Shown here in pieces: positions 1 to 63,708 of a stretch of DNA of 63,708 nucleotides. Made by a program: the position numbers and the translations under genes. The stretch's first letter is position 1. Every line of letters begins with the position of its first letter. The notes beneath the pieces were generated by a model, which did not search any database, was not told the DNA's origin, and saw nothing but the letters and a program-made list of their open reading frames with translations. Source of the stretch: a virus; the IMG/VR virus record IMGVR_UViG_3300034418_012563, positions 1 through 63,708 of that record. The stretch is one strand, 5' to 3'.

Positions 1-1390
1 CACCAACTGTTGAACAACCACCAGTTGCACAGTTTCTAAATCCTCCACCAATTGTTGATAACTTACCAGCATCACAACAAGCAATTGTTCCTGTTAATGC
101 TCCAGTTGTTGAATTATATGTTCCACCACTGGTATTATGTCCAATACCTCCACCAATGGTAACTCCCAATGAACAACATTCATTGGTCGGTGATTGAATG
201 ATGTTTCTGTAACCAGATCCAATAAATGAATATCTTGCGTTTGTTATGTTACAAAGACCACCACCAACTGTTGAACAATTACCTGATGCTGTATTACATC
301 TACCACCACCAACTGTTGAACAATTACCTGATGCTGCATTATTAACACCACCACCAACTGTTGAGTTACTACCTGATGCTGTATTACCCGCACCACCACC
401 AACAAATGAATAGTAACCTGATGCTGTATTAGATGCACCACCAGCAACTGTATCACCATCACCTGATGCTGTATTACTCTGACCACCACCAACTGTTGAA
501 CTATAACCTGATGCTGTATTACTTAGACCACCACCAACTGTTGAATAATCACCTGATGCTGTGTTATAATAACCACTTACTGTTGAAACAAAACCTGATG
601 ATGTATTACCACGACCACCAGCAACTGTTGAATAATCACCTGAAGCTGTATTAAAACCACCACCAACTGTTGAACCATCACTTGATGCTGTATTACAATA
701 ACCACCACTAACTGTTGAACGACTACCTGATGCTGTATTACAATAACCACCACTAACTGTTGAACAATTACCAGTTGCACAGTTTCTAAGTCCTCCACCA
801 ATTGTTGATAACTTTCCAGCATTACAACAAGCAATTGTTCCTGTTAAAAATCCAGTTGTTGCATTATATGTTCCACCACTGGTATTATGTCCAATACCTC
901 CACCAATGGTAACTCCCAATGAACAACATTCATTGGTCGGTGATTGAATGATGTTTCTGTGACCAGATCCAATAAATGAAAATCTTGCGTTTGTTATGTT
1001 ACAATAACCACCACTAATTGTTGAATAATTACCTGATGCTGTATTACTAGTACCACCACCAACTGTTGAACTATATCCTGATGCTGTATTACTAAGACCA
1101 CCACCAACTGTTGAATAATTACCTGATGCTGTATTACTAGTACCACCACCAACTGTTGAATAATATCCTGATGCTGTATTATTAAGACCACCACCAACAA
1201 ATGAATAGTAACCTGATGCTGTATTACTATAACCACCACTAACTGTTGAATTACCACCTGATGCTGTATTACCACCACCACCAGCAACTGTTGAATATAT
1301 ATTTGATGCTGTATTATTTATACCACCACCAACTGTTGAATAACCACCAGTTGCACAGTTATTACACCCACCCGCAACAGATGAACATGT
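1..1390 (-). repeat. YadA-like head repeats with a 750-base duplication
   Basis: Repeats of 45 bases encode NTASGxYSTVGGGxx units. On top of these, bases 1-250 and 751-1000 are close copies at a constant offset of 750 bases (250 codons), including the shared SPTNECCSLGVTIGGG segment. The left copy continues past the window edge. Confidence 0.9.
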
Positions 1391-3868
1391 TCCACTCGCA
1401 CATGATCCAGAACCCACTTCCAATCTACCTGAAACAACTTCAAGTGTTGTTCCATTCCATGTTAAATTACTTTCTCCATTAAGAACTCCAGCAGTATTAC
1501 TACCTGTTATTAATCTGTTATCGGCATTATTATTAATGGTCGCAGCACCTGATGTACCAGATGAACCACTTGTACCACTACTACCTGAACTACCACTAGT
1601 ACCATTTGTTCCACTTGTACCTGAAGACCCTGAACTACCTGAGGTACCAGATGAACCTGAACTTCCGCTAGTTCCTGAAGAACCACTTGATCCTGAATTT
1701 CCTGACGTACCAGATGATCCACTTGATCCAGATGTACCTGAAGAACCACTACTACCGCTAGTTCCTGATGAACCACTTGATCCTGAATTTCCTGACGTAC
1801 CTGACGATCCACTTGATCCGCTAGTTCCTGAACTACCTGAAGATCCAGATGTACCGCTAGTTCCTGATGATCCACTTGATCCTGAATTTCCTGACGTACC
1901 AGATGACCCTGAACTTCCACTAGTGCCCGATGATCCGCTTGATCCTGAGGTTCCTGAACTACCAGATGATCCCGAATTTCCTGAAGTTCCACTACTACCT
2001 GAACTACCAGATGAACCCGATGTACCACTAGAACCCGATGATCCTGATGTTCCAGACGAACCTGACGTTCCACTTGATCCAGATGTACCTGATGATCCAC
2101 TACTACCGCTAGTACCTGACGATCCTGAAGAACCACTAGTACCCGAACTTCCTGATGATCCAGATGTACCGCTTGATCCTGATGTACCACTACTACCACT
2201 TGAACCTGATGTTCCTGAACTACCTGAAGATCCTGAAGTACCGCTAGTACCTGAAGATCCGCTTGATCCGCTAGTTCCTGATGAACCTGATGATCCACTT
2301 GTTCCACTTGAACCAGAACTTCCTGATGTTCCGCTTGTTCCTGATGACCCAGAAGTACCGCTAGTACCTGAAGTACCACTTGAACCAGAACTTCCGCTAG
2401 TCCCTGAACTTCCACTTGATCCAGATGTACCAGACGAACCTGATGATCCTGATGTGCCGCTTGTTCCTGATGACCCAGAAGTACCGCTAGTACCTGAAGA
2501 TCCACTAGAACCTGACGTACCTGAAGAACCACTTGATCCTGAATTTCCCGATGTACCCGAAGATCCAGAACTTCCGCTAGTTCCCGAAGTACCAGACGAT
2601 CCTGAGGAACCACTAGTACCCGAACTTCCGCTAGAACCTGAGGTTCCACTACTTCCTGATGAACCACTAGATCCTGATGTTCCAGATGAACCTGAACTAC
2701 CGCTAGTACCATTTGTTCCACTCGTACCTGACGACCCTGAAGTTCCTGATGTACCTGACGAACCGCTAGTACCTGAAGATCCACTTGAACCTGAAGTACC
2801 CGATGATCCTGAACTACCTGAAGTACCACTAGTACCTGATGACCCTGATGATCCACTAGTTCCTGAAGAACCGCTTGATCCTGATGTACCTGATGATCCG
2901 CTTGAACCCGAACTTCCGCTAGTTCCTGAACTACCAGATGATCCACTTGAACCTGAAGTACCAGATGATCCTGAACTACCACTAGAACCTGATGATCCAC
3001 TCGTTCCCGAACTACCTGAAGATCCACTTGTTCCACTTGTTCCACTATCACCACTTACTCCACTAGTACCACTTGATCCAGAAGTACCTGATGATCCACT
3101 TGTACCTGAAGACCCTGAACTACCTGAAGTTCCAGAAGATCCTGACGAACCACTAGAACCTGAAGTACCAGATGATCCGCTAGATCCCGAAGAACCTGAT
3201 GTTCCAGATGAACCTGAACTTCCTGATGTTCCGCTTGTACCTGACGATCCACTAGTACCGCTAGTTCCACTTGAACCAGAACTTCCGCTAGTCCCTGAAG
3301 ATCCGCTTGATCCTGAAGTACCGCTAGATCCTGAACTTCCACTTGAACCTGATGTTCCGCTACTTCCGCTTGATCCTGATGTGCCTGAAGAACCTGAAGT
3401 TCCGCTTGAACCTGAAGAACCACTCGTACCCGAACTTCCTGATGATCCACTAGTTCCTGAACTACCACTAGAACCTGATGAACCACTAGTTCCGCTAGAT
3501 CCTGAACTTCCACTTGAACCAGATGTTCCGCTAGATCCTGAACTTCCACTTGAACCAGATGTTCCGCTACTACCGCTTGATCCTGATGTACCATTCGTAC
3601 CCGAAGATCCACTACTACCGCTTGACCCAGATGTACCTGAAGATCCTGATGATCCACTAGTACCCGAACTTCCACTTGATCCTGAAGTCCCTGATGTACC
3701 ACTCAAAGTTAAATTATCACGAGTAACAACATTACCAGATCCATCAACCAATAAAATATCAATTTCAGTTGTTCCCGATGGAACATCACCAATAGCTAAC
3801 TTACCCGTTATCTCAATATCACCATATAATTGTTTCAGTTTCTTGGAACCACCTGTAGTTGCACTCAT
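1..3868 (-). CDS. Giant Gly-Thr-Ser repeat fiber with YadA-like head (3' end cut by window)
   Basis: The frame is open from the ATG at 3868 to base 1 (about 1289 codons), so the C-terminus lies outside the window. An in-frame TGA two codons upstream fixes the start. Visible domains are a short N-terminal module (residues 1-56), about 239 Gly-(Thr/Ser)-Ser triplets (residues 57-774), a linker with NADNRLITGS-type sequence, and then 15-residue repeats of the form NTASGxYSTVGGGxx typical of the left-handed beta-roll head of YadA-like adhesins. Cysteines are frequent in the head, which is unusual for a phage fiber. Proteins of this kind usually form trimeric tail fibers and often end in an S74 intramolecular chaperone; that end cannot be seen here. 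It lies 36 bases after the upstream gene. The fiber role is inferred from composition and from the neighbouring fiber genes. Confidence 0.85.
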   Translation of the reverse strand, partial: MSATTGGSKKLKQLYGDIEITGKLAIGDVPSGTTEIDILLVDGSGNVVTRDNLTLSGTSGTSGSSGSSGTSGSSGSSGTSGSSGSSGSSGTNGTSGSSGSSGTSGSSGSSGSSGTSGSSGSSGSSGTSGSSGSSGSSGTSGSSGSSGTSGSSGSSGTSGSSGTSGSSGSSGTSGSSGSSGSSGTSGSSGSSGTSGSSGSSGTSGTSGSSGTSGTSGSSGSSGTSGSSGSSGSSGTSGSSGSSGSSGTSGSSGSSGTSGSSGTSGSSGTSGVSGDSGTSGTSGSSGSSGTSGSSGSSGSSGSSGTSGSSGSSGSSGTSGSSGSSGSSGTSGSSGSSGTSGSSGSSGTSGTSGSSGSSGTSGSSGSSGTSGSSGTSGTSGSSGTSGTNGTSGSSGSSGTSGSSGSSGSSGTSGSSGSSGTSGSSGSSGTSGTSGSSGSSGTSGNSGSSGSSGTSGSSGSSGTSGTSGSSGTSGTSGSSGSSGTSGSSGSSGTSGSSGSSGTSGTSGTSGSSGTSGTSGSSGSSGTSGSSGSSGTSGSSGSSGTSGTSGSSGSSGTSGSSGSSGTSGSSGTSGSSGSSGTSGSSGSSGTSGSSGSSGTSGSSGTSGSSGTSGSSGSSGTSGSSGSSGSSGTSGNSGSSGSSGTSGSSGSSGTSGSSGSSGTSGNSGSSGSSGTSGTSGSSGSSGTSGSSGSSGTSGNSGSSGSSGTSGSSGSSGTSGSSGSSGTSGNSGSSGSSGTSGSSGSSGTSGSSGSSGTSGTNGTSGSSGSSGTSGSSGTSGAATINNNADNRLITGSNTAGVLNGESNLTWNGTTLEVVSGRLEVGSGSCASGTCSSVAGGCNNCATGGYSTVGGGINNTASNIYSTVAGGGGNTASGGNSTVSGGYSNTASGYYSFVGGGLNNTASGYYSTVGGGTSNTASGNYSTVGGGLSNTASGYSSTVGGGTSNTASGNYSTISGGYCNITNARFSFIGSGHRNIIQSPTNECCSLGVTIGGGIGHNTSGGTYNATTGFLTGTIACCNAGKLSTIGGGLRNCATGNCSTVSGGYCNTASGSRSTVSGGYCNTASSDGSTVGGGFNTASGDYSTVAGGRGNTSSGFVSTVSGYYNTASGDYSTVGGGLSNTASGYSSTVGGGQSNTASGDGDTVAGGASNTASGYYSFVGGGAGNTASGSNSTVGGGVNNAASGNCSTVGGGRCNTASGNCSTVGGGLCNITNARYSFIGSGYRNIIQSPTNECCSLGVTIGGGIGHNTSGGTYNSTTGALTGTIACCDAGKLSTIGGGFRNCATGGCSTVG
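1547..3700 (-). repeat. About 239 Gly-(Thr/Ser)-Ser coding triplets
   Basis: Same 9-base coding repeat as in the giant fiber, about 2.15 kb long, in the left-edge fiber gene. It contains one GVSGDSG interruption near 3055, matching one in the larger gene. Confidence 0.95.
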
Positions 3869-3904
3869 GTTTCAAATATTTTTAATTATAAATATATCTT
3901 TATT

Positions 3905-5527
3905 TTAATTTCCCCTTAATTTAAACCCAATTTCTTTTCCTTGTTTCAATTTTTTTGGACGCTTGGTTACCAAATCATTTGTTAAGTTTAATTCAATAGG
4001 GTTACCTCTAAAAAAAACTGATGAATTTTTTGTTCCTCTAGCAAGAAATCTCATTTTAAACTGATTACCTACTGATTCAAAAATATAAGTATTACCAAAA
4101 CCAGGATGTTTCTCCCAAGTTTCACCATTATTATTACTAACAAATAAAACACCTTTACCTGTAGGTGTTTCAAAATAATTTGAGGTATCTAAAATCTCAA
4201 CTTTGGTTATGTTGCTCTGATCTGATAATTGAAAGTCTGTTGTTGTAAATTCCCATTCTTCTTGTAATACAGGTGGTGTATCATTACTCCAAACTGAAAA
4301 CGCGTATCCATCATAACCATAACCCGTATTTAACCAAAATTTAATACCTGAAGGTGAAATTATACTTTTAAAAGTTTGGCCATAAGAAGACGACCATGGA
4401 TTATTTTGATAAGTTCTAATACCATCATTAGGTACATACGCAACCATACCTGTTGTTCTGTCTACAAATCCAGTAGTAACACTACCTCCCCATCCTCTGT
4501 CACCGAGTAAATAAACAACATCGTGTTCTTCAACACCACCCAATCTAAAATATCCATTACCAATAAAATAAGGATATTCATTACTATGATATTCAGGAGT
4601 GTTTATTGGTAAAATTTTAGTAGGTACGTTAGTATAGTTGTTATCGTTTGGATTTAAAACACATTTAGTTATATCTATATAACCTATCCTATAATAGGAT
4701 CCAACAAAAATTCTATTCCTATCTCTAGGATCAATATGTACACCTTGAACTCTTACTGCATTACTACCCATTCCTGCACTACTAAGATTAAGTGCTCTCG
4801 CTACGGCTTCTGTATCTGATGATGCATTTGTAACTACTATTAACCCTGCACCATCGGATCTACATCCCATATATATTCTATCGGTTTGTTCGTCGTATTG
4901 AACCCAACCATACCTTAATCCTGTTATATATGAAGAAATTGTTAGGGTTTCTGATTCTTGGGTGATTACATTCCAACGAAACACACCTGAAGAAGTTCTG
5001 TCATCAGGCATAATATATAACCAGTCACCTGCAAATGCCAAACCATTCATATATGAATCACCAACCTCATCTGAAGGCAAACCACTTGCTGATTCGGTAA
5101 TAATAGTTTTTGTTGGTTGATTTGACCAATCACCATCAAAGTCATACTTTGTTAAATTATCATATACAAAATTTCCAATAATGGCAATTTTTCTTTTTTT
5201 GTTTATTGCAAGTGAACTATAATACTCATAATTATTAACAGGTCTAAATTCACTAAATTCTTCAGAAAGTACACCTTCGTCATTAATTGAGTGTACGGCA
5301 AAACCATCACCCCACCCCATGGAAATTATATATTCTTCATCAATTTGATAACCATCAGGATATCCAATAACGCTATCACCATTACCCGATCTTCTATGTA
5401 TATCATTACTCATATGTGATTTTAATTCAGGTACCACATAAAAAGCACCACCATAAAATGAGACCACACAGTTAGAAATACTTGATATCTGATTTGTATT
5501 TGATAATTTAAATGATTCTGTTTTCAT
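3905..5527 (-). CDS. Putative beta-propeller-like adhesin, copy 2
   Basis: A 540-residue protein closely related along its full length to the product of the gene immediately upstream, which also has 540 residues. Both carry recurring beta-strand-rich blocks such as DGFAVHSI, YDNLTKYDF, GLAFAGDWLYI and WVQYDEQTDRIYMG, spaced like the blades of a propeller (compare WD40/YVTN-type folds). The last 120 residues form a separate, less conserved beta-rich region. No enzyme motif, signal peptide or membrane segment is visible. It starts one base after the stop of its paralogue, so the two are translated together. Placed between two giant Gly-Thr-Ser fibers, it is probably a receptor- or glycan-binding tip or fiber-associated protein. 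The propeller call comes from pattern only and is uncertain. Confidence 0.75.
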   Translation of the reverse strand: MKTESFKLSNTNQISSISNCVVSFYGGAFYVVPELKSHMSNDIHRRSGNGDSVIGYPDGYQIDEEYIISMGWGDGFAVHSINDEGVLSEEFSEFRPVNNYEYYSSLAINKKRKIAIIGNFVYDNLTKYDFDGDWSNQPTKTIITESASGLPSDEVGDSYMNGLAFAGDWLYIMPDDRTSSGVFRWNVITQESETLTISSYITGLRYGWVQYDEQTDRIYMGCRSDGAGLIVVTNASSDTEAVARALNLSSAGMGSNAVRVQGVHIDPRDRNRIFVGSYYRIGYIDITKCVLNPNDNNYTNVPTKILPINTPEYHSNEYPYFIGNGYFRLGGVEEHDVVYLLGDRGWGGSVTTGFVDRTTGMVAYVPNDGIRTYQNNPWSSSYGQTFKSIISPSGIKFWLNTGYGYDGYAFSVWSNDTPPVLQEEWEFTTTDFQLSDQSNITKVEILDTSNYFETPTGKGVLFVSNNNGETWEKHPGFGNTYIFESVGNQFKMRFLARGTKNSSVFFRGNPIELNLTNDLVTKRPKKLKQGKEIGFKLRGN

Positions 5528-5528
5528 A

Positions 5529-7151
5529 TTAAAATCTACTACTTTTCAGTTTAAAACCTTTTGTCCTATGGATTCTATTTTTTATGGTCTTATTAACTCT
5601 ATCATTGTTTAAATGAAAAATAAATGATTCACCCACGATAAATGGTGATGTATTATTTAAACCACTGGCAACAAACTTGATTTTAACTGAATTACCTTCA
5701 CTTTCAAATTCGTGAACTTTATCTAAAACATTACCATAAGTTTCCCACGTTGAACCGTTGTTATTTGTTACATAAAAATTACAACTCGTGTTTGTAGGTA
5801 TAGTTAAATTCAAAGTATCAGATATAATTATCTGAGTTACATTTTCGTTATTATCTAACATATGTATTGAAGTTTCAAACTCCCAACTATTTTGTAAAAC
5901 AGGTGAAATATTACTTGGCCACACAGTAAAACTATTACCATCACCACCCCAACCAGTACCCAACCAATATTTTGTATTATTTGGCGAATAAATTGCCTTC
6001 CAAGTATAAGAATATTCAGAACCAACATTATTGTGATCTTGTTTTGAACTCGGTGAATTTGGAATAAATGCACATTTTCCTGATTCTTGATCAAAAAAAC
6101 CAGTGGTCACATCTTGACCATATCCTCTGTCTCCTACTAAATAAAGCATATCTAATTCTTCTATTCCGTATATACCCCATAAACCAGCACCTATAAACCA
6201 CGGAGAATTATTATACATATAATCAGGTGTACCAGAAGGAACCAACTTAACAGGTATATTTGTATAATTTTGATCAGAAGGATCTAAAATACAGTTAGTT
6301 ATATCTATTTTACCCATACGGTAACTTGATCCTACCCAAATATGATTTCTATTATTTGGATCGTGATAAACACCTGGAACTCTATTTGTTCTTTGTCCTA
6401 AAGATGAATGATTAATTGAACGAGCAACTGCTTCCAAATCTGATGATGCATCGGTAACAACTAATAAACCCACATTACTACCATAATCACCCATATATAT
6501 TCTATCTGTTTGCTCATCGTATTGTACCCAACCGTATTGTAGACCCGTAGAATATGATGCAACGGTTAATGTTTCAGTCGTTTCAGTTACAACATTCCAT
6601 CTAAAAACACCTGTTGTTGTTTTATCATCAGGCACAATATATAACCAATCGCCAGCAAAAGCCAATCCATTTGCATATGAATAACCAACTTCATCAGATG
6701 GTAAATTATTTGAAGATTCAGTCATAACCGTTTTTGTTGGTTGATTTTCCCAATCTTCACTAAAATCATACTTTGTTAAATTATCATAAACATAATTTCC
6801 CACAATTGCAATTTTTCTTGTTTTATTTACCGCAATTGATGTATAGTTTTGATAACCATTTGCCGGTCTTAAGTCGTAGTATACTTCTGAAATTGTTCCA
6901 TTATCCGCAATAGAATGAACAGCAAAACCATCACCCCATCCCACTGAAATTATATATTCATTATCAATGTGAAAACCATCAGGATAGGCCATTACATTAT
7001 CACCATAACCGTTTCTTCTACTGGTGTAGTTACTTAAGTTAGTTTGTAATTCAGGTAAAGCATAAAAGTTACTACCATAAGTTGAGATAACGCAATTAGT
7101 AACATCTGAAATTTGTGAAGTTGTTGTTATTTTAAAACTTTTAGTCGCCAT
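5529..7151 (-). CDS. Putative beta-propeller-like adhesin, copy 1
   Basis: A 540-residue paralogue of the next downstream gene, sharing an N-terminal opening (K-S-F-K-I/L-x-x-T), the GWGDGFAVHS block, the TKTVMTES/TKTIITES segment and the WVQYDEQTDRIYMG block. Conservation is highest in the first 400 residues. The C-terminal part, from about residue 420, diverges in sequence but keeps a similar layout (NNGSTWE against NNGETWE). The start overlaps the stop of the small upstream gene by 11 bases (ATGGCGACTAA), implying coupled translation. Tandem duplication followed by divergence fits receptor-binding proteins that diversify host range, but no binding function is shown. Family membership is not recognised with confidence. 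Confidence 0.75.
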   Translation of the reverse strand: MATKSFKITTTSQISDVTNCVISTYGSNFYALPELQTNLSNYTSRRNGYGDNVMAYPDGFHIDNEYIISVGWGDGFAVHSIADNGTISEVYYDLRPANGYQNYTSIAVNKTRKIAIVGNYVYDNLTKYDFSEDWENQPTKTVMTESSNNLPSDEVGYSYANGLAFAGDWLYIVPDDKTTTGVFRWNVVTETTETLTVASYSTGLQYGWVQYDEQTDRIYMGDYGSNVGLLVVTDASSDLEAVARSINHSSLGQRTNRVPGVYHDPNNRNHIWVGSSYRMGKIDITNCILDPSDQNYTNIPVKLVPSGTPDYMYNNSPWFIGAGLWGIYGIEELDMLYLVGDRGYGQDVTTGFFDQESGKCAFIPNSPSSKQDHNNVGSEYSYTWKAIYSPNNTKYWLGTGWGGDGNSFTVWPSNISPVLQNSWEFETSIHMLDNNENVTQIIISDTLNLTIPTNTSCNFYVTNNNGSTWETYGNVLDKVHEFESEGNSVKIKFVASGLNNTSPFIVGESFIFHLNNDRVNKTIKNRIHRTKGFKLKSSRF

Positions 7152-7317
7152 TATTTTGAATCTCCATTATTATGGTTTCCAAATCGTGCCTTAATCTATT
7201 AAGTTCTTCTTCATGAACGTATTTTAACATATTACGATCAGGATGATTATTTAACATATCTTCAATCTCTTGAATCATGCTCTCTATATTTTCTTTTCTT
7301 TCAAGCAATGAATCCAT
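7141..7317 (-). CDS. Small predicted coiled-coil protein (58 aa)
   Basis: A 58-codon ORF beginning with ATG at 7317 and ending at a TAA that overlaps the start of the 540-residue gene by 11 bases. The product begins MDSLLERKENIES and is rich in Glu, Leu, Ile and Arg with a heptad-like pattern through most of its length, so it is probably one or two amphipathic helices that could form a coiled coil. There is no signal peptide or cysteine. A TATAAATA sequence ends four bases before the ATG. It fills most of what would otherwise be a 190-base gap between two long genes, and the overlapping stop/start supports it being real. It could be a fiber chaperone or oligomerisation peptide; that is a guess. 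Confidence 0.7.
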   Translation of the reverse strand: MDSLLERKENIESMIQEIEDMLNNHPDRNMLKYVHEEELNRLRHDLETIIMEIQNNGD

Positions 7318-7320
7318 AAT

Positions 7321-7328
7321 TATTTATA
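7321..7328 (-). promoter_or_regulatory. TATAAATA box, T4 late-promoter-like
   Basis: Reads TATAAATA on the minus strand and ends four bases before the ATG of the 58-residue gene. If it acts like the T4 late promoter, in which this box is centred near -10, the transcript would begin almost at the start codon, giving a leaderless or nearly leaderless message. The match is exact, but such a sequence can arise by chance in AT-rich DNA. Confidence 0.35.
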
Positions 7329-7341
7329 CTTTTGTTACTCT

Positions 7342-10300
7342 TTAAGTTCTTACGTTACTATATATCCAGAATTGATGGTATTTGTCTGCATCTGCTTCAG
7401 GAACTAAATAGAAATACGATTCATCTAATCCTGTATAGATTGTAGTCGCACTACCTTCATTTAATCCTCCAAGAGTTGTTGCCGCGTCTTTTTTAATTGT
7501 AATATTTAACAATCTGTTGTCATCTGGAAGATCATAAGTTATCCAATAACCTTCAACACTTTGATCTACATTCATATTTGTAACATCAGCAATTGTTCCA
7601 CTAACAACTACGCTACTTGAAATTGGTGATCCGTAAACACCTGTCTTGATCGGATAAACTTTATAATATATAGTCGCGTTTTTATTGAATGTATCATCAA
7701 CAATTGACATTGTTGTTGCGATATCATCACTCTTAACTAAACCAACTAAATTCCAATCTGTAGTAGTTCCAACTGAAGACCATACTTCATATCTATCAAT
7801 ATCTGAAGTACCACTTTCATCAAATTGGACTAATACTTCATCACCTGTTTGAGTCAATGTTAATGTTGAAGGTGCTGTTGGACCATTTGGTGTTATAAAT
7901 GGTAATGTTAATACTGTACCATCATAAGTTGCGTTAGATTCAACCGTACCACCACTAGTTGCAGCATTATATGTAATAATACCATCATTTGTTGTTCCAC
8001 TAAGAAGTATTAAACCTGAAGTACCTGATGAACCCGAAGATCCACTTGTACCTGATGAACCACTACTTCCGCTAGATCCACTCGTTCCCGAACTTCCTGA
8101 AGAACCTGATGTTCCTGAAGATCCTGACGAACCACTAGAACCCGACGTACCTGAACTACCAGACGATCCTGACGTTCCACTACTACCACTTGAACCTGAT
8201 GTTCCTGAACTTCCTGAAGATCCAGATGTCCCACTAGTTCCTGAAGATCCTGAAGTACCAGATGATCCGCTAGATCCTGATGAACCCGAAGAACCTGATG
8301 TTCCTGAACTACCTGAAGAACCAGATGTTCCGCTAGTACCACTTGAACCTGATGTTCCTGAAGTACCTGATGAACCCGAAGAACCTGATGTTCCTGAAGT
8401 ACCTGATGAACCACTAGATCCTGACGTACCACTACTACCACTTGATCCTGATGTTCCTGAACTACCTGAAGTACCAGATGAACCACTAGATCCTGATGTA
8501 CCACTACTACCACTTGAACCTGATGTTCCGCTAGTACCCGATGATCCGCTTGTACCTGACGATCCACTAGTTCCTGAACTACCAGAACTTCCCGATGATC
8601 CACTAGTACCTGAAGTACCACTTGAACCTGATGATCCTGAAGTACCGCTCGTTCCTGATGTTCCTGAAGATCCAGATGTTCCGCTAGTTCCTGATGATCC
8701 TGAAGTACCGCTGGTTCCCGAAGAACCTGACGACCCTGATGAACCTGAAGTTCCGCTAGACCCACTACTACCACTAGTACCTGATGAACCACTAGATCCT
8801 GAACTACCACTAGTTCCTGAAGAACCTGATGTACCGCTTGCACCGCTTACACCTGAACTACCTGATGATCCTGATGAACCGCTTGTTCCGCTTGACCCTG
8901 AACTACCACTAGTACCAGATGAACCTGAACTTCCGCTAGTACCTGACGATCCACTTGAACCCGATGTACCTGAAGTTCCGCTAGACCCACTACTTCCCGA
9001 TGATCCGCTAGTACCTGAACTACCACTACTACCGCTAGTACCTGACGATCCTGACGACCCACTTGATCCAGATGTACCTGACGAACCTGATGATCCACTA
9101 GTTCCTGAAGAACCTGAAGAACCGCTTGTTCCTGATGTTCCACTTGTACCCGAAGATCCTGATGTTCCTGACGTACCACTAGAACCAGAACTTCCTGATG
9201 ATCCTGAACTACCGCTAGTACCTGAAGAACCGCTTGATCCCGAAGAACCTGATGTTCCACTACTACCGCTTGATCCTGATGTACCACTAGTACCAGAAGA
9301 ACCTGAAGTACCGCTTGTTCCCGAACTACCACTAGTACCTGAAGATCCACTACTACCACTAGTACCTGATGACCCACTTGAACCACTACTACCTGAAGTA
9401 CCAGACGAACCTGAACTACCAGATGATCCACTTGTTCCTGAACTACCTGAAGTACCACTACTTCCACTAGAACCAGAGGTTCCACTTGATCCTGAAGATC
9501 CACTAGTTCCTGATGTACCACTTGAACCTGAGGTACCGCTCGTTCCCGACGAACCTGATGAACCACTAGTTCCACTTGAACCTGATGATCCGCTTGTTCC
9601 ACTACTACCACTTGAACCTGAGGTACCACTAGATCCTGATGACCCCGAAGAACCTGAACTTCCTGATGACCCTGATGTTCCGCTTGAACCTGATGTTCCT
9701 GAACTACCACTACTACCGCTAGTTCCCGAAGTACCAGATGAACCTGAAGTTCCAGAAGTTCCACTGTCACCACTCACACCACTAGTCCCTGAAGATCCAC
9801 TTGATCCCGAACTACCTGATGACCCTGATGTTCCGCTTGAACCTGATGTTCCTGAACTACCACTACTACCGCTAGATCCCGAAGAACCACTACTACCTGA
9901 ACTACCAGACGTACCTGATGTTCCACTGCTTCCGCTAGTTCCTGATGAACCACTTGACCCTGAAGATCCTGAAGTACCACTAGAACCAGAACTTCCTGAT
10001 GTACCACTTGAACCAGAAGAACCTGACGTTCCGCTTGTACCTGAACTTCCAGATGTACCAGATGTACCAGATGAACCTGAGGTACCGCTCGTTCCTGAAC
10101 TACCTGATGATCCTGATGTTCCGCTTGAACCACTGCTTCCACTGGTACCCGACGAACCAGATGACCCTGAAGAACCGCTAGATCCCGAACTACCCGATGA
10201 TCCACTCGTTCCTGATGTGCCTGATGAACCAGATGTTCCACTAGTACCTGAAGAACCAGAACTTCCTGATGATCCACTAGTTCCTGAACTACCCGAACTA

Positions 10301-13300
10301 CCGCTTGATCCTGAAGTTCCTGATGACCCGCTTGAACCTGACGTTCCACTAGTACCTGAAGAACCAGAACTTCCTGATGATCCACTAGTTCCTGAACTAC
10401 CCGAAGAACCTGAGGTTCCGCTTGTACCAGACGATCCACTAGTTCCTGAACTACCCGAAGAACCTGAGGTTCCGCTTGTACCAGACGATCCACTAGTACC
10501 TGAAGATCCACTTGAACCACTACTTCCACTGGTACCCGACGACCCACTTGAACCTGAAGAACCAGAACTTCCTGATGATCCACTAGTTCCTGAACTACCG
10601 CTTGAACCACTTGATCCTGATGTACCACTAGTACCAGAAGAACCTGAGGTACCGCTAGACCCTGAAGAACCACTGCTTCCACTAGTTCCCGATGAACCTG
10701 ATGATCCGCTAGTACCTGAACTTCCACTAGAACCTGAAGAACCTGAGGTACCGCTTGTACCTGAACTACCTGATGATCCCGAAGAACCACTAGTACCACT
10801 TGACCCTGAACTTCCTGATGTCCCTGAAGTACCACTACTACCGCTAGTACCCGAGGTACCGGCTGAACCTGATGACCCGCTTGAACCCGATGTTCCACTA
10901 GATCCACTACTACCGCTAGACCCTGAAGAACCTGACGTTCCACTTGTACCAGATGAACCACTAGAACCTGAGGTTCCACTGCTTCCTGACGAACCTGATG
11001 TACCACTACTACCGCTAGATCCCGAAGAACCAGAACTTCCGCTAGTACCTGAAGATCCACTTGTTCCTGAAGTTCCACTTACACCACTAACTCCTGAAGA
11101 TCCACTACTTCCTGAGGAACCTGATGACCCTGACGAACCTGATGTACCTGAACTACCAGACGTTCCTGAAGTTCCACTACTTCCACTAGTACCTGAAGAC
11201 CCACTTGATCCCGATGTACCAGACGAACCTGATGATCCACTAGATCCTGAACTACCACTAGTTCCTGAAGAACCTGAAGATCCGCTTGATCCCGAAGAAC
11301 CTGATGTTCCGCTTGTACCTGACGATCCACTAGTACCAGATGATCCTGAACTACCGCTAGTGCCTGAAGACCCTGAAGACCCGCTAGTTCCTGAAGTTCC
11401 ACTACTACCACTAGTACCTGACGTACCTGCCGAACCAGATGAACCTGAGGTACCACTACTTCCGCTTGATCCTGATGTACCTGATGATCCTGAACTACCG
11501 CTAGTACCTGAGGTACCGGCTGAACCTGATGACCCACTTGAACCCGATGTTCCACTTGATCCACTACTACCTGAAGTACCAGACGAACCTGAACTACCAG
11601 ATGACCCACTTGAACCCGAAGATCCTGAAGTACCGCTTGTACCCGAACTTCCTGATGTACCGCTTGATCCACTCGTTCCTGATGTACCGCTTGATCCCGA
11701 AGAACCTGATGTTCCAGATGACCCTGAACTTCCTGATGTACCAGATGACCCACTACTACCTGAAGTACCCGATGAACCTGAGGTTCCGCTTGTACCAGAC
11801 GATCCGCTAGTACCTGAAGATCCACTACTTCCTGACGAACCCGAACTACCGCTTGATCCTGAAGTTCCTGACGTTCCACTTGAACCAGAAGAACCTGAAG
11901 TACCCGATGAACCCGAAGATCCTGAACTTCCTGATGTTCCACTACTACCACTAGAACCTGAACTACCCGAAGTACCTGACGTACCAGAAGAACCAGATGT
12001 TCCGCTTGTACCTGAACTACCACTAGAACCTGAAGTACCGCTTGTGCCAGATGAACCTGATGTTCCACTACTACCACTAGACCCTGAAGTACCGCTAGAT
12101 CCTGAAGAACCAGAACTTCCTGAAGTTCCACTACTACCACTAGACCCTGAAGTACCGCTAGATCCCGAACTTCCACTAGAACCTGAAGAACCTGAGGTAC
12201 CGCTAGATCCTGATGACCCGCTTGAACCTGACGTTCCACTTGACCCTGAAGTACCGCTAGATCCTGAAGAACCAGAACTACCACTACTTCCTGATGTACC
12301 TGATGAACCGCTAGAACCTGAAGTACCGCTTGTGCCAGATGAACCTGATGTACCGGACGAACCTGAAGATCCGCTTGTTCCTGAAGTACCACTAGATCCT
12401 GACGTTCCACTAGAACCTGATGATCCAGAAGTACCTGACGTACCACTACTACCGCTAGTACCTGAGGTGCCACTTGATCCACTCGTTCCTGAAGAACCTG
12501 ATGATCCACTTGAACCAGAACTTCCCGAAGATCCTGAACTACCAGATGACCCACTCGTTCCTGACGTACCTGATGAACCACTAGTTCCAGATGATCCTGA
12601 ACTACCACTGGTTCCCGAACTTCCTGAAGAACCTGATGTTCCACTACTACCGCTAGTACCTGAGGTACCGGCTGAACCTGATGATCCAGAAGAACCGCTA
12701 GTTCCACTTGAACCCGAACTACCTGATGAACCGCTAGTTCCACTAGTACCTGAACTTCCCGAAGAACCTGATGTTCCGCTACTACCACTTGACCCACTTG
12801 TTCCTGACGTACCTGATGAACCACTAGTTCCACTACTACCGCTAGTACCTGAAGTACCGGATGAACCACTTGATCCTGAACTACCAGACGAACCAGATGT
12901 ACCGCTCGTTCCCGAACTTCCACTAGTACCTGATGATCCAGAAGAACCGCTAGTTCCACTTGAACCACTACTACCTGAAGATCCTGACGAACCTGATGTA
13001 CCTGAACTACCAGACGAACCAGATGTACCGCTCGTTCCCGAACTTCCACTAGTACCTGATGATCCAGAAGAACCTGATGTACCTGAACTACCAGATGTTC
13101 CACTAGTACCTGAAGATCCACTTGAACCCGAACTACCTGATGAACCACTCGTTCCAGATGATCCTGAACTACCACTGGTTCCCGAACTTCCTGAAGAACC
13201 TGATGTTCCACTTGATCCTGAACTACCAGACGAACCAGATGTACCGCTCGTTCCCGAACTTCCACTAGTACCTGATGATCCAGAAGTACCTGATGTACCA

Positions 13301-15984
13301 CTACTTCCCGAACTTCCACTGCTACCGCTAGTACCCGAGGTACCGGCTGAACCTGATGACCCGCTACTTCCACTAGTACCTGAAGATCCTGATGTTCCAC
13401 TTGACCCTGAACTTCCTGATGTACCACTTGAACCAGAACTTCCCGAAGATCCTGAACTACCACTAGTACCTGATGACCCGCTACTTCCACTAGTACCTGA
13501 AGATCCTGATGTACCACTTGAACCTGAACTACCTGAAGATCCTGATGTACCAGATGATCCCGAAGAACCGCTTGAACCAGATGAACCTGACGTACCACTA
13601 CTACCACTAGAACCTGATGTTCCTGAAGATCCAGATGATCCCGAACTTCCTGATGATCCTGAAGTACCACTACTTCCACTAGTTCCCGATGAACCTGATG
13701 TACCAGATGATCCACTACTACCACTTGATCCTGAAGAACCACTACTACCACTAGTTCCTGAAGATCCACTAGTACCACTAGCACCACTTACACCTGAACT
13801 ACCTGATGATCCTGAAGAACCACTAGTACCCGAACTTCCGCTAGAACCTGAGGTACCGCTTGTTCCTGAAGAACCTGATGATCCACTTGAACCAGAACTT
13901 CCCGAAGATCCTGATGTTCCTGACGTACCACTAGTACCTGATGACCCACTTGAACCACTGCTACCTGACGTACCTGAAGAACCAGATGTTCCGCTAGTTC
14001 CTGATGATCCTGAAGTACCACTAGAACCAGAACTTCCTGATGAACCGCTTGATCCCGAAGAACCTGATGTTCCACTGCTTCCACTAGTTCCTGATGAACC
14101 CGAAGAACCGCTAGTTCCTGAAGTACCTGATGAACCGGAAGATCCACTTGATCCTGATGTACCACTTGACCCTGAGGTACCGCTTGTTCCTGATGAACCT
14201 GACGTTCCACTACTACCGCTACTTCCACTTGAACCTGATGACCCACTAGAACCAGATGTACCGCTAGTTCCCGAACTTCCACTAGTACCAGATGATCCTG
14301 ATGTACCAGACGAACCTGAACTACCACTTGACCCTGAGGAACCAGAACTTCCTGAAGTGCCTGATGTACCACTTGATCCACTACTACCACTTGATCCCGA
14401 AGAACCGCTAGAACCAGAACTACCCGATGACCCACTTGTTCCGCTACTTCCTGATGTACCAGACGAACCTGATGATCCTGAACTACCACTTGAACCTGAG
14501 GTGCCGCTTGTTCCGCTGCTTCCACTAGAACCTGATGTACCTGAGGTTCCACTACTGCCCGAAGTACCAGACGAACCACTACTTCCGCTAGAACCAGATG
14601 AACCTGACGATCCACTTGATCCTGATGTACCACTAGAACCTGAAGTTCCTGACGTGCCACTACTACCGCTAGTACCCGAGGTGCCGCTTGTTCCTGAAGA
14701 ACCTGATGATCCGCTAGATCCACTTGAACCTGACGTACCACTAGTTCCCGATGAACCTGAAGATCCTGATGTTCCTGAAGTTCCACTACTTCCCGAACTT
14801 CCACTGCTACCGCTAGTACCCGAGGTACCGGCTGAACCTGAGGATCCAGAACTTCCTGAAGTACCTGATGTTCCACTTGAACCTGAGGTGCCGCTTGTTC
14901 CTGAAGATCCACTAGTACCTGATGATCCTGACGACCCTGATGAACCTGAACTTCCCGAAGAACCAGATGTACCACTACTTCCTGAACTTCCACTACTTCC
15001 AGAAGAACCTGACGAACCACTCGTTCCTGATGTACCAGATGAACCTGACGTACCACTAGTACCAGAAGAACCGCTAGATCCCGAACTACCTGATGTACCA
15101 CTTGAACCTGAACTACCACTAGAACCACTTGATCCTGAAGATCCTGACGTACCACTACTACCGCTAGTACCTGAGGTACCGGCTGAACCTGATGATCCTG
15201 AACTACCACTAGAACCACTTGAACCTGAAGAACCCGAAGTTCCACTACTACCAGATGATCCTGATGTTCCACTACTTCCACTAGTTCCTGAAGTACCGGA
15301 TGAACCACTACTCCCGCTAGAACCTGAAGTTCCTGAAGAACCTGACGTGCCACTAGATCCTGATGTTCCTGAACTACCTGAGGATCCTGATGTACCACTT
15401 GATCCCGAACTTCCTGATGATCCTGAAGTACCGGATGAACCACTAGAACCAGATGTACCGCTAGTTCCCGAACTTCCACTAGTACCTGATGTACCGCTAG
15501 AACCTGAAGATCCCGATGTACCGCTAGTTCCTGAACTTCCACTTGAACCTGAGGTACCGCTTGTTCCTGAAGATCCACTTGTACCAGAACTACCTGAAGA
15601 ACCGCTAGAACCAGAACTACCTGAAGATCCTGAAGTTCCACTAGTACCAGATGAACCACTTGTTCCCGACGAACCTGAAGATCCTGAAGTTCCAGATGAC
15701 CCACTACTTCCCGAAGAACCTGAAGTTCCGCTTGATCCCGAAGATCCACTTGTTCCTGAAGTCGCAGCCGCGGTTTTTCTCTCAACTCTTGATGTAGACT
15801 CATTCCACACCAAAACTTCATTAGAAGTACCCGTAGGTACGTCATAGATAGTTAATGTATCTTGAATATAGACATCACCACTAAAAGTTATTGTTCCTCC
15901 TGTAGCAATTCTTACACGATTAGTGCTATTCGTGTTAAAAAGTAATCCTTCGTTCTGACTATAATATATTCCGTCGTTGGCCAT
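7342..15984 (-). CDS. 2880-residue Gly-(Thr/Ser)-Ser triplet fiber protein
   Basis: An uninterrupted 2880-codon frame. Residues 1-74 form an N-terminal module beginning MANDGIYYSQ, related to the start of the next upstream fiber (MAANGLNYNS). Residues from about 75 to 2657 consist almost wholly of Gly-(Thr/Ser)-Ser triplets, about 860 in all, broken only by rare Ala, Val or Asp substitutions. The last 220 residues are globular, with a fibronectin type III-like stretch (DRYEVWSS, IYYKVYPIKTG) and a beta-rich end. Gly at every third position recalls collagen-like or polyglycine-II fiber shafts, though without proline a collagen helix would be weak. The likely role is a very long, flexible appendage displaying the C-terminal domains. 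Long frames on the opposite strand here are by-products of the repeat composition. Confidence 0.88.
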   Translation of the reverse strand: MANDGIYYSQNEGLLFNTNSTNRVRIATGGTITFSGDVYIQDTLTIYDVPTGTSNEVLVWNESTSRVERKTAAATSGTSGSSGSSGTSGSSGSSGSSGTSGSSGSSGTSGSSGTSGTSGSSGSSGSSGSSGSSGTSGSSGTSGTSGSSGSSGTSGTSGSSGSSGTSGTSGSSGTSGTSGSSGSSGTSGSSGSSGSSGTSGSSGSSGTSGSSGTSGSSGTSGSSGSSGSSGTSGTSGSSGTSGSSGSSGTSGSSGSSGSSGSSGSSGSAGTSGTSGSSGTSGSSGSSGSSGSSGSSGTSGSSGSSGSSGTSGTSGSSGTSGTSGSSGSSGSSGSSGSSGTSGSSGSSGSSGSSGSSGTSGSSGTSGTSGSSGTSGTSGSSGSSGSAGTSGTSGSSGSSGSSGTSGTSGSSGSSGTSGTSGSSGSSGSSGSSGTSGTSGTSGSSGTSGTSGSSGTSGSSGSSGSSGSSGSSGSSGTSGSSGTSGTSGSSGSSGTSGTSGSSGSSGSSGSSGTSGSSGTSGSSGSSGSSGSSGSSGSSGSSGTSGTSGSSGSSGSSGSSGSSGTSGSSGTSGSSGTSGTSGSSGSSGSSGSSGSSGTSGSSGTSGTSGSSGTSGSSGSSGSSGTSGTSGSSGSSGTSGSSGTSGSSGSSGSSGSSGSSGTSGSSGTSGTSGSSGTSGSSGSSGSSGTSGTSGTSGSSGSSGSSGSSGSSGTSGTSGSSGSSGTSGSSGSSGSSGVSGASGTSGSSGTSGSSGSSGSSGSSGSSGTSGSSGTSGSSGTSGSSGSSGSSGSSGTSGSSGSSGTSGSSGSSGSSGSSGTSGSSGSSGSSGTSGSSGTSGSSGSSGTSGSSGSSGSSGSSGTSGSSGSSGTSGSSGTSGSSGSSGSAGTSGTSGSSGSSGSSGTSGTSGSSGTSGSSGTSGTSGSSGSSGSSGTSGSSGSSGTSGSSGSSGTSGSSGSSGSSGSSGTSGTSGSSGTSGSSGSSGTSGSSGTSGTSGSSGSSGTSGSSGSSGSSGSSGTSGSSGSSGTSGSSGTSGTSGSSGSSGSSGSSGTSGTSGSSGTSGSSGTSGTSGSSGSSGTSGSSGSSGTSGTSGSSGSSGSSGTSGSSGSSGSAGTSGTSGSSGTSGSSGSSGTSGSSGSSGTSGSSGTSGTSGSSGSSGSSGSSGSSGSSGSSGTSGSSGTSGTSGSSGTSGTSGSSGSSGTSGSSGTSGTSGSSGSSGTSGSSGTSGTSGSSGSSGTSGSSGSSGSSGSSGTSGSSGTSGSSGSSGSSGTSGSSGSSGSSGSSGTSGSSGSSGTSGSSGSSGSSGTSGSSGSSGTSGSSGTSGTSGSSGSSGTSGTSGSSGTSGTSGSSGSSGSSGTSGSSGSSGSSGTSGSSGSSGTSGTSGSSGSSGSSGSSGSSGTSGSSGTSGTSGSSGTSGSSGSSGTSGSSGSSGTSGSSGSSGTSGTSGSSGTSGSSGTSGTSGSSGSSGSSGSSGSSGTSGSSGSSGTSGSSGSSGSAGTSGTSGSSGSSGTSGSSGSSGTSGSSGSAGTSGTSGSSGTSGTSGSSGSSGTSGSSGSSGTSGSSGTSGTSGSSGSSGSSGSSGTSGSSGSSGSSGSSGTSGSSGSSGTSGSSGTSGTSGSSGTSGSSGSSGSSGSSGSSGVSGVSGTSGTSGSSGTSGSSGSSGSSGSSGTSGSSGSSGTSGSSGSSGTSGTSGSSGSSGSSGSSGTSGSSGSSGSAGTSGTSGSSGTSGTSGSSGSSGTSGSSGSSGSSGTSGTSGSSGSSGSSGTSGSSGSSGTSGSSGSSGSSGTSGSSGTSGTSGSSGSSGSSGTSGSSGSSGSSGSSGSSGTSGSSGSSGSSGTSGSSGTSGTSGSSGSSGTSGSSGTSGTSGSSGSSGTSGSSGSSGSSGTSGTSGSSGSSGTSGSSGSSGSSGTSGSSGSSGSSGTSGTSGSSGTSGTSGSSGSSGSSGSSGSSGSSGTSGSSGSSGTSGSSGSSGTSGTSGSSGTSGTSGSSGTSGTSGSSGSSGTSGSSGSSGTSGSSGSSGSSGTSGSSGTSGTSGSSGSSGSSGSSGSSGSSGTSGSSGTSGSSGSSGSSGSSGTSGVSGDSGTSGTSGSSGTSGTSGSSGSSGTSGSSGTSGSSGSSGSSGSSGSSGTSGSSGSSGTSGSSGSSGTSGSSGSSGTSGTSGSSGTSGTSGSSGSSGTSGSSGSSGTSGSSGTSGSSGSSGSSGTSGSSGSSGSSGTSGSSGSSGTSGSSGTSGTSGSSGTSGTSGSSGSSGTSGSSGSSGSSGTSGSSGSSGSSGSSGTSGTSGSSGTSGTSGTSGSSGSSGTSGSSGSSGTSGSSGSSGSSGTSGSSGSSGTSGSSGSSGSSGTSGTSGSSGSSGTSGSSGSSGTSGSSGSSGTSGSSGSSGSSGVSGASGTSGSSGTSGSSGSSGSSGTSGSSGSSGTSGSSGSSGSSGTSGTSGSSGTSGTSGSSGTSGTSGTSGSSGSSGTSGTSGSSGSSGSSGTSGSSGTSGSSGTSGTSGSSGSSGTSGSSGSSGTSGSSGTSGSSGSSGTSGSSGSSGTSGTSGSSGSSGTSGTSGSSGTSGTSGSSGSSGTSGSSGSSGSSGSSGTSGSSGTSGTSGSSGSSGTSGSSGSSGTSGSSGSSGTSGSSGSSGSSGTSGSSGSSGTSGSSGSSGSSGTSGSSGSSGTSGLILLSGTTNDGIITYNAATSGGTVESNATYDGTVLTLPFITPNGPTAPSTLTLTQTGDEVLVQFDESGTSDIDRYEVWSSVGTTTDWNLVGLVKSDDIATTMSIVDDTFNKNATIYYKVYPIKTGVYGSPISSSVVVSGTIADVTNMNVDQSVEGYWITYDLPDDNRLLNITIKKDAATTLGGLNEGSATTIYTGLDESYFYLVPEADADKYHQFWIYSNVRT
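8014..15763 (-). repeat. About 860 Gly-(Thr/Ser)-Ser coding triplets
   Basis: A 9-base coding repeat (one Gly and two Ser/Thr codons) covering about 7.75 kb. At the DNA level it is heavily scrambled: serine is encoded by TCA, TCT, TCG, TCC, AGT and AGC at both positions. Rare substitutions (GSAG, GVSGASG, GVSGDSG, GVSGVSG) act as internal markers. Long antisense and shifted frames within it are by-products of the composition. Confidence 0.95.
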
Positions 15985-16002
15985 CTTTAATTTTTTAGGC
16001 TA

Positions 16003-16025
16003 AAGGAGGGATTTTCTCCCTCCTT
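16003..16025 (-). terminator. GC-rich hairpin between the 815- and 2880-residue fiber genes
   Basis: A perfect 9-bp stem AAGGAGGGA/TCCCTCCTT with a 5-base loop, the most GC-rich element in this AT-rich gap. On the minus strand it is followed by only a short T run (TTTAGCC), so it is a weak intrinsic terminator. It lies 64 bases after the stop of the 815-residue fiber and 18 bases before the next ATG. It may instead be an RNA stability or translation-control element of the giant fiber message. Confidence 0.5.
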
Positions 16026-16035
16026 ATTTATTGGT

Positions 16036-16043
16036 TATTTATA
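16036..16043 (-). promoter_or_regulatory. TATAAATA box upstream of the 2880-residue fiber gene
   Basis: An exact TATAAATA on the minus strand, 51 bases before the ATG of the giant fiber gene at 15984. It lies upstream of the 16003-16025 hairpin, so a transcript from here would carry the hairpin in its leader. The local sequence TATTTATAAATA is palindromic, so the orientation is ambiguous. Confidence 0.35.
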
Positions 16044-16088
16044 AATATATTGAACCTCAGTTGTAACATATTTTTTTAACAAAAAAAA

Positions 16089-18536
16089 TTATATTACTTG
16101 TACCCATCCAAATGATTTATAAATATATACACCTTCATCACCATCTGTTTGATATACCATCAAACCAGTCGCTGGTGAACCTATATTACCTCTCTGTGTT
16201 TCAGTCATTCTTGGGAATAAGAAACCTTTAGTAGTAGACGCAACCTCTAATACCGCAGAAGCAGCAGGAGTAGAAACTCCAACACCTACAGCGTTCGCCG
16301 AGTCATCAACATTAAATGTTGTTCCGTCTACAGAGAAATCACCACCTGTAAATGAAAGTGAATTATTATTTTGAGTAACTACTCTATTACCTGTTAATGT
16401 ACCATCAGCAGTATAGATGTTATCAATATTAGTGTCATCAACAGTAATATCTAATGTACCTGTTCCACCTGAAATAACAACAGAATTATCTGAAGAGATA
16501 AGTGTTAATGTACCATTCAATGCAACCGCAGGATTAGATCCTGTTGTACCATCAAAAGTAATTGTGTTATTATCAATTGCAGAACCGTCAATAGTAGTAT
16601 TAGTTACACCAGTAATCTGTCCTTGTGCGTTAACATCAAATACAGGTACTTCTGATGAACTACCATAATTTCCTGCCGATACACCTGTGTTATCAATATT
16701 GATAGTTACTGTATCAGTCGCACCAACTACTGTTGAAAGACCTACACCACCTGCGATTGTTACAGTGTCACCACCGTTAACTGTTTCAGGTGTTCCTGAA
16801 TCTGCATCTAATATAAAGATATCAATCGCACTTTCAATAACTTCAAAGTTAATAGTATCTGAAGTTGAGTTACCACTAATTCTTACTGAACCATCATTTG
16901 ATACAAATGTTAATGTATCATTATATGCATCTGCCTCAACGTTCGCACCCTCAGGTACACCAATTGTTGTAAATGCATAATATCTGTTATCCAAATCAAC
17001 TGTTCCAACTGTTGCACCTGTTACGTGACCAAACGTATCAAAATTAAATGCAACATCTTGAATTACAACACCGTTAGAATTGTCACTTGCAATATCCGAA
17101 GGTGCCGCACCTGAATTGTAGTGAGAAATATCATCTGCACCTACAACAATACCCGCACCTTGACCAATATTTAATGTAACTGTGTCAGTTGCTGTAACTG
17201 TTGATGTTAAACCTGAACCACCTGCAACTACTAAAGTATCTCCAAGTTGTACAGTTTGAGTGTTAGAACCATCAGATAATGTGAATTCTAAACCTGAAAC
17301 AACATCAGTTGAATTATCATTTAATGTAAGTGTTAATGATCCTGCACTATAAGAAGCACCTGTTACAAAAGTAAATGCACCTGATAAGTTAACAGTTACA
17401 TTATCATTTCTACCTAAAGCAATTGTACCACCTGCCTGAGTTAATGTTCCACCAGTAACGAATGTATCCGCACCTTCAAAACCTGAAATAGTAATGTCAC
17501 TTTCAAGACCTCCATTGATTACTAATGTTAAAGTATCTGTTCCTGCATTATATGAACCACCCGTAATAAATGGTAATTCAAAATCTGAAGTAATAGTGCC
17601 CGTTCCTGATACGTCAATTCCCCAATCGTTATCATAACTCGCACCAGTAATAGCTTGAATTGTTGAAGTAACAGTTGCACCACCGTTTTTAGTAACAGAG
17701 ATTACGTTGTTCGCTTCAGTAACACCTGTTACGAAATCAGTACCTAATGATAATGTTGCATCATAAGTGTTTGAACCCGCCCAACTAATATTACCTGTTG
17801 CCAAACTGAAAGTTGCACCTGTAATTGCATTGATTTCAAATGTGTCTGAACTAACATTTGAACCGTCAAATTGTACATCATTTCCTGTTTGGGTAAACGC
17901 AGTAAATGCCACAACTGTACCTAATACATCATTAGATCCAACGTTCTTTTCTAATGTAATTTGGTTGTTAGCTAAAGTACCACCTGTTACGAAATCAAAC
18001 GCACCTGTTAATGTTACAGGACCGAAATCTCCATCAGTGTATTCTAAGGTTACAGTACCCGCTGCTTGTGATAAAGTACCACCAGTAACAAATGTATCCG
18101 CATCTTCAAAACCTGAAATCGTAATTGCCGATTCAAGATTTCCGTTAATACCTAATGTTAAAGTATCTGTTCCTGCATTATATGAACCACCTGTAATAAA
18201 AGGTAATTCAAAACTTGCTGATGTAGAACCTGCAGTATCTTCAACGGTTATTCCCCATGAACTATCATAAGAGATACCTGAAGCCGCAAGTAAATCATCA
18301 CGGTATGATACAACACCATCAGTGTCTGTTACAAGAACACGTTGTTTTGCTGTTTCATCCGAAAGACCTCTAATTTTTAGAGGTGTTGAAGTTGACCCCG
18401 AAATATCAACTAAATTTGTTGGCGTTAAAACACCGAAACCGTGGTTACCTGATGAATCGATAATCTCACGTGTAACCGTGTTCGTCGTAAACCTTAGTTC
18501 GTTCGAGGAATTGTAATTTAAACCGTTTGCTGCCAT
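16089..18536 (-). CDS. Modular beta-repeat tail fiber, 815 aa
   Basis: An 815-residue beta-rich protein. The N-terminus (MAANGLNYNSSNELRF) resembles that of the downstream 2880-residue protein. The body contains imperfect repeats built from blocks such as LPFITGGSYNAGT, DTLTLGINGGLES and DTFVTGGTLSQAAG, which also occur in the 784-residue fiber encoded at 19938-22292. The last 65 residues (LEVASTTKGFLFPRMTETQ, then GLMVYQTDGDEGVYIYKS) match a C-terminal segment widespread in Bacteroidota surface and phage fiber proteins and shared with the 427-residue fiber next door. There is no signal peptide or membrane segment. The ATG follows an A-rich leader without a Shine-Dalgarno sequence. A fiber or trimeric spike role is inferred from repeats and context. 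Confidence 0.85.
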   Translation of the reverse strand: MAANGLNYNSSNELRFTTNTVTREIIDSSGNHGFGVLTPTNLVDISGSTSTPLKIRGLSDETAKQRVLVTDTDGVVSYRDDLLAASGISYDSSWGITVEDTAGSTSASFELPFITGGSYNAGTDTLTLGINGNLESAITISGFEDADTFVTGGTLSQAAGTVTLEYTDGDFGPVTLTGAFDFVTGGTLANNQITLEKNVGSNDVLGTVVAFTAFTQTGNDVQFDGSNVSSDTFEINAITGATFSLATGNISWAGSNTYDATLSLGTDFVTGVTEANNVISVTKNGGATVTSTIQAITGASYDNDWGIDVSGTGTITSDFELPFITGGSYNAGTDTLTLVINGGLESDITISGFEGADTFVTGGTLTQAGGTIALGRNDNVTVNLSGAFTFVTGASYSAGSLTLTLNDNSTDVVSGLEFTLSDGSNTQTVQLGDTLVVAGGSGLTSTVTATDTVTLNIGQGAGIVVGADDISHYNSGAAPSDIASDNSNGVVIQDVAFNFDTFGHVTGATVGTVDLDNRYYAFTTIGVPEGANVEADAYNDTLTFVSNDGSVRISGNSTSDTINFEVIESAIDIFILDADSGTPETVNGGDTVTIAGGVGLSTVVGATDTVTINIDNTGVSAGNYGSSSEVPVFDVNAQGQITGVTNTTIDGSAIDNNTITFDGTTGSNPAVALNGTLTLISSDNSVVISGGTGTLDITVDDTNIDNIYTADGTLTGNRVVTQNNNSLSFTGGDFSVDGTTFNVDDSANAVGVGVSTPAASAVLEVASTTKGFLFPRMTETQRGNIGSPATGLMVYQTDGDEGVYIYKSFGWVQVI

Positions 18537-18581
18537 TTTTTTGTTTTTTTTGGTTTTAATTAATCCTTAATATAAAGGCTG

Positions 18582-19865
18582 TTATAGGATATTCACCCAA
18601 CCCAAAGACTTATACATATATAAACCTTCTAAATCTTCTGCCGAGGAATCCGTACAGTAAACCAATAAACCAGGTAATGGACTTGGTATACTTATTCTTT
18701 GTGCTTGAGTCATTCTTGGTATTAATAACCCTTGATTGGTACTTGCCAATTCTAAAATTGCACATACGGGAGATGTTGTTCCTGTACCTATGGAAACTCC
18801 CGAATCACCACTAAAAGTAAGGTGATTTCCGTCTTGGTCCACTACTCTTTCTGACTGTAGTGTACCGTCATTATTATAAATGTTGTTTGTGTCTTGGAAA
18901 TTATATATTCCTGAACCACTATATGTTAATACCTGACCAACATTCGCTGTTGATGTGTCAACATCATTAATCTCACTTAAATTAGGTGTGAAATCAGGTC
19001 TTACAAAGATTGAGCCGTTAGATGATGCTTTTAATACTATCGCGACTTTTGTTTTGATTGCGGGCTCGGCAGGTTGAACATTTGTTAATCCACCAGGTCT
19101 TGTTGGATCAGAATATAAAATATCACCATCTAACCACGTTTCACCATTTTGTCCTCTTGTATCAATATCTCTAACTTCACCAAATGCCGTTACCCATCCA
19201 TCTCCTCCGTTGGTGATGTCGTGAGTTGCAACACCTATAACATAATCCGCAGGAAATGACCCGTCAGTTATTGCGGAAGCAATTAATATTCTTCCTGAAT
19301 TACCTGTGGTACCTGATGCCATAACTACAACACCATTGTCTATCTGTTGTCCTGATTGATTTTTAACTCTAAACCAATTCTCTTGACCTACTTGTAATGA
19401 AGTGTCTGAATAGGCGTTATAAATAACTAATGTTTCATAATCAAGATCAAAATAAACTCTACCCTCTGAAGATGTAACACCTGTTGATTCAAAAGGTGTA
19501 AAATCAATATAATCAACATTTACACTACCACCCGTTAAGTGTAAGGTATTACCATCTAAGTTCGCAAATCTTTCAGATGTGAAACTTGCATCTGTGTTGT
19601 AAATATTGATTGTGTTTGCGGAAGTGAAAAATCCTGTAACATTGAAGGTCCCTCCCGTATTATTAGTAAATGTCGCAGTACCATTTGTATCATTATAAGT
19701 ACCACCTGTAACAAACGTATCAGGCAAGGAAGAAACTTCTCTATATTTCAACTCGCTACCATCAATTACAACAACTTGGTTTATGTTGTTATTGAGGTCA
19801 ACGGTAGAAATAAAAGTCTTTCCACTTACTGATAATCCGTTTCTTGCTACTAGTTCTCTTGACAT
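18582..19865 (-). CDS. Short modular tail fiber, 427 aa
   Basis: A 427-residue beta-rich protein. Its N-terminus (ELVARNGLSVSGKTF) is nearly the same as that of the upstream 784-residue fiber (ELVARNGLRVSGSTF), suggesting the same attachment module. Its C-terminus (LELASTNQGLLIPRMTQAQ, then EGLYMYKSLGWVNIL) matches that of the downstream 815-residue fiber. Between them are one FVTGGTYNDTNGTATF block and a less repetitive region (residues about 110-300: NWFRVKNQSGQQIDNGVV, GVATHDITNGGDGWV) that looks like a distinct domain and resembles a head-decoration-like fold of small beta barrels, a weak call. It is preceded by a hairpin at 19894-19923, so it may head its own transcript or depend on read-through. 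Confidence 0.85.
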   Translation of the reverse strand: MSRELVARNGLSVSGKTFISTVDLNNNINQVVVIDGSELKYREVSSLPDTFVTGGTYNDTNGTATFTNNTGGTFNVTGFFTSANTINIYNTDASFTSERFANLDGNTLHLTGGSVNVDYIDFTPFESTGVTSSEGRVYFDLDYETLVIYNAYSDTSLQVGQENWFRVKNQSGQQIDNGVVVMASGTTGNSGRILIASAITDGSFPADYVIGVATHDITNGGDGWVTAFGEVRDIDTRGQNGETWLDGDILYSDPTRPGGLTNVQPAEPAIKTKVAIVLKASSNGSIFVRPDFTPNLSEINDVDTSTANVGQVLTYSGSGIYNFQDTNNIYNNDGTLQSERVVDQDGNHLTFSGDSGVSIGTGTTSPVCAILELASTNQGLLIPRMTQAQRISIPSPLPGLLVYCTDSSAEDLEGLYMYKSLGWVNIL

Positions 19866-19893
19866 TTTTCTATGTTAAAAAATTTGGCTATAA

Positions 19894-19923
19894 ATATGGT
19901 GGAAGTAAACACTCCCACCATAT
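19894..19923 (-). terminator. Hairpin between the 784- and 427-residue fiber genes
   Basis: On the minus strand it reads ATATGGTGGGAGT, a short loop, and ACTTCCACCATAT, a stem of about 13 pairs with one mismatch, followed by TTTATAG. It lies 15 bases after the stop of the 784-residue fiber gene. The T run is weak, so partial termination or processing is likely rather than complete termination. Confidence 0.5.
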
Positions 19924-19937
19924 TTTTAACTATAATA

Positions 19938-22292
19938 TTAAGCATTTATCGCAACCGCTCTTGTATTAGCAATTATGGATAAACCAGCACCTCCACTAAA
20001 GGTAACATTACCACTCGCATCTGCCGCCAATTCAGGATTAGTTCCAAATGTTCCTAAATCCATAGTTGACCAATCTGCGTATTCTACTCCACTATTGTGG
20101 AAAATAGCAGTAAAGAAACCTGAACGTGCAGCAGTACCATCAGTCATTGTGTATTCTACATGAACTGCCTTATAATCAGATGGTGAAACATTAAATAATG
20201 TTCCTGAAGCACCTGACCCTGTTACACGAAGGGTTTGTTCAGATGAAATTTTAATATCACTATCATCATTTCTTGTAAGAGTTGCCGCAGAATATTCTAC
20301 AGTTGCACCCGTTACAAAAGTATCCGATCCTGAGAAACCTGTAATTGTAATATCAGATTCTAATCCACCATTAATACCTAAAGTAAGTGTTCCTGTTTGA
20401 CCAGGATTACCTGCATAAGTACCACCAGTAATAAATGGTAATTCAAATGGTGAAGTACTTAATGTACCTGTTCCTGAGAATGATACCGCCCAATCTGATG
20501 AGTATGAAATACCTGTGATTGCTTGAATAGTTGAATTAACTACCGCACCACCATTTTTAGTAACCGAGATTACGTTGTTCGCTTCAGTAACTCCTGTTAC
20601 GAAATCAGTACCTAATGATAATGTAGCATCATAACTGTTTGATCCCTCCCAAGTAATGTCACCTGTAGCCAAACTAAATGTTGCACCCGTAATTGCATCA
20701 ATTGCGATACTTCCAGTAGCACCATTAGAACCTACAAAAGACACATCATTGTTAGTCTGAGTTAAACCTGTTAAAGCCGTAACAGTACCTAATGAATCTG
20801 TATTCCCTAAATTAGTTTCTAAAGTAATTGCGTTATCTAAAAGTGTACCACCTGTTACAAATTCAAATGCACCTGTTAATGTTACAGGTCCGAAATCACC
20901 ATCAGTATATTCCAAAGTTACAGTACCTGCCGCTTGTGATAATGTACCACCAGTTACGTAAGTATCTGCACCTTCAAATCCTGAAATTACGATATCTGAT
21001 TCAACACCACCATTAATTGATAATGTTAAGTCACCTGTACCTTGATTATATGAACCACCAGTAATAAATGGTAATTCAAATGAAGGTGCTGCAACATTAA
21101 ATGAAGAACCTGAAATTCCCCAATCACTATAAGCCACTTCAGTAATCGCACTTACGTTAAGTGTTACATCAATTAAGTCAGAACCTGATAAAGTAATATC
21201 ATTATCTGAAATAGTTGCACCTGTAAATGCTTGAATGTTGTAGTCGGTTGTTCCTGCACCTGCGTTACCAACAGTAATAATGTTGTTCGCTTCAGTTACA
21301 CCTGTTACAAAGTCAGTACCTAAATCAATATTTGAAATATTGTTAGAACCTTCTACTGTAATAATACCTGTTGAAGGATCAAATGTACCACCAGTAACTG
21401 CATCAATCGCAATACTTCCAGTTGCACCGTTAGAACCTGCAAAAGATACATCATTATTAGTTTGAGTTAAACCTGTTAAAGCAGTAACTGTACCTAATGA
21501 ATCTGTATTACCTAAATTAGTTTCTAAAGTAATACCATTATCTGTTAATGTACCACCCGTCACAAATTCAAATGCACCTGTTAATGTTACAGGACCATAT
21601 CCTTGATTGAAAGTTAATTCTACTTCACCAGTAGATTGAGTTAACGTACCGCCTGTTACGTGAGTATCGGTATTTGTTAATCCTGTGATCTGAATTGCAC
21701 TTTCTAAACCATCTTTAATACCTAAACTGATTGTACCTGCATTGTAAGAACCACCAGTAATAAATGGTAATTCTAATGGTGATGTTGAGATTGCACCTGT
21801 ACCTGCATAAGAAACACCCCATACTCCACTATCTGCAGAATAATCAGTTAATCCTGTGATTGCGACTACTTGTAAGTTAGTATCTGCACCACCGTTGTCC
21901 GTCAACGTGATTTGATTAGATGAAATTGTTGCAGCAGAGAAGTAATCCCAACCGCCAACTTGAAATGTACCTCCACTGTTGTTTGTGAAAGTTATTTGTC
22001 CGGCAGCATCATCATAAGTGCCACCTGTTAAAAATACGTTACCATTGGTAACGGTAAATGTTCCTCCTGTTGTGTTTGTAAACAAGAGATCTTTGTCTCC
22101 AGTGCCCGTAACCGTTCCGCCACTTACGAACACCTGACTGTCAAGTCCGGCTGCCGCGAGAAGTTTTACTTCTCTAGTTGACGGGTCGATTGCTAATACA
22201 CTATTCAACAAATTTTGGTCTGTAGAAACTGTTTGTAGGAATGTCGATCCCGACACTCTCAAACCATTTCTTGCTACTAATTCATTTGCCAT
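19938..22292 (-). CDS. Modular beta-repeat tail fiber, 784 aa
   Basis: A 784-residue protein dominated by imperfect repeats: blocks of the form LPFITGGSYN...LTLGINGGLES, VTGGTLTQSTGEVELTF, GPVTLTGAFEFVTGGTL and DFVTGVTEANN recur three or four times. Two DNA blocks (around 20521-20640 and 21250-21330) are close copies of sequence in the 815-residue fiber gene, so the two genes share shaft segments by duplication or recombination. The N-terminus is the ELVARNGL module shared with the 427-residue fiber. The C-terminal 110 residues are different (AVHVEYTMTDGTAARSGFF, NPELAADASGNVTFSG) and resemble the end of the 466-residue protein next upstream (VAYDYVINDGTNYRSGEV). The shaft-plus-tip organisation is inferred. 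Confidence 0.85.
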   Translation of the reverse strand: MANELVARNGLRVSGSTFLQTVSTDQNLLNSVLAIDPSTREVKLLAAAGLDSQVFVSGGTVTGTGDKDLLFTNTTGGTFTVTNGNVFLTGGTYDDAAGQITFTNNSGGTFQVGGWDYFSAATISSNQITLTDNGGADTNLQVVAITGLTDYSADSGVWGVSYAGTGAISTSPLELPFITGGSYNAGTISLGIKDGLESAIQITGLTNTDTHVTGGTLTQSTGEVELTFNQGYGPVTLTGAFEFVTGGTLTDNGITLETNLGNTDSLGTVTALTGLTQTNNDVSFAGSNGATGSIAIDAVTGGTFDPSTGIITVEGSNNISNIDLGTDFVTGVTEANNIITVGNAGAGTTDYNIQAFTGATISDNDITLSGSDLIDVTLNVSAITEVAYSDWGISGSSFNVAAPSFELPFITGGSYNQGTGDLTLSINGGVESDIVISGFEGADTYVTGGTLSQAAGTVTLEYTDGDFGPVTLTGAFEFVTGGTLLDNAITLETNLGNTDSLGTVTALTGLTQTNNDVSFVGSNGATGSIAIDAITGATFSLATGDITWEGSNSYDATLSLGTDFVTGVTEANNVISVTKNGGAVVNSTIQAITGISYSSDWAVSFSGTGTLSTSPFELPFITGGTYAGNPGQTGTLTLGINGGLESDITITGFSGSDTFVTGATVEYSAATLTRNDDSDIKISSEQTLRVTGSGASGTLFNVSPSDYKAVHVEYTMTDGTAARSGFFTAIFHNSGVEYADWSTMDLGTFGTNPELAADASGNVTFSGGAGLSIIANTRAVAINA

Positions 22293-22319
22293 TTTTTTGT
22301 TTTTTTTAGCAGTTTATTT

Positions 22320-23720
22320 TTATAGCTGGTTCTTTCCTAATCTAACGTCCCATGAACCACTTGAGACGCTGGCTATTAATCTTGCATTTCCACCTGAAAT
22401 ATCAAATGTCCACTCAAATGCCGCGGTTGATCCAATATCTATTGTTGATACATCATTAAATTGAACTTGAGTTCCATCCCATACCGCATGAACTTCTCCT
22501 GATCTATAATTTGTACCATCATTAATAACATAATCATATGCAACCGATTGATATAAACTTAAACTCGTCACATCAACAACCGTATTATTGGTTACACCTG
22601 ATGCTTCCACATAATCAAAATGAGTTAAGATATCCAAACCAGTTACGGTTACTGAACTATCATCATCTTTATCTAATGTGATTTCACCGTCAGCGTATGT
22701 TCCACCTGTAATTGACGCAGAAAAACCTGTAACTTGGAAAGTCGTACCATCCGACATTCCTAATGTTAATGTCGTTGGTGAATAAGTCGCTCCCGTTAAA
22801 TAAGTGTCTTCACTTGTAAATCCAGTGATTACTACCGTTGAATCGTCTGATTTCGTAAGGGTTAAAGTATTTGCCGCAAAAGTACCACCCGTAACCGAAA
22901 TATCTGATGAAACAAAACCCGTAACAATAAGGTCCGTTTCAAGTCCACCAGCATAACTTAATGTTAATGTGCCAGCAGAATAACTGGAACCACTAATAAA
23001 CGGTAAGGTCACCGTATCTGATGACCCATCTGTATTGGCTAAATCTAAATCATAATCACCACCATATGTGATACCCGATATGGAAGTTGTTGTTGAACCT
23101 GTCGTGAAACCTGTAACAGTAAAAGTTCCACCTGTTGTGTTTGAGAAGGTAGCAACACCTGTTGCATTATTGTATGTACCACCTGTTACGGTAATATCTG
23201 TTCCGTAGAATATTTTCCAACGTGCATTATCTCTTGTTACTCCACTAACACCTTCAATTGATGAATCTAACCACGCATCAATAAATGCCGTACCACCCGC
23301 AGTAGTTGTTGATACAGTTGTACCATAAGTACCTTCAGTTGTTGATCCCGAAGCCGAATTCCATAAACTTTCAAAATTAGGTATCGTATATTGATATGTT
23401 TTTTGTGTTTCGTGAACATAAACCAACATACCAAGTCTTCTACGACCTGACGAAATATTATCGGAATTTAATGTTAAAATATCAGGTAAAAAAGCTAAAG
23501 TTCTTTTTGAATATTGAATGGGTATCGTATTTCCCGTAAATTCAATAACCCCCGTAGAACCACTCGGAACGGTATAAATAAGGTCTTGGAGAGTATATAC
23601 CTCCATATAACCCCCAATCTGTAACACGCTAAAATTAGTACCAAAGGTCTTATCCCTTAATACCGAATCAGGTGTACTAATATTTATAGATGATAAAGGG
23701 TTTTTATATACAAAAGACAT
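22320..23720 (-). CDS. Tail fiber or fiber-base protein, 466 aa
   Basis: A 466-residue protein. Residues 1-165 are non-repetitive, with beta-strand character and a conserved-looking N-terminus (MSFVYKNPLSSINISTPDS). The rest contains VTGGTYNNATGVATFSNTTG, LPFISGSSYSAGTLTL and VTGGTFAANTLTLTKSDDS units of the same family as the neighbouring fibers. The C-terminal 90 residues (SVAYDYVINDGTNYRSGEVH, NARLIASVSS) match the end of the 784-residue protein, so this tip module occurs twice in adjacent genes. No enzymatic motif is visible. It is separated from the TPT-repeat gene by 67 bases with no clear signal. It may be the proximal member of the fiber set because its N-terminus is unlike the others; that is inference. 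Confidence 0.82.
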   Translation of the reverse strand: MSFVYKNPLSSINISTPDSVLRDKTFGTNFSVLQIGGYMEVYTLQDLIYTVPSGSTGVIEFTGNTIPIQYSKRTLAFLPDILTLNSDNISSGRRRLGMLVYVHETQKTYQYTIPNFESLWNSASGSTTEGTYGTTVSTTTAGGTAFIDAWLDSSIEGVSGVTRDNARWKIFYGTDITVTGGTYNNATGVATFSNTTGGTFTVTGFTTGSTTTSISGITYGGDYDLDLANTDGSSDTVTLPFISGSSYSAGTLTLSYAGGLETDLIVTGFVSSDISVTGGTFAANTLTLTKSDDSTVVITGFTSEDTYLTGATYSPTTLTLGMSDGTTFQVTGFSASITGGTYADGEITLDKDDDSSVTVTGLDILTHFDYVEASGVTNNTVVDVTSLSLYQSVAYDYVINDGTNYRSGEVHAVWDGTQVQFNDVSTIDIGSTAAFEWTFDISGGNARLIASVSSGSWDVRLGKNQL

Positions 23721-23787
23721 TCTCTACTATTTTCTTTAACATAAATACATATCAAAAACTATATGTACGTTTTTTTTTGGTTATTTT

Positions 23788-26229
23788 TTATGACACTGTG
23801 TTTCCTTTAAAATACAATGTGTTTGTTGTGTTATCCAATCTTACTCCCTGATCAGTAAATGTAGTATATAATCTATATGTTCCAGGAGCAAATGAACCAC
23901 CTGGATTATTTACACTATAAGTATATACTGATGATGCCATACTCGCAGTAACAAAAGTGTTCGGTCCGTTTCCATTAGAAAAATCTATACTAACTTGTCG
24001 GTTTCCACCGCCACCAATACCTTCATCGGGAATTACCCAAGTATACCAAGCATTACCCGGTACAGTACCACCTGATACTTCAGTTGTAACAAAATTGTAC
24101 TGTACTATCGCATTACCTTCACTGTCATTACCACCAGTACTTTGAGGTATTGTTTGAGTGATAATCACAGGTACACTTCCTGTTCCTGCATTTAGACTAT
24201 AATAATCTAAATAATGACCAATATCTGTGTTTGATGTTGGTGCCAATCCATTAGTAAATCCATAGAAACCAGCACCTTGTCCTGCCATATATGTACCAAT
24301 ATCACCCGCAATTGTATCAGGTTCAATTAATAGATAGGCAGTTGTTGGTGTTCCCGCAGAAGTACTAGTCGGAGTAGGTGTTGTTGCTGGAACTGTTTCC
24401 GTTGGAGTCGCAGTCACAGTTAAGGTCGGTGTACTCGTTGGTGTACTTGTAATTGTTGGCGTGTTAGTTGGCGTGCTAGTTACTGTTTGTGTTGGCGTAT
24501 TACTTACCGTTTGTGTTGGAGTAGCTGTTACCGTAGGAGTACTAGTCACCGTCTGAGTTGGAGTCGCAGTTATTGTTGTTGTCGGCGTGCTCGTTACTGT
24601 CGGTGTATTAGTCGGAGTACTACTTACCGTTTGTGTTGGTGTCGCTGTTACCGTTGAGGTTGGTGTCGCCGTTACCGTAGGAGTACTAGTAACTGTCTGA
24701 GTTGGTGTTGATGTTACCGTTGGTGTATTAGTTACCGTTTGAGTCGGAGTTGCGGTTATCGTAGGCGTATTAGTTACTGTTTGAGTTGGCGTGCTCGTTA
24801 CTGTCGGCGTATTAGTTGGAGTACTAGTCACCGTCTGTGTCGGTGTTGCTGTTACTGTAGAAGTTGGTGTCGCAGTTACCGTAGGTGTACTAGTCACTGT
24901 TTGTGTAGGTGTAGTCGTTACTGTCGGCGTATTAGTTACCGTTTGTGTTGGTGTTGCAGTTACAGTTGGTGTATTTGTAGGCGTATTACTTACCGTTTGT
25001 GTTGGTGTCGCTGTTACTGTAGAAGTTGGTGTACTTGTAATTGTTGGCGTGTTAGTTACCGTCTGAGTTGGAGTACTAGTTACAGTCGGGGTATTAGTTG
25101 GAGTATTACTTACCGTCTGTGTAGGTGTTGCGGTTATTGTTGGTGTATTAGTCACAGTTTGAGTAGGTGTACTCGTTACTGTAGGTGTACTAGTTGGAGT
25201 ATTACTTACCGTTTGTGTCGGCGTTGAAGTTATTGTCGGTGTATTAGTTGGAGTACTACTTACCGTCTGTGTTGGTGTCGCAGTTACCGTAGGTGTATTA
25301 GTTACCGTTTGAGTCGGAGTCGCAGTTACAGTTGGAGTATTGGTCAAAGTTTGTGTTGGTGTCGCTGTTACTGTCGGTGTATTTGTTACCGTCTGAGTTG
25401 GAGTATTACTTGGTGTATTAGTTACAGTTTGAGTAGGTGTGGCAGTCACCGTTGGTGTATTAGTTGGCGTACTACTCACTGTTTGTGTTGGTGTACTAGT
25501 AATTGTTTGTGTCGGAGTATTAGTCACCGCTGGTGTTTCACTTGGCGTAGGTGTGTTCGTTAGCGTTTGTGTTGGTGTACTGGTAACTGTAGGTGTATTA
25601 GTTACTGTTTGAGTCGGAGTACTAGTTACTGTCGGTGTATTAGTTACTGTTTGAGTCGGAGTACTAGTCACTGTTGGTGTGTTAGTAACCGTTTGTGTTG
25701 GAGTTGAAGTCACCGCAGGTGTTTCACTTGGCGTAGGTGTGTTCGTTAACGTTTGTGTTGGTGTACTACTCGCTGTTGGTGTATTTGTAACTGTCTGCGT
25801 TGGAGTTAACGTTAGTGTCGGTGTCGGAGTATTAGTTACACCCGCAGTTTCAGTAGGTGTTGGAGTTGCCGTGGCAGGTGCAGTACTTGTTAATGTTAAT
25901 GTTACCGTTGGAGTATTGGTTGGTGTAGGAGTTGGTGTTTGCGTAAATCCAGTTAATGTAACCGTAGGTGTAGGAGTTGGTGTGACATCTTCAACAACAA
26001 CTATTTTCTTGGAAACCGTTTCATCATTACAACCAGGTTGTTTGTTAACTACAAAAATCGTATATTGAATTCCCGAGGGTGATCCAGGTAAATCTAAAAC
26101 TACCCCCGCAACTATCTGATCACGGGTTATACCCGTTTCAATAGGTGTTGTGGAGGTTGAACCTGTATATATATTAAAAGGGCCTACAGCGTTTGAACTG
26201 AGAGTTAACCTAATTATTACCTGCGACAT
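23788..26229 (-). CDS. Thr/Pro repeat (TPT) stalk protein, 813 aa
   Basis: Three parts are visible. Residues 1-80 form an N-terminal beta-rich domain ([12 protein letters not shown], with FVVNKQPGC). Residues about 82-625 are a low-complexity stalk of repeats near [14 protein letters not shown], about 14 residues each, containing only Thr, Pro, Val, Gln, Asn, Ser, Ala and Ile. Residues about 630-813 are globular and beta-rich ([42 protein letters not shown]). Thr/Pro stalks are usually rigid and extended and can be O-glycosylated in Bacteroidota, so the protein probably holds a binding domain away from the baseplate. Glycosylation is only a possibility. The gene lies between the SprB-repeat protein and the 466-residue fiber, with 66-76 base gaps on each side. 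Confidence 0.85.
24345..25985 (-). repeat. TPT coding repeats
   Basis: Roughly 42-base degenerate repeats encoding [14 protein letters not shown]-like units, about 1.6 kb. The third codon positions vary freely between copies, so the protein repeat is under selection or the duplications are old. Confidence 0.93.
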
Positions 26230-26305
26230 CTACTTCCGTGTTTATATAATAAATACATCTTTTAATGAAAAATATATTTTTAATTACTATTTTATATTCA
26301 TTTAT

Positions 26306-28858
26306 TTAACTTAAACAATCTATGTCATAGTCAATTGATAATGTTAATTTAAAATAGGCGTCTCTTAATGGGTCTTCATCCCCATTACAGTCAGAAAATA
26401 TTTGTAAAGTATTTGTGTTCAAATTCAGTCTAAAACTTTCAATTTCAGATATGGTGTTCAATATATCTCTAATCGCATTTCTATATTGACTATCTGTTGG
26501 AACATCATTTAGAGTTGTTCCTGTATAAAAACTTTCGGTTATATTATAACTGATACCGTCACCAGTTAACACCACATTAACAGAAAATTCAGCAGTGTTT
26601 AATGTACAACCTGTACTTCCGCTAATTAAATCCATATAAGATTCATTTAGCATTTCGGATAAACCTCGTTTTTGTTTGGATGTGGTTACAAAACCTGATT
26701 CACAAATTTCAAATATTTCATAACATGCAACGTTATTTGGTTTGCATATAATTGAAACTGCCTTTGTTTTTGAACAACCGTTTGCATCGGTTAAGGTTAC
26801 GGTGTATGTTCCACCTGATAATCCTGTAATGGTGGATCCTGTTTGTCCGTTATTCCATAAATAAGTGAAAGGTGGTTCCCCGTCATAGATTGATACCGTT
26901 GCGGATCCGTCAATACCCAACGTACAATCAACCCCCGTCAATATAAAATCAATCTCTGGCGTTCCACTTATTGAAAAACTTGTTGTTGACGTGCAACCAT
27001 TATTATCTTCAACAGATAAACTATAACTTCCCTCAGATAATTCATTATTGGTAAATGCGCTTGAGAAGTTGTTTAAGCTTTGTTCAATTATGGTACCTGA
27101 GGTGGTATCTGTTAAAGAATAAATTAAAGGAAATGCAACTGCGGTAACTCCTGATGTTACCGTGGCGGTAAAGATTCCATTTGTTCCACCACAAGTAGCA
27201 CCCGTTGTTGAAATGGATACGTTAAATGGATCTTGATTGGCAATTACAATGGTCTGATTATATTCACAACCCTCATTAGATATTACTTTTAAGTAATACG
27301 TATCACCCGATAAATTATCAAAGGTGTGTGAGGATGACTGAGTTGTAATGGTGGTCACAGATCCACTGGTTCCACCTGTAAGGGTATATGTTAATATGGT
27401 ACCTGATGGTGAATTGATATTCACTTCAATAGAACCGTTATTGCCACAAGTGGAATTATTCACATTTACTGAATCTATTGTAAATGCACCATCTGAAAGA
27501 ATTGCAACTGATTCTGTTATTTGGCAATATCCGTTATCAAAAACCTGAACTGTATATACAGTAGGACAAAGTCCTGTTAGTGTTATTGATGTGGAATTGG
27601 TTGTTACCGTATATCCGTTGGAAACAGAATAATAATATGGTGCAGATCCACCTGAGATATTCATTGTAAACGAACCATCACAATCAAAGCAAGATGCGGT
27701 TATTGTGTTAAAATTCAATAACCCCAAAGAACTAACTGTTGGAATGGTGGCGGTTTTGTTGGTTTGGCAACCGTTGCTGTCTGTCACCACCACGCTCACA
27801 TTACCTGCGGTTAAACCTGTTGCGGTGGAAGTGGTTTGTCCGTTTGACCATAAGTAAGTATAAGGTCCAACACCTGTTTGACCTGTCACCGTTGCAATAC
27901 CTAAATTGGGAACACATTGTGAGTCACCCGTGATTGCAAAACCGAAATCTAATGCGTCACTTTCATCAATAACAACGGTCTCAGTAAATGCGGTTCCACC
28001 GGCATAATCTTCAACATAAACGTGGTAAAAACCATAATCCAAATTGGAAAAAACGTATGATGAATTATTTGTGGTAACAACATTTATTGCACTTCCGTTT
28101 TTATATAATGTTAAATCATAAGGTGCAGATCCTGATGCAACAAACACTTCCAATTCACCTGTTGTTGGATCACCACAAGTTGTTCCTGAAACATTATTTA
28201 TGGATGCACATATGCAACCTGTAACCTCAACGTTAATATAAAAATCACTATTGATATTACCTGTGGTATCATTTAATCTAAAAACATATGTTCCACCAGT
28301 AAGACCTGAATATGTAAAAGGTCCGTTGCCCGTTTGTGCACTTAAACTACCAGGTATTGTATTTTGTAAAGTATAAGGCGGAACACCATCTGCCGGTGTT
28401 ATAACAATTGTACCTCCACTTGGATTTTCACAAACACCCGTAACGGCAAAAGAATAATTTAAAGGACCCTGATAACACGTTGGAACACAATTGTTTGGTG
28501 ATACCGTAATACCAAAATAAGGTTCCGTGGTATCCACACAAAACGTCTGACCACTTCCAACACCCGTTCTTTCAATACCACAACAATCCGTGAAACTCCA
28601 AGCACCACTTAATGTCGTTGCAGAATAACAATCATCCAATAATCCTTGTGATTGCAAACAGTTTGTACAATTTGTATGTGAGGGTACCAAAAATGTTTGA
28701 ACGCTCGTACCACCTGTAATTACACCTGTATATTCATAACAAATACCGCTATATATAACGGTATTTCCAACCGAGAAATTCGCATCTTCAATTGTGAAGA
28801 TTTGATCCCCTGGGTTTGGAGTACTACATCCTGAAAATACATAAGTGTTTAATGCCAT
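26306..28858 (-). CDS. SprB-type repeat adhesin / tail fiber, 850 aa
   Basis: An 850-residue protein with about seven tandem Ig-like repeats between residues about 140 and 700. The best copies read PYTYLWSNGQTTSTATGL then VVVTDSNGC, and PFTYLWNNGQTGSTITGL then YTVTLTDANGC. This is the signature of the SprB repeat family, named after the flavobacterial gliding-motility adhesin. Each repeat starts near a Cys and ends in NGC. The N-terminal 130 residues are Cys-rich (TNCTNCLQSQGL), and the last 95 residues (FYTGTTLNDVPTDSQYRNA) resemble the C-terminus of the upstream 982-residue protein. No signal peptide is present, so it is a virion protein rather than an exported adhesin. It begins two bases after the stop of the upstream gene. 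Binding or mimicry of host surface proteins is inferred. Confidence 0.87.
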   Translation of the reverse strand: MALNTYVFSGCSTPNPGDQIFTIEDANFSVGNTVIYSGICYEYTGVITGGTSVQTFLVPSHTNCTNCLQSQGLLDDCYSATTLSGAWSFTDCCGIERTGVGSGQTFCVDTTEPYFGITVSPNNCVPTCYQGPLNYSFAVTGVCENPSGGTIVITPADGVPPYTLQNTIPGSLSAQTGNGPFTYSGLTGGTYVFRLNDTTGNINSDFYINVEVTGCICASINNVSGTTCGDPTTGELEVFVASGSAPYDLTLYKNGSAINVVTTNNSSYVFSNLDYGFYHVYVEDYAGGTAFTETVVIDESDALDFGFAITGDSQCVPNLGIATVTGQTGVGPYTYLWSNGQTTSTATGLTAGNVSVVVTDSNGCQTNKTATIPTVSSLGLLNFNTITASCFDCDGSFTMNISGGSAPYYYSVSNGYTVTTNSTSITLTGLCPTVYTVQVFDNGYCQITESVAILSDGAFTIDSVNVNNSTCGNNGSIEVNINSPSGTILTYTLTGGTSGSVTTITTQSSSHTFDNLSGDTYYLKVISNEGCEYNQTIVIANQDPFNVSISTTGATCGGTNGIFTATVTSGVTAVAFPLIYSLTDTTSGTIIEQSLNNFSSAFTNNELSEGSYSLSVEDNNGCTSTTSFSISGTPEIDFILTGVDCTLGIDGSATVSIYDGEPPFTYLWNNGQTGSTITGLSGGTYTVTLTDANGCSKTKAVSIICKPNNVACYEIFEICESGFVTTSKQKRGLSEMLNESYMDLISGSTGCTLNTAEFSVNVVLTGDGISYNITESFYTGTTLNDVPTDSQYRNAIRDILNTISEIESFRLNLNTNTLQIFSDCNGDEDPLRDAYFKLTLSIDYDIDCLS

Positions 28859-28860
28859 TT

Positions 28861-31809
28861 TTAACAGGTTAAGCTAACATTTATTCCGATATTAACGGTG
28901 AGAATACTTTCTCTAAAATTATCCAAACAAGTTGAATTTGAAACAACCAAATTATTACCACTTCTATAATAATTCAATCCTGATTGATATAAAGAGTCCA
29001 AATACGTATCCAACGCATTATACCAATCTGTTTGTGTCGGATAATCATAAATACCGTATCCTGTATAAAATTTCTGTTGAACCAGTATTACATTATCCAA
29101 TCTCACATCCACATACCACTCTGAAAAAACTGAATTTAAATCACAATTGGAAATTGTAAATCCTGAACTACCCGCACACGATTTTAATGCTGTCGCCAAT
29201 TTTGCCCCAAACTCATTAACCTCCACATCACAATTTAATGTTTGATCAATGCAATCATAACCGAACAATTGTCCGTTATATTCGCAAGGAATACACGGAA
29301 TTGGAATAATTTCACAACCACGTTGTCTTCTCCAAGCAAACTTTTGGCGATTTAATACGTTATTTTCCATTTTCTGACCACCCAACCAAATTGTGGTGGC
29401 AGGTATCACCTGTTCAACCAATCTCATCCAATAAGGTCCCAAACCTAATGTAAAATCAATCATCTTTTGGTACGTATATTGATTGGAAGGAATATTAACC
29501 GTTTGTTGTGATTGAAGGTATTTCCAATAAATGGATTGCAATGCAGGATAACCACCGTTTTTTCCATCTGTGATCCATTGGCGGTTCCTAACATTAATCA
29601 TATTGTTATAAAAGGTCTGCGCAAACTCAAAAAACGTTTTTTCTTGCGGTCTCGGATTAATAACCGTCCAATCAACCCCCTTCGGCGATGGATATGGTGC
29701 AGTTAAACCTGTTGAAGGGAACGGATAATCATATTTGTTGGACATCGTCCAAATATCATACAAAATACCCTGACCCATATTCAAATATAAATCAATGTTC
29801 TTTCTGTTTAAAACCAACCTCTCATCTTCCACATAATAATATGCATTGTAACCCCCCGTTCTTGATCTTCTCAAACCCGTCTGATTATCAACCCAACTCT
29901 TTTTATTATCATAAATGCGAGTAAGACCGAAACCTAATGGATTAAGGAAGGGGAAATTTCTATACCTATCAAAATATTTCTCACCATAAGTGAACGGTTC
30001 AAATTCCGTTTGAACATTTGGATTCTGACCCGTAAATACTGAATTCTGATCATCAGTGATTAATGGTGAACGGTGATCAGGTGTTAACTCAAACCAACCC
30101 GCACCCTTTTGAAAGAAATAACTGTTGTTAACCACCGGTTTTTTTGGATAACCTTGCGCATCCATCGGAATATCCGCTTGAGTAATGGTAACCGATGAAA
30201 AACTGGTGGATGTGGTAAATCCTGTATATTGAACCCCCTGTAACAGATACACATTATTCGGATCCAAAATGGGGGTCTCAATGGCTTTTGTTCCACCTGA
30301 TATGGTGGACCATTCGTAATTGTATCTATTTAAGTTAATCGGACCATCCGCCATATAAATGGTCTCGTTAAACTCAATTAAGGCTTTTGGTGCACCAGCC
30401 ATTCTCAATAAAAACTCAACGGATCTTCTGGTACCTTTTGATTTGAAAAGATATGCCGCATTTAAAATTAAATTTCTATAAAACTGAAAGTTAATTTCAT
30501 CAGGTGTTTTTGATACCGTTTGACCAGGATAAACCGACGGTGTCCCCTGACCAAATACAGAATTTAAAAAGGCATCGTTTGTGATCGGTGAAACATTTGT
30601 ATTGTAACCTAATGTTGCCGCCAAATTCTTCAATAATTGTGAAGGAATATCATTCTTCACATTATAATTAACTGAATTCATATATGCCAACGTATCAACA
30701 AACTTTTTAAGTTCATCAAACGCTCTACCATAAATTCTTAATATTTTTGTAACCCTTTGATCTTCGGTGTCAAATTCTTTGAATGCCCCCGTGGTTAAAA
30801 ATCTAACAATTAAATCGGTTTTGAAATCATCCAAATTTTCTCCGATCTCTTGCAAACTTTCAATATAAATGTTAAAACGATTTGTTCTAATATCCAAGTT
30901 CCATAACCCATCAGTTGGCCAAGTAACACTCTTATCAATCTTATATAACTTTCCACTATCAGATTCTTCTATAATCTGAAATTTGGAAGTATATTTTGGA
31001 ACCACCATTCTATTAAGCAAGAATTTTTCCAACTCATCAAAGTTATTGGAAAATGCTTTTTCTGTATTTAATGAATTTGGTTTAACAACCAAAGGCAATG
31101 TTGTTGAGTTATTCCCTGAAAAGGGGTTACCTGCAACTGTAATGGTTACCGTCCCCGCAGATAAACGAACCGAAGGTATAAAATCAATAATCGGATATTC
31201 TGTATTAACATTTGAAACATATAAAGAATATTTTTCAAATTCTCTCGTTAAATTTCTGATCGGAGCAACCTCCATCGGTCTAACCGACAAATTCCTATCA
31301 GAATTTTGTGAATAATCAATATCAAAAGGATTTTTAAAACGAGTAACATCCAAATCAAAAGTGGTGGTGTTATCTATTGAATCAAAACTGATATTGGTCG
31401 CAGTGTTCGCTGTTGTAAAATCATAATAAACCGAATCAATCTGAATTGCCGCAGGAAAATAATTAATAATCTTAGTAACAGATACCTCAAATCTTTTTAC
31501 CAATGAACCATACATATTATAGTTCATAACTTGCGTCACATCAAAGTTTGGATAAACACCCAAATTCTTTGCCGCAATCTCACGAGATTCAAAATCAGAC
31601 GTAACATCCAAATCATCCAAAGAAATTGGACCAGAAAACGCACCCAAATTAAAGGTTCTATTTACCTTCTCAACCACAGAAGTTGAAAACTCAAAGTTAC
31701 CCTGAGTTAATCCCCCTCCGTCAACAACTTGGAACCCAACCAAATTATCAGAAAAAGTATCTTGTCCGTTTGCAGGTGCTGGTGGATATCTGAATTTATT
31801 ACTCGCCAT
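28861..31809 (-). CDS. Large baseplate/tail protein with P2-I-like segment, 982 aa
   Basis: A 982-residue structural protein. Around residues 443-475 the sequence LNAAYLFKSKGTRRSVEFLL matches the signature of phage tail protein I (P2 gpI) families, in which an 'LYKxKGT' helix is followed by a hydrophobic helix. Residues 325-420 are helical and look like a structural linker (VRFLTTGAFKEFDTEDQRV). A conserved-looking segment near residue 810 reads LVEQVIPATTIWLGGQKMEN. The C-terminal 170 residues are Cys-rich (CEIIPIPCIPCEYNGQLFGY) and end in a domain shared with the next gene's product. Its position between baseplate wedge genes and fibers suggests it anchors fibers to the baseplate. Length greatly exceeds P2 gpI (about 180 residues), so only a local match is claimed. 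Confidence 0.8.
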   Translation of the reverse strand: MASNKFRYPPAPANGQDTFSDNLVGFQVVDGGGLTQGNFEFSTSVVEKVNRTFNLGAFSGPISLDDLDVTSDFESREIAAKNLGVYPNFDVTQVMNYNMYGSLVKRFEVSVTKIINYFPAAIQIDSVYYDFTTANTATNISFDSIDNTTTFDLDVTRFKNPFDIDYSQNSDRNLSVRPMEVAPIRNLTREFEKYSLYVSNVNTEYPIIDFIPSVRLSAGTVTITVAGNPFSGNNSTTLPLVVKPNSLNTEKAFSNNFDELEKFLLNRMVVPKYTSKFQIIEESDSGKLYKIDKSVTWPTDGLWNLDIRTNRFNIYIESLQEIGENLDDFKTDLIVRFLTTGAFKEFDTEDQRVTKILRIYGRAFDELKKFVDTLAYMNSVNYNVKNDIPSQLLKNLAATLGYNTNVSPITNDAFLNSVFGQGTPSVYPGQTVSKTPDEINFQFYRNLILNAAYLFKSKGTRRSVEFLLRMAGAPKALIEFNETIYMADGPINLNRYNYEWSTISGGTKAIETPILDPNNVYLLQGVQYTGFTTSTSFSSVTITQADIPMDAQGYPKKPVVNNSYFFQKGAGWFELTPDHRSPLITDDQNSVFTGQNPNVQTEFEPFTYGEKYFDRYRNFPFLNPLGFGLTRIYDNKKSWVDNQTGLRRSRTGGYNAYYYVEDERLVLNRKNIDLYLNMGQGILYDIWTMSNKYDYPFPSTGLTAPYPSPKGVDWTVINPRPQEKTFFEFAQTFYNNMINVRNRQWITDGKNGGYPALQSIYWKYLQSQQTVNIPSNQYTYQKMIDFTLGLGPYWMRLVEQVIPATTIWLGGQKMENNVLNRQKFAWRRQRGCEIIPIPCIPCEYNGQLFGYDCIDQTLNCDVEVNEFGAKLATALKSCAGSSGFTISNCDLNSVFSEWYVDVRLDNVILVQQKFYTGYGIYDYPTQTDWYNALDTYLDSLYQSGLNYYRSGNNLVVSNSTCLDNFRESILTVNIGINVSLTC

Positions 31810-31813
31810 ATTC

Positions 31814-32722
31814 TTAATCTATAATGTTTGTAAAATTCTTACTGAAATCTATATTACTTCCACGATCCTGTCTGACCTCATATAATAAGTTGTTAAACTG
31901 ATCCCTAATCTCAAATAAATTATATTGTTTATAAATATTGGCATCAGAATCATAAAGTGTATAAATTCCATCTTCAATACTTTTGGTCTGATCACCATAT
32001 AATGCAATCGCCAACGTATCAATATCGTGTTCCGCCATCTCAATCTCCACCGTGATCGGATTGAAATACGTGTTGGTGATAATGATATTTTGATTCGGCT
32101 GACCAATATAAGGGGTCGCGTTTGGATTATTGGAAGGAGCACTTGCCGGTGACACCGTACAAAAAATTAAATCTGTTGCACCTTGAACATACCTATAACG
32201 AATCGCTTTTTGTTGTGAATTGGTTAAATTTGTAACCACTGGTTCACAGAAAAATGATGAGGTGATAATTCTATAAAAATTTGGTATCTTTGTTCCGTTG
32301 TTATTCAAATATTCAACTCTATAACCTACCAAACCCTGAGATATAAAACGGTTACGGAACTTCGCAGGAACATTATTCAAATCAATAACAATACCTTTTA
32401 CGTTTGGTAATGCAGATAAAACCCCACAATCTGTAATCGTGGTACGAATCTCCGCAGGACGAATATACAAAGTATATATCCCCAACTGATTGAATTCATC
32501 TGCTGGTAATTTCAAATTATATAATCCACCCAAAATTTCCACATTCGCATTTCCACCCGTATTGGCATTATGAAAATATGGCGTCAATATATTTGAAGCA
32601 TTTAATTTTTTTAATACAAACTGATTTGTAACGTCCCTTGAAGGTGTATAATTCAAAATTATATCCACATCTTCTGGTGACATATCTGCCGGTCTAACCG
32701 TTCCGTAAGTTCCTAAACTCAT
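31814..32722 (-). CDS. Unknown structural protein, 302 aa
   Basis: I do not recognise this 302-residue protein. It begins MSLGTYGTVRPADMSPEDVD and appears to be mixed alpha/beta, with a proline-rich loop near residues 190-205 and a C-terminal region rich in Asp and Asn ending FSKNFTNIID. It has no signal peptide, membrane segment or enzyme motif. The spacing of 2-4 bases to both neighbours and its place inside the baseplate cluster imply a stoichiometric baseplate or fiber-connector role. The N-terminal phrase SPEDVDIILNYTPSRDV could be a docking segment; this is speculative. Confidence 0.75.
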   Translation of the reverse strand: MSLGTYGTVRPADMSPEDVDIILNYTPSRDVTNQFVLKKLNASNILTPYFHNANTGGNANVEILGGLYNLKLPADEFNQLGIYTLYIRPAEIRTTITDCGVLSALPNVKGIVIDLNNVPAKFRNRFISQGLVGYRVEYLNNNGTKIPNFYRIITSSFFCEPVVTNLTNSQQKAIRYRYVQGATDLIFCTVSPASAPSNNPNATPYIGQPNQNIIITNTYFNPITVEIEMAEHDIDTLAIALYGDQTKSIEDGIYTLYDSDANIYKQYNLFEIRDQFNNLLYEVRQDRGSNIDFSKNFTNIID

Positions 32723-32724
32723 AA

Positions 32725-33804
32725 TTATTGTTCATTTATCTTAAAGAAACCATATCCATAACGAACAAGATCTCCTAGGTTATCAACTTCACCAATTCTT
32801 TGCAAAGCTTCAAAGGCTGAATTCTTCCCCCTTTGTATAAATATTTCCGATTGTATTTCTGGTGAGTCAACTACGTTCATTAATACTTCTTCTTTTGTAA
32901 TTCCCGTGGCAACCAACATATTTGAGGTTAAACCCGATGAATTTAATACAAAAACCGTCTTACCATTCGCATAATCAAAATAGGTAACATTATCTATCGT
33001 ATAAGACGTATAACTCGGATTTATGCTCAATACCTGACCATAATCCTGACCAAATTTCTTAACAATAACCGAAGGATTATACTTAACCGTACCATATAAT
33101 TTTAATTCATCCAATTTGGAAGAAGTATAACCCGTAACCACAAATGGAACACTTGTGAAATTGTTGGACGTTTGCTGCGAAACCACATTTTCACTGTCAC
33201 CCGTGAAAATAAAATCATAATTCAACGGAATACCCGACCAATTACCACCCTGAGGAGTAAATGTAATGTTACCCTGAGGATTGGAAATCGTTACACCAGA
33301 AAAAGGGGATTGAACCGTTTGCAATACCTGAGTCACACCCCAAGGATTGGTCTGCGTTAATGTAACCGTATACCCCGATGGTGTTGGAGGATAAGTGTGT
33401 GACACCGCATTTGGTGAAGTTGTTGTTATAATGTCAGTCGTCCCATCACCCCAATCTACCTCATAAGAAGAAAGTTGCAAAAACTTTTTAAATTGACTTG
33501 AGGTGTTATATAATAATAATTGGTATACGCTTGAGGGGTTGCCCGAATAAACAAAATTATTAACCACATCTTTTTGTAATATAAAACCATCAAAAGGTGA
33601 ATAAAAACCAATATCATTAAACTTTTGTGTAAATAATATTGGAATGGTTAATCCCGTTAACAAACTATCCCCATTTGTTCCACCAGATAAAAGGGCGGTC
33701 ATTGCAGAATAAACACCAAAAGTCACCCCACTTAAAGTTTGTTGTGAAATATTGGTTAACAAACTCTCAGGCGAAACCTTAATATAATATTGTTCTTGTT
33801 CCAT
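32725..33804 (-). CDS. Baseplate-cluster protein with PKD-like domain, 359 aa
   Basis: A 359-residue protein. Residues about 112-160 contain VDWGDGTTDI followed by VSHTYPPTPSGYTVTLT, the hallmark of PKD-type Ig-like domains (a WGDGT turn, then HxY and a G-x-Y-x-V strand). The following region (VVTGYTSSKLDELKLYGTVK) may be a second beta domain. The N-terminal 110 residues are non-repetitive and the C-terminal 60 are helical (SAFEALQRIGEVDNLGDLV). Its start overlaps the upstream stop by one base (TAATG). PKD domains mediate protein or polysaccharide contacts; in phages Ig-like domains often decorate structural proteins. The role in the baseplate or fiber network is inferred from position. Confidence 0.8.
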   Translation of the reverse strand: MEQEQYYIKVSPESLLTNISQQTLSGVTFGVYSAMTALLSGGTNGDSLLTGLTIPILFTQKFNDIGFYSPFDGFILQKDVVNNFVYSGNPSSVYQLLLYNTSSQFKKFLQLSSYEVDWGDGTTDIITTTSPNAVSHTYPPTPSGYTVTLTQTNPWGVTQVLQTVQSPFSGVTISNPQGNITFTPQGGNWSGIPLNYDFIFTGDSENVVSQQTSNNFTSVPFVVTGYTSSKLDELKLYGTVKYNPSVIVKKFGQDYGQVLSINPSYTSYTIDNVTYFDYANGKTVFVLNSSGLTSNMLVATGITKEEVLMNVVDSPEIQSEIFIQRGKNSAFEALQRIGEVDNLGDLVRYGYGFFKINEQ

Positions 33805-34658
33805 TATGGATTAACATATTCATACCAGTTTATGGATTCATATTTTGTTCCCACTCTTCCCAAATTACCATAAGTTTTATAAACCCCATATTCGTGAGAG
33901 TTATAATTTAAATCCAACTTATAATAAAAATAATCTTGTGGTGGAAAATTGGTCGGATCAATAATCTGACTTTGTGGTCTATTCAAAAAGCGAACAAACT
34001 CACCAATTTTGGCGTTAAAGAATTTTGCCGACATATAAAACTCCGTAATGTTATAATAAGATATGTCTTTTAACCAATAAACAAAAAACCCTTCCTTATC
34101 CCCAACAAAATCCAAATTGAAATTTGGGATGTTAACATCCACAATCTTTTGCAATTGAATTCGTTGTGATCCAATATTGGTTGAGGTTTTTAAACCTTGC
34201 TGGGTCGGAATAATAATGGTGAAATAAATTTTTTGATTTGCGGGATCAGGATTATCATAAAAGTCCAATTTGAAAAAACTATTTTTAAATGAATTCACAT
34301 AAAAATAAATTTCCTTGTTGGTGAAACTCCTTCCGCTAAATGAAGTACCCGTTGATGCGGTATATGATGTTAACCAATTTGATGCAGATGAGGTCGCCAC
34401 CGATTGACCATAATCATAAAACTTGAAATTATAATCAATTACAGTTTTATATACATCATTTTGAATGTCCAACCATCTCAAATGTGAAAAACGATTGACC
34501 TCAAAATCTTCAATCGGATTAATCACCTTTTCCACCACATCTTGCTCATATTCTTGGATCAAATCCTCACGTCCCACCGCATCCCAATCTATTTCAATCG
34601 GAATGTTGATGTATTGCTCATTCGGCTTTAATGATATTCTAAATTTATTCACAGTCAT
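33804..34658 (-). CDS. Unknown baseplate-cluster protein, 284 aa
   Basis: A 284-residue protein not matched to a named family. It is rich in aromatic residues (Tyr, Phe) and Asn, with alternating beta-strand patterns such as KEIYFYVNSFKNSFFKLDFY and a C-terminal RVGTKYESINWYEY. It overlaps the upstream gene by 14 bases and the downstream gene by one, which ties its expression to both. The composition (no Cys, no membrane segment, high Tyr/Asn) is like a virion structural protein. A wedge-associated role is a position-based inference only. Confidence 0.75.
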   Translation of the reverse strand: MTVNKFRISLKPNEQYINIPIEIDWDAVGREDLIQEYEQDVVEKVINPIEDFEVNRFSHLRWLDIQNDVYKTVIDYNFKFYDYGQSVATSSASNWLTSYTASTGTSFSGRSFTNKEIYFYVNSFKNSFFKLDFYDNPDPANQKIYFTIIIPTQQGLKTSTNIGSQRIQLQKIVDVNIPNFNLDFVGDKEGFFVYWLKDISYYNITEFYMSAKFFNAKIGEFVRFLNRPQSQIIDPTNFPPQDYFYYKLDLNYNSHEYGVYKTYGNLGRVGTKYESINWYEYVNP

Positions 34659-36351
34659 CTATTACTGGTGGATATGACACCACATTATAGTTTATTGCAC
34701 TTTGTTTTTTCATCGGACGTTGCAAGAAAATAATCTGAGAAAAAGGATAATGCGCCCCATTTAAAAATGGATAATCCACACCAATACCATCCGCATCCAC
34801 ATACCCATATTCAAACAAATCTCTCCACCTCCATTTATTTTCATACTCCGAGAAAAATGCATAATCAGGAATGTTATCAACATCCTCCCGATTACCCTTT
34901 TCAACATAACTTGAATATTCTTTGATCTTCACCATATGGTGAGGCACATATGAATATCCATTCGGCGAATTGGAACTTGAATTATTGGAAAAATGATTCG
35001 GATTAAATGAAAACTTATGCGACATCTTTGATACCACATACTCTTTTTGAAGATATTGATTGAACTCACAAAAATCACCCTTCAAAATATCATTTACACC
35101 CAACGTTCCGTTATATGTAAATACCCTCGCACCAACATTATAAAACTGCTTCGGGACATTTGACCTGTTATTTACCCAATTTGAAAGATTCCACCACGCA
35201 TCTGTATTATCCGGATTGAAATTAAAATCCCAACCAATCTGCAAATTCGTGTTATTGTTGTTACTGTTACCAAACCAACCATAAAAACCCTTATGCACAA
35301 TCGTAACAAATAACTCAGATATCGGACGATCCAAATTGTCCCTTAATAATGAAATATCCACATCCTTATCAAAACTAAAAGTATAACTCTGATTACCATT
35401 TAATGTGGATATCCTCGTCTTATGATCAGGAGTTATCGCAGAATATTCCAATTTTCTCCTTTTTGGAAATGCATTATTCTCAAAACCAGCACGAGTTAAA
35501 TCCAAATCAGTCGGCGTTAACAATACCTGATGCCTTTTTACATAATACTCAGAAAGCGTCTCACCACTATTATTGATATCAACAATCCTCCTAAATGTCC
35601 CCAAAGCACCCTCCAAAGATACACCTTGCGAAAAACCAAAATTAAAAATAGAAAAAACCGTTTTTTCATTTCCATAACTTTTATCACCCAAAGAATATAC
35701 CTCAAACTTATCACGACCATTTATCGTGAAATTTAAATATACATAATCACCCACACTCAAATTGTGATTACCACCACAATAAAAAGTAATTAATTTTTTA
35801 CCCGAAACAACCCTGTTTTTGATCACAAAAGGTATTCCGTCAGAAACATTAAATGTTAACGTGTTACCCGAAAACGGATCCTTAAATTGCATCGTCTGAC
35901 CCGTGAAATTATCATAAGGTCTGGTCAAATAAATGTCCCAATTATACGTGGACGCACTCTTTGATAGAAATTTTGGATGACCCGTAATTCCACTCGTTCT
36001 GAAAAAATCAAACTCAGGAAAGGGGGGATAACCTTTCCATACATTATTAACAATTGAAACTTCAGGTTCCAAATAATATAAAGAATTTAAATATGGTGGA
36101 TATGTTGTTGTACCTGAAATTGTATTTTCAAAAATATTTGTTATTTTTCCCGAAATTCTAATAATACTACTTTCTTGTCTTTCCTTATTGAATCTCTGTT
36201 CCAAATCAACAATAACTGTTCTATCACCCTCAATCTTATTCAACTGAGAACTTTGAAAAGGTACTTGAACAAATAGATTCGTATTAGATGAAGACGCGAA
36301 TCTATCCGACCCTCTAACAATTCTAATATCTGTTGTTTTTTTGTTACCCAT
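34645..36351 (-). CDS. Unknown baseplate-cluster structural protein, 568 aa
   Basis: A 568-residue protein of unknown family, beginning MGNKKTTDIRIVRGSDRFAS. It is rich in Asn, Tyr and Phe; the middle region contains a VGDYVYLNFTINGRDKFEVY stretch suggesting a small beta-barrel, and residues 325-400 contain IVHKGFYGWFGNSNNNN and several Trp. The C-terminal 60 residues have a conserved-looking PFLNGAHYPFSQIIFLQRPM segment. It shares one base with the upstream stop (TAATG). No catalytic motif is visible. It lies directly after the 1668-residue wedge-like gene, where contractile phages often encode further wedge components such as gp8 or gp10, but I see no sequence support for either. Confidence 0.75.
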   Translation of the reverse strand: MGNKKTTDIRIVRGSDRFASSSNTNLFVQVPFQSSQLNKIEGDRTVIVDLEQRFNKERQESSIIRISGKITNIFENTISGTTTYPPYLNSLYYLEPEVSIVNNVWKGYPPFPEFDFFRTSGITGHPKFLSKSASTYNWDIYLTRPYDNFTGQTMQFKDPFSGNTLTFNVSDGIPFVIKNRVVSGKKLITFYCGGNHNLSVGDYVYLNFTINGRDKFEVYSLGDKSYGNEKTVFSIFNFGFSQGVSLEGALGTFRRIVDINNSGETLSEYYVKRHQVLLTPTDLDLTRAGFENNAFPKRRKLEYSAITPDHKTRISTLNGNQSYTFSFDKDVDISLLRDNLDRPISELFVTIVHKGFYGWFGNSNNNNTNLQIGWDFNFNPDNTDAWWNLSNWVNNRSNVPKQFYNVGARVFTYNGTLGVNDILKGDFCEFNQYLQKEYVVSKMSHKFSFNPNHFSNNSSSNSPNGYSYVPHHMVKIKEYSSYVEKGNREDVDNIPDYAFFSEYENKWRWRDLFEYGYVDADGIGVDYPFLNGAHYPFSQIIFLQRPMKKQSAINYNVVSYPPVIDDCE

Positions 36352-39300
36352 TATTGAACTGTTAAATAATCTTTTATGAAACGATCCATTGCGGTTTTAC
36401 CTTTTTTCAATCCGAAATAAAAATGGAACGGAGCACCTACTTTAAATCCATAGTCTAAATAACCCTCACTATCATATCCAATTATATTATTTGTTTGACC
36501 TGCAGTATTAAATATAGGTGCAGGTACACCATTTATACGGTTGTATATGTATCCAGTACCAAAACCACCAGCAGGATTAACATAAGGACTCGGTGAAGTA
36601 TTAAAATTATCACCTTGATATTCCCTTTTTGGGAATGTTCCAGTATTTGAATTCGCAACAGTATACCAGTTATTGGTTGTCCTACCCCACAAGCTGGCAG
36701 TAAATGCATCATACTTAATAATCCACGGATAACCACTTACTTCTTGTGTGTTACTATAACCAAATTTATTTTGAATACCATTGGTTATTGGTCCAATTGT
36801 TATCTCGCCATCGGTCAATAATCTTCTATTTACTGTATTAGCACCATAAAAAATACCAATTGTTGTTCTAGCAGGAATAGGTATCGTAAAACCAAGGAAA
36901 TTAATGTTTATTAGTTCAGGTATTAATTGTTGAGCACTGCTCGGATAATTACCATCAAAAAATGGTACTATTCCATATTCTGAATTTATACTGTAAGCCT
37001 GTGCAACATCTCCCGTTATTCTACCGTCAAATAATCTTTGGAAAGTCCCTGTTGTATTACTAACTACTCTGTTATTAAAAAACATATTAATACTCTGAGA
37101 ATCAAACAAACTCAAACCAGTAGTTCCTTGTTGTTTATTCGCAGAATTAGTTAATATACCAATAGCAGATAAGGCACTAATATCATCATTATTGTTATAT
37201 GTTGTGGGTTTAAGAGTATTAACATAGTAACCCAAATAATTTGGATCCAAGTTAGCGTTAACCAAATATGGCGCCTTTGGTCCAAGTTCCATCACTGTAG
37301 TTGGAAACCATAAGTTTGTATCGTTTTGACCAAAATAACCCGTTCTTGAAGGTACCTGTCCTATAAAATCAAAATCATCATTCGCAACATTGTATTTTGA
37401 TGGTGTACTTCTATGATAAAAATTATTAGTACTATTATCAAAATATACCGGCCCCTGATGATTTAAACCTGAGAAAAAGTTATTATCATCACCACAATAT
37501 TCATATCTTTGGACTTCATTGCTTGAATTATAAATTGTGTTTTTTTGAAAAGGTATCATATATAATGAACCGTTTACCCAATTATTTTGGAACATTTCAC
37601 CAATTACATTATCACATAACCCTTGAATAAACTTAATCCGTGAAACCCACTCAAAAAGCATTTTATAATCAACAGGAATACTAAGAATAAATGGATCTCT
37701 AACTAATACATAACATCCATTTTTCATCCTGTTATATCTATTAATACTCAAACCATAATCACAATTCTTATCTGACGCAGGTTTTAAACCAAAACTATTA
37801 CCAAATCCGTCATAACATTGCAAAAGATCCATATTACCACAAGAATAAAATTGATCCAATAATGATTGATCCAAAACTGTAGTATCTTCTTGTGAGTCCT
37901 GACCTGTACCTGATACATCAAAATTGGTGGTTGTCAGTTCTCCACCAATAATATCAGAAACAGACCCTTGATCATCAAACAGATACGCCGTAAAATCTCG
38001 GTTTAAATGAAGGGCAAAATTTTGAAACTTTAATATAGTATTAATTGTATTATCAAACCCATATTTTTCAAAATCCGATGTTGGTAATCTGTCTGATCTA
38101 AAAACTATATTATTGGAATTTGACATTGTAGTTTTTGGATTACTCGTAGTACCTGAAAAATGATAACTAGATGATATTGTCCATACCTTTGCCGAAGGAT
38201 TATTCACAATAATTCCATTGCCATTCGGATTGTTAAAATTAGAAAACTGATATGTTGACCCTTCAACTCTTTCAATTAAAGTTGTACTTAATTCATTATT
38301 AACTGTCTCATAACCGTTAGATCCAAAACTATATGCCGGATCACTCAAAATACTACTAACCGATTTATCTATTGAAGAATAAAACGTAAACCCGCTCGTA
38401 TCATAAGAAACATAATCATTACTATCAGGTACAAATGTAAATGAAGGGTGATATAAACTACTGTTATTATTAACAGAATCATTATATAAGTTAGTTGAGG
38501 TTAAATAATCATAATGAGATTCTGGTGTTTTATAATCGTGGAACCACGTACCCACACCTGTATTCGGTTGAATTGGAACATTTAAGAAATAATTACCTGA
38601 TACCTCAACCGTCCCATTAAAACTTGTTTCACCAAATAATTTGGATAAATCATATTTTATTTTTTGTTTTGGTGTATATACATCCACACCTCTAGTTAAG
38701 AAATAAATAACCGCATTTGAGTTACCAGGAATATTAGTTGGACTACTTGCACTTATATCCGTAGTAGCAACATCTCTGAACAAATCAATATCCGTAAAAT
38801 CAATTATACTTCCTGATGAAGTACAAAAAAACTGACTTGTTTTTTCAAAAATATATTTCTTTAATAAACTAACACCAGAACCCAATTTACTTTCAGCCTC
38901 AGAAAGAGTCATTCCTGTTATAACCTGAAAATACTCAATACCTGAAGTGAAATTATATGAATTTGAAGTTTGCGTATTATAAATATCAATATTAACTACC
39001 CCAACAGTTCCGTCTGGTTTTATATATGTGACCGAAGACCCCACATAATTTGTAGAACTATTTAAACTACTTCCCGTTAAATTAAAATTGTTAAATTGAT
39101 TTAAACCCGTACCACTATATAGACCAAAGTTATTGTCCGTAATACCAGAAGGGTTAACAAAACTCATAATTGTTGACGCAGATATGGTCGTACCTGAATC
39201 CATCACTAATATTAGTGGTAAATCAGTAAAGGCTTGTGAGTTGTTTGGAACACCCTGCAATTGATCATTAATTATTTCCGTTTCTATTATGTTTGGTGTT

Positions 39301-41354
39301 ACAGAATCAAAATAAGTCGCTCTCTGATTCATAGAATTTAAAGACTGAGCCAAAGTTACATTACTACCTACCGTATAGTCAGTTGGACTCTGAGGTTGTG
39401 TATTATAATCTAAGTAATATACTGGTGATAAATAAAATTGATTAAAAATATTTTCATAACCTGTAACCGTATTCAAATTAGGGTCTACATTGTAACCTGA
39501 CAATAATTGTGCAGCACGATAAAAAGATCCCACCGTACCCGTATTACATGCCAACGGAGGAAAATGATTTACTGATGTCACATTCGCCAATATACCACTA
39601 CCTGAAACACCTTCAACAACCTCAGGTGGCGGAATATAACCCGGTCTATAATCTGTAGTTGAAGCCGGCTCAGAATTACATTCACATAATTCACAGTCAG
39701 GAAAAGATAACATTGGAAGTGTGATGTTTTTAAGTGGATTTGTTTTTGGTAGAATAAATCCAGTTAAAACTCTCAGAGGAAAATACAGTAAACCCAAAAT
39801 ATGTACGACAGGAATAAGAGCAATTAAAGTAGTTTGAATTAATGTAATGAATATATTAAAAATTATATAAGTCATTTTAAATTCCTTTTGTGCATCATTT
39901 ACAGGGAAAGGATTATTTTCATTTCTACAACTGTCATCATTAATTTGTTTTATTCCTAAATGACGATTACGATTTAAACCCCATTTAAATCTATCAATAA
40001 AAGATGCAACAGTATAAACTTTACTATAATCAAATTCATAAAACCTATCTTTACAAGTTACCGCTTCTCTAATCATTGCACGACCTTCTGCAGTATTTGG
40101 ATCTCCATAATCAAACCAATCTAAAGAAAAAGCATACGAATAATTCCTTTGGGTATCACTCGGCGAAGTTTGATTATCTACCCAACCTACTTCTTTAATG
40201 TTTGGTAATAGATAATGCGGTCTTTGTACCGTTGAATCAGTAGTGTTATTAAACCATTTAAATTTAAATCTATATCTACCTTTTGTTGGAATACCTCTAC
40301 TATCATCATTTGATACCACTCTCTCACCAAATTCATTTGTGTAGACATAGTCCAAATTCATCGGTAGATCAATTAAAAATGTTCCATTTTCATCAATCGC
40401 ATTTTCTGAATTCTCAACCCTATATTCCTCCAAAACAGGTAACCCATCAGAATCTAACTCACTAGTTTGACGTATCGCAATAATTTCACCAGGCCCCGTC
40501 TCCATTCCACATAACCGACCTGTTTTTAATTTTGGCTTACAATTTCGCTTCAAATATTCGTCCCCATTTGAAGATAATATAGATCCCATAAACACCGCAG
40601 TTGGCTCAATTTCAATACCCAACTCAGATAAATCAAAATCGTGTCTTACTATTCCAATATTACAGATATCATCCTCACCCCAAAATGGTGTTACATCAAT
40701 ATTAACCGTTTGATTTACAATTTGTGGAAGTGAACCCAAACTTTCTGATGTTTTAAAATTGGACCCTTCAAATTGTTCAACGGTTCCTCTACCCATTCTT
40801 CTTAAATCTGAAGGTGTCAAAGAAAATTCACCAATATTAGATAAATCCAAATCCAATACTAATTGTTGATTACCTAATGGAACCCCAACAATCATAAAGT
40901 CACCCGACTCATTTGTTCTTACCGTATACTTATAATATTTTTCATAGACATATAATACTTCTTTTCTTGTTAAAACATCTTCTCGTGACGGAAAAGTACC
41001 TGTTGCTCTATGTCCTTGATATTCATCTACATATGGTAGTAGATTATACCTATAACCATCTTCATTTAATTCTGTAACTCTTTTATATGGGTACAAAGTG
41101 GAAATGATTGGATCCGCTTCATCAATTTCATCTAAAGGAATGAATATTGAAACGTGAGCATTAGGTATACCATAACCACCATTAGCTATTACTCTACCTG
41201 CAACTACACCGTAATCGGCGCAGAAACGACTATATAAATCTTCTTGTCTTAATTTTAAAGATAAAATCTCCAAGTAATCAAAATCTTGATCTATTTTTAC
41301 CTGTAAAGTTTTATCGGTATTTAACTCAGTTCTTAATCTATATGACTTAGGCAT
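36351..41354 (-). CDS. Giant baseplate wedge-like protein, 1667 aa
   Basis: The chosen start is the ATG at 41354 (MPKSYRLRTELN). An in-frame TTG lies 11 codons upstream, but a TATAAATA box at 41377-41384 overlaps that extension, favouring the ATG. Residues about 60-190 contain GRVIANGGYGIPNAHVSIFI and later FMIVGVPLGNQQLVLDLDLS, resembling a carboxypeptidase-regulatory-like Ig fold split by an insertion. Around residue 494 starts a strongly hydrophobic stretch (TYIIFNIFITLIQTTLIALI, then VVHILGLLYF) followed by a DCELCEC cysteine cluster near residue 552, odd for a baseplate protein. The position after gp25 and gp6 homologues is where T4-like phages encode gp7, so it is probably a gp7-type wedge; sequence support for that is weak. 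The remainder is Asn/Ser/Tyr-rich and structural. Confidence 0.8.
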   Translation of the reverse strand: MPKSYRLRTELNTDKTLQVKIDQDFDYLEILSLKLRQEDLYSRFCADYGVVAGRVIANGGYGIPNAHVSIFIPLDEIDEADPIISTLYPYKRVTELNEDGYRYNLLPYVDEYQGHRATGTFPSREDVLTRKEVLYVYEKYYKYTVRTNESGDFMIVGVPLGNQQLVLDLDLSNIGEFSLTPSDLRRMGRGTVEQFEGSNFKTSESLGSLPQIVNQTVNIDVTPFWGEDDICNIGIVRHDFDLSELGIEIEPTAVFMGSILSSNGDEYLKRNCKPKLKTGRLCGMETGPGEIIAIRQTSELDSDGLPVLEEYRVENSENAIDENGTFLIDLPMNLDYVYTNEFGERVVSNDDSRGIPTKGRYRFKFKWFNNTTDSTVQRPHYLLPNIKEVGWVDNQTSPSDTQRNYSYAFSLDWFDYGDPNTAEGRAMIREAVTCKDRFYEFDYSKVYTVASFIDRFKWGLNRNRHLGIKQINDDSCRNENNPFPVNDAQKEFKMTYIIFNIFITLIQTTLIALIPVVHILGLLYFPLRVLTGFILPKTNPLKNITLPMLSFPDCELCECNSEPASTTDYRPGYIPPPEVVEGVSGSGILANVTSVNHFPPLACNTGTVGSFYRAAQLLSGYNVDPNLNTVTGYENIFNQFYLSPVYYLDYNTQPQSPTDYTVGSNVTLAQSLNSMNQRATYFDSVTPNIIETEIINDQLQGVPNNSQAFTDLPLILVMDSGTTISASTIMSFVNPSGITDNNFGLYSGTGLNQFNNFNLTGSSLNSSTNYVGSSVTYIKPDGTVGVVNIDIYNTQTSNSYNFTSGIEYFQVITGMTLSEAESKLGSGVSLLKKYIFEKTSQFFCTSSGSIIDFTDIDLFRDVATTDISASSPTNIPGNSNAVIYFLTRGVDVYTPKQKIKYDLSKLFGETSFNGTVEVSGNYFLNVPIQPNTGVGTWFHDYKTPESHYDYLTSTNLYNDSVNNNSSLYHPSFTFVPDSNDYVSYDTSGFTFYSSIDKSVSSILSDPAYSFGSNGYETVNNELSTTLIERVEGSTYQFSNFNNPNGNGIIVNNPSAKVWTISSSYHFSGTTSNPKTTMSNSNNIVFRSDRLPTSDFEKYGFDNTINTILKFQNFALHLNRDFTAYLFDDQGSVSDIIGGELTTTNFDVSGTGQDSQEDTTVLDQSLLDQFYSCGNMDLLQCYDGFGNSFGLKPASDKNCDYGLSINRYNRMKNGCYVLVRDPFILSIPVDYKMLFEWVSRIKFIQGLCDNVIGEMFQNNWVNGSLYMIPFQKNTIYNSSNEVQRYEYCGDDNNFFSGLNHQGPVYFDNSTNNFYHRSTPSKYNVANDDFDFIGQVPSRTGYFGQNDTNLWFPTTVMELGPKAPYLVNANLDPNYLGYYVNTLKPTTYNNNDDISALSAIGILTNSANKQQGTTGLSLFDSQSINMFFNNRVVSNTTGTFQRLFDGRITGDVAQAYSINSEYGIVPFFDGNYPSSAQQLIPELININFLGFTIPIPARTTIGIFYGANTVNRRLLTDGEITIGPITNGIQNKFGYSNTQEVSGYPWIIKYDAFTASLWGRTTNNWYTVANSNTGTFPKREYQGDNFNTSPSPYVNPAGGFGTGYIYNRINGVPAPIFNTAGQTNNIIGYDSEGYLDYGFKVGAPFHFYFGLKKGKTAMDRFIKDYLTVQ

Positions 41355-41376
41355 TAATACTTGGTTTTTTGATAAA

Positions 41377-41384
41377 TATTTATA
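41377..41384 (-). promoter_or_regulatory. TATAAATA box upstream of the 1667-residue wedge-like gene
   Basis: An exact TATAAATA on the minus strand, 22 bases before the ATG at 41354. It overlaps an upstream TTG-started extension of the same frame and so argues for the ATG as start. The spacing is suitable for a short leader. Part of the TATAAATATTTATC stretch. Confidence 0.45.
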
Positions 41385-41430
41385 CAAGTAATTTTAAATA
41401 AAATAAAAAGAAAGTATATTGTTACAAGAA

Positions 41431-43269
41431 TCAACTGAAATCTACGTTAGTTAGATTTTTAATTCTTACTTTGATATCTTTTTGTGGGAATCTAATCTGA
41501 TAAATCTGACTTGGTTCGGCAAAAATAGTATCATCAATCAATTGAATTTGTTTTGTGGTAGAATCTGAATATCTTTGTGATGTCTCAGATGATGAATACT
41601 GACCCCCAACTTTATTGAATATTTTTAGATCTGATAATGTAACAACACCAGGAATATCTTGTACTATTCTTCTGATATCAGAAACATTCACATTTTTACC
41701 TAAATTATTATTAACAGGTGTCATATATGAATCAATAGAATTAACTATATTTGTAATCACATTACCCTGACTTTGTGTTGATTCAACAACAACAGATACT
41801 TCAAACTCCAAATCAATAACTTGTGCTGTGGTTACTTCAATATAATCATTTATCATTCTGTAATTAGATAAATAATTTGCAATATTTTGTTTTAATGTGT
41901 TTGAAACCAAACTTGTTAATTTACCTGTGCTATCATAAGATAATGTCTCAATTTTTATCTTATTATCATCTTCAATTATTGAAACTTTTGCTGGTGATCC
42001 AAACTTTCCTGGCATAGTTCTTAATAAAGAATTATAATCATTAATGGTTACCGCTCTTTTTTGTGCCGCAAAGTTAAAACTGACCATATTTCTGATCTCC
42101 TCAATTGTTGGTATATCTGCCCCACCAATAGCTGCGGTCACATTGTTACATCTCAAACTATTAATTACGTTTTGATTAACTATATTTGAAGGACCGTTTA
42201 CCGAAAAATATGTATTACCAAATGAAGTTAATGTGTTAACACCAATATTTGTTGCAACACCACCACCAATTCTATATTGAACAAATAATGTGGTATTTGG
42301 TCTTACTGTTAATCCTAATCCAATATTATTTTGATATTGTTCCAATCTTAAAGGAACTCCCGTTCTTGCAAATTGAGCCAATTGTTCGTCAGGTGTTGTT
42401 GTTCCACCACCAAAAGTTAACTTGCAAAAACCTTGTGGTGTAAATTCTGAAACAAAACGATTTTCTGTTTCCAAATATCTCCCAACTTTAATCCCTGGTT
42501 GGTCTGAAGCCTTTGTTGGATCTTCAATAAAAACTCTGTCTTCTGCTAAAGCATCAACCTCATACCATTTGTTTGGTGAATTTATAAATTCATCATACGT
42601 TGGAGGTGTTTGATAATTCGTTCCACTTTTTTCAATAACCGAAGTAATACTTAACACATTCGGCTCAGGCAAAAAGAACTCAAAAAATGGTTTTACATTT
42701 GAAGGATTAATAACCCTTTTAAACGTTTTTGTAATACCGTTAACCACCACTTCTCTTTTTGTAATGGTGTAACTAACCAAAATGTTATTATTGTCAAATA
42801 CAGGAACTTTGGTACGGTTTGGAAAACCATCGTTATTGTATTGTGATGAAAAATCAATATCATATATATTCTCAAATACTTGACCGGCACCGATGAATTG
42901 TGATCCCGCTCTCAATATTCCAAGATATCTAGTATCTTCTGAATCTCCGTTAGCAGGAACGGTAATACTCACATCCACAATCGCAATTGAGGGTCTGTTA
43001 CCAGGTATTTTTAAACCATAAGTTCTCGCAATGTTAAAAATAGAGGTTTTTTGTTGGGCATATTGTAGGACTGTTTCTTGAATACTACGGTCCATATGGT
43101 AATGTAAATTATCACCAATCGCAGCGTTTAAGTCCAAAAACACAGAATAAACAGACGCATCATTAAAATTATCAATAAGTTCTGGATAATACTGTCTTGT
43201 GTAGTTTATTAACTCTGTTCTTAATGATTCAAAATCTCTGTTTACGTATGATATTTTTCTATTTGCCAT
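41431..43269 (-). CDS. Baseplate wedge protein, gp6/gpJ-like
   Basis: A 612-residue protein with the N-terminal pattern of T4 gp6 and related gpJ-type baseplate wedges: SYVNRDFESLRTELINYTRQ, then NDASVYSVFLDLNAAIGDNL and HYHMDRSIQETVLQYAQQ. The middle holds a beta domain (KLTFGGGTTTPDEQLAQFAR, then GLTVRPNTTLFVQYRIGGG), and residues about 385-425 (IEEIRNMVSFNFAAQKRAVT, then NDYNSLLRTMPGKFG) match the typical gpJ core in which a V-T-x-x-D-Y motif precedes the catalytic-free alpha/beta domain. The C-terminus contains VNVSDIRRIVQDIPGVVTL, also usual. In the T4 baseplate gp6 forms the inner ring that joins wedges. It follows the gp25 homologue after five bases, the order seen in many contractile phages. 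Confidence 0.92.
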   Translation of the reverse strand: MANRKISYVNRDFESLRTELINYTRQYYPELIDNFNDASVYSVFLDLNAAIGDNLHYHMDRSIQETVLQYAQQKTSIFNIARTYGLKIPGNRPSIAIVDVSITVPANGDSEDTRYLGILRAGSQFIGAGQVFENIYDIDFSSQYNNDGFPNRTKVPVFDNNNILVSYTITKREVVVNGITKTFKRVINPSNVKPFFEFFLPEPNVLSITSVIEKSGTNYQTPPTYDEFINSPNKWYEVDALAEDRVFIEDPTKASDQPGIKVGRYLETENRFVSEFTPQGFCKLTFGGGTTTPDEQLAQFARTGVPLRLEQYQNNIGLGLTVRPNTTLFVQYRIGGGVATNIGVNTLTSFGNTYFSVNGPSNIVNQNVINSLRCNNVTAAIGGADIPTIEEIRNMVSFNFAAQKRAVTINDYNSLLRTMPGKFGSPAKVSIIEDDNKIKIETLSYDSTGKLTSLVSNTLKQNIANYLSNYRMINDYIEVTTAQVIDLEFEVSVVVESTQSQGNVITNIVNSIDSYMTPVNNNLGKNVNVSDIRRIVQDIPGVVTLSDLKIFNKVGGQYSSSETSQRYSDSTTKQIQLIDDTIFAEPSQIYQIRFPQKDIKVRIKNLTNVDFS

Positions 43270-43274
43270 TACTG

Positions 43275-43760
43275 TTAAATATTAATTATAATGAAATCTT
43301 TTGATTCAAAAGCGGTATCTTTAAAACTATAATCTATTCTTAGTTTTGCTGTGTATTCTTCTGTACCTCTTCCTGCAACACGAAAAACCTGACCCCCCAA
43401 CTTTTCATAGTTTAATTCACCTTTGGCTTCATCATCTTCCAAATAAGGTTTTATAGATATTTCATTTATTTGAAGATTTGGTATGTATTTATCAACCGCA
43501 TCTCTGATATCTGCCTTTATAGATTCAAAAGTTATTGTGTCTAACTGTTCAAAAATGAATTCATAAATTCTAGTACCAAAATCAGGAAGATAATATCTTG
43601 ATCCTTTTCTTGTTAAAATTAAATGCAATAGATCAGTCCTTATTTCTTCATCCGTTGTTTGAGATAAAGAAAGGTACTTACCTTGATCACTTTCACGAAA
43701 AGGAAAGTTTATTCCATATGTTTTTCCTAGTGCCATTTTAACATAAATATAATCGGACAT
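43275..43760 (-). CDS. Baseplate wedge protein, gp25/GPW-like
   Basis: A 161-residue protein of the GPW/gp25 family. Diagnostic features are the GINFPF segment near residue 16, the helix-loop DLLHLILTRKGSRYYLPDFG (residues about 43-62), the FIFEQLD helix and the DAVDKYIPNLQINEISI strand. Family members are 100-160 residues long and sit at the inner baseplate, contacting gp6 and the sheath initiation site. It is the first gene after the terminator that follows nrdA, so a promoter is expected in the roughly 20-base upstream interval; only the AT-rich sequence TTATTTATATAAAATT is visible there. Five bases separate it from the gp6-like gene. Confidence 0.93.
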   Translation of the reverse strand: MSDYIYVKMALGKTYGINFPFRESDQGKYLSLSQTTDEEIRTDLLHLILTRKGSRYYLPDFGTRIYEFIFEQLDTITFESIKADIRDAVDKYIPNLQINEISIKPYLEDDEAKGELNYEKLGGQVFRVAGRGTEEYTAKLRIDYSFKDTAFESKDFIIINI

Positions 43761-43781
43761 AATTTTATATAAATAACAAAT

Positions 43782-43813
43782 AAAAAAGGTCAGACAATGT
43801 CCGACCTTTTTTT
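43782..43813 (-). terminator. Strong terminator after nrdA
   Basis: A hairpin with stem AAAGGTC...GAC/GTC...GACCTTT (one mismatch, loop AAT), flanked by A and T runs on both sides, followed on the minus strand by TTTTTTATTTG. It lies 78-109 bases after the nrdA stop and 22 bases before the gp25-like gene. It separates the nucleotide-metabolism/replication unit from the baseplate unit; the flanking runs would let it work in both directions. Confidence 0.75.
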
Positions 43814-43890
43814 CTTCCTTAACCTTAATTTTAGTATTTAGTCGTACAATATACCATTTTTTGGTACATTGCGTGATTATTTACTAAAAA

Positions 43891-45597
43891 TTAACCTTCA
43901 CATGCAACACACTGCAAATCATTCAAATTCAATTTTCTACGAGAGAACGCCTGTGCTGAATTCATAGAGTGTTGATAATAAAGGGTTTTTACTCCCAACT
44001 GCCAAGCTTCAATAAGAAGTTTGTTCACATCCTTTGTTGGCATGTCAGGTGATATCATCAAATTAAGTGATTGTGACTGATCAATATAATCTTGTCTTAC
44101 CGCCGCTTGATTGATGATTGATGACTGATTGATCTCAGCAAAAGTCCTAAATACATCCTTTTGTTCATCAGTCAGAAAGTCCAGATGTTGTACCGAACCA
44201 TCTTTTTTCTTAATACTATCCCATACCTCTTTGGTATCCTTACCCATTTCAATGAGAAGTTCTTTAAGTACCGGATTTTTAATCGTAATTTTAAGTTTTG
44301 CAACATCTTTTACAAAACAGTTTGAGAATAAAGGTTCTATTGATTGAGAAACTTGACCCAAAATAAATGCTGATGAAGTTGTTGGTGCAATCGCATTCAA
44401 TGTAACATTTCTACGACCATAACCTTCCAAATATTCAGGTTCACCAAATATATCAGCAAGTTCTTGAGATGCTTTATATGATTTTTGTTGAATTAATTTA
44501 AATACTTCAACATTCAATCTCGCAGTCTCTCTAGTATCAAAAGGTAATCCTTTTGATTGTAGTAATGAATGCCAACCTAACACGCCCAATCCTAATGCTC
44601 TTTGACGTTTTGCGAAATTATATGCCTTTTCTAAGTAAAAGAATGCTCTTTGACCCTCAATCGTACCATTGTCTCTTAAATCTTCAATTTTTGTTAAGAA
44701 CTCAGTAACAACTGCGTCCAAGAAATAAACCATCGTTTCTACCGCATCAGTATCTTTCCATTCATCATAATGTAAAAGGTTCATTGATGATAAAACACAA
44801 ACGAACGACTCTTCTTCAGAATTATGTAATGCAATTTCAGAACATAAATTTGAATTATAAATCTTCGCACCTTTATCTTTATAAACTTCAGGAGCCTTAT
44901 TGTTCATTGTGTCGTGGAACATAATATAAGGATATCCAATTTCTCCACGTCTTTGAATTACTTTTGCCCAAATCGCTCTTTTTTCTTCATCACCTTCAAT
45001 CATTTGTTTCATAAAATCATCAGTTACTGTAACTGCGTGAGTTAAATCCTGAATAGGAAAACCTTCAGTACCAATTTCCAAAAATTCCATAATATCGGGA
45101 TGTTCCAGTGGTAAATATGGTGAAAAACGACCACGACGAGTTGATCCTTGTGAAATGTTATCAACCACACTTTCAAATAAATTCATAAAATGAACCGCAC
45201 CAGGTGCATGACCATTATCTGTTACTTTTGCACCTCGTCCACGAATGTTACCAAAGTATCCTGATGTTCCACCACCCATCTTACTCATCTCACCAACTTC
45301 TGCTTGAGTATATAAAATAGACTCAATATTATCACCTATATTAGAACCGAAACAACTAACAGGTAACCCTCTTCTTTTACCAAAGTTTGCCCATACGGGT
45401 GATGATAATGAATACCACCCACGACCCATATAGTCATAAAATTTATCAGCGAACCCTTCAATATTTAATAACTTTTCTGCGTGCTCAGCAATAACTCTAA
45501 TCCTATCCAAAGGTTCTTCACCTTCACTCAAATATCCTCTACGAAGAAATGTGATTGACTCTTCATTAATCCATTCAAAAGGTTTTCTTTCTTTCAT
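43891..45597 (-). CDS. nrdA: Ribonucleoside-diphosphate reductase, large subunit
   Basis: A 568-residue class I ribonucleotide reductase alpha subunit that makes deoxynucleotides for phage DNA synthesis. Key residues are visible: the redox cysteine in LPVSCFG (C82), the active-site N-L-C-S-E block (N250, C252, E254), the partner cysteine C267, the Tyr pair Y540-Y541 of the radical relay, and the C-terminal C-x-x-C pair (C563, C566). It begins directly at the core domain, so no N-terminal ATP-cone is present; the allosteric cone is instead in the small subunit. The length is short for NrdA (often over 700 residues), mainly because of the missing cone. It follows nrdB by 21 bases and is followed by a terminator hairpin. 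Confidence 0.95.
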   Translation of the reverse strand: MKERKPFEWINEESITFLRRGYLSEGEEPLDRIRVIAEHAEKLLNIEGFADKFYDYMGRGWYSLSSPVWANFGKRRGLPVSCFGSNIGDNIESILYTQAEVGEMSKMGGGTSGYFGNIRGRGAKVTDNGHAPGAVHFMNLFESVVDNISQGSTRRGRFSPYLPLEHPDIMEFLEIGTEGFPIQDLTHAVTVTDDFMKQMIEGDEEKRAIWAKVIQRRGEIGYPYIMFHDTMNNKAPEVYKDKGAKIYNSNLCSEIALHNSEEESFVCVLSSMNLLHYDEWKDTDAVETMVYFLDAVVTEFLTKIEDLRDNGTIEGQRAFFYLEKAYNFAKRQRALGLGVLGWHSLLQSKGLPFDTRETARLNVEVFKLIQQKSYKASQELADIFGEPEYLEGYGRRNVTLNAIAPTTSSAFILGQVSQSIEPLFSNCFVKDVAKLKITIKNPVLKELLIEMGKDTKEVWDSIKKKDGSVQHLDFLTDEQKDVFRTFAEINQSSIINQAAVRQDYIDQSQSLNLMISPDMPTKDVNKLLIEAWQLGVKTLYYQHSMNSAQAFSRRKLNLNDLQCVACEG

Positions 45598-45618
45598 TTT
45601 TACTTTTTTTAATTGTTT

Positions 45619-46899
45619 TTAAAATAAATCGTTTGACGTAATAGACTTTGTCTTCTTACTATAATTAATACTTCTTTTATTGAAGAAGTCTGTATGTTTT
45701 GTGGTTAAAATTTCATCATCAAACCACTCGGTAGTTTCTAATATTGTTTCATTAACATCAAAAATACTATCAATACCTATTGAATTTAATGATATATTAA
45801 ATCTATGTTTAATAAATTCCATAGTTTGTGATTTAGTTAAAAAATCCAAATCCCCTTTCTCAAAAATCCAATCCACAATTTCTTTTTCTGCTTCATATGC
45901 CTCCATAGTGGCAGAAACTAAATCTTCAACTAATTGATCAGTCCACCAGTTTGGATTTTCAGATTTAATCGTGTTAACCAAATCAAAACCAAATTCCGCA
46001 TGAATGTTCTCTTCTTTTGATGTCGCTTCAACAGCATTTGAAATACCTTTTAACATATTTTTATGCTTATTAAAAGACATTATAACCAAGAATTGAGAGA
46101 ATAACGATACATTCTCAACAAACATTGAAAATAATACTACAGACTCAAAGTAATCACGGTTCTCAACCGCTTTTGAATTGGTAATTGATTTTTCCAAATA
46201 CTTGATTCTTCTTCTAATTGACGGAACTTCCAATAAGTTTTCAAATTCTTTGTTTAACCCTAACAATTGAATCAGGTGAGAATATGCATCTGCATGTCTA
46301 ACTTCAGATTCCGCAAATGTTGCACCAACATTACCAATTTCAGGTTTTGGCATTCTCTTATAAATGTCACCCCAAAATGTTTTAACTGCAACTTCAATCT
46401 GAGAAATAGCCAACATCGCTCTTTCAACCGCAGATCTTTCTTTTTCGTTCAAATGAACTTTAAAATCTTGAATGTCTGAAGTGAAATTAAATTCAGTATG
46501 AACCCAGTATGAGTGACGAATAGCATCCACATATTCGTTCAAATTTGGATATTCAAAAGGTTTTAAGTTTACTCTTTTTGAAAAGATATTTGGTCGGTTT
46601 TTTGCCCGATAAATGATATATTCTTTTGCAACATCATTTAATCCATTATCCATCAATTTGTTTTCCACCATATCGTGAATTTCATCCACGTGTGGTACGT
46701 GATCTTTATTGTTTCTGAAAATTGCTTTGGTTGAAATTCTTGCAATTTTTTCGGCCATTTCGTCGTCAACTGTTCCGACGCTATTCATCGCTTTTAAAAC
46801 CGCCATTTCAATTTTTTCACTTTCAAATAATACTTTGTCTCCGTTTCTTTTTATTACGTAACGAAGATCCTTATTTACATTGTCTACTAAACTTTCCAT
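45619..46899 (-). CDS. nrdB: Ribonucleotide reductase small subunit with N-terminal ATP-cone
   Basis: A 426-residue class I beta subunit. Residues about 12-100 form an ATP-cone (YVIKRNGDKVLFESEKI, then VDEIHDMVENKLMDNG and YIIYRAK), which senses ATP/dATP. The ferritin-like domain follows, with metal ligands inferred as E169, E199, H202, E262, E297 and H300 and a tyrosine (Y206) four residues after H202, where E. coli Y122 sits. ATP-cones normally sit on NrdA; a cone on NrdB with a cone-less NrdA is the arrangement described for Leeuwenhoekiella blandensis and other Bacteroidota. The C-terminus (KKTKSITSNDLF) is probably the peptide that docks on NrdA. nrdB precedes nrdA in the transcript, the reverse of the order in E. 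coli. Confidence 0.95.
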   Translation of the reverse strand: MESLVDNVNKDLRYVIKRNGDKVLFESEKIEMAVLKAMNSVGTVDDEMAEKIARISTKAIFRNNKDHVPHVDEIHDMVENKLMDNGLNDVAKEYIIYRAKNRPNIFSKRVNLKPFEYPNLNEYVDAIRHSYWVHTEFNFTSDIQDFKVHLNEKERSAVERAMLAISQIEVAVKTFWGDIYKRMPKPEIGNVGATFAESEVRHADAYSHLIQLLGLNKEFENLLEVPSIRRRIKYLEKSITNSKAVENRDYFESVVLFSMFVENVSLFSQFLVIMSFNKHKNMLKGISNAVEATSKEENIHAEFGFDLVNTIKSENPNWWTDQLVEDLVSATMEAYEAEKEIVDWIFEKGDLDFLTKSQTMEFIKHRFNISLNSIGIDSIFDVNETILETTEWFDDEILTTKHTDFFNKRSINYSKKTKSITSNDLF

Positions 46900-46925
46900 A
46901 ATCTTTGTTTTTTTTTGTCGGTTAA

Positions 46926-48299
46926 TTAGGCTTCTTTTTGTTTGCGTTTTGCCATTAACTCTTTGATTCGTTCTTTATTCCTTTCTTCTTTTTGTTCTTC
47001 AATACCTAAGAACGTACTTGATTGTTCAGTATCAATAACCAACATTTCATTATCATACTTACAGTTTTCAAATACAATACCATCTTTACCAATACGAGAT
47101 TTGGTAATTGCGATTGTCGCCAGGTTCATCTCTTTTTGTACAAGTGATTTTGCCACTGAAATAATAACGTGACCCACTTGTGCTTTTTTAATTGAACCCC
47201 CCATCTGATCGGTAGTTACAACTTCAGATGAAATAGAAGATCGGTTACCTTGAGTTGCGGTCCATCCTGCGATGTCCAACTCGTGACACATTGATTCAAA
47301 ACCTCTCATTACAGCCCCCTCACTTTTCCATTCATCACCTAAGTTACGATCAGGTAAAACACAGTCAATATAATCCAAAGTCACCAAATCAATCTTAGTA
47401 CCTTCAGCAATCATCTTGCGGATTTGATTTTTAATTTGTGACATTGTCATCTGATCTGAAGGTAATTTTTTTAAGATTAAACGATTTGGTGCACTTTCCT
47501 TAATTTCTTTAACTTTTTCCATAACGTGTTCACGGTATTCTGACAGATTGTCAGGAGCGATACCTGTCCACATCGTAAAATGTTTTCTTTGAATGATCTT
47601 TGGGTTATCCTCAAAGAATATCTGAAGAACATTGTAACCCAATCCAAAAGCGTGATTTGAGATCTTACTTAAGAATGTTGTTTTTCCCACACCGGTGGGT
47701 GCCAAAATAACACCGATTTCACCCTTTGCTAAACCACCTTTCATAAGGTTATCTATACCTGGAACACCTACCGGAATTGGGTGTCTGTAATCATCATTTA
47801 ATACATCGTCCAGATCACTAAAAACATCGTTTGTACCTGTTTCAATTTCACCAACCTGTAGTGCGCCTCTAACCATTTCTTCTAAGTGATCATAACTTTC
47901 AAAATCACCTTTATCAATGATGTTCTGTGCTTTTGACATCACCTTTTGTAATTCTTGTTGTTTGCAGAATTTCAAAGACTTTTCTTGTACAAATGTGTGA
48001 CCTGTTTCAGGTGCATCTTTTATGTCTGAGATAGTGTCAATAACCATTTTTCTCGCCATATGTGATGTTACTTCTGACTTGGCAATCTGTTCTAAAGTAT
48101 CATAAGAAGGTGTATGTTCGTACTTCTTATAGTACTCTTTGATCATCTGTACGATCAACTTGAAATATTGATTGTCAAAATATTTTGGTTCTATGACATC
48201 AATAATTGAATTTGAAAAATCTTTGTATAAAATGATGTTGTTTATTAGTTGTAATTGAAATGTATTTCCGAGGTATCCGAAGTTCTTTTCTGTTGACAT
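46926..48299 (-). CDS. Replicative DNA helicase, DnaB/gp41-like
   Basis: A 457-residue RecA-fold hexameric helicase of the DnaB/T4 gp41 type that unwinds DNA at the fork and normally recruits a primase. The N-terminal 150 residues are the helical DnaB-N-like domain. The Walker A motif is APTGVGKTT (residues 200-208); the DnaB motif around 320 contains LVTLDYIDCVLP, with the Walker B aspartate, and later a conserved GWTATQGNR segment and DQMGGSIKKAQVGHVIISV. The C-terminus is a charged helix (EEQKEERNKERIKELMAKRK). No intein or insertion is visible. A primase and helicase loader are not in this window. It lies between an unknown gene and nrdB, about 26-41 bases from each. Confidence 0.93.
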   Translation of the reverse strand: MSTEKNFGYLGNTFQLQLINNIILYKDFSNSIIDVIEPKYFDNQYFKLIVQMIKEYYKKYEHTPSYDTLEQIAKSEVTSHMARKMVIDTISDIKDAPETGHTFVQEKSLKFCKQQELQKVMSKAQNIIDKGDFESYDHLEEMVRGALQVGEIETGTNDVFSDLDDVLNDDYRHPIPVGVPGIDNLMKGGLAKGEIGVILAPTGVGKTTFLSKISNHAFGLGYNVLQIFFEDNPKIIQRKHFTMWTGIAPDNLSEYREHVMEKVKEIKESAPNRLILKKLPSDQMTMSQIKNQIRKMIAEGTKIDLVTLDYIDCVLPDRNLGDEWKSEGAVMRGFESMCHELDIAGWTATQGNRSSISSEVVTTDQMGGSIKKAQVGHVIISVAKSLVQKEMNLATIAITKSRIGKDGIVFENCKYDNEMLVIDTEQSSTFLGIEEQKEERNKERIKELMAKRKQKEA

Positions 48300-48340
48300 A
48301 TATTCTGAGTTTTATTCGTTTGTGTGAAATATAAATATGC

Positions 48341-48793
48341 CTAAACTAATCTATGTTCAAGATATTTCGTTGTAAAATTTTCACCTGAAAAAATGTCAGT
48401 CAGGTCTTTAAGTAGCTTTTTTAACTGTGGGCGGACATCTACGGTATATCTTACCTTCGGAGGGTATACTTTTGCATCTAGTCCTCTCTGACAAATTGTC
48501 TCATCTCCAATCTTAATTGTTAAGTAAAAATACTCAGGACCATCCGTATTTGCCGTATCCAAAACTGTTGGATCTTCAATAATTTGATGATAATTGTCCA
48601 TCATATAAACTAATGTTTTTTCCCTCAAATAATCTTCAAATACTGTAGTAAATTCTTTGATGGTTTCTTGTAATTCTAAGCTTCTACGAGCAACAGAATT
48701 ATACCCCTTAACATTGAAGAATCTCTGTACTACAATGTTGTCATTCAAAGTTAAAATAAACTCCAATTTGGTTAGATTTTTTTTGTCTTTCAT
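48341..48793 (-). CDS. Unknown protein in replication cluster, 150 aa
   Basis: A 150-residue protein beginning MKDKKNLTKLEFILTLNDNI. The N-terminal half contains a long amphipathic helix (RRSLELQETIKEFTTVFEDY); the C-terminal half has beta strands (EYFYLTIKIGDETICQRGLD) and a final helix (LKKLLKDLTDIFSG). No nuclease, helicase or polymerase motif is seen. It overlaps the exonuclease gene by four bases (ATGA) and lies before the helicase gene, so a role in replication or recombination is likely. T4 UvsY (137 residues) is the size-matched candidate among recombination mediators, but I see no sequence match to it. Confidence 0.75.
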   Translation of the reverse strand: MKDKKNLTKLEFILTLNDNIVVQRFFNVKGYNSVARRSLELQETIKEFTTVFEDYLREKTLVYMMDNYHQIIEDPTVLDTANTDGPEYFYLTIKIGDETICQRGLDAKVYPPKVRYTVDVRPQLKKLLKDLTDIFSGENFTTKYLEHRLV

Positions 48794-49806
48794 AATTTAC
48801 GTTTTTTTGTTTTAAATCTACGTTTTTCACTTCTTGTTAATTTCATAAATGGTGTTAGAAAATTTACCCAAGCGTTATCATATTTACCCAAGTATTTAAA
48901 AATACCATCTTCTCTCATAAGTCTCATTAAGTTCTTATATCCCCTGTTTTCAGGGTCAATATCTTCTTCGTAATAAGACTTTATTGTTTGTTTGGACTCA
49001 TCATCCAAAAGAGGGTTAGAAAGGTCCACAAGTCTTTTATTTACCTCAAAGAACTCATCACCAAAAACACCTTTTCTTGTTTTTCCTGATAATAAGTTCA
49101 TCAATGCCCTATTACCTTTGTCTTCACTTAATAACCTCTCAGCCTTTTCTAAAATATCCTCAATTTTTATGACATCATCAACTAATTCAGGAAATAATTT
49201 TACAAAAGTTTTTTCACCCAAATATTGTATACCGTCAATATTATCTGATTTATCTCCCGATATTGTTTTAAAAACCGCAATGTTTTGGTGAGGAATAGAA
49301 ATGTGGTATAAATCTATTTTATCACCGTACTTATAATACTTTTTCTTACTTGGAGAATATATCTGAACATTTTCAGATATTAATTGGGTGAGATCTTTAT
49401 CTGAAGAAAAAATTGTAATTTTCTCATCTTCAGCAATCTGACAATAGTATGCAATTGCATCGTCACTCTCAGCCCCATCTATTTCAACCTGACGAATAAA
49501 CATCTCTTCCAAATATTTTCTAATTCGGAGATTTTGCCATTCATAAGATTCTTTCTTTTGTGGATTAAGAGTTTCTTTTCTATTGGATTTATATTCAGGA
49601 TAAAATAATCTTCTTTGGGAAGAGTTATCCACTCCGTCCCAAAAGACAATAACTTTATTAAAGTTATGTTCCTCAATAAATCTTCTTATGGTGTTTACGA
49701 AGTGATAGATTGCACCAATGTGCTTTCCTTCGTGATAGTATTCTCTAACACCGTGAAAACCAATTTGAAACAAATTATTTCCGTCAACCAATAGGGTTTT
49801 TGTCAC
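48790..49806 (-). CDS. 5'-3' exonuclease / flap endonuclease (T4 RNase H-like)
   Basis: A 338-residue FEN/PIN-family nuclease, similar in length to T4 RNase H (305 residues), which removes RNA primers and 5' flaps from lagging-strand fragments. Metal-binding acidic motifs are present in order: LLVDGNN (residue 7 Asp), VIVFWDGVD, EYKSNR, the DGAESDDAIA cluster, SSDKDLTQL, and the helix-hairpin-helix-like ISGDKSDNIDGI followed by LGEKTF. The start is GTG at 49806, sharing the sequence GTGA with the stop of uvsX; no upstream ATG is available without entering uvsX. Its C-terminus (KLTRSEKRRFKTKKRKL) is strongly basic. Four-base overlaps on both sides indicate coupled translation. Confidence 0.9.
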   Translation of the reverse strand: MTKTLLVDGNNLFQIGFHGVREYYHEGKHIGAIYHFVNTIRRFIEEHNFNKVIVFWDGVDNSSQRRLFYPEYKSNRKETLNPQKKESYEWQNLRIRKYLEEMFIRQVEIDGAESDDAIAYYCQIAEDEKITIFSSDKDLTQLISENVQIYSPSKKKYYKYGDKIDLYHISIPHQNIAVFKTISGDKSDNIDGIQYLGEKTFVKLFPELVDDVIKIEDILEKAERLLSEDKGNRALMNLLSGKTRKGVFGDEFFEVNKRLVDLSNPLLDDESKQTIKSYYEEDIDPENRGYKNLMRLMREDGIFKYLGKYDNAWVNFLTPFMKLTRSEKRRFKTKKRKL

Positions 49807-50834
49807 GACTGACTTGATTCAGATTCAACTTCTTTTCCTTCTTCCGATACTACCAAATTAAAGTCACCTTCAATTCCAATGATTTCTTTCCAATAATCAG
49901 AATTTTCCGTTTTGTAACCTTCAATTGATTTCTTTTCTTCTGCACTGTCTTTACCAGAAAGAAATCCGTGTGCCGTCACAATAATCTTTCCGTCCTCATA
50001 ACCAAGTCCGTTGATATGGTTTTTTAAAACAGAAACTTTTGTTCGGGTTGCAAATTTAACCTTTCTTTTGTTTTTAACAGCAGAAATTTTTGTGGTTCCC
50101 GCATTTTTTTGATTTCCAAATAAGAAAACCAAAGATGAATTCAACCAAATTGATTCACCACCTTTCGCCTTAATTTTTGGTTGACCAAAAGGATTATCAG
50201 GTATTTCAACCCAAGGTTGATTAACAATAACCAAAGTATTTTCATATTTTGATGTGGATTTGCGAGAACCCGAAATTCTTTGATTAATACCCATACCTAT
50301 TTTATCCGCCAAAACTGCGGCGTTATGTTGTTTACCACCTTTTCCATCATATGTCATTTTACAAGGAACTGATCCAACAGAATCCCATAAAAATAAAAGA
50401 TCATATGGTAAATCACCTTTTTCTTGTGCATCCAAAAGTTCATTTATGTAATCGGTGATTTGCTCAATATAACTGAAGTCATTATTAAAAATAAAAAATC
50501 CATCCCATTCAATCTCACCCGTTTCTTGATCAACCATCTCCTCACATTCAAAACCCATAAGTTTAGCATGTTCAAAAGACCACTTTTGTTCCGTGATAAT
50601 AAAAACAGGTAATACATCATTCTGTTGTGCCCAAACAGCACTCTTAACTAATGCGGTTGTCTTTCCCGTATCTGAATGACCCAAAAACATATTTAAATGA
50701 CCAATTGCCGGACCAGGTAAACCCACCGCATCCAAAAACACCTCTCCCAAATCAATAAATCTCTGATTTTTGTATTTGGCACTCGCAGAAAACTTTTTCT
50801 TAATTGAGTTAAATTCTTTTTTCTTAATTGACAT
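49803..50834 (-). CDS. uvsX: RecA/UvsX-like recombinase
   Basis: A RecA-family strand-exchange protein that forms filaments on ssDNA, working with gp32 encoded immediately upstream. Motifs are Walker A GHSDTGKTT (residues 52-60), a Walker B-like LLFLWDSVGSVP, loop L1-like residues around GKQHNAAVLADKIGMG, and the loop-2 region with QPWVEIPDNPFGQPKIKAKG. The chosen start is the ATG at 50834 (MSIKKKEFNS), giving 343 residues. A 14-codon upstream extension to an ATG at 50876 exists, but it is encoded by a terminator hairpin (50844-50876), so it is unlikely to be translated. The acidic C-terminus (EEGKEVESESSQS) resembles that of T4 UvsX, which modulates filament formation. The stop overlaps the exonuclease start. 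Confidence 0.9.
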   Translation of the reverse strand: MSIKKKEFNSIKKKFSASAKYKNQRFIDLGEVFLDAVGLPGPAIGHLNMFLGHSDTGKTTALVKSAVWAQQNDVLPVFIITEQKWSFEHAKLMGFECEEMVDQETGEIEWDGFFIFNNDFSYIEQITDYINELLDAQEKGDLPYDLLFLWDSVGSVPCKMTYDGKGGKQHNAAVLADKIGMGINQRISGSRKSTSKYENTLVIVNQPWVEIPDNPFGQPKIKAKGGESIWLNSSLVFLFGNQKNAGTTKISAVKNKRKVKFATRTKVSVLKNHINGLGYEDGKIIVTAHGFLSGKDSAEEKKSIEGYKTENSDYWKEIIGIEGDFNLVVSEEGKEVESESSQS

Positions 50835-50843
50835 ATCTTCAAA

Positions 50844-50876
50844 CAATAAAAATGGTGCAGACATCGCCTGCACCAT
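50844..50876 (-). terminator. Terminator between gp32-like gene and uvsX
   Basis: A perfect 9-bp stem ATGGTGCAG/CTGCACCAT with a 7-base loop followed by TTTTTATTG on the minus strand, 13 bases after the gp32 stop. It would attenuate transcription from gp32 into uvsX. It overlaps a 14-codon upstream extension of the uvsX frame and so decides the uvsX start at 50834. Confidence 0.8.
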
Positions 50877-50889
50877 AAGTTAATTTTAA

Positions 50890-51741
50890 TTAGAAAGGTA
50901 ATTCATCATCCACATCTTGATAACTTTGTGGATCCTCATCCTCAGACTCTGAAGAAGAAGAACCTCCAATTACCGATTGCGATTCTTCACCATATACGAA
51001 TTTTTTCAATTCACTATCCCATACAGGAACCTCTCCTTGTGCTACCGCCTCCAAATACTCAACAGGTTTTTTAGCATATACATCATTCCATGTTAACTCA
51101 TCTGCTAACCACTCATCCATCAGTTCTTTTTCTTCGTGAACAGGACAAGGATCATCATACATAACAGTTTGAACTACAGTATACTCAATACCTTTTGGTG
51201 TTTTTGCTTTAGCAAGTTCAATAATAAGATCACGACCTTCTTGAGGATCAGTGATATCACCTTTTGCCCTCCAAATTGGAATAATCTTATCCAAAATACC
51301 TTCTTGCTTGTAATTGTCTTTAAATCTCCAAAACTTAGGTCCGTGATCTTCGTTTTCACGATCAATTAGTTTTACAATATAAAACTTACGAGGACGGTAT
51401 TGCATCGCCAATTTCTTGTCCGATTCTTTACCTGTTGACATCAGTTCTTCATAAACTTCAGACAAAGGAGAACGTTCTCCATCATTTTTACCGGGATCGT
51501 ACAGCTTAGTCCATTTTCCGTCAATCTGAACCTCGTGATACCATACCTCTTTGAAAGGTGATGTACCATCTGAAGTTGGAAGAATACGGACGCGTTTTTG
51601 TCCTGATTTACTACCTTTTGGTAAATAAGTTGTGAAATACCGCTTTAAACGGTCTTCTTGTGACATTGCACCATTTGATGATGCACGTTGGGTGTTTTTC
51701 TCGTACTGAGATAAAACAGAATCCAGTGTTGTTTTAGACAT
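50890..51741 (-). CDS. Single-stranded DNA-binding protein, gp32-like
   Basis: A 283-residue protein resembling T4 gp32 (301 residues): a basic N-terminus (TLDSVLSQYEKNTQRAS), a central OB-type core with FTTYLPKG, RVRILPTSDGTSPF and EVWYHEVQIDGKWTKLYDPG, and a long acidic C-terminal tail (SSSSESEDEDPQSYQDVD). The zinc-binding cysteines of T4 gp32 are missing: only one Cys is visible (CPVHEEKEL, residue about 200). The C-terminal tip DDELPF resembles the bacterial SSB tip, which recruits replication partners. A strong terminator hairpin lies 13 bases after the stop, so gp32 can be made at a higher level than the downstream recombination genes. The A+T-rich upstream gap of about 80 bases may hold its promoter. 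Confidence 0.88.
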   Translation of the reverse strand: MSKTTLDSVLSQYEKNTQRASSNGAMSQEDRLKRYFTTYLPKGSKSGQKRVRILPTSDGTSPFKEVWYHEVQIDGKWTKLYDPGKNDGERSPLSEVYEELMSTGKESDKKLAMQYRPRKFYIVKLIDRENEDHGPKFWRFKDNYKQEGILDKIIPIWRAKGDITDPQEGRDLIIELAKAKTPKGIEYTVVQTVMYDDPCPVHEEKELMDEWLADELTWNDVYAKKPVEYLEAVAQGEVPVWDSELKKFVYGEESQSVIGGSSSSESEDEDPQSYQDVDDELPF

Positions 51742-51822
51742 AATTTCTCATTTTTACTCGTTAATATTTGTTCTTATACACAACAAAAATATAAACAAAT
51801 AAAAGATTATGTCAAATGTAAA

Positions 51823-52458
51823 TTATAATTCTTCAAAGGGTTTGTCAAAACTTTTTGCAATGTCTGATTCAGAATAATTTTCAACATCATCTGAAGTTAA
51901 CACATACTCATTTTTACCCGATGCCTCTAATTCATTTTCTTTATCCTGAAAAAAATCCGTAAGTTTCTGATTATAAGGATAACTATCCAAACTTCTCAAC
52001 TGAAGTCTCTCCGTTGGTGTTTTTGGTTTCATTTTCTCAACCTTCTGTTCCAAATCATTAATCTTCATTAATATTTTATCCATATCCTCTAACTTGTTTG
52101 TTAAAGAATCCAATTTTTGGAACATAGTGTCCATATATTCATCCTGTTTGTCTGAAATATTTTTTTGAGTTGTAACTAATTCAGTAACGTCTAATTCTTC
52201 TGTTGATGCTGACTCACCACCCATATCAGGTGTTTCTTCAGTAGATTCTTCATCATCTACAATTTCTACATCAGGATCTGATTCTACATCAATAGGTTCA
52301 GGAATTTCTTCCGCACCTTCATCAGACGCAACATCCATTTCACCACCTTCTTCAGGTGTATCCTCATCAGGTACTTCACCTAATCCCTGTTCATTTAAAT
52401 AACTAGAGATATTTTGATATCTACTAATTTCATCTAATATTTTTTTCTCTATTGACAT
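51823..52458 (-). CDS. Acidic coiled-coil protein, possible scaffold, 211 aa
   Basis: A protein of 211 residues from the ATG at 52458 (MSIEKKILDEIS), or 217 from the ATG at 52476, which would overlap the upstream gene by eight bases; the later start is preferred because an A-rich leader precedes it. Residues about 30-95 are extremely acidic (EGAEEIPEPIDVESDPDVEI). Residues 100-155 form a coiled coil (KLDSLTNKLEDMDKILMKIN, then DLEQKVEKM). The C-terminal 60 residues are conserved-looking (LRSLDSYPYNQKLTDFF, GKNEYVLTSDDVENYS). This layout suits a scaffolding or assembly-core protein; no motif confirms this. It sits between baseplate and replication genes. Confidence 0.75.
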   Translation of the reverse strand: MSIEKKILDEISRYQNISSYLNEQGLGEVPDEDTPEEGGEMDVASDEGAEEIPEPIDVESDPDVEIVDDEESTEETPDMGGESASTEELDVTELVTTQKNISDKQDEYMDTMFQKLDSLTNKLEDMDKILMKINDLEQKVEKMKPKTPTERLQLRSLDSYPYNQKLTDFFQDKENELEASGKNEYVLTSDDVENYSESDIAKSFDKPFEEL

Positions 52459-52468
52459 TGTAATATTT

Positions 52469-52693
52469 TTAACCATTTAAAAGGGACTTTACTCCCTGTG
52501 GCGTTTCAACTTTAAGAGTTCTGTTAATTTGTTTTGAATTATCATATCTCTCAATTAATCCGTCTCTCATTCTAACGGTATAACAATCACCAGTATCTAA
52601 GTCACAAACTTCTTTGTAACCTTCACCCATATCTCTCTCGGTGATTCTGGTATCTTTTTTTAAAAAATTATCAAGTAACGTTTTAGTATCCAT
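52469..52693 (-). CDS. Unknown small protein, 74 aa
   Basis: A 74-residue protein beginning MDTKTLLDNFLKKDTRITER with two Cys near residues 30-37 (VCDLDTGDCYTV), a C-x6-C spacing that is not a recognised zinc motif. The remainder is short strands ending KVETPQGVKSLLNG. Its ATG follows an AT-rich region (TTTATATATAAAAAAG). It is separated by 50 bases from the giant hub-like gene. The function is unknown; it could be a small regulator or assembly factor. Confidence 0.65.
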   Translation of the reverse strand: MDTKTLLDNFLKKDTRITERDMGEGYKEVCDLDTGDCYTVRMRDGLIERYDNSKQINRTLKVETPQGVKSLLNG

Positions 52694-52743
52694 GCTTTTT
52701 TATATATAAATATATCCAAATTCAATAAATTTTCAATTTTTTA

Positions 52744-55700
52744 TTAAATTAGTTCTCGTATTGTATTTTTAAAGTAACGTTTTGCACGAGTAATTTGATT
52801 ATTAGTAGTGGTAATTGACTGATTATAAGGATTACCTTCAACCCATACCTGATACCATAATTGTGCCAAATCCTCAGATACATCATCTTCTGCATTTTGA
52901 ATATTCGGATTATTGTCTCTTATTAGATTTAAATATGTACTGAATTTTGAATTCATATATCTAATTGAATCTGTAAAATCATCAAAAGAAACATAAAAGT
53001 CATTTGACCCATTCACACTGTAATTTGTATATTCACTGATATATGAAGATAAATTACCACCAGGTTTTTGATAATTACCCTCATACGGTTTAATGTTGTA
53101 AATGTTATTATTGTAAACATTTGATAATTCATTACAATCCTCACGAGAACATTTCATTAATTTTGCAGTACCCAATAAGAATATTCTTGTTATTAGACTA
53201 TAACCACCAATAGATGAAGTTATTCCTGATATAGGAACCGTAGTTAATACTGTATTAACCTTTTCAACACCTTGATCGGGATCTGTAAACCAAGCATCTT
53301 CAGGTGCCGCAATCTCTTGTGCTTGTATTGCGGTATTTTCATCAACAGAGTTTTCATTCGTACCACGAGTATTTGATTTGATATCTAAGTTTCTTAATCT
53401 TTCCTGATACCTTTTAACCAAATCCAAATTTACACTAGCAGCTTGCTTATCAATATTCTTTAATACAAATTTAGGAACCCTAATTCCATCAAATTGAGTT
53501 TCAAAACTACCAGGCCCAATAGTATGATTAACATTTAAAATATAATAAGGTCCCCTAAACATCGGAACATATCTCAAATTAAAATACATTGTTGGTTGAA
53601 TCTGAGCATTACCGATAGTTCTTATACTTGCAGTATATGTTAGACTTTGATAATATTGATACAATGATTGTGATTGTTGACTCACTTTCTTTCCACCCGC
53701 TTCACTACCCATACGGGCAAGTACATCATATACAGGTGCCGCATTTTTGTGTGTATTCATATCAATATCCAAATCTTTAAATACCCCTTGATTTGGAACT
53801 CCAAAATCCACAGTAAAACCAACACATCTGTTGGAAGCCGCAGGATCACCCGTATTTTCCGAAACAACACCATTACCATTCGGTACCGATAAATCAAATG
53901 CATCATTTGCAAATACATAATTTGGATTATCGGGTTGATCCAAATATTCTGAAGGTTTTCCGACATAAATTAAAAGAATTTTAGGTCGGGTATCAACAGT
54001 TTCAACTTCCATATGTGTTCCGAATAAATCATTGGCGAGATTTTCAATTCTATTTGGTTCTGAACCTGAAACTCTTCCTGGTAAACCATAAAAGTTGGTA
54101 TATGTTGGAAGGGGCATATAGGTCATATTGGTATTTTCAATTAACGAACCCACCAAACTATACAATGAAGTTGAATCTCTTTTTACTTTTAAGTAATTTC
54201 TGAGATCATTTATATTGATGACTACTTTATCTCCAATATCACGATTGGCTCTATCTAAGAACAAAAAGTCTTCAAATAATGTTCTTCTTTTAAAATCTTG
54301 ACCTGCAACCCACTTATCATTTAATAACTTAAGATTATAATAAATTTCAGTTTTTATCTCATCGCTATCAACAGAAGATTTTTGTATGTTTTCTGATTCT
54401 TCAATTATTACACTCGGTAATGTATTTGATTTTGTTAAAATATTATTTAATAAACTTCTTTGAAGGTTGGTTTTGTTTCCAACATAATTATTAAATAAAT
54501 CTCTAAAGTCATCTGAAGTTAAGTTTGAGTTTAACTTTCTTTGTGTAATATATATTTTTATAATTTTTTCAAAGTTTCTAACATTTGCCGCAGTAAAATC
54601 AATATTGAAATTAATGAAGAAGTCCGTAATATATGAACCCGAATCTTTGTAAAATAAATCACCATCTTCAAAATTACCAACTCTTAAATATAATTCATCC
54701 CAAGCATCAGGATATTGATTTTGACTATTAATTAATGTTGTTTGTGGCGGTAAACTGTTGTTTATATAACCCGAATATTGAGTTTGAATAATTTCTGGCG
54801 ATATAAGATCAGAATTGTTCGTTACAAAATCATTAAAATATTTTCTGTTATAATTTGAAGGATTACCCAATTTTAATACCACATCTTTTTTCAATAAATC
54901 TTCAGATAACTTATTGGACATTGAATTGATCTGTTCAACCGCAATTTGTTTTGCAATCGTGGTCGGATCATTTGAAAGATTATCAGGTTTTTGAACAATA
55001 AATGTTGATTTCATCATATCAAATAATGAAAAAGTGGCAATATTTCTGTTTTGTTCAAAAAAGTTTGACTTAACCTCAACTTCATTAAAAAATGAAGGTG
55101 CCGAAAATTTATCACTTTTCTGGCAAAAATTTAAAAATAACTTTTCAAACTCATCCAACAAATCTTTATTAAAAACCGAGAATATTTCTTCAATATTCGC
55201 ATAACCATATTGATTTGTTGTATTTGTTAAACTGAATGGTTCTTGAACCTGTTGATCGTTTTTTACTATTTTTAAGTACTCATCGGGTGTCGGCTGACCA
55301 ATAATATTATTATCAAAATAACCGAAGTTAGATACATTCCATAATGATCTCACACCACCATTAAAAATGGAAGGATAGTTATTAGAAAAATCATTATTCA
55401 ATTCATTTTCCACTTGATCTGATCTTAAGTGTCCAACAGAAGGAAACACCAATACGTTATCTTGATCTGAAGATGCAAAGTCAGAATTACCTAATATTTC
55501 ACCATACACAAAGTAATTACTAATAACATTTTGGACATCAGTACTCTGATTTTCTATTTCTCCAATCTTAATATTTTTGTTTAATATACCTGTACCTACA
55601 TCAGAAGAAGAGTAACTATTAAATAAATCATTACTTGTAAAATAATAATAAAAATCATTTAATACTTGCGGATAAAATCCACGATTAATATATTGTGTAT

Positions 55701-58700
55701 TATTTATTGTTTGATTATGTGAATAATTTAAAGAATTACCATTTAAATCATTAAAGACATATTGTTTTTGCAAATTTCCGGCAACGGGGTCATAACCATT
55801 TTGATAATCAAAATCACCCCAAACATTAGATAAAATATCGGTATTTGACGTATAATATTGTTTATATCTGTGCCATATTGAGCCATATTTTAAAATCCAA
55901 AGATAAGGTATTTTATGTATTGCTGAATATTTGTTAAACACGCTTGAAATGTAATTTAAATATTCCACCGAACCTTGTCCTGAATTTTCATTTTGGGTAA
56001 TATAGTTGGTAAATTTTTCTTTCAGTGTTGAAAGTGGTAATGAATTTAAGAATAGATAACCCAACGCAACATATGGATTAACATTATTATTTTTTTCTTT
56101 TGCAACACCATCTATTATCGCATTGATAAAGTACGGTGTGTTTAATATTGATGTGGTCTGTTTGGACGTTAGTCTGTTTGTTGTTGGATATAATGAGGAA
56201 TAATCAATATAAGATTCAGTTAAATACAAATTATTTTCTGTGCGAGTTTCATAATAAGTTTTTAATTGTTCCGTTGTATTAATATTGTCTGAGGGTTGTG
56301 GAGATTGATCATCTGATGTGGATTGATTTGGACCACCCGATCTGTTATTCAACCAACCAAAATTCGTTAATAATTTCTTTTCGTAATTGGCATCCACATT
56401 ATCAAAAGATGCGATTGTTTTTTTCGGTTCATAAACAGTCAATACCTTTGTGGTATCATTTGATTGTTTGGCGTCCTGAAATACAGAACCGTTTGCCATA
56501 TTTTCTTGAATCCACTGTAAATCACCAAAAGGATATGTATCCAAAAATGATGAAGTATTAGTTAAACTATTCGCTAAAAGATTTCTTAACTTTGCAATCG
56601 CATCTCCATCTGACGACGAATTCGTTGATTTACCATTATTTAACGTCTCAATTGAGTATACCCTATTTGGGTTTTCTAACATTACTTTTATTCTATCAGT
56701 AACATATTCGTTTCTCTTAAATAGATTCCAATTCGTTCCTTGACCATTTTGTGATGTGGATTTTAAAAATGATAATAAGTTGGTAAGATTAAATTTACTC
56801 TCTTTTAAGATCTTCAATAATTCGGGGTTATTTTCAACGCTATTTAAAATGTTATTGAACTCAATTTGAGTGAAAATTTCGTTTGATTGTTTTTCTAAAT
56901 CATCTGTAATGATTTTACTGTAGTTAGATAAAACATAACTTCTTTCAAATATCTCAAATAAATAATTTGTGATAATGGTATTTTGATAAGGCAACCTATT
57001 AAAAGGGAATTCGGTCGCAATAATTGGCGATAATTTTGTTTGTTGAAGGTCGTTTTCAAAGTTAATAAACGCAGTAGGAGTTTCTTTCTGAACTGCAGCC
57101 GTTAAATATTGTTCAACAAATTCAACCTCAGGCCAAGTGATTGGGTTTGTGTTGTCTGAAGCAATTCCTGTAATACCAGGATATTTTAATTCAAATTGTG
57201 AATTTCCATCTTCATCTTCTTCCAAAACAAAATATTGTGGCCAAGGATAAATAACTTTGTTTGTATCTGTTATGTTTTTGGATTCTGAAGATAATGCTTT
57301 TTTGTTTTCACTTAATACACTATTAATTCTATTTGTATTACTTCTTTGATTCCACGCGTCTTCGTGTGTGTCATCCATAAGTTGTAAAAATGTGTCTGCA
57401 TTTGCACAGACCACAGCAAAAACATTTCTTATTGTTGGTTTAAACCCTAAACCTATATTTGGATCTACAATTTTTTTGGATAATGCGTCAGTTAATTTTT
57501 TCTGTATTTCTTGTACTTTTGTATCGTAATCTTTTTCTAGTTTGTTTAACTTATTTAAAAAACTATTTGATTCTGTACTATTACCATTTTGACCAGTTAC
57601 ACCAACAATATTACCAAATTTAAAAAATGAATTTGAATTTCCTTTCTCAACTTCAAAAGTTTTTGCATTTATTCTATAACCATCCAAAAACAATTCTCTA
57701 ATAAATTCACCCTTAAATAATTCAACTTCATTATCTGTTAAACCAGCACCCAATCTTAACCTTGCAGTTTCACTGAAATTAACCTGATCTGTTGGATTTG
57801 TTATATTAACCAAAAAGTCATCCAATTTAATATCAAATGATAAATTTGAATCTGTATAAACTTTATTATCTATTTTATATCTTCCGTTTTCACCAAAAGA
57901 AGGGTTTTCTTTTAATAAACGATTATAATTCTCTATCTTTGATTTTAAATCCGTTATCGCATCTTTATAAAATTGTAAATTATTATCATTTTTCTTTAAT
58001 TGATATAAGATACTTTTACCTATACCTTCGGCTGAACTAGGAACAACATAACTTTTTGGATCAATAAATTTAGTAAAGAAATTTTCAACTGTAGTACTTA
58101 AACCATATACCGCATTTCTATATTCATCCAAATTTTTTTTATATTGATTTGCATCAATTAAAACGGAAAAATCTTGTTTGGAATATGTATCCATCACAAA
58201 CTTATCAAACCTTTCCAATCGGTTAACCATTTCACCCATGCTGATTTGTGAGGTCACAGGGAAGTCGTTACCAATTAAACCTTTGTCCCTATATACTTGA
58301 TATACTTGTTGTAATTTTTGATATCCTCTTGTTGTATCCACAACATTAATTCGTGTGGTTGTATTATCATTACCTGTTTGTGCAACACTTTGTGATTCAC
58401 TATTAGATGAACTATTGGAATTAGTTTGAATTGTTGTCGGATACATCTTTGATACCGTAAACAACTGATTAAGATTAATATCATTTAATAATGCGTGTGT
58501 TCGTGCAATGAATTTTGTTGATATTATATAGTTACCCGTATTCGCATCAAACCTCGCATTAAAAGTTTGTAACATCAATTCATATCTCAACGCCTTTCCA
58601 AAATACCCTTTTAATGTTAATTCAAATAAAGGATATGGCATTTGCATAAAAGCAGAATAAGGTGAATCTTCTCCCTGTTCAAATAAAGCCCTTCCTTGTA

Positions 58701-59226
58701 CATCCACAAAATCAATATCCACAACTGGAGTATATGAAGAATTAATTTTTATATTTATATTGGTAATACCTAAGAATTGACTATCTGTTTTGTTGATAAT
58801 TTTTTGATCCGTGAATTTTTGTGTTTTACCATCAGATAAGGTTTCGGTATTGGTATATTGTTGTATTTGATTTAAACCCTTACCTTCCAAACTACCTTTA
58901 CCTGTGATCTGATCAGACCAATCAGTAGTATAATTACCCGCATTAGGAAACGTGAAATTGGTTTTTAAATTTCTATCTTGATTTAATTGACCGACTCTTA
59001 AATTAGTATAAATCGGCTCTTCCAAACCCTCACCTACAGCTAGTTTTGTTCTAGGTAATATCTTTGCAGTCAATTCTGCATACATCACCATATCCTCGTG
59101 ATTTACCAATCTTTCTTTTACCTGCCCTTGACTATCAACAACTTTGTTTGGGTCAACCACGTAAATATTTTGGAAATCACTCTCTACATATATGTTTTGA
59201 GAATTTGAATAATCCTTATTTGCCAT
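52744..59226 (-). CDS. Giant hub-like baseplate protein, 2160 aa
   Basis: A 2160-residue protein. Near residue 164 the sequence YTPVVDIDFVDVQGRALFEQ, then PYPLFELTLKGYFGKALRYE, resembles the first tube-like domain of phage hub proteins. Near residues 1885-1915, RGPYYILNVNHTIGPGSFET is close to the C-terminal barrel pattern of gp27/gpD/VgrG-type hubs, in which a G-x-Y-x-I strand is followed by H-x-I and G-x-F-x-T. About 1700 residues separate the two segments; most of this is Asn/Ser/Tyr-rich and unrecognised (T4 gp27 has 391 residues in all). A gp27-type hub with a giant insertion is a possibility, not a proven identity. It begins inside the stop region of the gp53-like gene (11-base overlap). 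Confidence 0.75.
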   Translation of the reverse strand: MANKDYSNSQNIYVESDFQNIYVVDPNKVVDSQGQVKERLVNHEDMVMYAELTAKILPRTKLAVGEGLEEPIYTNLRVGQLNQDRNLKTNFTFPNAGNYTTDWSDQITGKGSLEGKGLNQIQQYTNTETLSDGKTQKFTDQKIINKTDSQFLGITNINIKINSSYTPVVDIDFVDVQGRALFEQGEDSPYSAFMQMPYPLFELTLKGYFGKALRYELMLQTFNARFDANTGNYIISTKFIARTHALLNDINLNQLFTVSKMYPTTIQTNSNSSSNSESQSVAQTGNDNTTTRINVVDTTRGYQKLQQVYQVYRDKGLIGNDFPVTSQISMGEMVNRLERFDKFVMDTYSKQDFSVLIDANQYKKNLDEYRNAVYGLSTTVENFFTKFIDPKSYVVPSSAEGIGKSILYQLKKNDNNLQFYKDAITDLKSKIENYNRLLKENPSFGENGRYKIDNKVYTDSNLSFDIKLDDFLVNITNPTDQVNFSETARLRLGAGLTDNEVELFKGEFIRELFLDGYRINAKTFEVEKGNSNSFFKFGNIVGVTGQNGNSTESNSFLNKLNKLEKDYDTKVQEIQKKLTDALSKKIVDPNIGLGFKPTIRNVFAVVCANADTFLQLMDDTHEDAWNQRSNTNRINSVLSENKKALSSESKNITDTNKVIYPWPQYFVLEEDEDGNSQFELKYPGITGIASDNTNPITWPEVEFVEQYLTAAVQKETPTAFINFENDLQQTKLSPIIATEFPFNRLPYQNTIITNYLFEIFERSYVLSNYSKIITDDLEKQSNEIFTQIEFNNILNSVENNPELLKILKESKFNLTNLLSFLKSTSQNGQGTNWNLFKRNEYVTDRIKVMLENPNRVYSIETLNNGKSTNSSSDGDAIAKLRNLLANSLTNTSSFLDTYPFGDLQWIQENMANGSVFQDAKQSNDTTKVLTVYEPKKTIASFDNVDANYEKKLLTNFGWLNNRSGGPNQSTSDDQSPQPSDNINTTEQLKTYYETRTENNLYLTESYIDYSSLYPTTNRLTSKQTTSILNTPYFINAIIDGVAKEKNNNVNPYVALGYLFLNSLPLSTLKEKFTNYITQNENSGQGSVEYLNYISSVFNKYSAIHKIPYLWILKYGSIWHRYKQYYTSNTDILSNVWGDFDYQNGYDPVAGNLQKQYVFNDLNGNSLNYSHNQTINNTQYINRGFYPQVLNDFYYYFTSNDLFNSYSSSDVGTGILNKNIKIGEIENQSTDVQNVISNYFVYGEILGNSDFASSDQDNVLVFPSVGHLRSDQVENELNNDFSNNYPSIFNGGVRSLWNVSNFGYFDNNIIGQPTPDEYLKIVKNDQQVQEPFSLTNTTNQYGYANIEEIFSVFNKDLLDEFEKLFLNFCQKSDKFSAPSFFNEVEVKSNFFEQNRNIATFSLFDMMKSTFIVQKPDNLSNDPTTIAKQIAVEQINSMSNKLSEDLLKKDVVLKLGNPSNYNRKYFNDFVTNNSDLISPEIIQTQYSGYINNSLPPQTTLINSQNQYPDAWDELYLRVGNFEDGDLFYKDSGSYITDFFINFNIDFTAANVRNFEKIIKIYITQRKLNSNLTSDDFRDLFNNYVGNKTNLQRSLLNNILTKSNTLPSVIIEESENIQKSSVDSDEIKTEIYYNLKLLNDKWVAGQDFKRRTLFEDFLFLDRANRDIGDKVVININDLRNYLKVKRDSTSLYSLVGSLIENTNMTYMPLPTYTNFYGLPGRVSGSEPNRIENLANDLFGTHMEVETVDTRPKILLIYVGKPSEYLDQPDNPNYVFANDAFDLSVPNGNGVVSENTGDPAASNRCVGFTVDFGVPNQGVFKDLDIDMNTHKNAAPVYDVLARMGSEAGGKKVSQQSQSLYQYYQSLTYTASIRTIGNAQIQPTMYFNLRYVPMFRGPYYILNVNHTIGPGSFETQFDGIRVPKFVLKNIDKQAASVNLDLVKRYQERLRNLDIKSNTRGTNENSVDENTAIQAQEIAAPEDAWFTDPDQGVEKVNTVLTTVPISGITSSIGGYSLITRIFLLGTAKLMKCSREDCNELSNVYNNNIYNIKPYEGNYQKPGGNLSSYISEYTNYSVNGSNDFYVSFDDFTDSIRYMNSKFSTYLNLIRDNNPNIQNAEDDVSEDLAQLWYQVWVEGNPYNQSITTTNNQITRAKRYFKNTIRELI

Positions 59227-59533
59227 AATAGAAGAAATAATTATCTAACGCATCTTTATAATCTTGAAGGGAAGCAACCAACGGAAAAGGTACGGTCAAT
59301 ACACTACCATCAGTTATATTATTTTCCAATCCACCATATTCAGGATTGCCCATCAAAATTAGCCAACCAAAATAAGGGGTACCATATATTTCATAACTCA
59401 ATTTGTCCAAACGACTACTTTCCTGTCTATAAACATAACGCTTATCTGTAGGTTTTGAAGGTATTTTTACAAAAGGAACAATAGTTTGTTCTCCATTGAC
59501 TATAAAATTCTGATATCTGTTATAATATCTCAT
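59216..59533 (-). CDS. Baseplate wedge protein, gp53-like (LysM-like fold)
   Basis: A 105-residue protein matching the C-terminal LysM-like domain of gp53-type wedge proteins: RYVYRQESSRLDKLSYEIYG, then TPYFGWLILMGNPEYGG and DGSVLTVPFP. LysM-like folds in phage baseplate proteins hold the wedge together rather than bind peptidoglycan. T4 gp53 is longer (196 residues), so this is a minimal version. The N-terminus (MRYYNRYQNFIVNGEQTI) is a beta strand segment. It starts two bases after the stop of the upstream giant gene and overlaps the downstream one by 11 bases, placing it in the baseplate operon. Confidence 0.85.
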   Translation of the reverse strand: MRYYNRYQNFIVNGEQTIVPFVKIPSKPTDKRYVYRQESSRLDKLSYEIYGTPYFGWLILMGNPEYGGLENNITDGSVLTVPFPLVASLQDYKDALDNYFFYYGK

Positions 59534-59535
59534 AG

Positions 59536-62500
59536 TTAATTAAAACTTTTTTTACCGTTAAATGTCTGACTATTTCCACTATTTTTGGTAGAATAAATCT
59601 GATCAAAAAACCCTTTCTTCGTTTGATCGGTAAGAGATGAAGGTGTTTTAATATAATTAAATTTCCTTTCTTTATCCCGATCATATGGTTTATATTCGTC
59701 TTCAAATTTTTCAACAATTGACTCCAAATTAAAACGAGCAACTTTACTTTCACCCCAATTCTTTAATGTATTATAATATCTATATAATGAATTTGAATTG
59801 GTTTTAACCAATTTTGTTACATAACTATTCCATTCAGGTATTGCTTGTAAACCACCAGCCAATAGATCTTCAATAACTTTATTTGTGTTATTTATTACAT
59901 TATAGTATAAAATATTTGCAAGTCTAATATCCACGGCCCCCAATCCTAATAATGTATTTAAACCTGAAAAATCATAAGAGGTATCATTATATGGTTTGGT
60001 CGGATCCATTAATACATTACTTGCAAAAATTAAATCATAAAAACTTTGTAAATCGGTACCCACTTTTGAAATATCATTTTCTAATTCTTGATATGTGTTA
60101 GTTGGTGTCGGATTATTTGAAGTATCACTCACTTCAGTTGTTGCAGTTAATTCATATATAAATGCCGTGTTTTTTCTATTGGCATAACCATCAGAATTTG
60201 TTAAGATAAAATTAAGTTTATCAACGGTTTGAATTAAATTGAGTTGGTTATTTACCAAATCAGTATTCAACTTATCATATTCCGCCAAATATTCTTGTTT
60301 GGTGTTTTGAATAAGATTTATAATGTTATTTACATATTTTTTCTTATCTCTGTTTCTGAAGTTTTGGTTTCCGATATTTTTAAACAACGGTCCCGTTTCA
60401 TTATTCACATCATTAATTGTCTGAGAATATAAAGTTTCAATACGGTCTTGTAATCCTTTTGATTTACCAAAAATATCTAAACCTTGTGTGGTACCCGTAT
60501 AATAAGATCCTGAACCAAAATACCCTAAAATAAGACCTGTAGTGTAGTTTCTCTCTGCAGTATAATATTTTAAACCATCAACTGAATATCTATCACTAAT
60601 TGTCTGTATTGTTGAAACAATATTATTAACATAATTTTTAGAATCATCAATTAACTGATTGGATATTTCTTTATATGATGTTTCACCTGATAATGTTTCG
60701 TTTGAACCAACCGTAATTAAATTCTCATTTTGGATAACACCAATGGTCGTTTGATTTTCTTGACCCTGATTTGTTACGTTATTCTGCAACCCAAACTCAG
60801 TTTCATTCTGTATCGCCTCTTGAACCTGTTTGTTAATATCATCCCTATTTTCTGTTGACTCCGCCCTTTCATCATACATTTCTGTATTCGCATAATAATT
60901 AAAGGATAATGCATTTTGTAATTGTTGGATCGGCTCTTTTAAACCACTACCACCAATAAAATAAAATGAAAGTGTTACACTCGCAATCATTGGCTGTACT
61001 CCAATACCTTCGGGGTTAATATCCAATAAAGGTTCATACTGAATGCTCAATTGATTAATTGCTATTTTGGTATGATAAAAATCACCAATTCTTAAAACAC
61101 AAATTGGAGGTGCTCCGAAAGCCGTGTTTTTTGCCACTTCTCTTTTGATTTCACCATCTTCACTAATAATTGGAATTGTTTCTCCAGGTCTTAAACATTG
61201 TTGTAAAAATGTTAACCTACCGTTAAGACCTTCAGGTGTTGTTGAATGAAATGCCGGATGAAAGTATTTTAATTTTTCACGCATAGAATCAAACACCAAC
61301 GGTGTTTCGGCTTGGACTTGTTGGAAGTAATCACATTCAGTTAAAAGTTTTCTAACAACAATTTTAGACACATCTTGTCTAAACTCTAACGAACTAGTTT
61401 GTTGTGGTATTTTAGTTTTACCATTTATTGATTTTTCACTTGTTTCTTCATTTTGAACCTCAGGTACTTTCAATTCGGAATTTTCATCTTCAACGATTTG
61501 AGTATCTAGTAAGGGTTGACTAACGGTAATTGCCCTTATAAATGCACTACGACAAGCCATTGCTCTTACTGTGTATATTTCGTTACCCGTTTGACTACAA
61601 TCATACCCATCAATTTGTCCTTCAGCATTCACTTGCTCATCAAAAGTTAAAAGATCATTCAAATACTCACCAATTTGTTTATCCTCTACTTGAAAACTTG
61701 TTATATAATTTTTAATGGTATTTATTCTTCGTTTTGCCAACGAATCGTTATATGTCTGACTACCCAATGCTGATGTATTACCTTGTATTGTTATCTTAAC
61801 TTCACTACCCTGAACTAACGCATCACCAATTTTTTGTGTTAATGAACTTAAATTACTACTTATTGTTTCAATATTTTGATCAAAAAAGGTATTAACTGAT
61901 TGTTGTTCAGACGCATCTGCATTTGATATATAAGTACTTTTTTGTGAAATGTATGCCAATAATAAATCCTGATAATTTTCAGTACTTGTAGTAACATTCG
62001 CGTCATTTGGACCCGGTTCATCATTATCAAAATAAAAATTGAAACTATAATCTTCAGTAGTAATTTGTGGAACATTTGTATTGTCGGCAACAACAGGTGA
62101 ATTATCTGCCGGCTCTTGTGGATTAACCTCTTTCTCTGCCCCTTGATACACACTAATATCTTGAGTCTTCGTTACAATATTATAAATGTCCGAATATGTG
62201 AACTGAGGGAAACGTGTTGCCAATTCATAAATATCATATGTTCTAGCCCCCGCCAAGAAACTTTCAATAACACCATTTACCCTTTCAATTGTATTAATAT
62301 TTTTTAATTCCTTATCGGCAATAGCATTTAAAATAGAAGGGTGATCCACCACAATTTTAAATCTTAAACTACCGTTTCTATCGGTATTTTGATATGTATA
62401 AACAGGTTCAGGTCTACCCAAAAACGAATTTGAGTTCCATTGGACACTTGAATTTTCATCAAAACTTAAATCATATGGTGCGAACCACATCACACGACCT

Positions 62501-63708
62501 CCATTTGGTCCTTTCTCACATGCTGGCAAATCGTCATACGTATAACCAGGTGTTGATGAAGTTCTCCAAGCCAAATTTTCCAAAGATAACATATATTTCT
62601 TGGCATGTTTTCCGATTTCATCACCTTCAATAATATTAGTACTATCTGTGCCTCTATTTGGTGCAATATTAAGATTATATGTGTTATCTAAAACAGAATA
62701 ACTAAACTTTCTAATGTTACCTTCCGTTTTTTGTAAATTAAGCATTTTTGAATATGGTATGTCTTTGGTGAAAACTCGGGCATATTCTTCCCCCACAATA
62801 ATACCATCAGACTGATTTACATAACGAACAACTTGAGATCCCTTTGTGATCTTTCTAATACCATCGTGAAATATTTTGGACACCTGATCAATTGCGTTAC
62901 CAACGTGTTGCAATTTTTTATCACCTTGCAATCCCGCAGCTGAATTAACCAACCTCTGAGTATTATCCAATATGGTTCCACTTGCAAATGATTGATCAGT
63001 TGATCTTGTTGAATCAAAATTTGTGTCCAAATTGCTTGATGATGATTGATAACCACTCGGACCTTCCACAATACCAATAGGGGACTCACTGTTAACCCAA
63101 CTTAATCCTGATTGTAAGTTACCACCATCGGCATAATTCAGAGCGTTTAAACCGAATTTAAATTGATTTGCGGTCGTTCCGTTGTTACCCGATTCCAATG
63201 TGGTTGCCATTATACCATAACCTCTAACCGCAGTGTTATAAGGTTGATTGAACTTATCCAACGGCAATTCATTTTGAGGTGCAACCAAATCACCAATATC
63301 TACATTTCTATCACCCAAATAATATAACCCCTGAGGTGCATTTAAATTGGGGTTACTTAAGAAATTAAATCTATAATCAGGGGTATACTGGTTTTGTTTT
63401 AAATTTCTAAATAACTGATCACGAGTAGCCTTACCTGTGTTTGCAATCCAAACATCCATCGGTGTTTTTTCAGTTTGCAATTTACCTCTACTATTTAAAC
63501 CAATTTCCGTTAATACCTGATTAAAAATTGATTTTTTATTATCATTTGAAAAATAATCACCAGGTATCCAAGAAAAAGGTGAATATACATCAGTAATACG
63601 ACTGATAAAATCTAATCCCTTACCAACCAAACTATCAGGAACAGAAATATTCCAATTTGGTTCAATAACTTCATTATTACCTGATACAATATTTAATAAA
63701 TCATAAGG
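59536..63708 (-). CDS. Large baseplate protein with OmpA-like domain (5' end cut by window)
   Basis: The frame is open to the right edge. A TTG at 63630 could be called as a start, but 26 further in-frame codons (PYDLLNIVSG...) run to base 63708 without a stop, so the true start is probably outside. Over 1390 residues are visible. Around nt 62400-62310 the FLGRPEPVYTYQNTDRNG segment resembles hub/tube-adaptor proteins; around nt 61500-61900 an OmpA-like domain is visible (VKITIQGNTSALGSQTYND, then LAKRRINTIKNYI); around nt 61080-60870, PPICVLRIGDFYHTKIAINQ and ASVTLSFYFIGGSGLK resemble afp7/Pvc7-type LysM adaptors. OmpA-like domains bind peptidoglycan in bacteria, so this one may contact the cell wall during injection. 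It heads the baseplate operon visible here. Confidence 0.8.
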   Translation of the reverse strand, partial: PYDLLNIVSGNNEVIEPNWNISVPDSLVGKGLDFISRITDVYSPFSWIPGDYFSNDNKKSIFNQVLTEIGLNSRGKLQTEKTPMDVWIANTGKATRDQLFRNLKQNQYTPDYRFNFLSNPNLNAPQGLYYLGDRNVDIGDLVAPQNELPLDKFNQPYNTAVRGYGIMATTLESGNNGTTANQFKFGLNALNYADGGNLQSGLSWVNSESPIGIVEGPSGYQSSSSNLDTNFDSTRSTDQSFASGTILDNTQRLVNSAAGLQGDKKLQHVGNAIDQVSKIFHDGIRKITKGSQVVRYVNQSDGIIVGEEYARVFTKDIPYSKMLNLQKTEGNIRKFSYSVLDNTYNLNIAPNRGTDSTNIIEGDEIGKHAKKYMLSLENLAWRTSSTPGYTYDDLPACEKGPNGGRVMWFAPYDLSFDENSSVQWNSNSFLGRPEPVYTYQNTDRNGSLRFKIVVDHPSILNAIADKELKNINTIERVNGVIESFLAGARTYDIYELATRFPQFTYSDIYNIVTKTQDISVYQGAEKEVNPQEPADNSPVVADNTNVPQITTEDYSFNFYFDNDEPGPNDANVTTSTENYQDLLLAYISQKSTYISNADASEQQSVNTFFDQNIETISSNLSSLTQKIGDALVQGSEVKITIQGNTSALGSQTYNDSLAKRRINTIKNYITSFQVEDKQIGEYLNDLLTFDEQVNAEGQIDGYDCSQTGNEIYTVRAMACRSAFIRAITVSQPLLDTQIVEDENSELKVPEVQNEETSEKSINGKTKIPQQTSSLEFRQDVSKIVVRKLLTECDYFQQVQAETPLVFDSMREKLKYFHPAFHSTTPEGLNGRLTFLQQCLRPGETIPIISEDGEIKREVAKNTAFGAPPICVLRIGDFYHTKIAINQLSIQYEPLLDINPEGIGVQPMIASVTLSFYFIGGSGLKEPIQQLQNALSFNYYANTEMYDERAESTENRDDINKQVQEAIQNETEFGLQNNVTNQGQENQTTIGVIQNENLITVGSNETLSGETSYKEISNQLIDDSKNYVNNIVSTIQTISDRYSVDGLKYYTAERNYTTGLILGYFGSGSYYTGTTQGLDIFGKSKGLQDRIETLYSQTINDVNNETGPLFKNIGNQNFRNRDKKKYVNNIINLIQNTKQEYLAEYDKLNTDLVNNQLNLIQTVDKLNFILTNSDGYANRKNTAFIYELTATTEVSDTSNNPTPTNTYQELENDISKVGTDLQSFYDLIFASNVLMDPTKPYNDTSYDFSGLNTLLGLGAVDIRLANILYYNVINNTNKVIEDLLAGGLQAIPEWNSYVTKLVKTNSNSLYRYYNTLKNWGESKVARFNLESIVEKFEDEYKPYDRDKERKFNYIKTPSSLTDQTKKGFFDQIYSTKNSGNSQTFNGKKSFN

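Follow-up and report, generated by a model that had tools for sequence, protein, structure and literature searches.

The locus analysed here raises the question of why a virus should encode, in the block of its tail genes, a protein composed of repeats resembling those of the gliding adhesin SprB, and what such a protein may do there. The window, i.e. the whole stretch of DNA under study, covers 63,708 nucleotides of the IMG/VR virus record IMGVR_UViG_3300034418_012563. The gene in question occupies positions 26306..28858 of the minus strand, begins with ATG and encodes 850 amino acid residues; it is supported as an open reading frame, by the Pfam family SprB and by its retention in IMG/VR relatives. 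Its start lies 2 bp past the stop of the neighbouring gene (28861..31809, also on the minus strand) that encodes a protein of 982 residues.

Domain composition of the SprB-repeat protein

The AlphaFold2 model of the 850-residue protein, for which 84 sequences served as input, has a mean pLDDT of 83, mostly 85–97 in the repeats, and exhibits, in agreement with the aligned relatives, seven consecutive Ig-like β-sandwiches at residues 133–706; the "about seven" tandem repeats counted in an earlier note, made from the sequence alone, are thus seven. All the segments lie on the minus strand. Repeat 1 (residues 133–215; 28214..28462) is defined by the alignment, the AlphaFold2 strands and position-specific orthology, the latter two being also the basis for repeats 5 (residues 458–542; 27233..27487) and 6 (residues 543–632; 26963..27232). 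The remaining four, i.e. repeats 2 (residues 216–300; 27959..28213, by orthology and AlphaFold2 as well), 3 (residues 301–378; 27725..27958), 4 (residues 379–457; 27488..27724) and 7 (residues 633–706; 26741..26962), each contain one of the four stretches matched by the SprB profile, at nucleotides 28103-28186, 27833-27901, 27614-27694 and 26840-26932, respectively; singly, only the two in repeats 4 and 7 exceed the cut-off. The repeats are preceded by a variable N-terminal extension (residues 1–132; 28463..28858), delimited by the homologue alignment and pLDDT, of which residues 1–73 are disordered or unmodelled in the window copy (pLDDT below 50), whereas residues ~74–132 form a cysteine-rich β-module with the motif FTDCCG (pLDDT 67–92 over residues 71–120). 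They are followed by a C-terminal domain (residues 707–850; 26309..26740) of the order αββαβββ.

Concerning the family assignment, the profile search with Pfam SprB (PF13573) gave an E-value of 2.2e-11 and 43.7 bits, the cut-off being 28, and no Pfam family matched the protein at E ≤ 1 once its sequence was shuffled or reversed; a chance match due to low complexity was rejected as the source of the score. The signature PYTYLWSNGQ...VTDSNGC, on which the earlier note had based its assignment, is present in repeat 3 (residues 332–364) and, as PFTYLWNNGQ...LTDANGC, in repeat 7 (residues 663–695), but the other five repeats are divergent. In its tandem Ig-like repeats of ~75–90 residues, the conserved cysteine pair and the pattern GG.[PY]YTYLWSNG...G.Y.VTVTD.NGC, the protein resembles the family as a whole. 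The cysteine pair is found in 506 of 588 phage repeats and in 1492 of 1565 bacterial ones; by position, 84 homologues have it in all of repeats 3–6, 76 of the 84 in repeat 7 and about half in repeats 1 and 2. A search of NCBIfam with the protein gave no match, the Pfam scan at E ≤ 1 contained no BACON domain (PF13004), and the protein, without a tail-fibre match among the PHROGs, resembled neither gpH nor the known families of fibres in sequence.

The protein differs from the gliding adhesin SprB and its T9SS-exported kin in having neither a signal peptide nor a T9SS signal, in the constant seven copies and in its link to phage tail genes. The lack of a signal peptide, already claimed in the earlier note, is reflected in the N-terminus, where the highest 12-residue hydropathy is 1.03 versus 2.5–2.7 in the controls, two secreted SprB-repeat proteins; at the C-terminus, no match to CHU_C or Por_Secre_tail was found.

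Kinship with Bacteroidota adhesins and the age of the array

The best 80 matches listed from 84,980 bacterial and archaeal genomes belong to records of Bacteroidota, except for one titled only "bacterium". Repeat 3 is 57% identical to a repeat from Saprospira and repeat 7 is 55% identical to one from Lewinella, while the closest solved structure both by sequence (E 1.7e-7) and by fold (Foldseek E 3.8e-21) is the grappling hook GhpA from Aureispira (9flp and others), which is a bacterial surface protein of 5,898 residues and not a viral one; the TM-scores against it are low because multidomain chains bend. The best non-phage relatives of this genuine SprB-family protein are thus from Bacteroidota and not generic Ig-like proteins from elsewhere; neither of the two outcomes that the earlier note had named as speaking against it was observed. 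In a combined tree of phage and bacterial repeats (83 columns), 10 of 311 branches are starred, and the tree lends support neither to a single group of phage repeats nor to one direction of transfer. Judging from these comparisons, the phage repeats share ancestry with the T9SS-exported surface adhesins of Bacteroidota.

Scans of IMG/VR, using as queries the SprB-repeat protein, its alignment and, separately, the 982-residue neighbour, retrieved more than 160 loci on contigs of up to 297 kb. Each of the 140 homologues in which the core is complete possesses a single seven-repeat core followed by the C-terminal domain, with no repeat gained or lost; three seeming exceptions to the rule of one core go back to one insignificant extra match. 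Homologues of the clade are 31–46% identical to the window protein. In 84 homologues sharing less than 90% identity, the best match of every repeat (588 of 588) is the repeat at the same position in another phage and never one at another position or in its own protein. This holds for the repeats of the window, too, though its nearest relative is only ~46% identical. It should be pointed out that the repeats were cut according to the alignment, which favours equal boundaries; the margins are nonetheless large, the median being 118–132 bits for the positional orthologue against 34–50 bits for the remaining repeats of the protein concerned. Bacterial adhesins, with 6–41 repeats per fetched locus, behave differently, 647 of their 1565 repeats having the best match within their own locus.

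The positional matches argue for an old and fixed architecture of the phage array rather than a recent capture or an expanding tract, and a large phage clade has long possessed the seven-repeat core, fixed and passed on vertically. That the window phage recently captured a piece of a host adhesin in a single event, as the likeness to Bacteroidota adhesin repeats might suggest, is barely credible: the same core recurs across the clade at the low identities given above, and the closeness of each repeat to its positional orthologue contradicts it. The proposal of the earlier note that the phage had taken its shaft from host adhesins is, therefore, upheld as regards the kinship with Bacteroidota adhesins and not as regards a particular capture; the repeats would have been acquired, in either direction, before the clade radiated.

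Among proteins already deposited, the top match in a library of viral structures (E 1.8e-55) is UniProt A0A6J5LD72 from an uncultured Caudovirales phage, with 714 residues and 30% identity, which very probably belongs to the same phage family; it already bears the name "SprB repeat" there, albeit as an automatic label only. A tblastn search of phage GenBank records with the SprB-repeat protein found only LR756502, where the match is a secreted protein of the T9SS type and not of the virion type. A literature search, with most subscription papers outside its coverage, found no paper describing a phage SprB-repeat family.

The tail gene block and the shared C-terminal domain

The position directly after a baseplate-type gene, pointed out in the earlier note, was borne out in the relatives. 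In 63 of 64 decidable loci the SprB core is the next gene after the homologue of the 982-residue protein, the gap ranging from −12 to +32 bp and being mostly 0, while in the remaining locus one gene lies between the two. The sample comprised 80 loci, of which 13 that break off too soon and three that stop within a long, incomplete open reading frame downstream were left out; since the loci were fetched with the neighbour and not with the SprB-repeat protein as query, the count is a fair test of the linkage. The block also contains a conserved 302-residue protein (31814..32722, minus strand; 69–77% identical in relatives), and upstream the window has two baseplate wedge proteins, likewise on the minus strand, one of the gpJ/gp6 type (41431..43269; phrog_219, E 4.4e-21; among the nearest named relatives, baseplate wedge of Flavobacterium phage immuto, E 6e-55) and one of the gpW/gp25 type (43275..43760; phrog_261, E 8.2e-18).

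The 982-residue protein itself has a weak gpI-like core at about residues 443–482, containing the motif KGTRxxxE...G, and Tail_P2_I is its most frequent family, matched weakly by 18 of 40 homologues (best E 0.029). A profile of eight gpI proteins aligned with it by hhalign at E 2.6e-4 and a probability of 42 over 41 columns only, with a score of 33.2 compared with a shuffled maximum of 16.4, and its AlphaFold2 model (pLDDT 67) found no significant match in the PDB; the similarity is suggestive of a gpI-like protein but not a proof. If the gpI call is right, the gene order W-J-...-I-SprB, with other genes between the gpJ and gpI homologues, places the SprB-repeat protein in the slot of the tail fibre gene H of phage P2, with which it would share the position directly after a gpI-like gene and from which it differs in having no sequence similarity to gpH and in the extra genes between the gpJ and gpI homologues.

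Both neighbours end in the same domain. Residues 707–850 of the SprB-repeat protein and the C-terminal domain of the 982-residue protein align by hhalign with a probability of 95.3 and E 2.2e-8 over 136 columns (score 54.5, the shuffled maximum being 30.8), and two separate AlphaFold2 models exhibit the same order of helix-strand-strand-helix-strand-strand-strand. Since the domain is common to the two proteins, it is likely to be a docking or assembly module. No convincing solved relative of the isolated domain was found; a hit to cellulases (E 0.04 over 50 residues) was taken as chance.

The gene context suggests a location in the virion. That the protein might decorate the neck or head in the manner of Hoc or a whisker, instead of the baseplate, is rather unlikely: single repeats weakly match a Hoc-like head decoration family, and there are weak matches to a solved neck-whisker protein and to decoration proteins, but such matches reflect the Ig fold, and the gene keeps its place beside a tail gene whose product has a domain in common with the SprB-repeat protein. 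It is most improbable that the protein is displayed outside the virion on the infected host cell, for superinfection exclusion or aggregation. SprB-repeat proteins that have a signal peptide and the CHU_C T9SS signal are indeed encoded in related or jumbo phage records; the window protein, however, has neither, and with its gene in the baseplate and tail block and its domain shared with the tail neighbour, a host-surface protein was rejected.

Other fibre candidates follow the SprB gene at 7342-26229. Directly downstream is a T/P-rich protein of 813 residues (23788..26229, minus strand), consisting mostly of a 10-residue repeat with globular ends; related modules occupy this place in relatives, whose SprB homologues also contain similar T/P-rich linkers within their extensions. 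Four neighbouring proteins at 16089-23720 (minus strand) have VTGGT-type repeats and mosaic segments in common, with identities reaching 64%, which suggests that these fibre genes have recombined with one another. An extremely long presumptive fibre of 2880 residues (7342-15984, minus strand) consists mostly of collagen-like GTSGSSG repeats and matches Pfam Collagen as well as many tail-fibre PHROGs. Adjacent 540-residue paralogues at 3905-5527 and 5529-7151 (minus strand) are 55% identical and match no PHROG, and a protein cut by the contig end (2-3868, minus strand) bears TVGGGxxNxASGxCS repeats like the head repeats of trimeric (YadA-like) autotransporters, a similar protein coming after the SprB gene in the related locus L006. 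Farther away, ribonucleotide reductase is encoded at 43891-46899 (minus strand), with a large subunit of only 568 residues and a 426-residue small subunit starting with an ATP-cone-like stretch, which may, we assume, correspond to the ATP cone borne by NrdB in some Bacteroidota.

Variable ends, host and the proposed baseplate arm

Unlike the core, the ends of the protein change. The N-terminal extension is absent in 37 of the 84 homologues, has ~60 residues in 30 and more than 100 in 17, the longest reaching 1,358 residues in this set and ~1,440 in a truncated homologue, and a C-terminal extension is present in 34 of 83; on the tree, four changes are needed for the former and 12 for the latter. 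The extensions include a VWA domain in homologue L098 and leucine-rich repeats in L145. The cysteine-rich module FTDCCG...FCVDT...C just before repeat 1 (28463-28640, minus strand, with equivalents in L097, L098 and L111) belongs to one half of the clade and matches no Pfam family, and GD...CY modules akin to it recur in the long N-terminal extensions. No receptor-binding domain was identified in the window protein.

A constant core with changing ends is what would be expected if the protein were an arm whose binding modules can be exchanged. We consider it probable that the protein is a baseplate-attached arm of Ig-like repeats in the slot of the P2 gpH fibre, carrying swappable adhesion modules, in contractile-tailed phages of Bacteroidota. 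The seven SprB-type repeats would form an arm of constant length at the baseplate periphery, where the protein would sit beside the gpI-like protein, docked on it by the C-terminal domain. The free ends—in relatives cysteine-rich, VWA, LRR or T/P-rich pieces—may bind the cell during adsorption, the arm setting their distance; with extensions at both ends, either of them may point outwards.

It is unlikely that the repeats themselves bind the host by interlocking with SprB-like filaments or other T9SS-exported adhesins, the phage holding a moving adhesin during gliding. The 55–57% identity of repeats 3 and 7 to Saprospira and Lewinella adhesin repeats would suit such contacts, the hosts plausibly glide, and a role of gliding adhesins as phage receptors has been proposed for Bacteroidota (PMC13288928); on the other hand, no homotypic SprB–SprB interaction was found documented in the literature consulted, the constant number and slow position-specific change fit structure better than an arms-race contact, and the fast-changing parts are the ends. 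A wider version, in which the adhesin-type repeats of the virion are the counterpart of SprB-type adhesins exported by the host T9SS, with adsorption through adhesin–adhesin contacts on the moving gliding machinery, would also cover the SprB-repeat T9SS proteins encoded by some relatives, yet it seems quite improbable.

As for the host of the phage with the proposed baseplate arm, a Shine-Dalgarno core is absent upstream of 25 of the 27 window genes, as is usual in Bacteroidota. Together with the baseplate relatives in Flavobacterium phages and the T9SS cargo genes of related records, this indicates a Bacteroidota host, likely one bearing a T9SS, and the clade probably comprises large uncultured phages of gliding-type Bacteroidota. 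A search of bacterial genomes with the 982-residue neighbour found no relative and hence no provirus or binned host.

The CHU_C signal occurs above the cut-off on proteins of three related records (292, 281 and 162 kb), one of these proteins, of 819 residues, combining weak SprB repeats with an N-terminus that resembles a signal peptide. Proteins with export features of the T9SS (CHU_C domain, N-terminus of the signal-peptide type), several of them with SprB repeats, were noted in related or huge phage records at L253:1256-3715 (292-kb record G004), L254:386-1672 (281-kb record G006), G008:C1:12006-12236, L007:5044-7497 and L012:10684-15696, the last being from the 642-kb LR756502, in which CHU_C is matched three times and Por_Secre_tail once. 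The presence of T9SS sorting domains in phage genes was noted earlier for Cryophage (PMC7468147), and phage-encoded T9SS cargo merits a separate study.

Tail proteins with tandem arrays of Ig-like domains are already known from phages of Bacteroidota, crAss-like phages carrying BACON tandem repeats in a tail-associated protein (PMC6949934). There, too, a stable array belongs to a family typical of host surface proteins; the differences are the other domain family, the eight copies, the reported duplication or horizontal origin (PMC6949934), and that no C-terminal domain shared with a gpI-like neighbour has been described. A repeat that is a common component of surface adhesins in Bacteroidota is thus also a constant part of the tail gene block in widespread uncultured phages of jumbo size, for which the gpI-like gene and the seven-repeat core form a marker gene pair. 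The same repeat, constant in number in phages while expanding and shrinking in bacterial adhesins, offers a natural comparison, and the variable ends are the place to seek determinants of host range.
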